A program made the position numbers and the translations under genes. The notes below the pieces were generated by a model. The model made no database searches. It worked only from the letters and a program-made list of their open reading frames with translations, and was not told the origin of the DNA. From NCBI GenBank assembly GCA_028532985.1, contig JANCIK010000011.1, forward strand, positions 1,860,001 to 1,924,000: a stretch of 64,000 nt of DNA. The letters are read 5' to 3'. This document shows positions 1 to 64,000 of the stretch, piece by piece. The first letter of the stretch is position 1, and every line of letters begins with the position of its first letter. The stretch is from Stropharia rugosoannulata (Eukaryota; Basidiomycota; Agaricomycetes; Agaricales; Strophariaceae).

Positions 1-78
1 TAGCTGTGGAGGTAAAAATGAAAGACAAGATCAACAGTGCAGAGATGGTTGATTGATAAGGTCACGTGTATTCATTCC

Positions 79-716
79 TCAGGCCACATGATACCAGTGG
101 CTTATATAATTTACATGTGCCTTACTAAATCTAGCATCTGCTACCCTACCTAATTCATTCCATACTAAGTTGATCTGGGCCTGTGCATAAGCCTGGAAAC
201 CTAGTGGGTGAGCATTAAATTGGCTGGCGGCGTCATTCGATGGGTTTTGAATGGTGGTCACTGCATCTGCCCACACATTCTGCCGGTGTTTCCACATATT
301 TGCCATATGGACATAGAACCGGACTGTCCAGTCCATTTCATGCTGACAGAGAACAACCTCTTCCTCCCATCGCATCTTCTGTGCTCTTGCTCGTAGCCAA
401 TGAATTTGATAAACTACAATTGTATTGATCACAGCTTGATGAGTATCAATCAAACTTACAATCATTGATTCTCTTGCGATTGAGATTTCCTTCAACCGGT
501 GGATTTCCAACCGGCGGCTCCATATTATGTTCCATTCTCCATATCCAAGACATTCAAGAACTGCTACCCCCTCTTGCATTTGGTTCAGTTATTGATGCAC
601 TAGTATTTGTATCAGCTTTTGACATGATGGGGAATTGTTGGTCAATGGCAGCCCTATCATTGTCATGTCTTGTGAGGCGTAGCATGGATAATTGATTCTC
701 ATTGTATTTCTGCCGG
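79..716 (-). pseudogene. KDZ transposase, C-terminal part
   Basis: This is the C-terminal, helical part of a KDZ (Kyakuja-Dileera-Zisupton) transposase whose body lies at 1929-5020. Removing the LTR at 717-1928, with one copy of the 4-bp CCGG repeat, joins the two parts in frame (…AISTH|RQKYNENQL…). The translation carries the family-like stretch LRARAQKMRWEEEV, followed by HPLGFQAYAQAQINLVWNEL, and ends in a stop at about 79. A frame change near 560-580 separates the junction-proximal residues from the long open frame, so it is not functional as it stands. The region after the catalytic core in this family is a coiled, Arg/Trp-rich tail of unknown function. Identity rests on recall of the family. 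Confidence 0.75.
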
Positions 717-1928
717 TGACAGGGCTGCTTTTTGGCTACGGGTGTAAACAGTCAGAAGTTCCATTGGTGGGATAGCTGCGCACGGGAAAACACCGAGGGA
801 CTAGAGTGGAGCCTGACTCGTAGTCTATAGCTATCAGCGCGCTTTATGACTATGAGCGCCTGCGCGCACCATATTGCGAGAGGGATCGGTCAGCGAGCTG
901 CACAGCTTAAAGTGCATAGTCTGGTCATCTGTGTGAGCAATCGAAGCGGCATAGAACGGTTAAGCACCAGCGAAGTGCGGTGTGAGTACAGCTGAGCGAG
1001 TACCAAAGGCGGTGTGAAGGGCTGTGCGCGCATCCCATGTGCGCGCATCGCAAAGGCAGAATTTGCCTAAGTCCACACATCATGTGACCGTGGCGGCGCG
1101 CATCAAAAGACGCGCAAAAGCCCGAGGGAGCAAACGATATGCGCGCAGCGAATGCCAAGGGACCAGGACATTAGAAGGGGAGCCCAGATGCGATGCGCGG
1201 ACCTTTGGCCGCGCGTTGCTAGTATTTACTTTACCTGATTATTAGTACACATGCGCGCATCGCATATAAACCTGTATTCTTGTCTATAGTAATCTAAGCA
1301 ATTGTCTACCCACTAGATCTGTGTGCTGGGTTCTGTCCCAGGCCGTCAGTGGGCTGTGTTTAGCTTTTGTTAGGGTTTTAACTGTGAAGTATTTGTGAAT
1401 CATAGGAGTTTTGGATAGCTTCTGGCCACCGGGTCATTTGGAGAGCTCAGTGAGGAGTCAGTACAACCGTGTACGGAAACTCGCACTGTAGTGTTTAGAC
1501 TGTGAGACTGCACCGCCGGGTGAAAGACTTTGGAGAGTCTTGGATTGTTGGACTTTGGAGAGTCCGCGCATCGCACGAGGTCACCGGACCCGGAAGTGCG
1601 CGCAGCGAAGCCGTTCGCTAAAAACAACTTATTTCATTTATCATTTTGCCTAGCGCACGCCACTAGCAACCAGGCTCTATCCGAGATTTACTAGAATTAA
1701 ACCCCTCCTTACAAACGAACTTGCAGGCACTACTTGCTATTACAAAGACTAGAGGACACGAGGTGCGCGCATCGCACGCCCAGAACGGGAACCAGAGCAG
1801 AGCATAGATTATACTAGCCGTTTAGTTGAGGGCGTTCGCTCGATCTAAGGGATAGGATCTCGCTCCGCTGGGTGTGTGTGTGTGTTGTGTTTCGCGATTT
1901 TGAGTCTAGCCACGCAGTAGACCTCTCA
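717..1928 (+). mobile_element. Solo LTR, family 1 subfamily A (1.2 kb)
   Basis: The element starts TGACAGGG and ends CCTCTCA, and is flanked by the 4-bp direct repeat CCGG (713-716 and 1929-1932). It interrupts the KDZ transposase. A copy with the same ends lies inverted at 55739-56956, also with a 4-bp duplication (CCGA); diverged copies lie at 35428-36743 and 19582-20547. A TATA-like TATAAA at about 1265 may be the LTR promoter. No internal retroelement region is present, so LTR-LTR recombination is the simplest origin. It contains many copies of a GCGCGCATCGCA-like motif, for example near 1028, 1045, 1250, 1565 and 1763. Confidence 0.85.
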
Positions 1929-4900
1929 CCGGTGTGTACTGATTGCCTGTGCCAAGACGACCACTCGATCCTGAGCTCTGGTGTGATGTGCACCATCTGT
2001 CCTCCTGACGTCAAATGCATATAGCCAAGATTTCTGAATAATTTCTCCATGAATTGATTCTAATAAATCATCAGCATGAGCTTTCCTAATCTTCAGCTCT
2101 GTTTTTTGCAATCAGCAGAGCATAGATTTATCCTGGGCTGATGCACCGGCGGCTGTCATGAGCTCTTCAGTGATTTCTGAAGGGAAGGCCATCAGCTGCC
2201 TTTCTGGGTCAGCATAACTGACTTCTTCATTAGCCACCTCTGCTTCTTCATCTGTTTGTGCACCATCCAAGATGGGAACATCATGTTCATCATTGAAAGA
2301 ATTCAAAATATCAATGCCCATGATGTCAACTGCACTGCGAGCAAATTTGTCGAGCTGCTTGCAAAGTGTGTGCCGGCAGCATACCAGATCCTGACGCTGC
2401 ACCACTGTGGGATCTTGAGGCATATGGCGGACGTGGGACCACAATTCATTTCTAAATAATGAATAAATTGGTTGGTAATAGTGATTGATACTACTCACTG
2501 CAATTGCTCAGCTTGAATACCCTGTGAGAGCCATATAGCTCGACCACCGGTCTCTCTGTTTTGAATTTCATTCTCTGATAGCTGCACCTCAATTTCTCGC
2601 ATGGTTGCAGCCTTCTGAACAGCCAGTCAATAAATGTCCATTGCTTCTGGCTCCTCATCTTGCCGGCGTTCAGGAGCCTCAATCTGTTCCAGCCATTCTG
2701 GCAGTTTATCCGCCGGCATACTTGCAGTAATATTGTTATAGTACACAATGGCATCAATTTCTTGATTCACGGCTTGAATATATTTCTTGATGATTGTAGA
2801 TGGCATATTGACAGTCTTCTTCCAATTTGAATCGCCCATGTGATCATCAAGCACTTCAGCCCTATGGCCAGCGGTCGCAGTCTGAACACTGCAAGATGTC
2901 TTGTTCAGCAGGCTCCACAGGGTTTCCAGGATTTCTCCGTCTACCATGCCAACACCAGGGATATAGGTCGATGCCCATCTAAATAGACATTCTGTCTTGT
3001 GGCCATGTACATGCCAGAGACCGACTGCACGTATGCATCGAAGCCTTTGTGGCCAAGTGAGACCCTTCATTAGTCGAAATTGCCTAGTCATATTCTTGTA
3101 GAACTGACACATAATGTCATAAATGAACATGACAGTGTCAATGCCGCTGGTGTTGGTATGCTTGAGTGCTTCAGAAATACTGTAGTCCATGCACATTTGA
3201 TGTTCGCCCAATTCAAAGTCAACAAGACTGCCTGGACAGAAGCAGCCATGTCTTGCACATGCCTGTAGCCTGTACACCAATCCCTCTGACCCAGCGGCCA
3301 GAAACAATCTTTTCACTGTCCAGCTGGGCACGATGAGAATGGCAAGTCGGCGGCTCCTTGAATTTCCTGGAATATTTTTTGGCATCTTTCAAATGCTCCT
3401 GGTAAGGACTGGCGGCTGTCATGAATGCCTGGCCGGCTGTCAGATCAATATCATCATGGGCATTCTTTTGATTCAAATGGTCAGCCTTGAAGTTCCCATC
3501 AGCACAGTACTTGCGAATAAAAAGGAACTTCTTGTCATTCTCTTTCCAGTTGTCAGGGAGGTTGATTTCTGGTTGAGGACAAGCAGGGCAAAATAGAGCC
3601 AGTATATCGCCGTACATCAATGGTGTTGTTTTAATCCCTCCAGCGGCATCACCGGCGGTGTCTTCGGGGGCACCATCTTCACTGTCTGATTCAGACTGTT
3701 CTGTAACTGGTGGAGGCATAATATCCTCATTTGGTATTTCATTATTAGCAAGAATGCACACTTTGGGGATAGCTGGTGGGTCAGGGTTTGGACACCATAG
3801 TCCATGAGCTCGGCCATGCATGGTCCACATCTTCATGTTCTGAAACTGTCTACTTAGCCAGCGGAGTTCATGGTATCAATCCAACACTGCTTGTGAGAAG
3901 GCTGGGCAGGTCAACCAGCGGAGTTTTGTGTAGTACTGATATGCAGATGTCTTGCATTCCAGGTTTGACAGCCTGAAGTCTCGAAGAACAGCAAATGTGA
4001 AGACAGTCTTGACCACATTGAAGGAGGTTGGGAATAGTGCCAGCTGCATGTATTGGTTATCTTCTGGCGGCTGATTGTTGCAGTGACATTTGACAGCCGG
4101 CAGGTGATGGATCCCATTCACCTCGACAATTGTAACAAATGGATTACCATGGGTATCATGTTGAGCTGGCCTCAGTAAGACTCAAGGGTAAGTAATATCA
4201 ATATCAAAGACAATTGTGTCTTCATCAATGTATTCATCAGCAGCTTCCTCAGCTTCAGGTTGCAGACCAGCATTGTAAGCACGGCAGATATTGCCTTCAT
4301 GTTCATCTCCATACAGCGCCTCTTGCATTTCTTGTATATCATTGTAGTCAACCATTGTATTAGGACATCTATTTCCCTGATGTCCAAGATGAAGCTTTAC
4401 ACCGACTTGCCATAGCACCGCCGGTGTGAAAGCACTACTATCCCAACAAAGAATACAATGAAATGGCATGAAATCATGACTCTGCCGGCAACATGTGGTG
4501 CATAAGAGTCGTCCTCCAAAGCACGCTTTACACTTCCATTTGGCAGCAGGTGCATTGCTGGCATTGCATGTATCAATCCCTCTAGCAGGTGCATGGGATG
4601 CCATTACAATCTTCAAGTGAGTATCCCTTCTGATAAGCCATTCTCTAAGAAAATCATTTTGCAACTGCACGATTTAATATATGCAGTGTGCAATTCATGT
4701 GGGTGATATAACATACCTTGCCTCTATATACTGGTAGATCCAAGTTTTGTAGGTTTTTGATAACCTGATCCTCAGTTATATCTCCAGCATAGTCAAGACA
4801 GTCAGGTACTTCCTGTGGTTCAAAGCCTAGTGGAACATCTGGAATAGCAGGAATAGCAAGAATAGTTTGTGCTACATTCTCAGCGACAGGTTCCCCACCA

Positions 4901-5020
4901 TGTTTGTGCTTCTTTGTAATGACCTTTCCTCTATGGTCCTGCTCTTCTACTGGATGCCACCAGCTTGATTGGGAACATTGTGCTGGGTTATACGGACACG
5001 GCGCATTGGGAGTAGACAGT
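1929..5020 (-). pseudogene. KDZ-family DNA transposase with CxC2 zinc domain (broken)
   Basis: This is the body of a KDZ transposase, a cut-and-paste DDE enzyme common in mushrooms. The N-terminal exon (about 4717-5005) ends DLPVYRGK. A 52-nt GT-AG intron (4665-4716) follows, then a CxC2-type cysteine cluster (WKCKACFGGRLLCTTCC, then HCILCW, about 4440-4560). Next come FCPACPQPEINLP (about 3550-3600), CARHGCF near 3250, the core motif YDIMCQF (about 3102-3125), HGHKTECLFRW, and VDGEILETLW, which supplies the likely catalytic Glu. A second intron is at 2452-2498. Breaks are a TGA at 4182-4184, a TGA at 3876-3878 (family expects Arg, so CGA to TGA), a frameshift near 3255-3275, a TGA near 2625, and the LTR insertion. 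Domain order and motifs are convincing; exact ends are not. Confidence 0.85.
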
Positions 5021-5164
5021 TGTGTGTGTATTTAGTGTTCGACCTTATATTAAGAAACCAATGGCACATGTGTTCTGCCTCATGTTATTATCAATAAATG
5101 TATCTATTTTAATCTAGTTATAAGCAGGAATGCATCAGTCTATTTTTTCATCCCTTTCCCCATA

Positions 5165-6176
5165 ATGCCTACACCAGAAGAAACCCCGGCCTCTACACAG
5201 ATATGGACAGCAAAGGAGTTGGAGATTTTGAGGGATCATGTCAAGGGATATTGTGCACAGGTCAAAGAGCGGAAGGGCACTTTCCTCGCTGAAAAGGTCA
5301 TCAAAATGATCAAAGCATTGTGGGGATCATGATACAAAAAAAGTAATCCCAATTTCGATGAAAGGATGCAAGAGGAATGGAAGAAGAAAAAAAGGGTATG
5401 CCCCAAGCAATGTATGCAATGTAACACCCTAATGCTGTAACAGTCCATAAGCGAGATTAACTATATATGGAGTGTACTAATTATAGTATGTGATATCTAA
5501 TCTACTGCTGATGGTCAGTCCAATCCTATGTAATCTAACAAAAAGTTTATTCTCAAGAATTGTAAGGGTAAAAAGAAAGAATCAGTTTCAGAACATGCTT
5601 CAGATGTGGAGGACCAGTCAGACAAGGTGGAAGAATCAAGAGACCAGCAGTTAACATCTGCATCAGGATCAGATAACAACCGCCAGTCTGACAGCAAAGA
5701 TGAAGGACCCAGCAGAAGGAATACATTCTGTGCCCAGCAAGGCAGACCCCCTGGACTGTGAGATGTATCAAATACAAGGGATAGAAATCAGTCAAGGGTA
5801 AGAATTGTCGAACCTGATGCAAAGGAAGGAGGAACAAAGCAGACAAAACACAAGACTGTTTCAAGAGGACATTCACACAGCAAGAATGGAGATGGAGAAA
5901 GTAACCGCCGGTCTTCCAGACGAATTGCTTCAAGACCGGTGGCCTCGGATATCGAGAATGTGGTTGAAGTCAAGAGGCACTGAGGATGAACAAAATTCAG
6001 GGAACATGTTGACAATGCTCACAGCATGCGCCATTCAGCTCACCTGGCCTCGCGCCAACCAGCCTCGACTGACCACAACAGTGGGCACAGAAAATCTTCA
6101 ACCAATAGACAATCAGGGAAACAATGAAACTGCCGGTCACACCACTGGTCTCACATTTCATCTTATATTCAAATGA
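5165..6176 (+). pseudogene. Broken basic/acidic gene divergent from KDZ
   Basis: From an ATG at 5165 the frame reads MPTPEETPASTQIWTAKELE and continues as a Lys-rich helical segment (FLAEKVIKMIKALWG). It is interrupted by a TGA at about 5330 and resumes as NPNFDERMQEEWKKKK to about 5396, where a GT-type donor (gtatgc) could begin an intron. The 5436-5540 repeat sits in that intron. A second open stretch (about 5542-5760) is Ser/Glu/Lys-rich, and a third (to about 6160) is Ser/Arg/His-rich. The N-terminal segment resembles unnamed basidiomycete proteins often seen beside KDZ transposases, from recall only. A DNA-binding or accessory role is guesswork. It starts about 150 bp from the KDZ 5' end, so the two may share a promoter region. 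Confidence 0.4.
5436..5540. repeat. About 105-bp LTR-like fragment shared with the Copia LTR at 62.8-63.0 kb
   Basis: Bases 5445-5538 match 62926-63019 almost base for base (for example CATAAGCGAGATTAAC and GATATCTAATCTACTG). The segment here begins TGTAAC and ends TAATCTAACA, so it has TG…CA ends. The 63-kb copy is the first part of a Copia LTR. No convincing target duplication flanks it. Confidence 0.55.
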
Positions 6177-6179
6177 TCA

Positions 6180-6492
6180 ATCAGTCGAAAATATACATAA
6201 ATTAACTAGCTATAGATACATTGTGATACATTTAAATTAACTTCTCACCTGACATGATGCCGCCGGCCACATATTGCAACTTCACATATTGAGGACTTCA
6301 CACATTTTGCATCAATGTATATTTATACCTGACTTCACTGAGACTAATGTTTACAAGCAAATGACAAAAAATTAATTTCACTTTGACTTGTGAAGTCAAA
6401 GTTTCAAGATATACTGATACATTAAATGCCCTTGATCTAACTTCAAGGGGTGGTATATACAGACAAAAAAAAATCAAGATGCAAGGAGGATG
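6180..6492. other. AT-rich spacer, no gene seen
   Basis: This spacer lies between the convergent ends of the 5.2-6.2 kb gene and the 6.5-8.7 kb gene. It contains one CCGCCGG motif near 6261 and the inverted pair TTTGACTT/AAGTCAAA near 6385-6405 that could form a hairpin. No open frame of note. Confidence 0.4.
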
Positions 6493-8748
6493 TCACCGGC
6501 GGCCTTTGGTGTGAGTGTGCTTCGCTGGTGGCTCCTTGTTCGCCTCACCCTCATTCCCTCGCTTGGCACCAGCGGTCATCCCTGTCGCCTTGCCCTTTCC
6601 TGCACCCTTCCCCCTCTGACTCCTTGTCTTCTTCACAGGTGCCTCAACCTGTGACACCGAGTCCAGCTCATCCTCCTCACTGGCACCCTCCTCATTCTCT
6701 CCCCCCTCAGCCTTCCCATCCCCCTGCTCGGTGGGTGACTCTGCAGCCACGACCATAGGCGTGTCGCCGTCACTGCCCACGTTCTCCTCGTCTTCGTCTT
6801 CGTTGTGTTCTGGGAACTCAGGAGGTGGTGCGCACACCTCGATGAGATCTTGGGCGGAGGGGGCAGGTGGGCGAGAAGGCACAGGCAAAGGGGAATGGGC
6901 AGGGGAGGGAGACGGGGCAGGTGGACAGTGCGGGACTGGTGAAGGCGATGGAGGAGGGGGAGTGGGGGCTGGCGGTCCAGTCGACACCAGCAGTGGCATC
7001 TTCCGAGGCACTTGGATGTTGAATGGTGTCATCAACCTTGACTTCGGCCATGATGTCTGTGCAACAACCTGCTCCAGCAGGCTCCTCAGAGCCCGCTGTC
7101 CCTCCATCAACTCCATCAGGGCTCGCCCATGCCCTTCAACCACCACCTTCAACTCCTGGACCTTGTCTGTCAGGTCCTGCGCATCAGCCCGTATTGTCAT
7201 CAGTTCCTCGACTGCCTCCATTGTCTTCTCGAGCGTCTTCGAGAGCTCCTGGTTCTGGTGCTGGAGTGCCCGAACGTCTGTTGTCGCATCGTCAAATCCA
7301 CGCTCGACGTTGCAGGTGATTACCCGTGTTTGCTCCGACGTCATCATGATGACGTCCCCGACGTTCTCGGCATCCGCAAAGACTTTCTTGCAGTCCTCGT
7401 CAACATAGCGACTCAGGTGGTGGTCCCACGGGGCGACTTTGTCGCCCAGTGTCATGGTGCCCGGCATCTTGAGGCACGGCTTCTTGTACATGTATTGACA
7501 CATACTACAAGCCCTGACAGGGTTCTCCCACATTTCCTTCTCATGCTATGGGGACTCGACGTAGCAGGGTGTGCTGTGATTGATGCAAGACCAACAAGGC
7601 ATCTTGGTCTTGTAGCAATTGGCGGGCATCCGCCTCTTAGACGCAGTAGATCACGCACGTACGGTGCCTTCCCCTTGCCCTTGGCCACCGGTTTCCCATC
7701 GGACTCGCTGTCATCATCCACCTGCCTCGATTTCCTCAACGCCACTGTCCTCACCTCTGGCTCGCTCTGGGTTGCCTTGCCCTTGCCCTTCTTCATGGGA
7801 TGCTGCACCTCTTCCTCCTCTTCCTCGTCCTCCTCAAATTCACTTTCATTGTCCGTGTCCAAGACAAATTCACGTGATTTTGTCGCCGCTGGTTGTCTAG
7901 ACGGGCCAGCCACCGGCGGCCTGGTGGCTGGCCCCTTTGCATTCTTTGGCTTCGGCTTGATGGTGGCCTCTGTCTCGCTGGCCTTGACACCAGCAGTCGC
8001 CTTCGCCTTCTTCTGCTTCGGCATCTTCTGCAAAGGCACCGCCACGACAACCTCAACAATGTCTTTGAACGCTGCTGGGTGTGCGCCTGTGGGAGACAGT
8101 GTCTTCTCCCAGGTTGTGATTTTCGATGACTTTACCTTGGCGGCAACAGGGGCAGGTGGTGCGGTAGGGGGAGAGGCAGGTGCAGGGGGGGGGGGTGGGG
8201 AGGCCTTCTTCGCCTCTGGTGCCTTGGCCGCCGGTGCAGCCTTGACCGGCAGTGCAGGCTTCACCCTGACAGTTGCTGGTTGATTGACTAAGACTTTGTC
8301 AGAAATGAACAAAAGGCTATAATATTTATTACTCACCAATAATAGGCATGCTGCCTATATCCACCTCCACCTTCCCCTGCTCCTGCCTCCATAGGACATA
8401 TAGCCCCGTCTCCACCATCTCCTTGAACACGTCCCAGTGCACGTTTTCTGCGTCTCGTCCATCGGAACTCGCGTCCTTGGGCAACAGCTTGCACACATAA
8501 TTGTAGAGCGTGAGCCCTACAGTCCGCCCAGCAGCCGACTGCTTGCAGACTTGAAGTTCAACCTATCGTCAATGAATGGTCAGTAAACTAAACATAGAAA
8601 ATGTAACAAAAAAACTCACCAAGGACTTCCAAAGTCTGGTCCTCTCCTTCAAAAACAGTTGGCTCCCTCCTTCCCAGATTCGCACACAGTTGTGATGGAA
8701 CGCAATGATTGTGTCTCAGATTTCAAGGTTGCTGTGAGACAAAGCCAT
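6493..8748 (-). pseudogene. Cys-cluster, Pro/acidic-rich coiled-coil protein, three exons, broken
   Basis: ATG at 8748 opens MALSHSNLEI, then TGA (8716-8718, probably CGA), then DTIIAFHHNCVRIWEGGSQ. Introns are 8563-8619 and 8276-8336 (gtgagt donors). Exon 2 encodes VELQVCKQSAAGRTVGLTLY and WDVFKEMVETGLYVLWRQEQ. Exon 3 has an Ala/Pro/Lys-rich stretch, a nine-residue Glu block and basic KGKGKA repeats. A frame change near 7640 is followed by a cysteine cluster (CYKTKMPCWSC, TPCYVE, CSMCQYMYKKPC), with an in-frame TAG at about 7543. Then comes a coiled coil (about 6990-7330) and a Pro- then Glu-rich tail. The Cys spacing suggests metal or nucleic-acid binding. I do not recognise the family. It lies between KDZ and TET/JBP genes and has CCGCCGG motifs within codons. 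Confidence 0.6.
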
Positions 8749-9787
8749 GAAGAAAAGTAAAGGGAATTATTGAAGAGAAGAGGACGCAGGGTGTGGGAGA
8801 GAAGAGAAATGTTCTGTTGATGGCTGTGTGCTATTATAAAGTTCAACCATCTACAAATAATAGTCAACATTCCCACGCAAAGCAATCAACAGACTTCAGC
8901 TTTTCAAAACCAAAGGCAACATCTGGACATCGCCGGTCTCAGTAAAACCGCCGGTGCATATTAATAATGTGCATTTTTATGAAAATTTTGTCACTGGTGT
9001 GGGCTAGCATAGCATAATAATTAGGTATATACCTTTAGCCAAAACACATCGCTGGTCCCAGTAAAACCGGCGGTGCATAATATTGTTATATGATAATCTG
9101 GGCAAGTATGGCCTCAATTGTAATGGTCTATAATATTGTTATTATGCTGGCTAATAGTCATATACTAAACTCACAACAGTGCCATTATGCATAGTAGTAT
9201 ATTCATTTCATGAGCATGAACATTGATCACCTGAGACCGGCGATGTATATGACAGACTGCTGGTTTCCAATTTCCAATGATCATATGTGCAAAATGAGCC
9301 CATATACCATTGTAATATACCAGACTCACAGATGTATAGGAGTATATTCATTTCATGAGCATGACCATTCATTATTCCAGACCGGCGATTCTCAGCATGC
9401 ACTGCCGGTTTCCATACAATCATTTGTTCAAAATCATCCATGAACCACGGTAATATACTAGACTCACACTAGTCCCGTGCAAAATAGTAGTATATTGAAT
9501 TTACATAGCGCCGGTCAATGATCAGAATCGCCGGTCTATCATAGCCCATCTGCCATTTGACACCACTGCTCGACATAGAGAACCGCCGGTTGATCTTGCC
9601 CTGACAACCATCACCATTTGTCGACAATGGCCCTGTAAAACACAGTAATATACTAGAAAGCTATTAGTCCCGTGTGACATGGTAGTATACTAGTTCTGCA
9701 ATGGCTCAAAATAACTCCGTGATCTACAGTATAATAATAGTTCACTGTAGCACTATAGATTACGGTACCCAGGCACTGTCCTATGTG
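8749..9787. repeat. Tandem-repeat spacer ending in a foldback-element terminus
   Basis: Two related blocks near 8930 and 9055 share CATCG(C/T)… followed by AGTAAAACCG and GTGCATA. From about 9195 to 9660 a roughly 150-bp unit recurs (TATTCATTTCATGAGCATGA, and TAGTCCCGTG with TAGTATA). The segment to 9787 ends GGCACTGTCCTATGTG, the terminus of the foldback element at 13473-16835. At least seven CCGCCGG/CGCCGGT-type motifs occur. It abuts the first recognisable TET/JBP codons, so that gene's N-terminus may have been displaced. Confidence 0.55.
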
Positions 9788-9789
9788 AG

Positions 9790-10539
9790 AGGCTGCTATC
9801 CCACTCTCAACATTGGAGTCATCCATGGGAATGGCACACAGCAGCCTGTCAACGTCAACAACCACAACAACTACACACCACTTTTGGACAGGCTATTGGG
9901 CCACACAGACATTCAACGAGTGGCCTTGTTTGCAAGCAGTAAGTGCTTCTTTTTGACATGCATTGGCTAGGCTGATTATTTGTTTCTTCCAATCCTCCAG
10001 AGTCCCTTGCTGCCTTTGCCCCTAAGCTATATGGGTACTACCAAACCTATCTCTCTTGTCGGTTTGATCAGATACCAGATCTTCATTGCATTTTCCCTGA
10101 ACACATCAGCATCTTCCCCAGCGCTGCATTCAACTTTGGGCCAAATGTTTGTACCTTCAAGCACCGTGATCTGTTGAACTGCCCTTTTGGTTTATGTGCC
10201 ATCCAGGCACTGGGCAACTTCAATCCCACCCTCAGTGGCCACATGGTGCTGTGGGAGCCCAGGCTCATTGTTGAATTCCTGGCTGGTGCCCTTATTCTCA
10301 TCCCATCAGCCACCATTACACACTCCAACATACCAGTGCAACCTGGCAGCATTCACTCATCTTTCACGCAATATGCAAGCAGGGGGTTGTTTCACTATGT
10401 TGATTACGGTTTCAAGCTAGAGAAAGCCCTAAAAAGATATGATCCTGAGCTGTATGAAATTGTGATGAAGGAGCAGACGGAAAAGTGGAGGGTTGGCTTG
10501 GACTTGATAGAGACTGTCCAAGTTCCTGGTAGTTTATAG
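9790..10539 (+). CDS. TET/JBP-family 2-oxoglutarate/Fe(II) dioxygenase, N-terminally truncated
   Basis: TET/JBP enzymes oxidise 5-methylcytosine or thymine in DNA using Fe(II), O2 and 2-oxoglutarate. Two exons are seen: RGCYPTLNIGVIHGNGTQQP to RVALFAS, a 62-nt GT-AG intron (9939-10000), then an uninterrupted 180-codon exon to TAA-type stop 10537-10539. Iron ligands are visible: FKHRDLLN (His 10162, Asp 10168) and THSNIPV (His 10321). SFTQY follows, then GLFHYVDYGF, the usual C-terminal block. Eleven residues after the distal His, where relatives have Arg (2-oxoglutarate contact), this copy has His (CAC; CGC to CAC is one CpG transition). The next open in-frame ATG upstream (9701) lies in foldback-derived sequence, so the true start is uncertain. 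Association of fungal TET/JBP genes with KDZ transposons is published. Confidence 0.8.
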
Positions 10540-10819
10540 CCGCATGGTTTTCTTTTTTTTCTCTTCTTGCTATGCATTCTTACCTGGAACACTTTGGTCT
10601 TTAGCGAGTATGTAATAGACTGTGCAGTAGAATTTCATTTATGTTGGTTGGTCCACATAAAAATTAAAGCCACAATGAAGCAGCAGTGAACAACAAATAC
10701 ACCTTGCCTGACAGTTAGCATTGAAACATCTGCATGAGCATAAAAAGAAAGCTTGCTCACCAGTTCCACCCTATCCAATACTTTCAATCCTTTTACTCAG
10801 CTTCAACCTGCTTTCAACT

Positions 10820-12445
10820 CACTATGCCAAAAGCTAGCTGCTTCCATCCCTCTCTTAAGAGCACTATCAAAGCAGGCAATAGCTGCTTTGATGTTTGCGA
10901 CAACATGGAGGGTAAATACGAAGCCATGCAAGGACTAGACACAGCACGAGTCCCTAGCCCAAAACCTCCCCAAGGGATAGCTCAACATCATCAGGTCATA
11001 GTGAATGCTTCCAAGGGTGTAACAAACAAAACCTATAAAGAGTATCTACGGTATGTGGCATGAATGACCCTAATCATATGCTATTTAACTAATCAAATAC
11101 AAGTATTGAAGAGCAAATGGGTGTTTTTCTTGTTAAATGGAACTTGGTCAAAACACCTGGAGACTTTTTCTGTAAGAAGCCTCCAGTAGATTCCCCTGAC
11201 CTCATTATAGTATACATTATGCATGAGTACATGTTTCAAGCAACCCTCAAAGCATGTATTTTATTAACATAAAGCTATGTGCGGTTCAACACATTAGATG
11301 TGATGCCACATATCATGACGGCACCATAAAGAGCGAAGGGACCTCTATAGGAACATATTCTTATGCCCAGAAGATTAGAGCAGCAATGACTACTTAGCTT
11401 TTTGGTCAAAAATATCAACTTGGAAATGTGGACTGGTTCCAGGGTGCAGATGCAGATGTCACTTGTGGAAACCCTTCAGTATCATCTGATGTCTCCCAAT
11501 TCATGCTGGGTCTTTGCAACTGCAAGAACAGGGCAGGCAAAAAATCTACAAGTGCTCAAGCCATTACATTGGTGTGTCTCAGCTTGCAGCAACAATATCA
11601 GTATTTAATTTAATGTTGTCACTCCATTAATTCTGCAGAATATTTTATGCCAGCTATATGACTTTAATCATTGTAGTGAGAACTGGGATTTATGTGACTA
11701 TAAGCCAGGCTCTCATAAAAAATCTATTCATGATTGGGGTGGTCCTATGCTTTGCAGAGAGCTCCAAGCCATCTACCTATTGTCATTCCTTTGTCTTCTT
11801 CATTCAGACAAGGTATTAAACATACACTGGGAACATCTACAGTTCACCATCGACAAAGAAGATCGGCATGGAATCCTTACACTTGCTCTGCCTTTTAGAA
11901 AAACACATCCAGATGGAGGTAAGCAGTCTTAATGCCATCTCAGCAACATGATTACCATTCTCTAACTTGTTGGATTCTTTTCTAATTGTAGGGATCAAAC
12001 CCTTTGTTCTTCATATGTTTCCTAATGATGATGTACATCTTTGTGCTGTCACAGCACTAGCAGATTGGGTAGAAGCATCCCAGCTTATATCAGGGTATAT
12101 TTTTTCGAAAAATGGGTTCCAATGATCACCTATCTCCAGACAATATCCCAATGGCATGTTATCTTTGTCATTATGTTATATTTTGTACTCATTAACAATT
12201 TTGAATAGACTTCAGAACAATTTTTGGAATATTTTAGAAACAATTTGCTGGATATTGGCATAGATCAGTATCCTTATGGAACACACTCCTTTTGACACGG
12301 AGGCATGCAGTATCTAGCTGGTAATGAGCATCGCTGCCCTCTGTGCCAAATTTGCAAGTGGGGTGGGTGGAGTGAAGAATTCACCAGCAATTCTATTCTG
12401 AAATACATCATTTCATGGAACAATGATCCAACAGAAGAATGAGAG
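10820..12445 (+). pseudogene. Tyrosine recombinase (fungal integrase-like) relic
   Basis: MPKASCFHPSL starts a chain of frames (about 10824-12445) matching a basidiomycete tyrosine-recombinase family. The blocks are SIGTYSYAQKIRAAMT, GNPSVSSDVSQFMLGL, NWDLCDYKPG, DWGGPMLCRELQAIYLLSFL, LPFRKTHPDG with an intron (about 11918-11991) and then GIKPFVLHMFP, YPYGTHSF*HGGMQYLAG, and LKYIISWNNDPTE, which carries the likely Tyr nucleophile. The first catalytic Arg (LLR.D in relatives) is LLHSD here (CAT, 11801-11803). The HxxR box reads HSF-stop-HGG (TGA 12293-12295, CAC 12296-12298), where relatives have HSFRRGG. Each change is one CpG transition. Further stops lie near 11395, 12123 and 12441. Same strand as the TET/JBP gene, about 280 bp downstream. 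Confidence 0.75.
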
Positions 12446-12651
12446 GACTTTTTTAATCCTAGAAAAAGCCTATAATTAAGTGTCCAGCTTGCAGAAGATC
12501 TTGCCCATGTTCTTAGAACTAGTTCTTATATTTATGTTTCACTCTCTTTTGTAATTTAATTTTGTAGCTCATGGAAATTTGAAATTTATTACAAGAAAAA
12601 GCAACATGAATTAGGAAACAAGACAACAAAAAAATTACACAGGGCTGTAAC

Positions 12652-13099
12652 CTACATAATACCATCCATATCCTTATCCTCAGAGTCCTGCTTGCTATCA
12701 GAGTAGCTTGCTTTTTTGCAGTTCATAAGGCGGTATTGCTTGGCAATATCAGCAGGGTTGGATTTAACATGCCACTTCCCCTGCTTGTGGTAGCCAAATG
12801 TCTTTTTGAAGTCGTTACTGTATTCTTGCTTAGCTAGTGTTGTGAGCCAGTTATCTTCTTCTCTACAGATTGCTTCAAGCCTGGCCTGAATCTCTTTGAA
12901 ATTCATTTTTTTGCCATTGATGTTAAATGTTGCCCAGAAGTCCTCTACCTGGGTAGTTCGGCGCATAGCATAGACAAGCTTCTATATACAAAAAATGGCA
13001 GGAGTAAGCAAGTCTGAGAGAACCAATGAATACAAAATAAATACAAACTTTAGCATTGAAATATTTGCCCTTGACAGAGCTTCAATACCCAACCTTCCA
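12652..13099 (-). pseudogene. Unrecognised gene fragment, 3' end, cut by a TIR element
   Basis: Two exons on the minus strand encode …GLGIEAL-type residues ending SRANISMLK. An intron (donor gtttgt near 13051, acceptor tatatag near 12982) follows, then KLVYAMRRTTQVEDFWATFN, a Lys/Asn-rich helical region and an acidic tail (SDSKQDSEDKDMDG) to a stop at 12652. The coding sequence is lost exactly where the CATCAGG-ended element begins at 13100. I do not recognise the protein. Confidence 0.4.
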
Positions 13100-14049
13100 C
13101 ATCAGGAAAATGACTTTTTCCCCCAGGGGTTTTGTATCTCCCTGGCACTGCCTTAGAGATCGTAAGGCAGCTAGGGCATACAAAGCAGCCAGGGCCCTTA
13201 GGTGCACTCAGGGCAAGGTCCCTCTGAAAACAACCAGGTACAACTTTCCCAAGGCAATCCAGGGCAGCTCAAGGCATCCTAGGATCCACCAGATGTACCT
13301 TGTATCATTCAAAGGTGTTTAGATATAATGCCATTTAATAAGTACTATTCAAACTTCTTATACAAAACAAGTTATATATTGACTCTAACTAGACTAGATA
13401 ATACAGTATTCATGTATGTAGATACATATAATACAACACAGTGATAGGGTGCTTATGAAGATGGTGACTCTGCACATAGGACAGTGGCTGGGTACCATAG
13501 TATACAGGACTTCAGTAAACTATTAGTATACCGTAGATCACAGGCCCATTTTCAACAAATGGCAACCTAGTATAATACCGTGATCTATGGGGCTAATGGC
13601 AACCTATCTTAGTACTGTGTTTCACAGGGCCATTTTCAACAAATGGCATCCACATATATAGGTGATGTAAATCCGGCAGAAAAATGACTTACGGCGGCAT
13701 TATATATATTTTTCTGAAGCAAATCCGGCGGAATTAGTGTGCAGAGCGAGATAATGGATTGTAGTTGATGACTTTTATTATTTCCGCCGGTTTTTGGATA
13801 TTTCCGCCGGATAGATGGTACTATATAAATCTACTACTTTGTTGCCGCCAATTTGTGCATTTAAAATTATTTTTATGGGTCAGTAGAATTCAAATACTTG
13901 ACTACACTTTTTGTTTCATAAAAAAGTAGATATTGTATAGTTTGCATTTTAAAAAATTTGATCGCGAAGTCCGGCAGCTAAAATTTCTATGGTACATTTA
14001 TTTGATGTACCAGGGTGCAGGCCTATAGAGGTACCAAATTTCCGGTGGC

Positions 14050-15125
14050 CTCTGGGCATAAGAAATGATTTTTACAAGTAGAAAAGATTGAAACCCAGAT
14101 TTATCAAGGATAAAGATTGTTCATTTAATTGTGAGGTTTGTATGCCTTTGTACATGCTTTATAATGCACCTGGGCACCACCAGGCCGCCGGCCTATAGAG
14201 ACAACAAGTCTCTTGTGGCCTCTGGGTTAAGAAATAATTTTTATGATTATAAAAGATTAAAAGCCAGATTTATGAATGATAAAGATTGTTTAATTAATTG
14301 TGAGGTCTGGCAGCTTTGATACATGTCTTGCAGTGCACCTGGCCACCGGATTTTATTCCCAACAAGTCCTCAAGAGCCTCTGGACACAACAAATGATTTT
14401 TACAATCAGAAATGATTGAAACCCAGATTTATGAAGGATGAATATTGTTTAATTAACTCTAAGGTCCGGCGGCTTTTTTACACGCCTTATAGTGCACCTG
14501 CTCAATACCTCGTTGCCAACCTATAAATACAACAAGTTTCCGGCGGGTTCTGGGCCCAAAAAATGATTTTTACAAGTAGAAAAGATTGAAATCTGGATTT
14601 ATGAAAGATAAATATTGTTTACTTATCTGTGATGGCTTGCTGCTTTTTTACACACATTATAGTGCATTTGGGCACTACTTGGTTGCGTACTTGTATGGTC
14701 AACAGATTTCCGGTGGCCTATGAGTGTAAAAAGAATTTTACAATTAAAGAAGATTGAAAGCCGGATTTAAGAAGGATAACAATTGTTTAATTAATCATGA
14801 GGTACAGCGTCCTTTCTAGACATCTTGTAGTGCACCTGGCCGCCGTATTGTATGGCCAACAGGTTTCTGGCGGCTTTTGGGCATAAGGAATTGTTTTTAT
14901 AGTTAGAAAAGATTAAAACTCGGATTTAAATTAAGTAAAGATTGTTTAATTGATTGTGAGGTCCAGCGGATTTTTTACATGTCTTGTAGTGCACCTGGCT
15001 GCTGTCTTGTGTGGCCAACAAATTTCCAGTGGGTTTTGAGCACAAAAATTGATTTTTAAAAGTAGAAAAGATTGAAACCTGGATTTACAAAGAATAAAGA
15101 TTGTTTAATTAATTATCAGGTCCCT
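14050..15125 (+). repeat. About 165-bp tandem modules inside the foldback element
   Basis: The phrase GATTTTTACAAGTAGAAAAGATTGAAA with variants recurs at about 14067, 14236, 14395, 14563, 14733, 14893 and 15051, a spacing of roughly 160-170 bp. Each unit also has TTGTTTAATTAATTGTGAGG, then GTGCACCTGG, then TTTCCGGTGG. The first three modules belong to the inverted arm and recur reversed at 15840-16290; the other four lie in the loop only. CCGGCGG motifs sit at fixed places in the unit. Confidence 0.75.
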
Positions 15126-15515
15126 CAACCTCAAGACATGCCTTGTAGTGCAACTGGCTGCTGCCTCAGGTTGCCAGACCTTACCAATAGCATGTTTTCG
15201 GAACCAGCTGAGCATTGACTCAGTGGCCATCAGAAGATGTCTAATCTATGTATATGTCATTCATCATTTCTGCACAGTGTTTAAGGAAGAACTTATGATG
15301 GTACTGAACTCTTGCAGAGCACTGATAAGAATAGTGCAATTCCAACAGGTGTGCAAGATACATTGATGAATCAGAACCAAAGGCTATGGTTGTGCAAGAA
15401 GTGCTGGACAAGCCAGCATATGTTGTAAGAATGTGGAAATAAATGAGAAGGGGTCAAGTGGTAATGCATTAGTGGGATAGTGTTTGACAGAGCCATCTTT
15501 TTGTGCAGAAGAATG

Positions 15516-15824
15516 TTACTTTGCATTAAATGCATCTGACTTGTGCTTCAGGAACATGACAGTATGTGGGTGAGTGCAGTCTACAATACAAGTCATCCAG
15601 TAGTGGTGTCCCTCAGGCTTAGGCACTGAGAGCAGACTATGCAAGTCAGAATGCACCAATTCAAGTGGTTTAGTGGATTTGCAAGTTAAGCTCAGAAATG
15701 TACCAGATGTCATCTTGTGAGCCAAGCATGCTTTGCAAATTAGATCTGCATGCTCATTCAACATTACAAGTGTGCCAGTGACTAGACATTTGGAGTGCAG
15801 CTTTGTGAAATTCTTGAATAGCAC
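15516..15824 (-). pseudogene. Copia pre-integrase/integrase fragment inside the foldback loop
   Basis: The 102-residue open frame shows CKACLAHKMTSGTF (pre-integrase Cys pair), then PLELVHSDLHSLL (first integrase Asp) and YWMTCIVDCTHPHTVMFLKH. It ends abruptly after HKSDAFNAK. This is the Ty1/copia zinc-binding plus integrase-core start. It is a captured or nested fragment, not a full element. Bases 15148-15310 upstream match a reversed stretch at 38770-38935, so the loop sequence is shared between foldback copies. Confidence 0.65.
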
Positions 15825-18808
15825 TATGTCAAAAGCCGCCGGACCTTAGAGTTAATTAAACAATATTCATCCTTCATAAATCTGGGTTTCAATCATTTCT
15901 GATTGTAAAAATCATTTGTTGTGTCCAGAGGCTCTTGAGGACTTGTTGGGAATAAAATCCGGTGGCCAGGTGCACTGCAAGACATGTATCAAAGCTGCCA
16001 GACCTCACAATTAATTAAACAATCTTTATCATTCATAAATCTGGCTTTTAATCTTTTATAATCATAAAAATTATTTCTTAACCCAGAGGCCACAAGAGAC
16101 TTGTTGTCTCTATAGGCCGGCGGCCTGGTGGTGCCCAGGTGCATTATAAAGCATGTACAAAGGCATACAAACCTCACAATTAAATGAACAATCTTTATCC
16201 TTGATAAATCTGGGTTTCAATCTTTTCTACTTGTAAAAATCATTTCTTATGCCCAGAGGCCACCGGAAATTTGGTACCTCTATAGGCCTGCACCCTGGTA
16301 CATCAAATAAATGTACCATAGAAATTTTAGCTGCCGGACTTCGCGATCAAATTTTTTAAAATGCAAACTATACAATATCTACTTTTTTATGAAACAAAAA
16401 GTGTAGTCAAGTATTTGAATTCTACTGACCCATAAAAATAATTTTAAATGCACAAATTGGCGGCAACAAAGTAGTAGATTTATATAGTACCATCTATCCG
16501 GCGGAAATATCCAAAAACCGGCGGAAATAATAAAAGTCATCAACTACAATCCATTATCTCGCTCTGCACACTAATTCCGCCGGATTTGCTTCAGAAAAAT
16601 ATATATAATGCCGCCGTAAGTCATTTTTCTGCCGGATTTACATCACCTATATATGTGGATGCCATTTGTTGAAAATGGCCCTGTGAAACACAGTACTAAG
16701 ATAGGTTGCCATTAGCCCCATAGATCACGGTATTATACTAGGTTGCCATTTGTTGAAAATGGGCCTGTGATCTACGGTATACTAATAGTTTACTGAAGTC
16801 CTGTATACTATGGTACCCAGCCACTGTCCTATGTGAATTCTGATCAGAATAACATGTTCAAGAGCTTGTTAGAAAGCTTGAATTGATGTGAAGATGCTCC
16901 AAAAAACTATGAGGCAATTGAAGAAGTTGTTCTCGACTTAGGAACAAATTAGTCCAAGACAAGGAGATGGAGGAGGACATAGCTACTCACAGGCATCCAG
17001 AAACCCCACAATTTGTGTAACAGACATGTTTAAACTCCACATCAAGGATGCATAAACATGCCAAGTTTCAAAAATTGTTGTCCAAAACTGAAGGAAGGAG
17101 ATGACATTCAAGTCTGCAACAGCAGTCATATGGCCATGAGGGAGGTTGGATATTGAGGCTGTATCGGATGCCAAAACCTAGATAATTAGTTTTTTTTCTT
17201 ATCTGTAGTAGAAGACTCCAAAAAAAATCAGGCAAAAATATGAACAGGAACCCAAGATATGAAGTACTTTACCTAGAGAGGGGAGGGGGAGAAGGAGCAC
17301 ATGGCGGTTTTTTGGATTCCAAGTGACAATATAAAGTGTTTGAGTGCTCGTTAGAAAGCCACAATCAAGGTGAGTTCATCATAGAAAGAATTAAGGAGAT
17401 TGGAGACAAACCTATGTCAGAATCAATGAAATACCTCAAAACTCCAAAGTTTCACAACAACTTGGGATGGAGGACGCTTCGTCGCCCCCAAAATCAAGCC
17501 GTTGCAGGGGCAGGTACCTCATGTAGTTGAGTGAGTTTTCCCAAAGTTTGAAACACTCAGGATATCCAGAAGCGCACCTATGAATTAAATTGTCCCATCC
17601 AGGGGAAGGAGGACACACAGATTGAGATCGTCCTCAAGCTTGTCAAATCGCACAATTAATGGTACTGTTTGATACTGTTTGATAGGTAGTAATGAGACAA
17701 ACCAGGAAATGCAAAAATCATACTGTTTGGCCAGGTATTGACAGATATTCTTGGAGACAGTTTGCAGAGGACTAAAATGCTCTTGAAGGTTCAAAAAGAA
17801 TTAAGAGTAAATGTGGACAGGATCTGGAGTTATTGCACTTTCAAGCAGAGGCAGTCCAGGGGCAGGAGGAGCACATCATGGTTGGACGGCTTCCAGACAT
17901 TGGAATCAAACGTTCATAGACTCAATAGAATCCCCTAATTTTCAGGAGCTCATATGTGAAAAGAATGTCGCAATAAACCCAACACATACGTTTAAAATCA
18001 ATAAAACATCGGAAATTGGGGGAAGGAGGGTAACATAGCCGGTTCTCGCCTTCCAGGCAACCAAATCCATTGGTATTGAGCTCGTTAGAATTGCATAATT
18101 GCCCACATTCTGAATCTGGGGCAACCGAAGGCTCGGAAGAAACAGACAACAAAGAAATTGGTGAACTGTTTCAATAAGTGTCTCCAGATGGTGCTAAGTT
18201 TATGCGTTGAATACTGGTTTGTTATGGATGTTCTTGGATGCGTTAAAAACATATAAATGAGCTGAAGACACACCAAAAAACCGTTTGATAATGCAGTTCA
18301 CTATTCTGACGATATAAAGAAATCTCTATAGGAATGAGCCTATTCCATCCACATTTGCCCTCCTGACATAAATCCAAGCTCTAGACCAGATCTAACAAGG
18401 TAGCAGCCGCCAAGGACTGCCTGAGTAGAGTAGGACCTAAGCATACAAGAAAAGTTGAGGAAGGGGAGTGGGAAATATGAGAGTGAAGTGCAAGTGAACT
18501 TAGAGGACTTAGTTGACTTAGTGCAATATTGGATAGGCTTACATAATCAAATTATCAGACTATTTGAAGTACTTGAATTGGCATGTCACCCACAGAATGT
18601 GTATAATTTTATTGTTTGAAAATCAACAATGAAGGTGGGAAAAGTCATTCAAGCTGGCTTTATTTCCCCATGTTGCATGGAAATTCAAAGCATGCCAGGG
18701 CATGCCAGGACATCTCATGACATCCTAAAGTAGTTAAAGGCCCCATCAATTGATGATCTGATCGCACTTTCCTAAAGTGCTCTCCGATCAAAAGTCTTTT
18801 TCGTGATG

Positions 18809-19577
18809 TAGAGTGTTTGAGGGCTTGTTAGAAAGCTATAGGCAAGGTGAGTTTAGCATAGAAGGAATTAAAAACATTGGAGACAAACCAGTGTAGTCAA
18901 GTAGGTTCTCCAAAAATTTGAAGCCCTAAAACAGTCTAGAAGTGCACCTATGAATTAATCTGTCCCACCTAGGGGAAGGAGGACACCCAGATTGAGATCA
19001 CCCTTAAACTCACCAAATTGTGCAATGATTGATACTGTTGGATAGGTATTAATAAAACAAACTAGGAAATGCAAAAATCATACTGTTTGGCCAGGTATTA
19101 ACAGATATATGAGGGAAAATGTGTCCTAGGGGGACTTGACACCTATAAGATGGTACTTGGCAAGTACAGGATGGATTGCCATGATCTTGGAGACAGTTGG
19201 CAGAGGACTAAGATGGTCTTGAAGGTGCAAAAGAAATTGGGAGTGAAGGTAGACAGGATCTGGAGTTATGGCACTTTCAAGCAGAGGCAGTCCAGAGGCA
19301 GGAGGAGCACATTACAGTTGAATGGCTTCCAGGCATCAAAATCAAATGTTCAAGGACTCAATAGAATCCCCTAATGCCTAGGAGCTCATATGTGAAATAA
19401 ATGACACAATAAACCCAACCCATACCTTTAAAATTAATAAAACATTGGAAAATAGGGAAAGGAGAGAGACATAGCTGGTTCTGGCATTCCAGACATCCAA
19501 AAGCTTCAGTCTTGGGCTTGTTAGAATTACTTAATTGTCCACATTACAAATCTGGGGCAACCAAAGGCTTGGAATAA
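18809..19577. repeat. Older partial copy of the CATCA-ended element
   Basis: This stretch is a diverged direct copy of 17334-18135. GTGTTTGAGGGCTTGTTAGAAAGC, the TGGCCAGGTATT block and the AAGCAGAGGCAGTCCAG block all occur in the same order. CpGs of the other copy are TpG or CpA here, so it looks older. Copy 1 therefore sits next to, or inside, a decayed relative. It is cut on the right by the LTR at 19582. Confidence 0.6.
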
Positions 19578-19581
19578 ATGG

Positions 19582-20547
19582 TGACAGGCCTGTGTTTACA
19601 CCAAGGCTGTAAGTGGCCACAGCAGGTGGTTTGTGCTGAAGAGCAGGGATACAGCAGAGCAGTGACCAGCCTGGTCAGCCATCTCAGTGCTCAGCATGTG
19701 TATTACAAATCTATCACACATGTGCTCAGCAGGCAGTTGTGTGGGGTTCAGTGGACTGTACGGGCTATAAGTACACAGTTGAAGTACCTGGAATAGCTGT
19801 CAGCAGAGCACATAACAGTTACTGTCTTCTCAGCGGAGGACAAGAGTACAGCTGAGCGGAAGTATCAAAGGCAATGAGCAGGACTGTGTGTAGACAATGC
19901 CTCACAAGGCTCAGCAGAACACATGATAAAGGCAAAATTTGCCTAAGTCCACTTGTCAGGTGACTGTGGCACGTGTGCTGGAGCATGTGATGCCTGAGGG
20001 AATGAACAATACACATAGCAAGGACTCTGCTGGGGAACTTTGGCAGTGGAGTGGAGTTTAATGGAGTCTCTCAGCAGAGGCTGGCAATATAACAGAAACA
20101 GGTTGTGCTCAGTGGAACAGTCATCAAGATGCCCAGTGGAGGCACACATGCTCAGCAGACCTTTGGTTTGGCATTGCTAGTATTTATTTTCCACCTAAAT
20201 TAGTACAGAGTTTATATATATAAACTTGTAATTATAATTACGGAAATCAAGCAATTGTCTACCCACTAGATCTGTGTGCTGGGCTCTGTCCCAGGCTGTC
20301 AGTGGGCTGTGTTTAGCTTTTGTTAGGGTCTTAACTGTGAAGTGTCTTATGAATTATAGAAGTTTTGGATAGCTTCAGGCTACTGGGTCATTTGGAGAGC
20401 TCAGCAGGAAGTCAGTGCAACTATGTACGAAAACTTGCACTGTAGTGTTTGTGATTTGAGACTGCACCACTGGGTGAACAAGGTTCTGGATAGCCTCAGC
20501 AGAATAGGACTTTGAATAGTCCTAGCAGAACAACTTTGAATAGTCAG
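19582..20547 (+). mobile_element. LTR family 1, decayed 3'-truncated copy
   Basis: It starts TGACAGGCCTGTGTTTACACC exactly like the LTR at 35428 and follows it to about 20547 (TAGTCAG), where homology stops. Nearly all CpGs of that copy are TpG/CpA here, for example AGCGGA to AGCAGA. TATA-like TATATATAAAC lies near 20215. No 3' end or target duplication is left. Confidence 0.7.
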
Positions 20548-20866
20548 GGACAGCTACTGGTGGTGCTTCAGGGATTACAAAATGAGGGCAGCACTGTTCA
20601 ATCATCAAGCAAAGCTTGACTGCTGTGGATACATTGCTTTTGAAGACCAAATTCACTACACATATCTTGCATAGATTTTACATCACAGCCAGAGCCATCA
20701 CTATTTTCCTGTCAATGTCTCAAGCCTGAGCACCTCTGCTTCTGATCCCAACACTTTTCACAGCATGTTCAAGCACCAGTGCTCAACAATGAATTATAGT
20801 ACACTCCCTTTGTATGAGGATAATAATTCACTCAACACAGGCTCCTTTTTTTATAACCAGAACTAG
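20548..20866. other. Gene-free stretch
   Basis: Between the truncated LTR and the next relic. Short, stop-rich frames; probably the decayed 5' part of the relic that follows. Confidence 0.3.
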
Positions 20867-21863
20867 ATGGATGCCATTAACAGCTATACTCTGAAGGAGC
20901 TTATCAAAGCTACTTACCTACCTAATACCAAGTTAGAGCCATGGGGTACTGCTCTACAGCAAGCATTGCATTGCTACATGGTGCTAATCCATACCACACT
21001 CTTGAGGCAGCATGGCTATGGTTTAACAGAGAAGCTTGCACAATTTTACCCAGAGTACATTGTCTACTTTATAATTAAATGTATAATACTTATGCAATAT
21101 CAGCATCAATCCTGGGAAGCACAATCTTTGTATGCTTCAGAAAGACTCACAGTGCAAATACAGTGACAAGTTATGCTGTCTTCTATTCAGTATACTGCAC
21201 ACCATAGCTGATGAAGAGGGATCACTCCTTGTCATTTATTCCCTGCTCTTGACTAGATGCAAATCAATAATCTCAATGCTTTGTCTGTTGCTCTTTACGC
21301 TAGAGACTACAATTCAATAAATATACACTTTTACCAGTCCTGTTATGCCATCTTTGCACATGAATAACACATGTATAAATACAGCAAAAATCTCAGGTGC
21401 TTCTTCTTGCCCATCTCCCTCTTCCTTGTGTATTCATCTATCAAGCTCTATGGATTGCCTACATATGATGCATGAGACTCCAATGAGCTTTATATGTAAT
21501 GCTCATTATATCTTGAAAGGCATCAGCAAAACTGAAGTCAACAACAGCAACTTTCACCTATCCAACTCTCTTGGCTGTGAAGTCATGTACAAGGGCAATG
21601 TTCTTTGAACTGTGGACATTAAATGCATGTACAATAATGAGCTCATAAGCTTTAGGCAGTTCATCAAGCAGGATATCTTCTGCAGTGATGAAATTCCTAG
21701 CTATTGTTGCCCCTTGTTCATAATTGACCAGCTTGTTAATTATGCAAACAATGCTGCAGCTAGTTACTCCTTCACCAACAACTCACAGAATAGCTGTGAT
21801 GTCTACTGCACCTCATATGGCCAAAGGAGAAGCATAATGCCTATGGCTTTATTCACTCACTGA
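20867..21863 (+). pseudogene. Decayed gene, large unnamed agaricomycete protein family
   Basis: Open pieces in shifting frames read ALQQALHCYMVLIHTTLLRQ, AQFYPEYIVYFIIKC, HETPMSFICNAHYILKGISK, then ELISFRQFIKQDIF and CPLFIIDQLVNYANNAAASY. I associate these from memory with the C-terminal part of very large basidiomycete proteins that often carry a RecQ-like helicase region, but no helicase motif is visible here. Breaks include stops near 21164, 21606 and several frameshifts. It is AT-rich with almost no CpG, as expected of a heavily mutated copy. Confidence 0.35.
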
Positions 21864-22731
21864 AGGTCTTTATTAATGGTCTCTGGTCCTAGCCTTTATT
21901 GCAACAAGCTTTAGCTGAGGCTATCTCACTCTTTATACAAGTTGATGTCTACAACATACTTTGCTTTAGTCCTACTAGTCTTGATGATAATAATACAGGA
22001 GAAAAGACTCAGTGAAAGCTATTCTAATATCACAACAGAACAATTTAGAAAATTTTGATACTGTTATAGCTATGGTTAATGATAAAGCAGAGTCAACTAG
22101 GCTTACAGGTATGTAGATTATATGTTGCTATAGCACTTCTAATACTTTTAATCAAGGCACAAGAATAGGAAGAGTAAAGGTTATTTTTACTCTTTCAATG
22201 ATTTTGGATACTTGCTTGGGGCAACAAAATGCCCCTCATAATTGGCCAACTTTGCTATTAGCATATATTGAGTGATACTCACCAATACTATCTCAGCCAT
22301 CTGTTTCTAATAGTAACATGTATCTAATCAAAAAGATAGAACCTTTAGCAGATGCCAATCCCACAGGTATTTAAGCCTGGTACTCAATTATTCTAGTCTC
22401 AAATATTTGGCAAAGTTGCATGCTATTTCCAGTATTTCCCAAGCTTGCTCTAATGCCTAATAACTAGACATCTGATAATGTACTTGATAGATGCTCATTT
22501 TTTTAAGTTAATAACTGGTCTAATAAATATGTATTCCAAACCATATGGTAGAGCCATACCTGGTACTATCTTTTTGGATTATATAAGCCATTCCAGCTTA
22601 GTCAGATCAGAAATAGTTGCTCATATTGTGTCTTTCCCTTTGTAAAATATACGCCTGGCAATTACTTCCTGCTTATAAGCATTCATTTTTGCAAGCTTAC
22701 TTATATTGCTTTCTACTTGTTTTCTATCCCT

Positions 22732-24560
22732 ATGGCCAACACCAGAAGCAGAACTTCCCAAGGAAAGTCTGGTTCCAGTAAGTCGGCAGCATTGAAAAGG
22801 AAGCTAGGAGCTTCTAACAAGGGAAAGAATTTATCCATAAATGATATACCTCAGGCCATGATACAACAAATACTCAAGTAGCATGCAAGTACTTCAAAGC
22901 AAGCTGAGGCTGAGAAAGAAGAAAATATGTATTTGTTTCCTTGCTAAAACAATACTAATGAGTTTGGCTAGAGATTACTGCTTGTAACAAAAGACTTATG
23001 GGTAAGGAAAACAAGAATGAAAAAGACTCTGATAGTAATAAAGAAGACAGAAATAGAGTAGCTAAACAACCAAGAGTTGACAATCTTGACAGGGAAGAAC
23101 TCAACATAGGCAATCAGGTTTTTGGAAAAGCAACAAATACTAGCAGGCACAATGGGGAAAATGAAGGCAATAAAGAGGATAATAATAATAGGGTTAATGA
23201 TATTCTTATGGCCAAAAATAAGGTATGTTCTCTACTAGTACTATTGGTATATGTTATACTTATTCTTCTTATCATATATGGATTATTATTTTATTGGATT
23301 CTGAGCATAAAGTAAGCACTTTTTAGCTATTCAATATACAACTAATCTTGAATAATATTCTGTAGTCATCAAAGAGGCTTAAGACTTGGCAATTCCAGGA
23401 GTCTGTAGCAATCTCTTTCAAGAGCTCTGCACCATTGTCAACAACCTCCTCTAAAACTTCTGCTTCATTTTTGGAAAGTTGGAACAGTGGGTTTTCCTTG
23501 CAATCAAAGAAGGTAATCAGCTATAGAAGCAAAGAAGTATTTTTGATTTAACATGGTGTATAGCCCAAGCTTCTGGATTGCTGGGGTAGGTCCAAACTGA
23601 ATCAATGCTTGCTGGACAGCTTTCTGCAAAGCTGCTAAGCAAGGTGATAATACCCCCCTTATTATCCAGGTTTCAAAGAAAAGAACTACAAAGCCACTTG
23701 TCATTTGCTATGTGAGTACAAGTTATATTATTTGGTTTGGTTAAGTATTTTGACTAGTACTAGATCTCCTATGCTTGTTCACAATTCATGAGCTCAGTGA
23801 TTACTGCTGCCTGAGGTGTGACCCAGAATGCATATGTTTCAAGAAATTATCACCTAGCTCTGGGAAAAGGTGAAGTTCATGTATGATCAAGTTGATACAA
23901 TTGTAAGTAATATTTTTTCATAATTTAACATACTAATAGGAGTATTAGGCCAAAACAACTGGAGGACAGTCATTCAAGTCAGAGAAGAAGCTTTATAATT
24001 GAAGAATTGTGATTCAAGACTGTAATGTGAGCAAATAGTTTGGCAACTCTGATTACTTAGCAATTAGCAATAGACAAGGCATTACCACCATTAATGTTTG
24101 CAATTACTTTAGCAGCTGTATGTTTCTATTAATGTTACTTCATTGCTAGTCTATCCTTACTCACAATTGGTTTAGATGGAGCATTTATTACAAGAGCTCA
24201 AGGAAGGCCATGGTACAAAGAGTCAAAAGAATTTTGACAAAACAACTATTAGAGTTTTGTACAGTGCTTCTGCTATTACTTATTACTTTGCACTACTAAT
24301 TATATTGCTATAGATATAGTTGCCATATAAGTAACTGAATGGTTCTTGAGCAGAAGTCTAGTGGATAGGCTTCAAAGATGGTGGGTTTAATTTGTTTACT
24401 GGTTTTTTCCCCTACTAATTATGTTTATAGCTCATCAGATATGTTTATTGGGTATGACAAAACAGATGATTTAGCAAATTTTGATTTTGGAACTTTGAAT
24501 GTGACTATATCAGTACTACCAGAGGCAGGGCCAGCATTACCACTTGTATACAAATGCTAT
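22732..24560 (+). pseudogene. Decayed AT-rich gene with a basic N-terminus, unrecognised
   Basis: ATG at 22732 begins MANTRSRTSQGKSGSSK and continues KRKLGASNKGKN…IPQAMIQQILK to a TAG (probably CAG) near 22878, then HASTSKQAEAEKEEN. A Lys/Asp/Asn-rich open frame at 22998-23220 follows, ending at a gtatgt donor-like site (23222). Later pieces (about 23365-24560) are stop-rich but keep protein-like runs such as TWQFQESVAISFKSS and DGAFITRAQ. The start of the chain resembles a nuclear or DNA-binding protein; nothing further can be said. Confidence 0.3.
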
Positions 24561-24599
24561 TAATATAGTATATAAAGACCTTGTTTGAATCTTTTAGAT

Positions 24600-24935
24600 T
24601 ATACTTTATTTGAAGCATTTGATGTCTTTTCATTGCTTCAAAAGGGCTTTAAAATACTTTTTTTATTTTTTATTTTTTGCTTCTTCAAGAACTATGATGT
24701 CTTAAAGTATAGAAAAATATTCAAGTAAATGCTTCCAAGTACACTTTTTATCATCTTTTATTGCTTCCTAAAGTCTTTTTAATGTCTTTTTAACTTTTAT
24801 ACCTGGAGACTTTGTATTTTAAGTCTTCTTGAGACCCTGGTCTCCTAGAGTCTTTTTGAGTCTTTTTGAGTCTTTTTAAAAAATTAAAAGATTGAAAAAG
24901 TATTTTTCTTGATGCAACATTTCCAGCTTGTTGGT
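24600..24935. repeat. AAGAC-rich repeat, decayed CATCA-element end
   Basis: The phrases GAGTCTTTTTGAGTC and TTTTTAAAAAATTAAAAGA, with end TTTTTCTTGATG, match the elements at 26912-27209 and 63599-63925. Confidence 0.5.
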
Positions 24936-25239
24936 CTTCTAGTTACTCTTGTTATTATACACACACTGTGCTTATGTCAAAGTGCCCACCTTATTACCAA
25001 CCTGATACCAGGCAGGTGCAAATGTTACAGTTCCTGATACAATCTCAGGAATGTCATTTGATGCCAATTCCCAACCAGACTCCAATGCTGATCTTGTGGT
25101 GTAGTATATTGGCCACTTCCCCAATTGTTAAATTTGTTTGCAACATTTATGAATAACCCCAGGGATGTTACACCTTCCTATATTATATTCTGCAACTATT
25201 TTTAGTTATTATTATAAGGACAAGGTGAAACACTCAACT

Positions 25240-25575
25240 ACTATGTTTGCCTGTTTGCACATTTATTATTCTGCACATATACTTTAAACTTTTTGCTCTG
25301 CACACTTCAAATTATTGTGCACACTTAACTTTTTGAACCTGCACACTTGTATTTTTGTGCCGCACAATTGAGAAAAGTGCACACATATATCAAAAACATG
25401 CCGCACACTTTTCTTGAAGTGTGCAAACATATGAAAAAAATGCCGCACACATCAAAAAACTGGTCTGCACACCTCAAAAATTCCGTGCACATATCAATTT
25501 TTGACCCGCACATATTGTTTGCAGGTCTGCGCACACTTCAAAAATTGAGCACACATATATATCACTTATTGCCGT
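25240..25575. repeat. Degenerate GCACAC minisatellite
   Basis: The motif (T/C)GCACAC followed by a short A/T spacer such as ATATCAAAAA recurs about twelve times at roughly 25-35-bp spacing. No coding potential beyond chance frames. Confidence 0.6.
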
Positions 25576-25972
25576 GCCTTGGCATCAGCGGCATATTGCC
25601 ATTTCCGGCTCATGCCCGGCAGCATGGCATGTGGCACAGTAGCCTGATTATGTTAAAGCACTGCTGGGCTGTGGCCGGTGAATTCCCCCATTACTTAGTC
25701 ATGTGACCAATAGATGCACCGCTCTTGCCTGGCTAACTCAACAGAGATCAAGCACAAAAACATACAAGGGCGTTTACCTAAGGTCCAACAATGTAACAAA
25801 TCAATTTGTATGCTAATTATCTACCTACTGTGTGAAAAAATAGATCGTAGCTGTAGTATGTGTCTCAATATGACAATATTATGTGAGGGACCAGTGTATT
25901 AATAAGCATTTCACCACATTACCGTATACATATTTAAAATGACTCTACGTGACACATCAATCCAGTAGTTAG

Positions 25973-26815
25973 CTACATGTTACTAACTACTTCAACTGCC
26001 CTCCGTATAATTTCTTCCTCTAACAAAATGCCTGGTACAAAATCAGTAATATGTGAAATAAGATAGTCTTTGCAATCAGCATGCATTCCAAGAAAGGAAA
26101 ATCCTAGAAGATGATTGGGAATGCTCGACAGGGCAATACAGCGAACATAACCATGATGAACAAGCCTACAAATCTCACGTACCCATACAATTAGCCAAAC
26201 TTCTTTACATTTCCCAGGACTATCACAATGTGGTGCACTGTCAAGTGACTTCAGATAAGGAAGGCACATTGACACCTTCCTTCAATTCTCATGAATTTCT
26301 TCTTTTGCACAGGCGATAGGGACAAAGATCTGTAGGCCAAGCATATCGATATGCTGTGATGTTTTGACAAGAGGTGCAAGAAGAAGCTCCCAAATAGCCA
26401 GCTCAAGCCATCCAGTGATGTTGTACTATTTGGCAAGCTGTAGTTGCTTTGCTGAGGGAAAATCTGCATTCTCAAGCTGCGTCACGGCATAGTCCAAACC
26501 TGATGGGATCATCCACATATGGCACATGTGTAATATGTCCAAATTTCCCTGCACTGCTGAGATTCCCATTGCGCTCCATGGCCTGTAAAGGGCAGGACAA
26601 CCAATATAAATATGGTGAGATACATCAGTGATTTTTGAATAATAGCCTTACATGTGATTTAGCCAATGCAAGAAATGTGCAAACACATCGGCAGTGACCC
26701 CCTCAACAACAATTGGATTAGCCGCTGTACGATGTAATTCATTTCCAATTTCACTACCAGCAGAAGTTTGGATGCCTCGAGCTCAGGATTGGGTTCGGTC
26801 ACTTTACATCATGGA
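25973..26815 (-). pseudogene. BTB/POZ-like gene, probably host-derived, broken
   Basis: Minus-strand exon 1 (about 26790-26652) reads GSEIGNELHRTAANPIVVEG then VTADVFAHFLHWLNH, the typical end of a fungal BTB/POZ fold. A GTAAGG donor (about 26652) and TTTACAG acceptor (about 26588) bound an intron. Exon 2 starts AMERNGNLSSAGKFGHIT. A frame change near 26475 leads to TQLENADFPSAKQLQLAK, a TAG, then ITGWLELAIWELLLAPLVK, a helical BACK-like region, a stop near 26284, and MCLPYLKSLDSAPHCD to EVVSNM, stop at 25973. BTB proteins usually form dimers or Cullin3 adaptors. Its base composition is richer than its neighbours', and it is the only non-transposon gene I can argue for. Confidence 0.5.
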
Positions 26816-26911
26816 TAGTATTATGTCAAGTGCTCAAAGTATGTTGTTATGAAATCTAAAACATATATAAATATCTCCAGTCTCACCGAGAAAAGCCATC
26901 CACTAATTTAC

Positions 26912-27209
26912 CTAATTAACTACTTACAAATATACTTACAAATACAATCTAATCTATGTAGTAGTGATTTGGCTAAGATGAGGTTATGTTTTTAATGTTT
27001 TGATAAATCAAAAATGTAACATTAAAAGACATTTAGAGACATCTAGAGACATTATGAACACATAAAAAGACATTCAAAAGACTCCTAGAGACATAAAAAA
27101 AGTCTTTAAAAGTCTCCTAGAGACCTAGGTCTCCTGGGGTCTTTTTGAGTCTTTTTAAGTCTTTTTAAAAAATTAAAAGACTTTTTCTGAAAAAGTGTTT
27201 TTCCTGATG
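26912..27209. mobile_element. Terminal piece of a CATCAGG-ended AAGAC-rich element
   Basis: The reverse complement matches 63599-63925: end CATCAGGAAAAACACTTTTT, a hairpin of AAAAGAC/GTCTTTT arms, then repeated AGAC units and a distal block ending near TACAAATACAATC. It cuts the Tc1 transposase exactly after its residues FSMP. Confidence 0.6.
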
Positions 27210-28315
27210 AGGCATACTAAAAATATGTTTATCTACATTATCTATCTCTAACTCATCCCAGGAAGCCTTCACGGCCTCAATCAATTCATGTACAGATGTA
27301 GGAATATGTGGGCAGGAATGTACTAACTTTTTGAGCTCATGCCAAACAGGTTCAATAGGGGATAAATCAGGAGAATTGGGGGGGTGATATAATAAAGGAA
27401 TGTTATTCATACCAAACCACTGCTTTGTCAATTTGCTTGTGTGTGAAGGAGCATTATCCTGCTAGAAAACTACCTGACCACGCTTAGTAGTCATTTCTGC
27501 ATAAAAAGTCTTTAGAACACCTTCTAGCACTTGTTCACAGTATCTCTTTGTGTTCATTTCCCCACCCTTTCCTCCTGGATACTCAAGGACAATCAATGGG
27601 CCTTTTTTCTCCTCCATAATACAAGCCCAGACCATGATATGCACTGATGATTGCTTGAATGTTAGGATTATACAATCCTCCAAAAACTCTTCATCAGAAC
27701 AATGTGTGACATAGATATAGCCATGATCATCTCCGAGGTAGATATATACTTCATCAGACCAGATGACCTTTGACCACTGCTCCCGAGAAAAATGCTGACA
27801 TAACTTGGCCCAGGCTACTCAGGCATGGCAATAACCCTTTGTGACAAATGGTGCCTTCTGAGCAACTTGTTGAGCATACCCTGCCGTTTTAAGGACATTG
27901 CGAACTGTTGATATTGAAACATCCAGCCCAAGGTTATTGATGATGTCACAGAAGGGTGCACATTGATGTTTCTTGGTCTCTCGGACAATGTAATGCTTGT
28001 CAGTATCCGTGAGTTTCTCTGGACGGCCTGAGCGAGGCAGATTTTCTGTTGAGCCGATGTTTTTGTACTTCTTGACAAGACCATGTGCTGTGCTCTTAGG
28101 CAAGTCATATAATCTTGCAGCTTCAGATATAGATAGTCCTTCTTCAATGGCTCCCACTAGCTTATTTCTTGTTGTGCTGGGTACTTCATGTCAACTAGTT
28201 TTTGGAGGCATGAGGAAAAGATACAGAGTGGACTTTACAGAATAAACAAAAACACATGTTGCGAGGGCAAGGCACGAGGCTTACATAATGTCCGGTCACT
28301 TTTTGTGGGCACGTG
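27210..28315 (-). pseudogene. Tc1/mariner DD34E transposase and element, broken
   Basis: ATG at 28211 gives MPPKTS, TGA (Arg expected), then an HTH region (SISEAARLYDLPKSTAHGL, GRPEKL) and a second HTH-like part to GYCHA. After a TGA (27819-27821) come VIWSDEVYIYLGDDHG (first Asp), SVHIMVWACI, a TAG, QDNAPSHTS (second Asp) and NSPDLSPIEPVWHELKK. The spacing of 34 residues to Glu marks a Tc1-like DD34E enzyme. One terminal repeat is visible (CGGTCACTTTTTGTGGGC near 28290-28311, followed by TA). The other end is missing because the element at 26912-27209 replaces it. At least two stops are CGA-to-TGA type. Confidence 0.85.
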
Positions 28316-28317
28316 TA

Positions 28318-31190
28318 TGCACTCTTGCAGCTTCACTATGTAAAACAGCTGCAGAAACTGAACTACCACCCTTGCAAGCAATCAATCATAAAATTGATTT
28401 AATTGACAAACAAAAGGTGTATTCTTGGAGAGCTGCACACTACCCCAAAGCATTCATGAATCAATAATGCAAGAAACACAATGTGTATATCTCCACAGGA
28501 TGTTGGGAGATTATGACTGTGCAGAACATGGTCCCAATGATGTTTATAGCAAAGCCTGGTAAACTGGGTGAACAACATAAGCTAAGAACTGTAATTGATC
28601 TGTATGCATATAATGATAATAAATACCAAACAGTTTATAAGCCTGCTCCTAGATATAAATAGAATTATGTGTTGAGTAGCAGCTAAGAAATACTAGAGTG
28701 TACTAGACTTAAAAGACATCTATGAGCAGGTAAGAATAAAACCAGCTGATGTTTGGAAGACTGCATTTGCAATCCCAAATGGCAATATGTTGAATTATGT
28801 ACTCCAGCAGGGAGATACTAATGCACCAGTCATCTATCAAACCCTAATGAATCATTTTTTTTCACCTTACATTGGCAAGATGCTGGACATATATTTAGAT
28901 GACATTGTGATATACTTAGACAGCTTACAAAAACATATAGAGCATTTAAAATTGGTAATAGAAATGCTACTAAAGGAAAGGCTTTACTTGTCTTCTTCTA
29001 AGCTAAAGTTTCTATGTAAAAAAGTTATAATATTAGGCTGCATAGTAGACGACAAAGGAATACAGATGGATCCATTCAAAGTAGATTCTCTGCTGAAATG
29101 GAAGACACCAACCTTGAGAGACCTATTGCAAGGCTTTCTTGGTGCAGCCGAATATTTAGCAAATGACATAGACTGTGTCCAGATACTCATGGGCATGTTC
29201 CACAGTTTCACCAGTGATACTATTCCATTCTGGTGGGACTTTACACAACAAAGGGTGTTTAAAAATATCAAGCACTTAGCATTGAGTTGTTGTGATCACC
29301 ATAGACACCCACTGGATCACTTGCCTAATGCACTACCTATCAATCTAATAACTGACAGCTGTCTAATAGGAATAGCAGACATTATCAACCAGCATGCTCA
29401 GCAATGGACATTATACCTGTGCTTGTAGGACTAGAGGCATACATGGCTATCACTACCAACTTCATGGGATGCCATTTAAAATGGGTACAGGAGTATGCAG
29501 GGGCAGAAATGCAATGCTCTGAGACATCAGACAAGTTTATAGCAAGATTAAAATCAAAGGTCTAGTTATGTTATTATCCCAGCTGATCGATTATATGGAA
29601 AATGCTGGCAAAAATGCCAGACCATGGCATCAACAATCTAGAGGGCAAGGAACTAGCACCCTTGCTGCCATTTGCAATTGAATCAATGTTCATTAATGAA
29701 ATTAATGTCACTGCATGCATTGAAGGACAATATAGCATACATAGCAAAGCACAAGGCCTTCCAGTATGAGGTTGAAAATAAATTATTGTATCTGATCCAA
29801 AATGGTAAAAGGCTCCTGTGCTTACCTGACTGCCACATTGGTGATCAATCCATAAAGGAAGTTGTTATTGTAGAAGCACACTTGCTTCTTACACACCTTA
29901 GTTTTTGGAAAACTTACAAATATCTACATGAGCATGTATGGTGAAAAACAGTGGTACTAGATATTGAAAAATATTGCATGACTTGCATCACATGTAAGCA
30001 TAGCAAAATCAGAAATCACAAGCCCCACAGATTACTGAACCCCCTGCAAGTACAGACTCAGCCATAGGAGGCAATTGGCATTGACTTCATAGGACCCTTC
30101 CCTGAGTCCTCTAACAGAAATGGTACTTATAATTCTATAACCACTGTTATTGAACTATTTACAGGTATGGTGCACTTGATCCCTAGTAGGACTGACTACA
30201 TTGCAAAAAAAGTAGCAGAATTGATATTTTCCAAGGTATATAAATTACATGGATTACCAAGAATCATTGTCAGTGATAGGGACCCCCTGTTTGTTAGTCA
30301 TTTCTGGAAGAAACTGCATATACTTATTAGAACTAAGTTGCACATGTCTAGCATGTTTCATTCAGAAATAGACAGTACTACAGAACAAGCTAATAAAACT
30401 ATTAGTTAGATATTATGCATATGTATTAACACCAAGTAATGCAATTGAGTAACAAAGTTGCCCACTATAGAATTTGCAATCAACTCAGCTAGATTAGAGA
30501 GCACAGGCTATGTGCCATTTTTTTTGAACTCTGAGTGCACACCCAGATTGTTTATCTGGCCCTCAAAGGAGCCATCTACATTCCCTGGTGTCTACACCTT
30601 TGCCACAAAGATATGCACTGCAGTTATGGCAGCTCATGACAGCTTGATTGCAGCATAAGTAAAGTCTATGCACAATGCTAATCAAAAGTGCCTACCTGCC
30701 CCCTTTGTAGAAGGCAACCTTGTTTATTTGTCTACTAAAAATATATCACTGCCCAAGGGTTTGAGCCAAAAATTAGCACCTAAGTTCATTGGCCCTTACC
30801 TTATTGTTACAGACTTTGGCAATTTTTCTTATTGCCTTAAACTCTTTTGTGCTCTGGTTAAGTGCAGGATCCACAAGGTGTTCCATGCCTCCCTTCTTTG
30901 CATCCACTTGCCTAACAACAATGTACTCTTTCCTAGCCAACTAGACAATAAGGTTTTTGAGTTTGAAGACCTGGAGGGCAAGTGGGCAGTTATATAGTGT
31001 CAAGGACAAAAAGGTAATGTGTAAAGTTCAGTTCAAATTTGGTGACTCTGTTGGCTGCCTTACAATAATATAGTGCACCTAGTGGTAACAGACTAATATT
31101 TGGAAGCCATAGGCACTACAAGCCCCAAAGACTTGAAATTTTTACAAGAAAGCTTGCTGTACATAGAACAGGAAAAATAGTATAAAGAGG
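28318..31190 (+). pseudogene. Decayed Ty3/gypsy pol (RT, RNase H, integrase, chromo-like end)
   Basis: Starting right after the Tc1 TA, frames read a reverse transcriptase (QGDTNAPVIYQTLMNHFF, YLDDIVIYLDSLQKHIEHL, LGCIVDDKGIQMD, LRDLLQGFLGAAEYL), then RNase H pieces, the integrase zinc region (CITCKHSK near 29985), GIDFIGPFPESSNRNG (about 30080), LPRIIVSDRDPLFVSHFW and a late ALVKCRIHKVFHASLL / GDSVGCLPYN chromo-like tail. The YLDD and SDRD motifs survive, but stops and frameshifts are frequent. AT-rich and CpG-poor, it is much older than the Ty3 element at 49 kb. No paired LTRs seen. Confidence 0.8.
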
Positions 31191-31199
31191 GGAGAATTA

Positions 31200-32598
31200 T
31201 TTTCCATAAATCCCCATCCCTCTCTTCTATATTCCTCTCTCTATTCTACTTTTTTACCCCTACCCACAACAACCATGGTAATTACTTTTAAACATAAAAC
31301 CATGATAGTTGCCCAAGGCCTTGAGCACTTTCCTAGCAAGAATTTATAAAGATTAGAGCATACATACAATAAGTAATTGGCTCAAGGGATCTCTGCTATT
31401 AGCTGGTATCTCTGGCAACTCAGCTAAGTTTGAAATTTTGAGAGGGTAGTCATAGCCAAAGTTTTGACCTAAAAATAGAACAAGGTCAAAAATGCTTGTG
31501 CTGATTATTACCTACACAGCCACATGTCTAAAAATGAAATTTTGTGATTTAGGGCATCCTAAATATACCATTACCATCCTTATCAGGCAAAATTTAATAG
31601 AGAAATAAGCAAAATAATCCTTCCAAACACAGGTAAATATTCCTCTTTATGTAGATAGATTAGCCTGTATGTTAGTCATTTCTGGGTAAATAAGCATGAT
31701 TTTGGATGCTATGGACTCCAAAAAATAAATAAAATAAGGCTAGCTGATATTTAAAAAGGTGAGACATTTCTACAGGTACCAAAATGCATTAAAACAGTAA
31801 TTTTATCAAAATCTGAGTTTATTCAGTTATTGATAAAACATCTACGCCCCACAAAATATTGAAACAATGTGAAATACATTTTGATAATATGTGAGGTAGT
31901 CTATCAATTCTTAGCTCAAAACACACAGAATAGTACATGTGGCACCAAAAACACTATTGATGTGGAGGAAAACATAGGTGACAATGCTATTCTGACCTGA
32001 CTACATTTCTCCCACCAACACAAATCACTTGCCTAACCTCTGGCTGTTCCCTGCCAAATTTCCTGGTTTTTCACATCTCTACCATCACTGCCTCGCACCT
32101 GCCTTTGCAGCCCCCCTTGCATGCTGTCCTGTCATCCCCCGCAATGTCCTGCCTCTTTTCAACAACAACAGCAGCAGGGATGCACACACTGTGCTAGCAT
32201 ATGTGCACAGATGTCACTTTAGTATGTAGCAACTTTGCTGCACCCCTGCTTGCCCCTCAAACAACAGCACACATACTAAATTAATGCACTGCCATCAATC
32301 TCTTACCACAGTGGACGAGGGACATAGCTGTGTTGTGCCGTATGTTAACCCTTGTTTCTAGATTATATGGATCACTGCCATATGTTGGCTAATAGCCCTA
32401 ATTACTTCTCTGGGCCCCTTCCCAAGATCCGGAAAATTATCAACTATCTCCATACTCATGATTAGAAGTACAGTGAGTTAGATATAGATATAGATATGTC
32501 CGGGCAGACACGCATGTAGCACCTCTTATGCACTTTTCATTTAGATGTGCCTGGCACACATGTGGGGGTTGCACTTCATGTCAATGCAAACCCCCAAG
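31200..32598. other. AT-rich region without recognisable gene
   Basis: A TATA-like TATAAAG near 31182 followed by a CT-rich tract and an ATG (31276) could be an old LTR or promoter. Otherwise only short frames; GATATAGATATAGATAT near 32480 is a small microsatellite. Confidence 0.3.
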
Positions 32599-32868
32599 TG
32601 TTAGAAACAGCTCGTCACTGTTACTGAGATAGGGGCCTAGGAAGGGGGGTGTATGGCACATTGCTGGTGTTGCAGGTGCAAGGGGTCATCCAAACAGATC
32701 GACTAGCCGGCCATCCTGATGTGGGAATGGACACAAAGCGCCTGGACTCGGGCATGCGAGGGAAGAATGTGTGTATTCTTGTCAAGGTCTAATTTAGGAT
32801 ACATCGTGATGGTAAGCTTTGTATGTATGTGTTAGCACCGGAAGTCCATGAACATGTGATATTCAACA
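32599..32868. mobile_element. Solo LTR, 270 bp
   Basis: TGTTAGAAACA … ATATTCAACA with TG…CA ends, flanked by perfect 5-bp direct repeats CCAAG (32594-32598, 32869-32873). An inverted copy lies at 43384-43651 with its own 5-bp repeats. Confidence 0.85.
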
Positions 32869-34090
32869 CCAAGTTGATGTAATGTGGAGCATGTGGTTTC
32901 AAGGCTCAATGTGCAGTGCAAATCCTGCAACATTGGGATGAAATCCAGCCCCAAACATGGAAAAAATTAGGCTTTCCTCATGGCATGAATCCCAAAGTGT
33001 TGAGACAACAAAGCCTATACTGTAGTTAGTAAATCTAATGTACAGACTTCCTTAAGAATGTCTTTTTAAATAAGTAAAAGCATTTGGTATACATTAAACT
33101 ATTAATTATGAATATATATACTATTATTGTGTAGTGTGTTACAAGTGACAGATAAGGCCTATATAAAGGCTTGCATCCTCAGCCATCCACAACATTCTTT
33201 AGTGCCTCTTCAGTTGGTTGAAACTTCCTATTATTGATATGTTTTTTCTTTTAATTTTATATCCAATGTTTTTACAGCAATTATTTTATTATATAGTGTC
33301 TACCCATAGATAATCTCACAGATGTTGCTGCATCACTGCCCAATTTTGAAAACTCTGTCTGCTGGTCCATTATGAAGGCAATGTAGAGGTTGAAAGAGGG
33401 AGGATGTATTTTCTGTGTGATTTTCTAGTATTGGACTTGGGAGACACATGGGCAAAACCAATACTAGCAGTTGGAAGATATGGGAAGGGCTGATAGTGAC
33501 TTTCTTAGTTTTTTTTGTGGCCATTTTTCCATGACCAAGATGTTTGTATGTGTCTGCTTAACAAGGTATGTTTTATATATTCAACATATTTTACCTATCT
33601 GACATAAATACTAGGATAAATTTCCCCACCTCACTAACTGTTACAACTGCCCATGAGCCAGCATTCTGATTTGTGTTGCCTATGCATTCAGCTAGTGCAT
33701 GTACCCACTTTTCACAGAGCACTTTCTGTCCTGGCCCAATTTTTCTGATCCAAATTATATCAACCCATATATAAATTTTCTTTTTTCTAAAGTCCCTAAC
33801 ACTAACTACCTTAATGATAACTATTACATGCTTCACCACATTTTTCTTTTTGCTATAAGACATGCTAATGTTATTCAGTAGCTTACTATCTACAATCTTG
33901 TCATCTATACAAATTTTGAAGAGAAATATATAGTAGTCTCTGCTGTGCAGGGGCTATGGATAAGTTGGATCAACAGTTACTGTGGGAAAAAATCTAACTG
34001 TAGATTTGGATCTCCAGGTATCAAAAACCTCTAGCCCAACACTCAGAACATTTTATTTATTTGCTTTGCTACTTGTACAAATAAAATAAA
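32869..34090. other. AT-rich region without recognisable gene
   Basis: A TATA-like CTATATAAAGG near 33160 precedes a stretch resembling an LTR or promoter. A 90-codon minus-strand frame at 33591-33863 has no family I can name. Confidence 0.3.
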
Positions 34091-34500
34091 AAGCCATGTT
34101 TTTATCATGGTGTGGCAAGGCATAGCCAGCAACTTCTGCCACACCCATGGCCATGCTTGTGTTGCTGTCATGCTATCCACTTGCCATGCTACCCCTTGCC
34201 ATACACAGGCAACAGGTGCCACACCTGGGCACTTGCCATGCCAGGTAACTAGCCATGTCATAACTGGTTACCTGTCATGCCTGCCTCCTGCCATGCCCTT
34301 ATACCACACAACACCTGCAGCTATCCCTTGGCAATCCCTGCTATGCATCACCTAGGTGTGGTAGCTAGCCATGTCATAGCCAATTACCTACCATGCCTCT
34401 TGCTCCCTTTCATAATGCCCGCCCTCCCTGCTATGCCTGCCTCTTGTCACACTTGCCACACATACTGCTATATATGCACCTTGCCACCTGGCATGTTGCA
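34091..34500. repeat. TGCCATGC-rich irregular repeat
   Basis: TGCCATGCC, TTGCCACAC and the longer pair GTAACTAGCCATGTCATA / GTAGCTAGCCATGTCATA (near 34245 and 34362) recur irregularly. Not protein-like on either strand. Confidence 0.5.
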
Positions 34501-35427
34501 TTCCCATCCTTGGCTGCACCTACCTCTGTCTGCACCTACCTCTGTCTGCCTACACTTGCCATCTCCTTGGGAAATTATGGCATCCTTCAAAGGTAACCTG
34601 GTATTCCTAGTAACATTAACATTCACTCCCCTAATGCATTTGATAACATCCAGTAGTGGATGATATCTACTCCTCCTGGAGTAGAAGAATATCTGGGGAA
34701 AAATCACGTTGTCCTTTATGATTTGTTTTTATGGTTAGTTCAAAATTTTGCATAAGTCCATGCATTTCTTCCTTTATTTAATACAACCTCTGACAGTCTA
34801 TTTTACAGGGCATCATCCTACATATGCAAAGCTTCTATTGTGCTTGCCCCTAAGCTGCAGGGAGCTTATTGTGGCCTTCATCCCTCGTGAAAGACAAGCC
34901 AACCCTTGTGTCCCAGCCCAATTGCATCCTGTATCCTTTGTAGGCTCCATCTTTGCTCCTGTTTGTTTGCTCCATCACCCTTCTTCTCCAGGTCTGCAAA
35001 TGATTTCCTTGTAGCCTCTGAATTGCTGGCCTTATCCTGCCCCATTGATATCTGTGAAAGATGGCACCTGGTGAGTAGCACATAGAGGATCTGTTGAGTT
35101 CAACAACTAGACTCCTGGTTTCTCCTGAGATACTGTCTTCTTTTACTAATATATATACATATTATGCTTGTCCAGTGCACTTGGGGTCATTGCCCTCAAT
35201 CCACAACTGTATACCCAATGTCCACACTTGCCATCTTTGCATGGGGAGAAAGACACTGTTGTTTAGGTCAGTTTGTCTATTTGTTTCTTCATTCCCACTC
35301 CATTTTGACAATTCACCTAACAGCATGTCTTATTGCTAAACAAGGGATGAAATGAGGGAGGGTTGTGATACACCCTTGAATAGTCCTGCATCGTCCTACA
35401 GTTCTGCAAATCCTGGACATAGGGCAG
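34501..35427. other. Region without recognisable gene
   Basis: Only short frames. Near 35353-35380 a purine run precedes TGTGATACACCC, which resembles the start of a Ty3 LTR cut by the next LTR, but no partner end was found. Confidence 0.3.
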
Positions 35428-36743
35428 TGACAGGCCTGTGTTTACACCAAGGCTGTAAGAGGCCACAGTGAGCGGTTTGTGTTAAGGTGTAGGGGTGCAG
35501 CGGAGCGGTGACTAGCCTGGTCAGTCGTCTCAGTGCTCAGCATGTGTATCACGAATCTATCATGCATGTGCTCAGCGGACGATTGTGTGGGGTTCAGCGG
35601 ACTGTACGGGCCATAAGTACACAGTTGGAGTACCCGGAATAGTTGTCAGCAGAGCACATAACAGTTACTATCTTCCCAGTGGAATGCCTAAGTCCACTTG
35701 TCAGGTGACCGTGGTGCGCGCGCTGGAGCGTGTGATGTCCAAGGGAAATAAACAATGCACACAGCACGGCCTCTGCTGGGGAACTTTGGCAGCGGTAGCC
35801 AGGCCTCGATGACCAAGAAGGAACTGCCCAGTGGAGTGTAGCAACGTCTCTCGGGGGAGCCTGGCAACACAATGGGCCCCGGTTGTGTTCAGCGGAGCAG
35901 TCATCAAAACGCCCAGTGAAGGCACATGTGCTCAGCAGACCTTTGGTCCGGCGTTGCTAGTATTTACTCTTCACCTAAATTAGTACACAGCACTCATATA
36001 TATAAACTTGTATTTGTAACTATGGAAATCAAGCAATTGTCTACCCACTAGATCTGTGTGTTGGGCTCCGTCCCAGACCGTCAGCGGGCTGTGTTTAGCT
36101 TTTGTTAGGGTTTTAACTGCAAAGTGTATTGTGAATTATAGAAGTTTTGGATAGCTTCAGGCCACCGGGTCAAATTGGAGAGCTCAGCGGGGAGTCAGTG
36201 CAACCATGTATGAAAACTTGTGCCATAGTGTTTTGTGAATTGAGACTGCACCACCGGGTGAACGAGGTTCTGGATAGCCTCAGCGGATTAGGACTTTGGA
36301 CAGTCCCAGCGGAACGACTTTGGATAGTCAGCGGAGCGAGGCACAATTGGGAATACCAGCTTGTGTGAGCATCTGCATCAGTCACCGGACCTCAAACCCA
36401 CTCAGTGGAATAAGCCCCACAGAGCCACCATCAAAACTATACATTACTATCGATACCCTGCGCTCAGCGGAGGTTGCCCAGACATTAATCTGAGACTTCT
36501 AGAATTAAACCCCTCCTTAAAAACAAACTTGCAGGCACTGTACAGCAGACATCTGGACTGAACTTACAAGACCCTTAAACATCACAGTCCGCTCAGTGGA
36601 GAGGTACCAGGAGAAGTGTAGACATCTATAATCCGCTTAGCTGAAGAGCGTCGCTCGATCTAGGGGATAGGATCTCGCTCCGCTGAGGTTGTGTGTGGTG
36701 TGTTTTCTTGTGATTCGAGTCTAGCCCTGCGGCAGACCTCTCA
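35428..36743 (+). mobile_element. LTR family 1, subfamily C (1.3 kb)
   Basis: Starts TGACAGGCC and ends CCTCTCA; flanks GCAG (35424-35427) and GCGG (36744-36747) are a probable 4-bp duplication with one change. It aligns end to end with the LTRs at 717 and 55739, sharing GTTGCTAGTATTTAC, TATATATAAAC and CAATTGTCTACCCACTAGAT. Where those carry GCGCGCATCGCA-type motifs, this copy carries CTCAGCGGA-type motifs (more than ten, for example 35500, 35573, 35599, 35889, 36185, 36279, 36307). Confidence 0.8.
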
Positions 36744-36747
36744 GCGG

Positions 36748-37189
36748 TCATGTCAACTAGCAGGCATCATTGTGTGTAACAAAAGGATCTCCCTTGTTAC
36801 TATGCATGTCTCAATGATTCTTGATGTAGAATGATTAATTGTACTATGTAAATGAATGTACACTAGACATATTGTATCGACATTATTAGGCAATATGTAT
36901 TTAGTATATGTATGTTTATTTAGGTAGAATACAGAAAGCAAACCTTGTAAAAGACATAGATTTGGGTGACACAAGTGCAGTAGGGAAGTCCATAGTCTTT
37001 CCCTACACCATATGCCTATGTATATAGTCTAACTGCAGGTCAAATAAGATGGTAATGCTCTAAACTACATTAATTTATTACATTACAAGTCATTGAACTT
37101 GGTTATGTTCAGATGTATTTTATATGAGACCTACAATTTAGATTGACAAGTAATAGTTGACAATAACTATTCATAAGTTAATTTTTTCC
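36748..37189. other. AT-rich spacer, nothing recognised
   Basis: Short stop-rich frames on both strands; no repeat partner found elsewhere in the window. Confidence 0.3.
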
Positions 37190-37409
37190 CAAGTTCTTAT
37201 GTCTTTAAATGTCTTTTTGAGTTTTTTTGTAGCTTTTTAATACACTTTATGAGATATTTTAAAAATCTTTCAGAGATATAAAAAGATTTATACAATTACA
37301 CAAATACATTTAAATGTTTAGAAAAATTGAAATACTTTAAAAGACACAAAAAAACCTAAAAAGACAGGAAAAATTACATATTTCCCTAAAGTCTCTAGGA
37401 GACTATGAG

Positions 37410-38229
37410 GGGTCCCAGCGGACAAAACCATTAGAAATAAATACCTAACTTTACAAACAGCCTAGTAGACATATTTTGTATTCGACATCTTTAATTGTTG
37501 TTTAAGACCTTTAACTATTATTTTGCTTTTGACTAAGGGAAAAAACAAAAACTTAGCAAGCTAAGTATAACTTTACAAATGTAAGTTTTGAAATGACTAG
37601 ACTAATAGCAATAACAATTAATTTCCCTTTGTCGACGTTATTATTCTATTTATAAATTTACAACTTTTCACATCACCTGCCCAACTTTATTTTCTATTTA
37701 TAAACTTTATAACTTTTAAAATCAGCGGTGCATCGGCGGCGCGTTCCGCCTGGACACTGTGGACAATGCGACAGTGGAGGCATTGTCTGAGGATGAGGAC
37801 CACGTCCCCATTGGTGTTTTGATATATCTAAGGTGCATGTATGCCTACATGTTGAGGAGATGAACCCACCCATGCAGAGAGGTACAGCGCGCTGCCAATG
37901 ATATTTAGCTCCGCTGATTTTAAAAGTTATAAAGCTTATAAATAGAATAAAATGTTGGACAGGTGATTTCAAAAGTTATAAAGTTATAAATAGAAAGATA
38001 ACTTCGACAAAGGGAAATTAATTGTTATTGCTATTAGTCTAGTCATTTCAAAACTTACATTTGTAAAGTTATACTTAGCTTGCTAAGTTTTTGTTTTTTC
38101 CCTTAGTCAAAAGCAAAATAATAGTTAAAGGTCTTAAACAACAATTAAAGATGTGGAATACAAAATATGTCTACTAGGCTGTTTGTAAAGTTAGGTATTT
38201 ATTTCTAATGGTTTTGTCCGCTGGGACCC
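37410..38229. mobile_element. 820-bp element with about 320-bp terminal inverted repeats
   Basis: Perfect outer ends GGGTCCCAGCGGACAAAACC and its complement. The arms (37410-about 37735 and about 37908-38229) pair almost throughout. Flanking 8-mers ACTATGAG and ACCATAGG are a weak candidate duplication. The core between the arms is GC-rich and unlike the AT-rich arms. Confidence 0.8.
37732..37863 (+). pseudogene. Coding scrap captured between inverted arms
   Basis: Forty-three codons without a stop read IGGAFRLDTVDNATVEALSE then DEDHVPIGVLIYLRCMYAYM, ending TGA. The GC-rich composition and acidic-then-hydrophobic pattern look like real coding sequence taken up by a non-autonomous element. 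Family unknown. Confidence 0.35.
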
Positions 38230-38370
38230 ACCATAGGAGACTTTGAAAGTATAAAAAAGATATAAAATTCACCAAAAGACATATTAATATGTCAGAAATA
38301 TATTGAATTTTCCAAGAGACACATAGATGTCTCAAAAAGTCTTTTTAGAAAAAAGTGGTTTTCCTAATAT

Positions 38371-38768
38371 GAAAAGCATTATTTGTAATAACTCATGTCA
38401 TAGTATCTTTCTCATATTGGCCAATAAGTGTATCTCCATATTCCATGAGCCTAAACATTTTAAAGAATTGGTTTCTGTGGTTATTTCTAAACTTAACAAA
38501 CCTTCTTATACAATATCTAAGGATTTCAAATTTATCATGCTTCTAAACATTCTTGGCAAGCTATTTGAAGAGCTGCTTGCTAATCACTTCTAGTTTGATA
38601 TGATCAAACTTGACCTTGTCCACTCAAACTAGTTTGGCAATATATGTCAATAGTCTACAGAAGATGCTAGAGTCTATTTTACCCACATTTGCACAGGCTG
38701 GGAAAGAGGACTCAAAACTAGCATAGTGGCTTTTGACATTGTGCAATTCTTTCTGTTACTCAACCATG
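38371..38768 (+). pseudogene. LINE reverse-transcriptase fragment
   Basis: KHFKELVSVVISKLNKPSY, FIMLLNILGKLFEELLANHF, then NQFG-like and RSTEDA-like residues (one stop each) and SIVAFDIVQFFLLLNHDF are RT fingers and the first catalytic Asp (AFDI) of a basidiomycete LINE. It is cut on the left by a CATCA-type end and on the right by a foldback arm. It is not part of the LINE at 55-62 kb, which has the opposite strand and lacks this part. Confidence 0.75.
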
Positions 38769-38769
38769 A

Positions 38770-39442
38770 TTTCTGGTTGGTAACTCTGGCAAGGCTTAGA
38801 TTTCATTACATGGTAACAAAGTTCTTTGCTCTTTATTTTTACTACTAATTTGCAGTAGTTTAGTATCATCATATGTTTTTTCTTAAACACTATGCAGAAA
38901 TGATAAATGATATCTACACAAGTTGGATATCTTTTGATAGCCACTTAGTCAACAATTACCTGGTTTATAAAACTTGCTATTGGTAAGATCTGGTAGCTAG
39001 GTGCACTACAAGGTGTGTAGAGAAGCTGCTATACCTCATGATTACTAAAACAATCTTTCTCCTTTATAAATCTGGCTTTTAATTTTTTCTAATTGTACAA
39101 ATTCTTTTTATGTCTACAAGTCACATGAAATTTGTTAACTGAACAAGCTAGCAATTAGGCATTGCCTAAATGGATTATATAGTATGTACAAAAGCTGCAA
39201 GCCCTCACAGAGTCAAATCACTAATTTAGTATGAACCTTGTGTATAATGAAACTAGCAGTACATATAAGACTGCTGGTCAACATTTCTTTAATGATTAAT
39301 TTCATTTATTGGTAATGATTCTGTATAATATGGCAGTATACTATGTAATTTTAAAGTGGCTCAAAATAACTTTGTAATCCATAGTATAATAATAGTTCAC
39401 TGTATTATTATAGTTTATAATACCTAGGCATTGTTCTATGTG
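38770..39442. mobile_element. Degraded foldback-element copy
   Basis: Bases 38770-38935 match, reversed, the loop sequence at 15148-15310. Bases 38995-39442 follow the arm modules (GTGCACTACAAGG, AAACAATCTTT, ATAAATCTGGCTTTTAAT) to the terminal GGCATTGTTCTATGTG. Confidence 0.6.
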
Positions 39443-39884
39443 GTGACTACAATACTACCACTATGTATTCATAGTGAAACTTTGTAATTTAGTAGCAGCA
39501 GCAGCAACCATATCCTTGGAATCAAACAAGCATGATAATATCTGGCCAAAATGCTCATCTCAATGTGCTTGCAGATGTTGGCACTAGAGTAGGTACTAGT
39601 CTAGGTCTAGAAGCTAGAGGTAAAAGAGGCATCCATTGATTGTATCTTTGAGTTGTTGTAAATGATTCATACCCTCACTTCTATCTAATGCTTTACTACA
39701 CAAAAAAACAGTTTAGTGATTGTTGAATTTGGATTCCATACTTTGTGAAGTAAAAATAGCAGCTATTTTTCCATTTTCAGAACAAACAAGGGTCCATATT
39801 ATGCTATAGATATGTAGGTACTTTTTGCAGTGGACAGCTCTACTATAGAATTAGTATTGAGATTCTTGTAATAAACTGTTTTTA
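39443..39884. other. AT-rich spacer, nothing recognised
   Basis: No long frame or repeat partner seen on either strand. Confidence 0.3.
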
Positions 39885-41165
39885 CTAAGAGTAGTTCTGG
39901 CCAATGACTTCAAAAGACAAAGCAAGTTCAATATTTGTAAACTCAAATCCAATATTGAGGAAAGCAACACAATACTTGGTTTGTGGTTTTAATGAAAAGC
40001 TAGTGCTTTTTTTTTTTGAGCAAGAAAATTGAGCTTGAGCTTCTTCTATAGGCAAATTTAATAGAAGGCTATTTAGTATCCATGCAATTAATATCCAGGT
40101 CTTCAATAAAGTTGTTGAAATTGTTAATGACTTAAGTGGACAAACAATGTTCCATGATCTGCTAGACAAGAATAAAGAGAAAACTAACATTTTTATTCAG
40201 CTTAGAAGCAGTGTCTTGAAATTTTTACTTTAATATGATGTTTTTGACCCAGTGGAACTTTTTCTTGTTTTGCTAATTAACTGACTAGTCTATTTAGACC
40301 AATTTACCTATATTGTCTATCTATATAAAAATATAGTAAGAAGGAAACAGTTTACAAAAATAAGAATGAAACTAATCCTGATATTTCTACAAATAGGAAC
40401 CTGTTTTATGCTAATCTTTGATGTCTATATCAGTACTTCTGAATTTTGGCAAATATTTTTAATTACAATACCACCTATTCTACTAAGTGAGTTCTTAATT
40501 ACAGCATTTGTTATCTAGTCCAATATTTATTTAGAGCTACTTTGGGATGAATATATAGATGGGGAGTCTAGGAAGGCAAGCATTTGCTTGTTTTTTGGTT
40601 TTGAAATATGATTCCCACTTCTTGTGTATCTCAGCAAACTTAGCAACTGTTGTCTTGAATGGAGAATAAAGCTTTAAAAACAACTGCATTTGGTATACTA
40701 GTATCCTTGAAAGCAATTGATCCTTGTATTTCACAAATAACTAATTAAGCTGCAATAATTTAATAAAATTGATTTTTGATGCCAATAGGCCTCTTTGGAT
40801 TTCTTTCCAACCAATATTTGAAGGTCAAATTGTATCTGATTGAATCCAAATTATTATAGTCCTAAAAAATTGTTTGTTATTTTGTTCAGGGAGTGTAATA
40901 TTTTTCATTTTGGCTTCTTTTCTGATATTTACAGCAAACTGAGTCTTGTTTTGTTTTGATAATAATTTGACAGTATTAGGATATTTTGAAATAAGTATAA
41001 ATCACCCTGGGAAGGTGAAGTTTTCATGTGACCTGAAAATTTTGGAGAAAATCTAGTATTTTGTTCAAGTATTTTGTTGTCAGATACAGTAAATAAAGAT
41101 TGTATTATTTGAGTGGAAAATACAAAGACAAGAACTTGTGTAATCAAGAAAGACAACAGCATTAG
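39885..41165 (-). pseudogene. AT-rich relic of a long minus-strand gene, unrecognised
   Basis: Minus-strand pieces run MLLSFLITQVLVFVF, HMKTSPSQGDLYLFQNILIL, AVNIRKEAKMKNITLPEQNN, KYKDQLLSRILVYQMQLFLK, KTTVAKFAEIHKKWESYFKT, and finally EAQAQF…TKYCVAFLNIGFEFTNIELA to a stop at 39885. The charged helical pattern and constant strand argue for a once-coding sequence with many stops. I cannot name it. Confidence 0.3.
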
Positions 41166-41181
41166 AGTAATATTGGACTTC

Positions 41182-41644
41182 TGATGCCGACAACATCAGA
41201 TCAATATTAACAATCTGATGTAACTATGGACCCACAAGGGAGTCTATTACATGGAAATACTCATCCATACGACCTGGGACAAATATGGTGACGGTTTCCG
41301 ACAATATGCAGGCGTGTGGTAGCAGAAAGCAGAAGAATCTCAACACAAACACAAGGGACATAAGTGTGGAAAGAGGGATGGAGGAGATGTATGTTTGGGA
41401 GTGAACATGGATATGATCTGGCCACAGGAAAGGATTTCTTGTGTTTGGGCTTGGTTTCCGAAGATAAGGAAATTTGTGGCCAAGATATGAAGCATGCTGC
41501 AGTGCGGTGTGGTTTCCGACAAGATAAAGTCAGCAGGGGCAGTCAGATCTTCATGGATGTATATGGTACAATCTGGGCATGGCAACCAGATGGGTATTTA
41601 AAGAGTAGAATATCTCTGTACTTCCCCAGCTTCCCTTAGGGTTA
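41182..41644. mobile_element. Possible solo LTR with TTCCGACAA motifs
   Basis: Flanked by direct repeats ACTTC (41177-41181, 41645-41649). Starts TGATGCCGACAACATCA and ends GGGTTA (CA expected). Near 41590 TATTTAAAG could be a TATA box. TTTCCGA(C/A) recurs at about 41287, 41453 and 41512. Confidence 0.4.
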
Positions 41645-41778
41645 ACTTCTACCTATACACATCATACCTGTTCACATCGGAAATTGTCATATAAACCTCT
41701 TACACTGGAAGCTCCTTGTTGTAAAACAAGTAAAAACCTCTTTAACGTGCTATTGTTGTACACATGTTGCCTTTGCAC

Positions 41779-42318
41779 ATTGTAAACTTTAGAGACAGGC
41801 TTTTCAGACCAGTCCAACCCAACTTCGCACCTCACATTGTTAATGATCTTTCTACTGCAAGACAAATATCTGGATCGGCTGGGACTAATTCCCATATTTA
41901 TTACACCATTTGCAACTGCCGTGAGCGCTCTACATTATATAAAACCAACTTCAGCTCATGGACGTCTCAAGATTGTGCTCTTCTACACAAGTATGCTGAA
42001 TTGTGGCAAGATGCAAATACACTAGCTGAAAGGGCCCACATGGAAAAACAACATGGTGTTAGATGGTCTGAACTCTGGCAACTTCCATACTAGAATCCAA
42101 CAAAAATGCTTGTTATTCATAGCATGCATTGTATTCTTAAGGGCTTAGTTCCATATCACTATTGATATATGCTAAGGTTGGATGCTGAAGAGGCCAAGGT
42201 CAACGAGCGTGTTGCAGCATTTGCCTATCCTTGGACTCTGTACAGTGACAATAAGGATCCACAGTATCAGGACTTCAATGAATAGGATCAGAAGCAAATC
42301 TTGTCAATCCACACGCTC
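41779..42318 (+). pseudogene. CACTA (Plavaka-like) transposase fragment
   Basis: The frame reads HKYAELWQDANTLAERAHME then KQHGVRWSELWQLPYWNPTK and IHSMHCILKGL. The sequence WSELxxLPYWxPT followed by a MH-(N/C)-L box is a block I know from CACTA/EnSpm-type transposases of mushrooms. The fragment keeps reading to about 42280 (VAAFAYPWTLYSDNKDPQYQ) and is then cut by a foldback arm. The N-terminal and catalytic parts are missing. Confidence 0.6.
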
Positions 42319-42319
42319 T

Positions 42320-43108
42320 TATAATCTTTTATAAACATAAAAATCATTTATTAGCCCAGATGCCGCCAGAGACTTGTTACCTCTATAGGCCGGTGGACTG
42401 GTGGTGCCCAGGTGCATTATAAAGTGTCTACAGAGGCATACAAACCTCACAATTAAATGAACAATCTTTATCCTTGATAAATCCAGGTTTCAATCTTTTC
42501 TACTTGTAAAAATCATTTCTTATGCCCAGAGGCTACCAGAAACTTGGTACTTCTATAGGCCTGCACCCTGGTGCATCAAATAAATGTGCCATAGGAATTT
42601 TAGCTACCGGACTTCACAATCAAATTTTTTAAAATGAAAACCATACAATATCTACTTTTTTACGAAACAAAAAGTGTAGTCAAGTATTTGAATTCTACTG
42701 ACCCATAAAAATAATTTTAAATGCACAAATCGGCGGCAACAAAGTACTAAATTTATACTATATCATCTATCCAGCGGAAATATTCAAAAACCAGTGGAAA
42801 TATTAAAAGTCATCAACTGCAATCCATTATCTCGCTCTGCACACTAATTCTGCTGGATTTGCTTCAAAAAAATATGTATAATGCCACTGTAAGTCACTTT
42901 TCCGCCGGATTTACATCACCTATATATGCAGATGCCATTTGTTGAAAATGGCCCTGTGAAACACGGTACTAAGATAGGTCACCATTAGCTCCATGGATCA
43001 CAGTATTATACTAGGTCACCATTTGTTGAAAATAGCTCCGTGATCTATGGTATACTGATGGTTTACTGAAGTCCCATATACTATGATACCCAGCCACTGT
43101 CCTATGTG
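42320..43108. mobile_element. Single foldback arm
   Basis: Matches the right arm 16045-16835 and ends at the same CAGCCACTGTCCTATGTG. Of the CCGCCGG motifs in the reference arm only one (near 42901) is intact; the others read CCAGCGG, CCAGTGG or CTGCTGG, i.e. CpG decay. Confidence 0.8.
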
Positions 43109-43115
43109 AGAACAT

Positions 43116-45297
43116 GGTATGTTTGGTGAATGAAGCTTTCCTGGTTTGAAGGTCACTTCACCAATCAACCTGTTTCCAAAGGCAGCACATTTACACTTCT
43201 CAGATGTGCCAGATTCTGGGGGGGATTCAACTGCTGCCTATGTGCCTGACTTGGATACTGATGACTTGGACACACCAACTGCACCTCCTTTGGCAGGACC
43301 AGCACCATCTGACTCGTCGTCTGACGACGAACACGATGCACCTACTCCCAACTTGCAGGAACCGACTACTGGTGCGAAATCATTGTTGAATATCATGTGT
43401 TCATGGACTTCCGGTGCTAACACGTACATACAAAGCTTACCATCACGATGTATCCTAAATTAGACCTTGACCAGAATACACACATTCTTCCCTTGCACGC
43501 CCGAGCCCAGGCGCTTTGTGTCCATTCCCACACCAGGATGGCCGGTTAGTGGATCTGTTTGGACGACCCTTGCACCTGCAACACCAGCAGTGTGCCGTAC
43601 ACCCCCTTTCCAGGCCCCTATCTCAGCAACAGTGACGAGCTGTTTCTAACAATCATCGAGTTTACCAAAGTGCTCAACTCTGCCCAATTCACATTCTGGG
43701 AAATCACATGTGCATTCCGGTCCAATCACAGGTCCCAGCAAGTCAAGTCAAGTACCATCGTATAGGGCGTCGAAAGACGAGTCTGACAGTACCACAGTCA
43801 AGTTGGAGTCATCGCATCATATTCCACAATCGTCGAAAACACCAACATGCCCAACTCAATGAGATCAGCATTCTGCTGCAAATGTCCCCCAACTGCCTTG
43901 TACTGTTGCATCTCCTATTCCTGTGGAACCCAAGGTTGTTGCTGAGTCTGTGAGACGCACTACACGTGAATCTCAACCTCCTGGTGAATGGTGGAAAGTC
44001 AAACCTGCTGCTGTGCCCCTCCCACTGTCTACACCGCCTTCTGAGACAGACGACCTCAATAATGACGAACTCGACAGTTACACTGTTGATGAAGGCTTGG
44101 AAGAGGTTCAGTTCGCTGGTGCTGCTACTGTGTCAGATCCCAAGAACTACAAGCAGGCACTCAAGGGCGACAATGCAGACAGGTAGCGAGATGCAGCAAA
44201 TGCAGAGTACAACACACTGCTGCAGAACAACACATGGGAAATTGTTGACTTGCCACCTGGTGCAAAGGCAATTGGTTCTGGTTGGGTCTTCAAGGTCAAG
44301 TGTCATGCAGATGGCACTGTGGAGCGCTACAAGGCTCGTATTGTTGCAAAGGGCTACAGTCAGCGTCCTGGAGTTGATTACACTGAAGTCTTTGCTCCCA
44401 CCTTCTGTCCAGCAACCTTGCGCATGATACTGGCTATTGCAGCTGCAGAGGACCTTGAGCTCTGCTCTGTGGACATTTCGTCTGCATTCACCAATGGTGA
44501 CTTGGATGAGGACATCTACATGCTGCAGCCTGAGGGATTCCATGAAGGTGCACCAAACAAGGTCTGCAAGTTGCGCAAGTCGCTTTACGGTCTCAAGCAA
44601 TCAGCTAGGCAGTGGAACACCAAGTTACACTCTGTTCTCACTGATATGGGTTTCAAGCATGTGGAAGCAGACAGGTCAGTGTACATCTACTCAGATGGCA
44701 CAGTTCACATTTTTGTGCCCATCTACATTGACGACATCACATTTGCATCCAAATTGACTGTATCCATTGACCGTGCTTTGAAGCAACTCAGTGCACACTT
44801 CAAATGCAGGGATCTTGGTGCGACGGAGTTTCTACTAGGTGTTGGCATTACCAGGGATCACAGCAAACACAAGATTTTGCTTCACCAGCACCAGTTCATT
44901 CTGGACATGCTTGAATGTTACAGTATCCAAGATGCAATTCATGTCACCACTCCTATGTCAGCTGGCACTGTCCTCACTTGTGCAATGGCACCTACTAGCT
45001 CTGACGATATTGAGTTCATGTGAAATGTTCCCTACCTCAGCGCCATTGGTTCCCTTCAGTATCTCGCCACAATGACACGTCCTGACATTGCACACACTGT
45101 GTCCTATCTCACATGCTTTAACAGCAATCCTGGACCACAGCATTGGACAGCAGTCAAGCACTTGTTCAAGTATCTGAAAGGAACACTTGAGTACAAGTTG
45201 GTTTACTCTGGTTCGCTTGGTACAGATCTGTTCACAACTTACTGTGATGCTGCACATGGTGATTGCAAGGACACTGGGCGCTCTACAGGTGGATCAG
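43116..45297 (+). pseudogene. Ty1/copia polyprotein remnant: linker, RT, RNase H start
   Basis: FPKAAHLHFSDVPDSGGDST opens the acidic linker that follows integrase. After a solo LTR (43384-43651) the linker resumes, then RT: NTLLQNNTWEIVDLPPGAKA, GWVFKVKCHADGTVERYKAR, YSQRPGVDYTEVFAPT, ICS-type DISSAFTNGDLDEDIYML, LYGLKQSARQWN and catalytic YIDD (about 44724-44735). RNase H begins YLKGTLEYKLVYSGSLGTDL, TTYCDAAHGDCKDTGRSTGG and stops where the 45308 element begins. In-frame TAG near 44187 (Trp expected) and TGA near 45021 break it. The left side is cut by a foldback arm. The RNase H matches that at 63353-63598. Confidence 0.9.
43384..43651. mobile_element. Solo LTR, 268 bp, inside Copia linker
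   Basis: TGTTGAATATC … GTTTCTAACA, flanked by perfect 5-bp repeats ATCAT (43379-43383, 43652-43656). It is the inverted counterpart of 32599-32868. Excising it restores the Copia linker. Confidence 0.9.
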
Positions 45298-45710
45298 GTA
45301 GTCACGTTACACTGTACCGATACTGTCGTACCTAGGGACACTACACTGTAGTCGATAGTGTCGGTCCCTAGGAACACTCTTGTACCCGCGGCCTTCCTGT
45401 CCATATTTGGACATGCCAGACATTGCCACTTATACTTAGTGGATAATGATTAGACTAGTCAAATCCTGTATGGTACTATAAGCCTTGAAAGTGTTTGTCA
45501 TGCGGCATCCCTTAATTTGCTTTGCCACATATAATTATTGGAAATAGTTTGCCACACTACTAAAATTGTTTTGCAACATGCCTTTCAAATGTTACCTGCT
45601 GCACCACTAAAAACCATGGCGGCATATTCTTTAAATGTAATAATAATTGCTGCACTACAAAAAAAAACCATTATAGGATACCCTTTAAATGTGATACAAA
45701 AGTGAGTTTG

Positions 45711-45962
45711 CTATGTCATCTGATATAGTGATACATGAATCAATGGCAATCTACACATATTTGCGGCAATCTCACATAGTAGTACATTTATCAGTGGGAT
45801 ATTTGTGGCCATCTCACATAGTAATAAATGTATCAGTGGCAATCTATGCAGAATAGAACTCCCTGATCCAACTGTAACTTGAGTCCATCTCACATAGTAG
45901 TACACATATCAGTGGCAATCTATGCATTTTTGTGGCCATCTCATGTAGTGACACACTTATCA
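45711..45962. repeat. About 51-bp minisatellite, left part
   Basis: Unit of the type ATCTCACATAGTAGTACAT, then TTATCAGTGGCAATCTATGC with ATTTTTGTGGCC. The array continues at 48355 beyond the inserted element. Confidence 0.8.
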
Positions 45963-48354
45963 CATCACGAAAAAGACTTTTGATCGGAGGGCACTTTAGG
46001 AAAGTGCAATCAGATCATCAATTGATGGGGCCTTTAACTACTTTAGGATGTCATGAGATGCCTTGGCATGTCCTGGCATGCCCTGGCATGCTTTGAATTC
46101 CCGTGCAACGTGGGGAAATAAAGCCAGCTTGAATGACTTTTCCCACCTTCATTGTTGATTTTCAAACATTAAAATTATACACATTATGTAGGTGACATGC
46201 CCATTCAAGTACTTCAAATAGTGCGATAATTTGATTATGTAAGCCTATCTAATATTGCACTAAGTCAACTAAGTCCTCTAAGTTCACTTGCACTTCACTC
46301 TCATGTTCCCCACTCCCCTTCCTCAACTTTTCTTGTATGCTTAGGCTCTACTCTACTCAGGCAGTCCTTGGTGACTGATACCTTGTTAGATCTGGTATAG
46401 AGCTTGGACTTATGTCAGGAGGGCAAATGTGGATGGAATAGGCCCATCCCTATAGAGATTGCTTTATATCGTCGGAATGGTGAACCGCATTATCAAACGG
46501 TTTTTTGGTACGTCTTTAGCTCATTTATACGTTTCTAACGCACCCAAGAACACTCCAAACGAACCAGTATTCGACGCGAAAACTGGTGATCATTTTGGGA
46601 CCCCTATTGGAACATATCACCATTTTCTTCCTTTTCTGTTTCTTCCGAGCCCTCGGTCACCCCCAGCTTCATAATGTGGGCAATTATGCGATTCTAACGA
46701 GCCCAAGACCGAAGATTTTGGATGTCTGGAAGGCCAGAACCAGCTATGTCTCTCTCCTTCCCCTGTTTTCCGATGTTTTATCGGTTTTAAAGGTATGTGT
46801 TGGGTTTATTGCATCGTTCTTTTCACATATGAGCTCCTGAAGATTAGGGGATTCTATCGAGTACTTGAACGTTCGATTCTGACGCCTGGAAGCTGTCCAA
46901 CTGTGATGTGCTCCTCCTGCCCCTAGACTGCCTCTGCTTGAAAGTGCCATAACTCCGGATCCTGTCTACCTTCACTCCCAATTACTTTTGCACCTTCAAG
47001 ACCATCTTAGTCCTCTGCCAACCATCTCCAAGATCATGCCAATTCATCCAGTACTTGCCAAGTATCATCTTATAGGTGTCAAGTCCCCTTAGGACACATT
47101 TTCCCTCATATATCTGTCAATACCCAGCCAAACAGTATGATCTTTGCATTTCCTGGTTTGTCTCATTAATACCTATCGAACAGTACCATTAATTGCGCGA
47201 TTTGACAAGCTTGACGGCGATCTCAATCTTTGTGTCCTCCTTCCCCTGGATGGGACAATTTAATTCACAGGTGCGCTTCTGGATATCCTGAGTGTCTCAA
47301 ACTTTGGGAAAACTTACTCAACTACATAAGGTACCCGCTCCTGCGACGGATTAATTTTTGGGGCCACCAAGCGTCCTTCATCTCAAGTTGCTAGTCAACT
47401 TCGGAGTTTTGGAGTATTTCTTTGATTCTGACATAGGTTCGTCTCTAATCTCCTTAATTCTTTCTATGATGAACTCACCTTGATTGTAGCTTTCTAACGA
47501 GCCCTCAAACGCTATATATCGTCGCTTGGAATTCAAAAATCCGCCATGTGCTCCTCCTCCCCCTCCCTCCTCCAGGTAAAGTACTACATATCTTGGGTTC
47601 CAGTTCGTATTTTTGGCTAATTCTTTTTGGAGTCTTTTACTATAGATATGTATCGACTAATCGACCAGTTTACGGCGTCCGATATGCCCTCAATATCCGA
47701 TGTCCCTATTGACCATATGACTACTATTGCAGAGTTGAATATCATCTCCTTCCTTCAATTTTCAACAAAGGCTTTCGCAACTTGGCATGTTTATTCACCA
47801 TTTATGTGGGGTTTGAACGTGTTCCTTACACAAATTTTGAGATTCCTGGATGTCTGTGAGTAGCCATGCCCACCTCCATCTCCCTGTCTTGGACTAATTT
47901 TGCTCTAAGTTGGGAACTACTTCTTCAATTGCGTCGCGGTTTTTTTGAGCTTCTTCGCGTTAATTCAGGCTTTCTAACGAGCCCCTGAACGCGTTATTCC
48001 GTGCAGAATTACCATCTTCATAAGCGCCCTATCACTGTGTTGTATTATATGTATCTACATGAATACTGTATTATCTAGTCTAGTTAGAGTCAATATATAA
48101 CTTGTTTTTTATAAGAAGTTTGAATAGTACTTGTTAAATGGCATTATATATAAACATCTTTGAATGATACAAGGCACATCTGGTGGATCCTAGGATGCCT
48201 TGAGCTGCCCTGGATTGCCTTAGGAAAGTTGTACCTGGTTGTTTGCAGAGGGACCTTGCCCTGAGTGCACCTAAGGGCCCTGGCTGCCTTAGGATCTCTA
48301 AGGCAGTGCCAGGGAGATACAAAGCCCCTGGGGACAAAAGTCATTTTCCTGATG
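45963..48354. mobile_element. CATCA-ended TIR element, copy 2 (2.39 kb)
   Basis: Ends CATCACGAAAAAGACTTTT and AAAAGTCATTTTCCTGATG. Inserted in the 51-bp minisatellite, which resumes in phase after a 2-bp CA on both sides (45961-45962, 48355-48356). It is reverse-complementary to copy 1 and retains far more CpGs. TTTCTAACGAGCCC occurs with small variations near 46533, 46693, 47490 and 47970. No transposase is visible. Confidence 0.8.
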
Positions 48355-48830
48355 CAGTGGCAATCTATGCATTATTGCGGCCATCTCACGTAGTAGTACA
48401 TTTACTAGTGGCAATCTACGCATTTTTGTGGCCATCTCATGTAGTAGTACATTTATCAGTAGCAATCTACGCATTTTTGCGGCCATCTCACATAGTGATA
48501 CATTTATCAGTGGCAATCTATGCAGAATAGAACTCCCTTATCTAACTGTGACTTGTGGCTATCTTATGTAGTGATATTTTCCTCAGTAGTAATCTGTGTA
48601 CATTTGCAGCCATCTCACATAGTGATACATTCATCAGTGGAAGTCTACGCATATTTGCGGCCATCTCATGTAGTGATAAATTCATCAGTGGCAATCTATG
48701 GATATTTGCAGCCATTTCACATAGTGGCACATTTAATAGTGGCAATCTATGCATATTTGCGGCCATCTTATGTAGTTATACATTTATCAGTGGCAATCTA
48801 CACACAATACTATTCTCTCATCCAACTTTA
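48355..48830. repeat. About 51-bp minisatellite, right part
   Basis: Continuation of the array at 45711-45962: roughly eight more units with GTGGCAATCTA and GGCCATCTCA. Bases 48831-49157 hold a second, looser repeat (AATGATTGCCACAAGGTAAATA, and TACTATTGTAATGAATA). Confidence 0.8.
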
Positions 48831-49157
48831 CTTGCCATAACATGTATGCTATCCAAACTATCTGACTTGTGGCCATCTCACATAGTGATACATTCTTTAT
48901 TGGAAATCCCTGCATTTTTGTCTACATTTCCAATGATTGCCACAAGGTAAATATTTGAAACAGCAATGTATAAATGATCAGTACTTTTGTAATGAATATT
49001 TCAATTGTGGATGCTTTTGGGCTACATTTGCAGCAATTGCCACAAGGAATAGATGATCAATACTATTGTAATGAATACTTCGATTTTGCATTCTTTTTGG
49101 CTACATTTTTAATGAATGCCACAAGGTAAATATGTGAAGTGGCAATATGTGGATGAT

Positions 49158-49451
49158 TGTAAGCCCGGCCCCCGTGCTTACCACAACAACTACCTTATTT
49201 AGACATTCCCCACAACTGCGACGCGACGCGACGCATCGAGATCACACAACTGTACAGTACCTACAGATTACATAACATAGTAGACGAGTATAAGAAGAAT
49301 TGGAGCACCTGGTATTCGGCATGCACATCCCGAATAACCAGGTGAGTAGACTACGTAGTATACAAGAAGATGTAACTAAAGATGCACATCCCGAATAACC
49401 AGGATTTGGTCCCTTCGCTCAGTGTGCAAACCTCGACCTTATTTCCAGTGA
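49158..49451 (+). repeat. 5' LTR of the chromovirus
   Basis: TGTAAGCCCGGCCCC … TTATTTCCAGTGA. Contains the internal 20-bp direct repeat CACATCCCGAATAACCAGG (twice). A hairpin GGCTGCC-TCTCTC-GGCAGCC follows immediately at 49452-49475. Confidence 0.9.
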
Positions 49452-49612
49452 GGCTGCCTCTCTCGGCAGCCTTTCACTTTTTTTTTGAAGCCGACCTCAG
49501 CCGGAAAAGAAATCAGCCTTAAGAAACGTCCGTCGGGGGGACAAGTACATCCAATCCTCGTCCAGACCATCCATCCCCCAACCAGCGGGTTTCAAGCTAA
49601 CGACCACGGAGC

Positions 49613-52600
49613 ATGGCCCGAACAGACCCTTCAGACGCATCCCCGGCTCGCACACGAGCGCGAAGCAAAACAGAGACCCCCGCCCCAACTGGAGACCCTG
49701 CAATGGCGCACGCCGCACAGGACCCAGAATCGGGAGAGGACTCTAGCACGGAGATTGAAAACTTCCTGGACACCTTAGATATAAACCCCCCAGCATCCCC
49801 ACCTCTTGAACCTGAACCATCACCTCCACCAACGCCCGGGACTGTCAGCCGAGCGCCATCACCATTCCCATCACCGCCCCCATCACTCGACGACTCCGAC
49901 AGCGAATCAGAAGACGCACACGAGCGCTACCCAACTCTGAATCATCTCGACATGTCGACCGCCGAAACCGCCGAGGCGCAGATCATTGGCCTCAACCGCG
50001 CAAAAGACTGCCCCATTCTCACCAAGGGCGAAGTCACCCCCTACATCATGCTCGCATGGCGCAGACACTGCGAGCGCTACAAGCTGCTCAACGAACTCGA
50101 CGACGAGAAGGTCATCAAGCACGTTGGAGGCAGTGTACACGAGCCGCACATACAAGACTGGTTCGCAACGGAGTCGGCACGGCTAGTCAAAGGTACGCTC
50201 GACGAATACCTCAAAGAATTCGCTGAGTACGTTCTTCCGCGCAACTGGGCCAACCGGGTCCAGGAGCAGATCTTGTCCTCTCGCCAGGGAGACAAGGACT
50301 TCGCCAAGTGGAGATACGAAATGCAAAACCTAAACTCAATCCTCTCCATGGCGCCCAACATGCAGCCGCTCTCGAAGGAAGCCTTGCGAGCACAACTCAC
50401 GGCGAATCTGTCCACCGACCTCCGCTTGTTCATCGTGCGCGAATCCTTCGACCACATCACGGACTTCCACGCCTGGGCCCTAGAGATCACCGAACACGAC
50501 AACGAACTCCGAGCAGAGAAAGAGCGAAACACTCGCGCTGCCGCTCGTGCCTTCTCTGAGTGGTCGGGAAATTCGGCGGGCGGAAAGAAGAAGTCCCTCC
50601 TTGAGCGCATCGAGAAGGCTCCCGCGATCACAAACGCTACCACCGCATCCGTGACTGCCTCCAAGAAATACCTCCCACGCCTGACCGATGGCGAGAAGGA
50701 GCTCCTCCGTGAGCACAAGGGCTGTCCCCGCTGTCGCGTGTTCTATGCAGGACATACCCCAGACGGCTGCCCTTTGAAGCTCAACAACTCATGGCCTGAC
50801 CCGGACACCTATGTCACCCTCACGGCCAGCAAGGCCCTCGAAGCCAAGAAGGCAGCAGGACTGGTCGCCTTAGGACTTGAAGACGTCGATGTCCATGACT
50901 CTTACATCTCACCTGCCGCCGCCGCCGAGTACACCCCACGCGACTACGAGGCCGAGCAGGAGATAGTAGACTGGGGCGACGATGATACTGACTTGTACGT
51001 CTCTTCATTTTCCTTCACGCAACCTCACATCCACGCCACCGTGGATTTTCCCCTTCGACACTCCTCCCTTACAATTGCTGTACGAGCACTGCTTGACACA
51101 GGCTGTCCATCCACAGTGATTAGCGCGGCATTTGCCACGCGACTCGGTGTCCAACAGCTGGCGCTTCCACCCAGCGAGGACAACTTACATTCACTCTCAA
51201 AAGCACCACTCGGGTGCACTCAATACGCGAAGCTTCAATTCACCCTCGGGCAGGGACGATGGAAGTCTCAAGTGTTTATTGCCAAAATTGTAGAACAATT
51301 ACCTATTCCAATAATATTAGGCTTGCCTTTTCTACATGCCCACCACATCTTGATTGACACTGAGTTATCTGCGGCCATCGACAAAACGAACGGCCAATTT
51401 CTCACCAATCCGCAAGAGCACACACCCCCGGGGACGACGACATCAGCTACTCCACTAACACACCCACTTAAGTCTGAGACGCTCCGCATAGAAAACCCGT
51501 CCTCAGCGGATACAGAACTGCCCCCGCCCGCAGCGGAGAGTCCTATACCAATCATGGCGGCAGTGCGCACAAAAATAGAACAAGTCTCACTAGAAGAGAC
51601 ATTCCAAATTAAGCATGAAACAATGCGGCAGGAATATATTGATCGCTTCCCAACGCAACTACCAAACCTAGTGGACAACCTACCCACTGACATCTACCAC
51701 AGGATACGGTTGAAAGACCCGTCCCTCATCACCTCCTCACGCGCTTATGCAGCCCCAAAACGGTACCTTGAATCCTGGAAACGGGTTCTCGACTCACACC
51801 TGGCGGCTGGCCGTTTGCGGCCCTCTTCCTCAGCCTACTCCTCGCCAGCCTTCTGTATCCCCAAATTCAAGGACGGGGCACCAGACCTCACAGTCGACCC
51901 CAGATGGGTCAACGACTACCGCGAGCTCAACAACAACACGATACGAGACAACTTCCCCTTACCTCGAATTGACGACATTCTGGCCGACTGCGGCAAGGGT
52001 AAAATATTTGGGAAAGTCGACATGACTAACTCCTTTTTTCAGACTCGAGTACACCCCGACGATATTCATCTCACTGCGGTCCGCACCCCCTGGGGTCTCT
52101 ACGAGTGGGTCGTAATGCCAATGGGAGGCTGTAATGCCCCAGCCACACACCAGTGCCGCATGACGGATGCACTCCGGCACCTGATTGGAAGGATCTGCCA
52201 TGTCTACCTGGACGACATCATCATCTGGTCCAGCGACATCGATGAGCACAACAGAAACCTTGCCCAAGTTTTAGATGCACTCCGTGCAGCAAACCTGTAC
52301 TGCAACCCGAACAAATCACAACTATATGCCACTGAGATATCCTTTTTAGGACATACTATCTCGGGCGATGGGATCCGCCCGGACCCTCGCAAGATAGACC
52401 GCATCCTCGCCTGGCCGATCCCGACGACTGCGACGAACATTAGAGGATTCTTAGGGTTAACACGTTACCTGGCCGCCTTCTTACCAGCACTTGCTGAGCA
52501 CACATCTGTATTAACACCACTCACCCATAAAGATTATGACAAGAATTTTCCCCAATGGCTCCCTGTACACCAACGCGCCTTTGATGAGATTAAGCGCCTA

Positions 52601-54772
52601 GTAACAAGCGCAGAATGCCTGACCGTGATCGACTATGATCATCCTACCCATAAGATCTTTGTTACAACAGATGCCAGCGACAGACGAACAGGAGGCGTAC
52701 TCAGTTTTGGAGAAACATGGGAGACAGCGCGCCCAGTCGCATACGACTCATACCAATTGAACGACGCAGAGAAACATTACCCTGTACACGAGAAAGAGCT
52801 TCTCGCAATTGTGAAAGCTCTCAAGAAGTGGCGCTCCTCCCTTCTAGGAGTACATTTTGACGTCCTCACTGACCATCGAACCTTAGAATATTTCAAATCC
52901 CAGAAAGACATGTCCGCGAGGCAAATGCGATGGTCGATATTTTTAGTGGACTATGATTACACCATACACTACATACGAGGAGAAGACAACTCGGTCGCCG
53001 ACGCACTGTCACGCATGCCCAACGACGCACCCAACTCAGTGCTAGCAGCATGCAGCCTGGCATACACCCGGCACCCCAGAATGACAGAAGACATAGTACA
53101 AGCAGTAGCGACATTCTTAGTGGCCGGAGTACTACATGTCAGCACTCATGAATCCCTACGAAACGACATTGTAAAAGGATATGAGACGGACCCCCATGCC
53201 CAACAAGTCATCGACGGCCTCAAGGCGGGTAGCATAGAAGGCGCCCGATCCGCTAACGGCCTGCTTTACGTTGGCAAGAGGCTCCTTATCCCCACGGTTA
53301 ACAGGGTTAGAGAAAGCTTCTATCACCTTGCCCATGACATCCTTGGTCACTATGGATTCGACAAATCCTACGAGTCGCTCCGGGACTCGTACTACTGGCC
53401 CAACATGTGGCGCGACCTCGAGGATGCCTACATACCCTCATGTGAAGACTGTCAACGTAACAAAGACCGGACATCCAAGCCCACAGGTCCGCTACACCCG
53501 CTCCCAGTACCTGATGGCCGTTTCGACATGGTGGGGCTCGATTTCATTGGCCCTCTGCCCAAGGACGAGGGCTACGACACTATACTTACCATGACGGACC
53601 TACTAGGGGCCGACATGCAGTTAGCCCCGACGCACTCAACCGCAACCACGGGCCAAGTCGGTGTACTGCTCTTTGACCACTGGTACTGCGAGAATGGGCT
53701 CATGATGAACCTAGTTTGCAACTGCGACGCGCTATTTATTGCCGAGGTCTGGAAGGCGCTCCACAAACTTACAGGCGTCAACATCAAGATGTCGACAGCA
53801 TACCATCCCGAATCGGACGGAGGCAGTGAGCGAACGAACAAGACAGTGGTCCAGTCCATCCGTTTCCTGGTGGACCAGAACCAGTGCGGGTGGGTAAGCA
53901 AACTACCCCGGATCCGTTTCGCATTCATGAACACAGTCAACGCCTCCACCGGGTTCTCTCCCTCCCAGTTGAAGACAGGCCGGTCACCCAGACTCATTCC
54001 CCCCTTGGAACCATTGCCCGAAGACGCTACACCAGCACAAATAGAAGCACATGAACTCATTAAACGAATTGAAACAGACGTCATGGAGGCTCAAGACCGC
54101 TTACTAGCCGCCAAAATACGCCAGGCATTCCACGCAAACCAGCACCGCGGCCCCGAGATTGTCTACAAGATTGGGGACAAAGTTATGCTGTCCACAGCAA
54201 ATAGGCGCCGCAATTACAAACGGAAGGGAAAGAAGCGCGCGGCCAAGTTCATGCCAAGATATGACGGACCGTACACGGTCGTAGCAGCCTTCCCAGAGCG
54301 ATCAGAATACACACTACACTTACCCAACAGCCCGAAGACCTTCCCCGGGTTTCATGCCAGCCTCCTGAAGCCGTATGTCCCAAACGACCCAGCACTGTTC
54401 CCCACACGTGAACCTAGCCGCCCTGGTCCCGTTGTCACCGAGGACGGACTGCGTGAGCATGTCATAGATCGCATACTCGATGCCAAGCGAGTTAGGGGCG
54501 ACCGGATGTATTTAGTCCGCTGGAAAGGCTACGGCGCCGCGGACGATGAATGGAAGCCGTGGGACGAAATGAAAGACACCGCCGCCCTCGACGTTTGGGA
54601 AGACGTTCACGGTTCGTCGACTAACCAACGCAAATTTTTCAGAGGGGGGAGGGGTGTAAGCCCGGCCCCCGTGCTTACCACAACAACTACCTTATTTAGA
54701 CATTCCCCACAACTGCGACGCGACACGACGCATCGAGATCACACAACTGTACAGTACCTACAGATTACATAA
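49613..54772 (+). CDS. Ty3/gypsy chromovirus Gag-Pol polyprotein
   Basis: A 1719-residue frame without stops. Gag: acidic/Pro-rich N-terminus, capsid-like region about 120-310, atypical zinc knuckle C371-x2-C374-x6-H381-x4-C386. Protease: LLDTG, Asp495. RT: FPLPRIDDIL, then YLDD at 865-868. RNase H: TDAS with Asp1020, ending YIRGEDNSVADALSRMP. Integrase: HHCC zinc part (HDILGHYG … CEDC), GLDFIGPL Asp1310, then VCNCDALF where relatives have VSDRDALF, so the second catalytic Asp is Asn1370; Glu1406 (GGSERTNK) is present. A chromodomain closes it (about 1617-1663, MYLVRWKGYGAADDEWKPW). The last 39 codons run into the 3' LTR. The ATG chosen is the first in frame after the LTR. Integration in cis is probably dead. 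Confidence 0.93.
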   Translation: MARTDPSDASPARTRARSKTETPAPTGDPAMAHAAQDPESGEDSSTEIENFLDTLDINPPASPPLEPEPSPPPTPGTVSRAPSPFPSPPPSLDDSDSESEDAHERYPTLNHLDMSTAETAEAQIIGLNRAKDCPILTKGEVTPYIMLAWRRHCERYKLLNELDDEKVIKHVGGSVHEPHIQDWFATESARLVKGTLDEYLKEFAEYVLPRNWANRVQEQILSSRQGDKDFAKWRYEMQNLNSILSMAPNMQPLSKEALRAQLTANLSTDLRLFIVRESFDHITDFHAWALEITEHDNELRAEKERNTRAAARAFSEWSGNSAGGKKKSLLERIEKAPAITNATTASVTASKKYLPRLTDGEKELLREHKGCPRCRVFYAGHTPDGCPLKLNNSWPDPDTYVTLTASKALEAKKAAGLVALGLEDVDVHDSYISPAAAAEYTPRDYEAEQEIVDWGDDDTDLYVSSFSFTQPHIHATVDFPLRHSSLTIAVRALLDTGCPSTVISAAFATRLGVQQLALPPSEDNLHSLSKAPLGCTQYAKLQFTLGQGRWKSQVFIAKIVEQLPIPIILGLPFLHAHHILIDTELSAAIDKTNGQFLTNPQEHTPPGTTTSATPLTHPLKSETLRIENPSSADTELPPPAAESPIPIMAAVRTKIEQVSLEETFQIKHETMRQEYIDRFPTQLPNLVDNLPTDIYHRIRLKDPSLITSSRAYAAPKRYLESWKRVLDSHLAAGRLRPSSSAYSSPAFCIPKFKDGAPDLTVDPRWVNDYRELNNNTIRDNFPLPRIDDILADCGKGKIFGKVDMTNSFFQTRVHPDDIHLTAVRTPWGLYEWVVMPMGGCNAPATHQCRMTDALRHLIGRICHVYLDDIIIWSSDIDEHNRNLAQVLDALRAANLYCNPNKSQLYATEISFLGHTISGDGIRPDPRKIDRILAWPIPTTATNIRGFLGLTRYLAAFLPALAEHTSVLTPLTHKDYDKNFPQWLPVHQRAFDEIKRLVTSAECLTVIDYDHPTHKIFVTTDASDRRTGGVLSFGETWETARPVAYDSYQLNDAEKHYPVHEKELLAIVKALKKWRSSLLGVHFDVLTDHRTLEYFKSQKDMSARQMRWSIFLVDYDYTIHYIRGEDNSVADALSRMPNDAPNSVLAACSLAYTRHPRMTEDIVQAVATFLVAGVLHVSTHESLRNDIVKGYETDPHAQQVIDGLKAGSIEGARSANGLLYVGKRLLIPTVNRVRESFYHLAHDILGHYGFDKSYESLRDSYYWPNMWRDLEDAYIPSCEDCQRNKDRTSKPTGPLHPLPVPDGRFDMVGLDFIGPLPKDEGYDTILTMTDLLGADMQLAPTHSTATTGQVGVLLFDHWYCENGLMMNLVCNCDALFIAEVWKALHKLTGVNIKMSTAYHPESDGGSERTNKTVVQSIRFLVDQNQCGWVSKLPRIRFAFMNTVNASTGFSPSQLKTGRSPRLIPPLEPLPEDATPAQIEAHELIKRIETDVMEAQDRLLAAKIRQAFHANQHRGPEIVYKIGDKVMLSTANRRRNYKRKGKKRAAKFMPRYDGPYTVVAAFPERSEYTLHLPNSPKTFPGFHASLLKPYVPNDPALFPTREPSRPGPVVTEDGLREHVIDRILDAKRVRGDRMYLVRWKGYGAADDEWKPWDEMKDTAALDVWEDVHGSSTNQRKFFRGGRGVSPAPVLTTTTTLFRHSPQLRRDTTHRDHTTVQYLQIT

Positions 54773-54948
54773 CATAGTAGACGAGTATAAGAAGAATTGG
54801 AGCACCTGGTATTCGGCATGCACATCCCGAATAACCAGGTGAGTAGACTACGTAGTATACAAGAAGATGTAACTAAAGATGCACATCCCGAATAACCAGG
54901 ATTTGGTCCCTTCGCTCAGTGTGCAAACCTCGACCTTATTTCCAGTGA
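54655..54948 (+). repeat. 3' LTR of the chromovirus
   Basis: Same sequence as the 5' LTR but for one G-to-A at a CpG. It is followed by AAGGCTGCCGAGAGACA, the complement of the hairpin arm that follows the 5' LTR. Confidence 0.9.
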
Positions 54949-55378
54949 AAGGCTGCCGAGAGACAGTACTATTGTAATGAGGAATTCATATGTGAACACA
55001 TCTGGAAAGATTGCTGCAAGTTAAATATGTGACGCCACATTGGCAAACTCATATTATCACAACCAGTCTACATACTATGTGATTCATGCAGCTATCCAAT
55101 TCTATATGATTTCCGGCATAATTCCTTTTTTCCTCATGCTGCACATCAGTAAAATGTAATACCGGCCACTATCTGAATGCAATGCTGCATGACCACATGG
55201 CATAATGCGGCATAATTCATTTTTTCACTATGCTGCACATCAGTATAATGTAATGCCGCCCACTATTGCAATGCAATGCTGCTTGACTGCACGGCATAAA
55301 GCGGCATATAGGGCCTGTACCCGGGTATGAGTATATCAACTACAGTGTAGTTTGTCCTATTTAGGCCATATACACTGT
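54949..55378. repeat. Tandem repeats of the 45308 element, right part
   Basis: About 115-bp unit twice (about 55112-55310): GCGGCATAATTC-TTTTTTC, ATGCTGCACATCAGTA-AATGTAAT, CACTAT, AATGCAATGCTGC. The following 70 bp repeat ACTACAGTGTAGT and GTACCCGGGTA palindromes. Confidence 0.65.
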
Positions 55379-55465
55379 GGGTACAAGGGTGTTCCTAGGG
55401 ACCGACACTGTCGACTACACTGTAGTGTCCCTAGGTACGACTGTGTCAGTACAGTGTAGCTACAC

Positions 55466-57959
55466 TATGTGCATTTCTTCAAGAATAGAAACATCACAAA
55501 CACGGTCAGAGGCTGCGTTGTAAGTGTTGTGGAGGGCATCCCATAAGTCAGGGAGGTCATGGCACGGCGAGCCATTATGGAGGATGGACTCGCATGGGGG
55601 GTTTTTGCGCTGTTGGATCCAGTTCATGAGATCCCATGGGCGCTTTTTAGATTCAGATATTTCCTTGATGTGATCATCAAAGAAAACACGTTTGGCGTGT
55701 CTGGTGTTGGCGCGGAATTTCCTCCAATTTGTAGCCGATGAGAGGTCTACTGCGTAGCTAGACTCGAAATCGCGAAACACAACACACACACACACCCAGC
55801 GGAGCGAGATCCTATCCCTTAGATCGAGCGAACGCCCTCAACTAAACGGCTAGTATAATCTATGCTCTGCTCTGGTTCCCGTTCTGGGCATGCGATGCGC
55901 GCACCTCGTGTCCTCTAGTCTTTGTAATAGCAAGTAGTGCCTGCAAGTTCATTTGTAAGGAGGGGTTTAATTCTAGTAAATCTCAGATAGAGTCCGGTTG
56001 CTAGTGGCGTGCGCTAGGCAAAATGATAAATGAAATAAGTTGTTTTTAGCGAACGGCTTCGCTGCGCGCACTTCCGGGTCCGGTGACCTTGTGCGATGCG
56101 CGGACTCTCCAAAGTCCAGAAATCCAAGACTCTCCAAAGTCTTTCACCCGGCGGTGCAGTCTCACAGTCTAAACACTACAGTGCGAGTTTCCGTACACGG
56201 TTGTACTGACTCCTCACTGAGCTCTCCAAATGACCCGGTGGCCAGAAGCTATCCAAAACTCCTATGATTCACAAATACTTCACAGTTAAAACCCTAACAA
56301 AAGCTAAACACAGCCCGCTGACGGCCTGGGACAGAACCCAGCACACAGATCTAGTGGGTAGACAATTGCTTAATTACTATAGACAAGGATACAGGTTTAT
56401 ATGCGATGCGCGCATGTGTACTAATGATAAGGTAAAGTAAATACTAGCAACGCACGACCAAAGGTCCGCGCATCGCATCCGGGCCTCCCTCTAGTGTTCC
56501 AGCCCCCCTTGGCATTTGCCGCGCGCATGTCGTTCGTTCCCTCGGGCTTTTGCGCGTCTTTTTGATGCGCGCCGCCACGGTCACATGATGTGTGGACTTA
56601 GGCAAATTCTGCCTTTGCGATGTGCGCACATGAGATGCGCGCACAGCCCTTCACACCGCCTTTGGTATCCGCTCAGCTGTACTTACACCGCTCTTTGCTG
56701 GTGCTTAACCGTTCTACGCTTTCCTGATCGCTCGCACAGATGGCCAAACTATGCACTCTAGACTGTGCAGCTCGCTGACCAATCCCTCTCGCGATACGGT
56801 GCGCGCAGGCGCTTATAGTCATGATGCTCGCGCGCTGATAGCTATAGACTACGAGACAGGCTCAACTCTAGTCCCTCTTGTGTTTTCCCGCGCGCAGCTA
56901 TCCCTTTAAGGGAACTTCTGACGATTTACGTCTGTAGCCAAAAAGCAGCCCTGTCACCGAATGATCAGCTTTATACAAATCAAGGGAATCTTGGCACCCC
57001 CAATCCCACCAGGGTTTGGAGTGAGGAACAATACGGGCCTCAACCACATGTTTATCCCATGCGATGGAGAAGGCGTCTGCGATGGCCAAAGCACACGCAT
57101 CTACCTAAGCCGGAGTGTCAATGGCGCTATTAAGAGCACTAATTGATTCTATAATGTCTAGGATAAAAACCTCTTCGGCTTCGGATCCAGGTTTGATAGA
57201 CTTTCTGAGAGGCTCAGAAATGGTAAGGTGTAAGGGCAGGGTCACTGCCAATGGGCAGTGATCAGAGGCCAGCTTAAGGTCCTCCACTCTCTCAACAAGG
57301 CATGTGAGAGAGTCGACGGAAGGGATGAACACCAGATCAATGACTGATGGGGTAAGTCTAGCGTTGCACAAGACAAAGGTAGGGCCAGGGTTGCGGAAGC
57401 TACCCAGGCTCAGAGCAAATGTGGCTGCCATGTCGAGTAGCCAGTCAGCAGCACTTCTGTGGTGAGGGACATTAGGGTCCCACTCCCTGGAGTGACAGTT
57501 AAAGTCACCGCCCATGTAACATAGGTTGGCGGGTAGATTGAGGTTGTCAAGTAGACGGACCGCTGTGTGGCGCTCATCGTTATAAACATTGAGCAGATTA
57601 AAGGTAGAGCCCTGATGAAACAGGGATACGAGGAGTAAGTCACGATGATTGACCAAATCTGATCTCATCGTGGGGCGCAGTGTGGACAATCGACTAGCGA
57701 TATAGGCCATGACCCGAGGAGGGCCGTCACTGTCAGGGGGGCGCACCATTGGCATCCAATTAGGATTCCTGGGCGCGCCAGTAACATCATCGCCGTCTGG
57801 GTTAGACGTCGACAGAGCGGATCTTACAGTCTGCCAGGCAGGTTCTTGTATAAATATTAAATCATACTTGTTATGGCATAGATTTAGGAGTACATCAATA
57901 AGCAAGTAATTCTTCACTACATTGAAAGATAAAACCCTAAGACTCTCCAGTCCTCTCAT
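55466..57959 (-). pseudogene. LINE ORF2: endonuclease and start of RT region, split by an LTR
   Basis: ATG at 57959 begins MRGLESLRVLSFNVVKN. Apurinic-type endonuclease motifs follow: FIQEPAW (Glu), NVYND, GGDFNCHSREWDP and SDHCPL (catalytic Asp-His). An in-frame TAG lies at about 57105. The frame resumes VDACALAIADAFSIAWDKH, WWDWGCQDSLDLYKADH, where the LTR 55739-56956 sits; removal with one TCGG copy gives …KADHSATNWRKFRANTRHAK in frame. It continues to ILEEMHIV and is cut by the 45308 element at 55459-55466, so the reverse transcriptase itself is absent. The start codon overlaps the ORF1 stop as ATGA. Confidence 0.9.
55739..56956 (-). mobile_element. Solo LTR, family 1 subfamily A, inverted copy
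   Basis: Ends TGACAGGG … CCTCTCA on the minus strand, 1218 bp, with 4-bp repeats CCGA (55735-55738, 56957-56960). It is a close inverted match to 717-1928, including the GCGCGCATCGCA motifs. Its removal rebuilds LINE ORF2, which proves the boundaries. Confidence 0.93.
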
Positions 57960-59407
57960 TGAGCTGAACAGGGGGTGTTAGAATGGTTACGTGGGCGCGC
58001 ATCATGGGTGCGTACCTGGGCACATTTAGCTGTGATCCATTCCTGGTCATAGCAGTGGCGCCAGAAGGGGCAATGCCTTCTGTCCGTAGTGCTATGGTTG
58101 CCCTTGCAATTGGGGCACCGAGGTGCATGTGGGCACGCCTCGCCCTTGGGGGTGGGCGCGACGGGAGGGTTGGCTTTCGGGTTCCCTTTGCAGGGTCCAC
58201 AAAGCAGGTGATGCGAGTCCGCATCATGCGGACCACTGCAGTGAGGGCAGCGCACATGGAACACGCGACAGGCCGAAGTAGGATGGCCCCACCTATAGCA
58301 CCGAGTGCAAAGTGAGACCCTGACGCGGGCCCTGGCTGCCATAATGCAGCAGGCCCGGCCCTTGAACATGATTGTGCGCCCAATAAGGTGCTTGGCGCAG
58401 GTACCCTGTTGGGAATCCCAGACTTCAAAGTACGCAGTCGAGTTGGAACTGGCCTTGGAGACTCTATCAAGCCGGACAGAGGACCGGAGTTTAAAGTCAG
58501 GAGCAAGGGGAGACAGCTTCATAGCGGTCTTGACCTCGTCGGGGATGACCTTGACCATAGTGAATGGTGAGGCAAACATAGGGATGTCGACGATCTTAAG
58601 GTAAGACCACGACTGGGGAAGATCAACCACATATTTCTTGCCGGCCCAAGGGGATGCGCGGAACATGGGTTCAAAACTCCAATACAAAGCGTCCAGTGCG
58701 TGAGCGTTGGGTACTTCGTTTGTGGCAAGGGCCCAGCCTTCGTAAGCAACGGAGGCGGAGAGGACCCGGAATTTGGACTTCTCAGCAATGAAGACAGTGT
58801 TAGCCTCAGCGACAAGCTTGTCAAGGCTGAGATTATGTGGTTGCGGACCCTCAGAGGGATCGGCGAACATGAGGAAGGCCTGCTTCCGGGTAGGGCCGGA
58901 AGCAGTGAAGGAAGGTATCCCTCGCTTGCGCTTGGGTTGAGGGCCAGAGGCTTGCTGCTGGATCTCGATGATCTGGTGAGCAGGAATGTTGGGGAGGGCC
59001 TGCGCAAGCTGGACTAGCCCGGCAGCACCCTTGCCAACGTTAGGGGGGAGGGGTCTGGACTTGGCCGCTGAAGGACCTTGTTTGGGTCTGGTCAAGTGCT
59101 CAGCAATGGCCCATTTGTATGTCCTGCTAGAAATGATCTAACACAACACAACCAACAACCACAACAAAAACACACAACCAATCTCAAACAAATGCTTCTT
59201 TAATGCAAAGTCGGGGGTCTATGTACGAAAGAAAGACACAGTTGTCTTTTATAATACAAGCCGGGTAAACGTTTTCTTAACACAAAGACTCAGCCCAAGG
59301 GGCGTGGTGGTGTAGTGTGATAAGTGTAGTTTGTGTGCGTGTAACGCGAGGTGCTCGAATGAGACTTAGTCTGACACAATGATCAGAAAGAGAACTAAAA
59401 ACTGTTT

Positions 59408-59575
59408 AACCGCTCCAGGTATGTGCGCGATGACACTGCCTGCAAAATAACCGCTCCAGGTATACACGTAGTGTTGCCTGCAAAATGACCGCTCCAGGTA
59501 TGTGCACGACGACACTGCCTGCAAAATTAAACCGCTCCAGGTATACATTAAACGTTGCCTGCAAAACTGCTTCCA
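59408..59575. repeat. About 41-bp tandem repeat, four copies
   Basis: CCGCTCCAGGTAT starts at about 59410, 59451, 59489 and 59532, each followed by GACACTGCCTGCAAAA or GTTGCCTGCAAAA. Confidence 0.85.
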
Positions 59576-60109
59576 GACTCAAGACTTAGTCAAGTAATCC
59601 GTCAAAAGCTTTAAACTCTCTCTAAACTCGCAGTGAGGACTTTAAACCGTATATATTTACTCTAGGTAAATCTACTCGGGGGAACCTGCTATTCTACGTT
59701 ACATGCTGGGGTATTTATACGTTTCTGGGAGACGGGTTTTCGTAGGCGCCCGGAGGTGTTCGCTACTAAAACCTCGCACCTGATTGGTTTGTAGGTCCAT
59801 ACGGTTCTGCCCGTTTAATTACATTTTAGATGTTCTAGATGAGTGGAGTAAGAATTTGAAATAACTGAAAAAGGATAGATTCTGGAGGCTTGTCAAGTAC
59901 GAGCCTATTTTTAGAACGGTTAAACCGTCTTTTGGTGCCTGGGCGTCTGTCTGCCTCCTGAGTACAGTCAGTTTTACTACGCCTTGGCTTTTTGGAATGT
60001 AAGCCGGGACAGAGTTACCCCACTGGTGAGTCATCTCGCCTCCGACTGTACCCACTTTTCAGGGTCTATCAGGCTCCTGCCAAATAGCCCGCTATATTCC
60101 CTCTGTATG

Positions 60110-60800
60110 GCCAGTATGAGGCTTCGCTTAATTAGCCCGGTAGAACTGTCTAAGTTTATTAGCCCGGCTTATTGACCTTTGCTAATTAACCCGGTATAAC
60201 ATTCAATCAAACAGCCCAGTATAACAACTAAGTCATTTAGCCCAGTATAATGCCTAAGTCAAATAGCCCAGTATAATTACTCGAGTTAAATAACCCGGCA
60301 TAATGATTTGCTTTTCCTAATCTCTCGTTTTCGATGGCTGGTTTTTAGAAGACTGACCCGCTATATGTAAGTCTCTAGTTGAGTTTCGTCGTTATGGTTG
60401 GTGTCATTTAACCCGGTATAATTTAACCCGGTATAATGCCTCTGCCTTTGCACTCTGTTTAACCCGCTTATCTGACTTCCTCGAATTTGAAGACATTACT
60501 AAGTGTATTTCTTGGGCAGTAACTTTACATTTAGCCCGGTATAATTATACTGGGTTAAATGCAAAGCGTACCTGTGCTCTCCTTTATGCCGGGCTTATTA
60601 TTATTCTAACTTTAAGCCGGTCAGATGCGCTTATAAGCCATACTGGTCCTGCGACTAAGTCCAACTGTAAAGGCTTATTAACCCGCTTGTTTTAAAGTCT
60701 CTTGGTTTACTCTCCAGTTAAGTTCTTTAACGTGGACAGTTACCGTCGTCACTTTTACTTAAGCTTTTAGTGTGGTTTCGCTTATAGTTAAAATAGCCCG
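60110..60800. repeat. Dispersed (T)TAACCCGGTATAAT motif field
   Basis: TTAGCCCGGTA, TAACCCGGTATAAC, TAGCCCAGTATAAT and similar occur about fifteen times, mostly one orientation, at irregular 15-60-bp spacing; near 60534 one pair is inverted (CCCGGTATAATTATACTGGG). Confidence 0.8.
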
Positions 60801-61776
60801 CTTAATTGATTAAGTGGAGGTCTACACTTGTCTTCATTATTCTCTGTCTCTCATTGGGTCATACTGAAGTCTTTAATATGACTTTAATAGTCTAGACTAC
60901 TGAAATGATAGGATTTGTAGTAAAATCGCAAAATTTCATGGCCAGGCACTTAGGTGCCCTATCACCGCGGCTGAGTAAGACTTGCGCAGTTTTGTCGAGA
61001 GGTTGATGGCCAGCGGTTTGGGAGGCCGCTGGTAAGCAGAGACCGGCTTGGAGGGCCGGGGGTTGGAATGTGCGGCAGCCCGAGTCTGTTTAGGGACAGG
61101 GGCTTCGGCAGTCTCGGCCTCCGAGGACTCCTCGGCGTCCTCGGCCCCCGCTGCCTCGGCAGCAGGGGCTGGGGGGGGCGGAGGAATAGCAGAGGCGGGA
61201 GGGGCGGAGGATGCAGGTGGGGCCGCCATGCTATCGGGGGTGGTGTCCATTGCAGCCTGAGGTTGTGCCCATGGAATACTGGAGGCCTTGTTAACCAAGC
61301 CCAGTAACGCCATGCGAAGGTTGGGGTAATTAGCCTCCTGCTCATAATTGTCCCAATCAGAATTGATGTCGAGCCAGTGGGTGGTCTCGTTCAGGGCGTG
61401 CACGATAGCTTCGAGATCCAAATTGGCATCCTCGTCAGTACCGGCGAGGCTAAGGAAGTGAGGCAGGGGCAGATGAGAGCCCGACCCCCCCCCCCCCCCC
61501 GGAGGAGGAGGCGGGCAGGGAAGAGGACCGGTCGTCGCCACGTTCCGTCCTGGTATCGTCGTCGTCTGTAGTGTGGCCGCCTTGATCACCAGGGCAGTTA
61601 GATGTCAATCTCGAGCTGGATCTCGAAGGATTGGTGGGGTTGGGAAGGGAGCTCGAGCGCGAGGCAGGAGAAGCTGCAGCCGACGAATCCTTGGATCCGC
61701 GGCCGCGGCCAGCTCCTCCTTTGAGAGGCATGGGACTAGAGTGAGTAAGAACTCAGATGTGTACTGCAATCAGAGA

Positions 61777-62055
61777 TCAGGTCTGGTGGTGAAGAGTGTT
61801 GGTCAATATGAAGAGTGGTGAGCTTGACTGCACAGCCACCAGATGGGAGTACCGGAAAGAGAAGCAGCTTGTCCATGTGTTGTGTGCCTCGATCTTAGCC
61901 ATAGATGGCGTGAGAGAGAGCACAGGACACTTGCATTCACCTGTAACCAGATGCCATAGCTCCTGAGAGCGTAACCATGCTTTCATGTTGCAAGACCAGA
62001 GTTGATAGTTGGCATTGCTCAGTTTGTCAAACTGAGGTGTTGTGAAGAAACTCAT
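61777..62055 (-). pseudogene. Copia gag start
   Basis: ATG at 62055: MSFFTTPQFDKLSNANYQLW then MKAWLRSQELWHLVTGE is the usual start of a Ty1/copia Gag (capsid-like domain). A frame change near 61885 (after KIEAHNTW) and loss of sequence at the LINE 5' end terminate it. About 700 bases of leader precede the ATG. Confidence 0.8.
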
Positions 62056-62758
62056 GGTTGCAGGTGAAGCGAAGTGGTGATATACGTGAAGTGGTATGAG
62101 GTGATAGCCAGTAATAGCGCAAACGATGTGGCAAAGTTGCGAGACAAGCTGGGCTGAAATGCACGAGCAGTGGGCAGAACACTTGAGGTATCACAATTGG
62201 GCTGAGTTGAGCACTTGCAGTAAAACATCGATTGCACGAGCAGCAGTGAACTGATTGACATGAGACTGTGCAAGAGGGTAGTTCAAAGGTGCGAAACGTG
62301 TGTGAGTGAGTTGTGCAAACGACAGTGACGATGTGCTAGTGCAGTGAGCAAAACTGTTTGAGAGTGTCAATTGGACGGAGTTGAGCACTCTGGTGAAGAA
62401 CAGTGTATTGCGAGTGAACGGCGAATCGTGATGACCTGTGAAGGGGCAAGTGACGAGAGGCACGTGTAACAATGAGGTCCTCGAAAGAACCATGTGTTTC
62501 GACGATCAGGAGAGCCCGGGGAGCGAAGTCTCTGGTGAACACCAAGAGAGTGCTATTGACCTAAAACCAAAAGAAGCGGATTGCTTGATAACCGTGCAAG
62601 CTGGTGGAACGCAGGTGGTACCAGAACGACGGTCGTGACGTGGGAGTCATGCTCACGAAAAAACGAGGCAAAATGAACGATGTTGAGTGTTAGGTTAAGT
62701 ACCAAGCCACTCAGTGGAGAAAGGACAGTAGAGAAGTGATGAGTAGGATGCTCAGAGC
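62056..62758 (-). other. Copia leader with internal duplications
   Basis: Between primer-binding site and gag. Loose duplications such as GTTGAGCAC(T/C)…GTGAA with TTGC(A/G)CGAG recur near 62208 and 62378. Open minus-strand frames here (for example 62191-62493) look like leader, not protein. Confidence 0.45.
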
Positions 62759-62773
62759 GCAGGGCTCATAACC
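62759..62773 (-). promoter_or_regulatory. Copia primer-binding site, half initiator-tRNA-Met
   Basis: On the minus strand GGTTATGAGCCCTGC directly follows the LTR end. It is complementary to the anticodon-arm region of initiator tRNA-Met (…GGGCTCATAACC…), the primer type known for Copia. Confidence 0.75.
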
Positions 62774-63019
62774 TGTTGAAAGCAGATTGCTTACAGGCAC
62801 AGAGAGCGAAACTAATGTTGAAAGCAGATTGCTTACAGGCGCAGAGAGCGAACCTAACTCACACAGAGATGATGGTGGTAAGAGATCAAGAGGCATCTAC
62901 ACTAGTACATGCCTTATATACTACCATAAGCGAGATTAACTATATATGGAGCATACTAATTATAGTACGTGATATCTAATCTACTGCTGATGGTCAAGTC
63001 CAATCCATGTAATCTAGCA
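62774..63019 (-). mobile_element. Copia LTR (246 bp)
   Basis: On the minus strand TGCTAGATTAC … CTTTCAACA, between a purine tract and a primer site. TATA-like TATATAAGG near 62910. AAGCAGATTGCTTACAGGC is duplicated (62779 and 62822). Confidence 0.8.
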
Positions 63020-63032
63020 CTCCCCCGTGACC
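63020..63032 (-). promoter_or_regulatory. Copia polypurine tract
   Basis: GGTCACGGGGGAG on the minus strand abuts the LTR start and follows the RNase H frame. Confidence 0.7.
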
Positions 63033-63061
63033 AAGGCAGTCTCTATACTACAGTATATACA

Positions 63062-63598
63062 CTATGGTCGAACTCCCATGTGAGAGCGACAGTAATCTAC
63101 TTTAACTGCAGAGAGCGGTTTGGTGAGAATGTCAGCCACCTGTTGTGTTGTGGGTATAAACAAAGGTGTAATGACTCTGTTCTGTACAGTGTCCTGTAGC
63201 CTGTGGAAACAAAGGTCAAGGTGCTTCATGCGTCCGTGGTGCTCTGGGTTCTTCGATACACTGATAGCAGACTGATTGTCAATGTGCAGTGTGGAGGGAA
63301 CCAGAATCGTGTAGCCAAACTCGCGAAGTATGTTGTGCATCCACGAGATCTCCTAGCCAGCCTCAACCGCAGCCACAAACTCAGCTTCAGTGGTAGAGAG
63401 CGTCACAATGCTCTGCAATTTGCTAGACCAGCTAATTGCACCACTAGCCATGAGAACAATGTATCCACCTGTAGAGCGTCCAGTGTCCTTGCAATCGCTG
63501 TGTGCAGCATTACAGTAAGTTGTGAACAGATCTGTACCAAGCAAACCAGAGTAAACCAACTTGTACTCAAGTGTTCCTTTCAGATACTTGAACAAGTG
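63062..63598 (-). pseudogene. Copia RNase H, 3' end of pol
   Basis: HLFKYLKGTLEYKLVYSGLL, TTYCNAAHSDCKDTGRSTGG, SSKLQSIVTLSTTEAEFVAA, then (after a stop near 63353 and a frame change) MHNILREFGYTILVPSTLHI, DNQSAISVSKNPEHHGRMKH and VADILTKPLSAVKVDYCR. These are the Copia RNase H and the standard polyprotein end. CNAA replaces CDAD/CDAA, so a catalytic Asp is Asn. Cut at 63598 by a CATCAGG end. Confidence 0.9.
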
Positions 63599-63925
63599 CA
63601 TCAGGAAAAAGACTTTTTTGAAAAAAGTCTTTTAATTTTTTAAAAAGACTTAAAAAGACTTAAAAAGACCCCAGGAGACCTGGGTCTCTAGGAGACTTTT
63701 AAAGCAAAGTCTCCAGGTATCAAACTTTTAGACTTTTTTATGTCTCTAGGAGTCTCTTTAATGTCTTTTTATGTGTTCATAATGTCTCTAGATGTCTCTA
63801 AATGTCTTTTAATGTTACATTTTTGCTTTATAAAAACATTAAAAACATGACCTCATCTTAGCCAAATCACTACTACATAGATTAGATTGTATTTGTAAGT
63901 ATATTTGTAAGTAGGTAATTAGGTA
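63599..63925. mobile_element. CATCAGG-ended AAGAC-rich element, terminal part
   Basis: CATCAGGAAAAAGACTTTT is followed by a near-perfect palindrome (AAAAGACTTTT-TTGAA-AAAAGTCTTTT), many AGAC/GTCT units and a block (AGATTAGATTGTATTTGTAAG) shared with 26912-27209. The far end is not identified. Confidence 0.6.
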
Positions 63926-64000
63926 TATTTAAATGTACTTAAGATTTGTCATGAAGTAACTATATTAGTCAGCACCTTACATAACCATACAATGGCAAAT

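Follow-up and report, generated by a model that had tools for sequence, protein, structure and literature searches.

A family-specific CGG-pair motif dispersed through Kyakuja-type transposons, probably a binding site of a protein encoded by the elements themselves

The motif CCGCCGG/CCGGCGG is enriched in one group of related DNA transposons, and we consider it probable that it is a family-specific binding site of the transposon's own DNA-binding protein, most likely used in anti-silencing. The best reading of the sequences is a VANC-like self-addressing, anti-silencing system, perhaps coupled to the TET dioxygenase of the element. We infer that a zinc-cluster-like protein encoded at the right end would bind the motif sites as a dimer, and that this dispersed binding would label the whole element as self. 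The element would then most likely stay hypomethylated and open to expression; where a TET/JBP dioxygenase is co-encoded, it would be the putative effector, and non-autonomous relatives such as the foldback described below would bear the word variant of their own autonomous partner. A fuller version, which we put forward tentatively, is a self-address code: a CGG-pair word would be written about 60 times per Kyakuja element, gene bodies included, a zinc protein with swapped halves would read it and bring TET, and word and reader would co-diverge between families.

The window (the whole 64-kb stretch of DNA analysed) holds 27 exact sites on both strands, compared with a mean of 1.05 and a largest value of 5 in 100 dinucleotide shuffles, and 25 of the 27 lie inside two elements (1-9787 and 13473-16835). 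Based on first-order Markov expectations, there were 14 sites in 1-9787 (0.31 expected) and 11 in 13473-16835 (0.03), versus none in 9788-13472 (0.01) and two in 16836-64000 (0.73). The dense dispersal claimed by an earlier sequence-only reading was borne out by these counts. The positions it listed were correct to about 4 bases, with sites 1513, 42902 and 56148 left out, and its statement that the motif is absent from 19-34 kb holds, since no site lies between 16584 and 42901. That reading had placed the sites in unrelated, AT-rich sequences. Instead, they lie in two transposons that are related to each other, one a KDZ element and the other a foldback with ends matching a KDZ subfamily, and the AT-rich description fits the foldback (37-41% GC) but not positions 1-10 kb (42-57% GC per kb). 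A genome-wide count against a null, which it had also proposed, was run for CCGCCGG alone and gave 4871 occurrences (both strands, 48 Mb) versus 5060 for the word read backwards. A genome-wide excess was thus ruled out, and the enrichment is a property of the related elements.

Of the first element, a decayed Kyakuja-type KDZ DNA transposon, the window contains the right part (1-9787, plus strand), delimited by BLAST against nine other copies and by the terminus CACTGTCCTATGTG at 9787. The transposon is about 14.3 kb, and the whole copy (A0) starts some 6.4 kb before the window begins. Its window part has 14 exact motif sites, one of which (1513) is in an inserted LTR-like piece of about 1.2 kb (718-1929) that is missing from clean copies; the insert (A0 10718-11929) falls between the aligned blocks of A3, A4, A6, A7 and A8 and is repeated elsewhere (BLAST). 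The other exact matches are at 2710-2716, 4418-4424, 5905-5911, 6260-6266, 8228-8234, 8948-8954 and 9583-9589 on the plus strand, and at 511-517, 2146-2152, 3652-3658, 6496-6502, 7913-7919 and 9067-9073 on the minus strand. A decayed KDZ transposase gene with a CxC2 cysteine domain, split by the insert, spans 450-5088 (minus strand; hand-mapped, ends approximate), with the transposase domain PF18758 at 2627-3385 (minus, 7e-33); the CxC2 domain PF18803 was found in a fresh copy. The zinc-cluster-like protein, which has a coiled-coil-like region and is the candidate reader of the motif, is encoded by a decayed gene at 6493-8339 (minus) in two ORFs (6493-7533 and 7452-8339, both minus), and the tblastn match in this gene (C11:1867069-1867650 minus, window 7069-7650) was 91% identical with one internal TAG. 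The right terminal inverted repeat is about 392 bp (9395-9787, minus; A0 19395-19789 versus 3984-3590, 99% inverted), and pieces of Tet_JBP are left of the window (C11:1855835-1856536). The decay of this old copy is of the CpG type: of the 51 changes found in its motif sites, 48 are CpG transitions.

The second element is a non-autonomous foldback (13473-16835) with perfect inverted arms of 1005 nt, the left at 13473-14477 (plus) and the right at 15831-16835 (minus), as revealed by arm and repeat analysis. It has 11 motif sites and includes motif-bearing tandem units of about 160-170 bp, and BLAST matched its ends to the end of the subfamily copy A1 (94% over 209 bp). As far as seen, the foldback supplies cis sequences only, yet it retains motif sites.

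The KDZ elements (~14 kb) of this Agaricales genome have about 40-65 exact sites each, which lie on either strand and in coding as well as non-coding DNA. We counted 62 in A3 (0.56 expected) and 56 in A7 (1.14), both of them fresh copies, and 66 in A2 (1.19) and 57 in A1 (1.24). The counts per kb along A3 were 3, 5, 6, 4, 5, 5, 6, 2, 3, 3, 6, 3, 5, 5 and 1, ruling out a motif restricted to subterminal regions. ORF pieces contain 44 of the 62 A3 sites, in keeping with the 67% of the element that they cover, and these sites occupy all three frames. Codon usage, named earlier as a possible explanation, was rejected, as 500 synonymous shuffles of the A3 ORFs yielded a mean of 6.3 sites and a maximum of 13. 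Nucleosome-like regular spacing was likewise rejected, the spacing being random in A3, A7, A1 and B1 (A2, P 0.03).

A3 encodes a KDZ transposase domain (PF18758, 2.1e-44) and, in the same element, Tet_JBP (4.1e-15); A2 has kept the motif and the zinc gene, and TET is absent from it. The ends of the A copies are of the CA..TG type (CACATAGG...CCTATGTG). Among seven copies examined with flanks, exact 7-bp target repeats were found in A6, A8 and A2 and a 6/7 repeat in A7, and none was found at the flanks of A3, A4 and A0. Terminal inverted repeats of 392 bp are present, unlike the "no terminal inverted repeats" of Kyakuja-1/2_LB, though this is perhaps not a defining trait.

The same motif and zinc protein might instead act in transposition or transcription, by element pairing or activation like TNPA of maize En/Spm, rather than against silencing. 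The binding step is common to both readings, and A2 without TET and the foldback with its retained sites are both compatible with such a role. The A3 sites, however, are not clustered at the ends, and their spread across the whole element and into ORFs is more than synapsis or a promoter needs. We therefore regard a transposition or transcription role as rather unlikely.

The word differs between families, being ACCGGCGGY in family A, CCGGCGGA in subfamily A1 and TCGGNNNCCGA in family B. In A3, CCG-N1-CGG was counted 62 times and other everted spacers 0-9 times, and in B1, CGG-N3-CCG was counted 39 times and other inverted spacers 1-19 times. Among sites outside the transposase part, A occupies position -1 in 36/44 of A3 versus 4/40 of A1 (P 1e-11), and position +1 in 3/44 versus 24/40 (P 1e-7). 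Paired ACCGGCGG within 38 bp occurred at 31 places (3 for the reversed pattern) and paired CCGGCGGA at 27 (2 for the reversed pattern), and by manual coordinate comparison 29/31 and 26/27 of these, respectively, fell within or close to matches to KDZ, the zinc gene or the foldback. The B pair pattern was found at six places (two in the control), four of them in B zinc genes.

At the right end, all seven elements examined (A3, A1, A2, A9, B1, B-III and B-IV) encode a protein with a Cx2Cx6C...Cx2Cx6-7C cluster, that is, six cysteines in two Cx2Cx6-7C halves (7/7 sequences), with a coiled-coil-like region behind this domain. The six cysteines are preserved from A to B while the remaining sequence diverges, and the loop between the halves is 18 residues in A types and 23-24 in B types. 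Fungal Zn2Cys6 domains (PF00172) typically bind paired CGG triplets and have a loop of about 5-12 residues between the halves, with the basic half first. The proteins described here share with this Gal4-type class the two Cx2Cx6-7C halves, the coiled-coil-like region and, by association, a CGG-pair target. They differ in that the halves look swapped, the loop is 18-24 residues and the Pfam score is below the cut-off: Zn_clus matched the B domain at E 0.0009 and 19.7 bits (cut-off, 21 bits), with profile positions 2-16 aligned to the second half. Zn_clus was not among the matches listed for four A-type proteins (for A3, the best 25 of 32), and none was in the full list at 0.1. Searches of the protein collection with the A3 zinc protein yielded no homologue at E 0.001 (one of them scored only the candidates that shared the most words), and a sequence search of the PDB returned one irrelevant match (E 1.6). 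In a Foldseek comparison of the models with the PDB, Zn2Cys6 proteins made up 9/11 matches of the B model, counting AlcR and LAC9 as members of this class, and 4/7 matches of the A model, or five if 6gys_B is Cep3.

The zinc-cluster-like protein probably reads the motif. Between A and A1, it is 42% identical, and the transposases are 93-99% identical in long blocks (two blocks of 42-46 aa, 83%) although the motif flanks differ, making the zinc protein the better reader candidate. That the reader is instead the transposase, the gene 2 product, the TET protein or a host zinc-cluster factor appears doubtful. Gene 2 and TET likewise diverge between A and A1, fungal hosts possess many Zn2Cys6 factors, and binding by the zinc protein is itself predicted, all of which leave room for another reader. 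A single host factor, however, would not account for different A and B words within one genome, and the retention of the six cysteines from A to B in an otherwise diverged protein also argues for the zinc protein as the reader.

The motif sites are conserved between subfamilies. In well-aligned columns, outside which 28 of the 62 sites fell and were dropped, 22/34 A3 sites were kept in A2 versus 2/15 control GC-only words with two CpGs (P 0.0015), and CpGs were kept in 56/72 cases inside motifs versus 161/372 outside (P 7e-8). Sites in one subfamily only were mostly substituted in place (10/12 from A3, with two gaps; 15/16 from A2, with one gap), and the substituted:gapped counts in the six comparison directions were 10:2, 15:1, 13:3, 9:1, 12:1 and 12:1, with the well-aligned-column filter itself disfavouring gaps. 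Because substitutions outnumber gaps in all six directions, spread by insertion was rejected. The sequence-only reading had offered a proliferating micro-repeat like GC clusters or a bound motif like VANC targets. These substitutions do not support the former, and the latter gains support from the element-specific density, conservation, subfamily variants and candidate reader gene in the same element, as far as sequence comparison can tell. An origin by neutral GC-cluster-like proliferation, or as a side effect of composition, codon usage or CpG mutation, is largely refuted and we consider it highly improbable: a GC-rich short word at many places and motif-containing tandem units in the foldback would suit it, but the counts are higher than under the dinucleotide, synonymous and codon-order nulls, CpGs are better kept in motifs than elsewhere, and a second family (B) has a different motif. 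Equally improbable is a host target, for example one recognised by methylation or silencing machinery; this would agree with the two CpGs per motif and their loss through CpG transitions in the old window copy, but an active element should lose such sites rather than keep and regain them, and the word is specific to the family.

TNPA of maize En/Spm is an element-encoded DNA-binding protein with many subterminal sites in its element. The proposed system resembles it in having such a protein and many sites within the element, and differs in that the sites span the whole element. TET+ Kyakuja (KDZ) elements of Agaricomycetes, as described in the available text (PMC12730594), share with ours the KDZ transposase, Tet_JBP, CA..TG ends and 7-bp duplications (here in the cleanest copies), whereas the two Laccaria families described there have no TIRs, unlike the about 390-bp repeats found here. 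The words CCGG, CpG and zinc are absent from the main text of that paper, and the available portions of the literature searched mention neither a dispersed motif nor a zinc-cluster gene in Kyakuja elements.

VANDAL/VANC of Arabidopsis, in the parts of the reports available, is a case of sequence-specific anti-silencing by a plant transposon, with VANDAL21 motifs that lie mostly in non-coding DNA, share one orientation and form tandem repeats (PMC5735166, PMC10398659). The two systems are alike in that one transposon family is densely supplied with a short motif of its own that is rare elsewhere, related families have different motifs, and the DNA transposon encodes additional proteins. In contrast to VANDAL21, KDZ sites are as frequent inside ORFs as outside them and occupy both strands, and the foldback alone showed tandem arrays. 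Also unlike VANDAL as described, the motif changes by substitution, the candidate reader is zinc-cluster-like, the transposase is KDZ rather than MuDR-type, and anti-silencing is here a proposed function. The Kyakuja system may be a second, independent case of sequence-specific anti-silencing, in fungi. Elements of this kind were already known as carriers of TET dioxygenase genes, whose purpose is conjectural, and the proposed system, if true, would provide a means of directing a TET enzyme to its own element. Protein-coding DNA would here yield to a second, non-coding message, and the natural reader/word pairs of A, A1 and B are material for co-evolution studies.

More distant copies were also profiled. 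In C0, a 72-73% relative, CCGCCGG was absent from the 16 kb examined and no CGG word was enriched in the KDZ part. CCGGCAG was considered as a separate subfamily word of A9 and dropped, as the CpG o/e of 0.52 of this copy and the R-to-C changes in its zinc gene make a decayed CCGGCGG no less likely. In B-III and B-IV (7 kb each), CCGA was in excess, CCG-N3-CCG was in excess partly due to (GACACC)n-like coding repeats, and CGG-N2-CCG had strand counts of 16 and 20, respectively, versus 6 and 2 when the sequence was reversed.

The window holds 27 exact CCGCCGG/CCGGCGG sites against 1.05 expected under dinucleotide shuffling. Of these, 14 lie in positions 1-9787 (0.31 expected under a first-order Markov model, used for all three regions; one sits inside an inserted LTR-like piece), 11 in 13473-16835 (0.03 expected), and 2 in the remaining 50.8 kb (0.74 expected). 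The sequence-only reading had suggested a proliferating micro-repeat or a bound motif, to be checked by a genome-wide count; over 48 Mb no excess was found (4871 sites vs 5060 for the backwards word).

The first region carries a KDZ transposase match (Pfam; 2627-3385, minus strand). A genome search with this stretch returned 39 matches. These include a group of ~20 with 92-94% identity and another of 13 whose identity is 67-68% over ~530 bases. By comparing the window plus 10 kb leftward with nine fetched copies we defined one element with terminal inverted repeats of ~392 bp each, and 1-9787 is the right part of a decayed copy (hereafter, the window copy) interrupted by LTR-like inserts, including 718-1929. 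The clean family A copies A3, A6, A7, and A8 are 14.2-14.3 kb long and share 98.9-99.4% identity with each other and 93% with the window copy. A3 encodes a Tet_JBP protein (hereafter, TET), a KDZ transposase with a CxC2 domain, a 544-aa protein for which Pfam gave no hit at E 0.1, and, at its right end, a 610-aa protein. Among named transposases of the protein collection, those of Agaricales come closest (Flammula alnicola, 52%; Psilocybe cubensis, 44%); one unnamed protein is 84% identical over 42% of the query length. Exact 7-bp target duplications flank three of the seven copies with flanks examined (6/7 bases in one more), resembling those described for Kyakuja in section 3.2 of PMC12730594. 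On contig C13, the heptamer that follows A3 on its right, CTTAATT, also stands immediately left of A4, a copy ~50 kb away in opposite orientation, and the other two flanks differ; recombination between the copies may have left this shared flank. In the diverged copy A1, the transposase part is 90-91% identical to the window copy in DNA and 93-99% to A3 in protein, and the outer parts on both sides are far diverged from family A.

The motif was dense in every fresh copy counted, with 62 sites in A3 (0.56 expected), 56 in A7 (1.14), and, in the diverged subfamilies, 66 in A2 (1.19) and 57 in A1 (1.24); the window copy minus inserts has 18 (0.34). One spacing of the two triplets predominates: CCG-N1-CGG occurs 62 times in A3 (other everted spacers, 0-9). 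Sites lie on both strands, their spacing is mostly random, and no enrichment toward element ends was detected. The sites show neither preference for coding DNA nor avoidance of it, as 44/62 A3 sites fall in ORF pieces that make up 9621/14279 bases, and these sites use all three frames. Codon usage, raised in the sequence-only reading as a possible cause, fails: synonymous-codon shuffling left a mean of 6.3 sites (maximum 13 in 500 trials) against the 44 observed.

The flanking bases distinguish the subfamilies. At sites beyond the transposase part, A occupies position -1 in 36/44 cases in A3 and 4/40 in A1, and position +1 in 3/44 and 24/40, respectively. A and A1 have nearly identical transposases, at 99% across 379 aa and 93-97% across the other long blocks, but differ outside this part; within it the motif flanks are mixed in both. 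The make-up of A1 points to modular exchange between subfamilies. In copy A9, CCGGCAG occurs 31 times and CCGGTGG 6 times, reflecting either a variant word or one-sided decay of its CpGs. A second KDZ family, B (B1 and B2, 99% identical in compared regions), has one CCGCCGG or none. Its word is the palindrome TCGGNNNCCGA, with 39 CGG-N3-CCG cores (2.5 expected), 32 of them in ORF pieces and in all frames; a PWM fitted to B gave 115 strand hits (~60 places) in B, compared with 18 in A3 and 10 when the sequence was reversed.

Paired words were largely specific to these elements. Two ACCGGCGG within 38 bp occur at 31 places genome-wide (backwards control, 3) and paired CCGGCGGA at 27 (control, 2). 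Based on hand comparison of coordinates, 29/31 and 26/27 lie in or at most ~9 kb from KDZ, zinc-gene, or foldback matches, and the pairs away from these are at C11:278200, C12:2179727, and C1:1893428 (contig:position). For B, the pair pattern is less pronounced, at 6 places vs 2 in the control, and 4/6 lie in B zinc genes.

To the right of the window copy, the foldback at 13473-16835 has perfect inverted arms of 1005 nt. Over the terminal 209 bp it matches the A1 end at 94% identity and family A at ~76%. The best reading is a non-autonomous element of the A1 type. In its left half, T precedes the motif at 4/6 sites and A follows at 3/6, as in A1, in small numbers. At 14009-15163, the arms consist of tandem units of ~159-170 bp bearing decayed motif copies, an arrangement like that of VANC target regions.

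Site retention between A3 and A2 (71% identity) was scored in well-aligned columns, where 34/62 A3 sites and 38/66 A2 sites were judged. The A3 sites comprised 22 kept, 10 substituted, and 2 gapped, and the A2 sites 22, 15, and 1; of the control words, other 7-mers made of G and C alone and containing two CpG, 2/15 and 2/29 were retained. CpGs were retained in 56/72 cases in A3 motifs vs 161/372 elsewhere. For A3-A1 and A2-A1, 16/32, 16/26, 16/29, and 16/29 motif sites were kept (control words, 2/13, 2/9, 2/13, and 2/9). The counts in these three pairs suggest that motif sites tend to be kept, with differences mainly being point changes. In A3-A1, motif bases overall were barely better kept than flanks (0.86 vs 0.83; 0.88 vs 0.84). 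The window copy retains 16 of 66 consensus sites intact, with 40 mutated and 10 gapped; 48/51 motif changes are CpG transitions, which fits methylation of dead copies, and in this copy the CpGs of motifs survive only marginally better than the rest (64/112 vs 221/495).

The likeliest account is that the zinc protein, the candidate motif reader with a zinc-cluster-like cysteine domain encoded at the right end, would coat its own element via these sites. Such coating would keep the element open, and TET would be the effector in most subfamilies. A real rival is that the same protein serves transposition or transcription instead. A fixed link to TET appears disfavoured by A2, where TET is reduced to a 30-aa remnant, and by the A2-like zinc loci, with no TET match within 25 kb at 6/6. 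These loci (A2, C1:2402073, C8:1159754, C12:1541845, C12:1657382, and C13:2045124) retain the zinc gene and miss TET; among such loci, motif sites were counted in A2 and A9 only. A2 may use family A TET in trans, because its word is nearly the same as that of A; alternatively, TET may be a separate asset.

The outline of how the system works resembles VANDAL/VANC, in which VANC21 binds YAGTATTAY, enriched in the VANDAL21 family (parts of PMC5735166), and VANC effects extend across the element (parts of PMC10398659). The mushroom element is not a member, however, differing in superfamily, protein, and motif placement, which includes coding DNA; VANDAL21 motifs are mainly non-coding, in single orientation and in tandem repeats (parts of PMC5735166). 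The words CCGG and zinc are absent from the main text of the Kyakuja paper (PMC12730594). Oxidised cytosines are enriched in transposons of Laccaria and Coprinopsis according to portions of PMC8889193, a paper that nowhere uses the words CCGG, KDZ, or Kyakuja. Mobile KDZ elements of Cryptococcus have TIRs and 8-bp duplications, with no dispersed motif described in the parts of PMC12810828 covered.

The window also contains a long open retroelement polyprotein (49613-54772, plus strand; 1719 aa) matching reverse transcriptase, integrase zinc-binding, and chromodomain, with zero motif sites, and an RVT_2-family reverse transcriptase fragment at 44250-45023 on the plus strand (3.8e-62).
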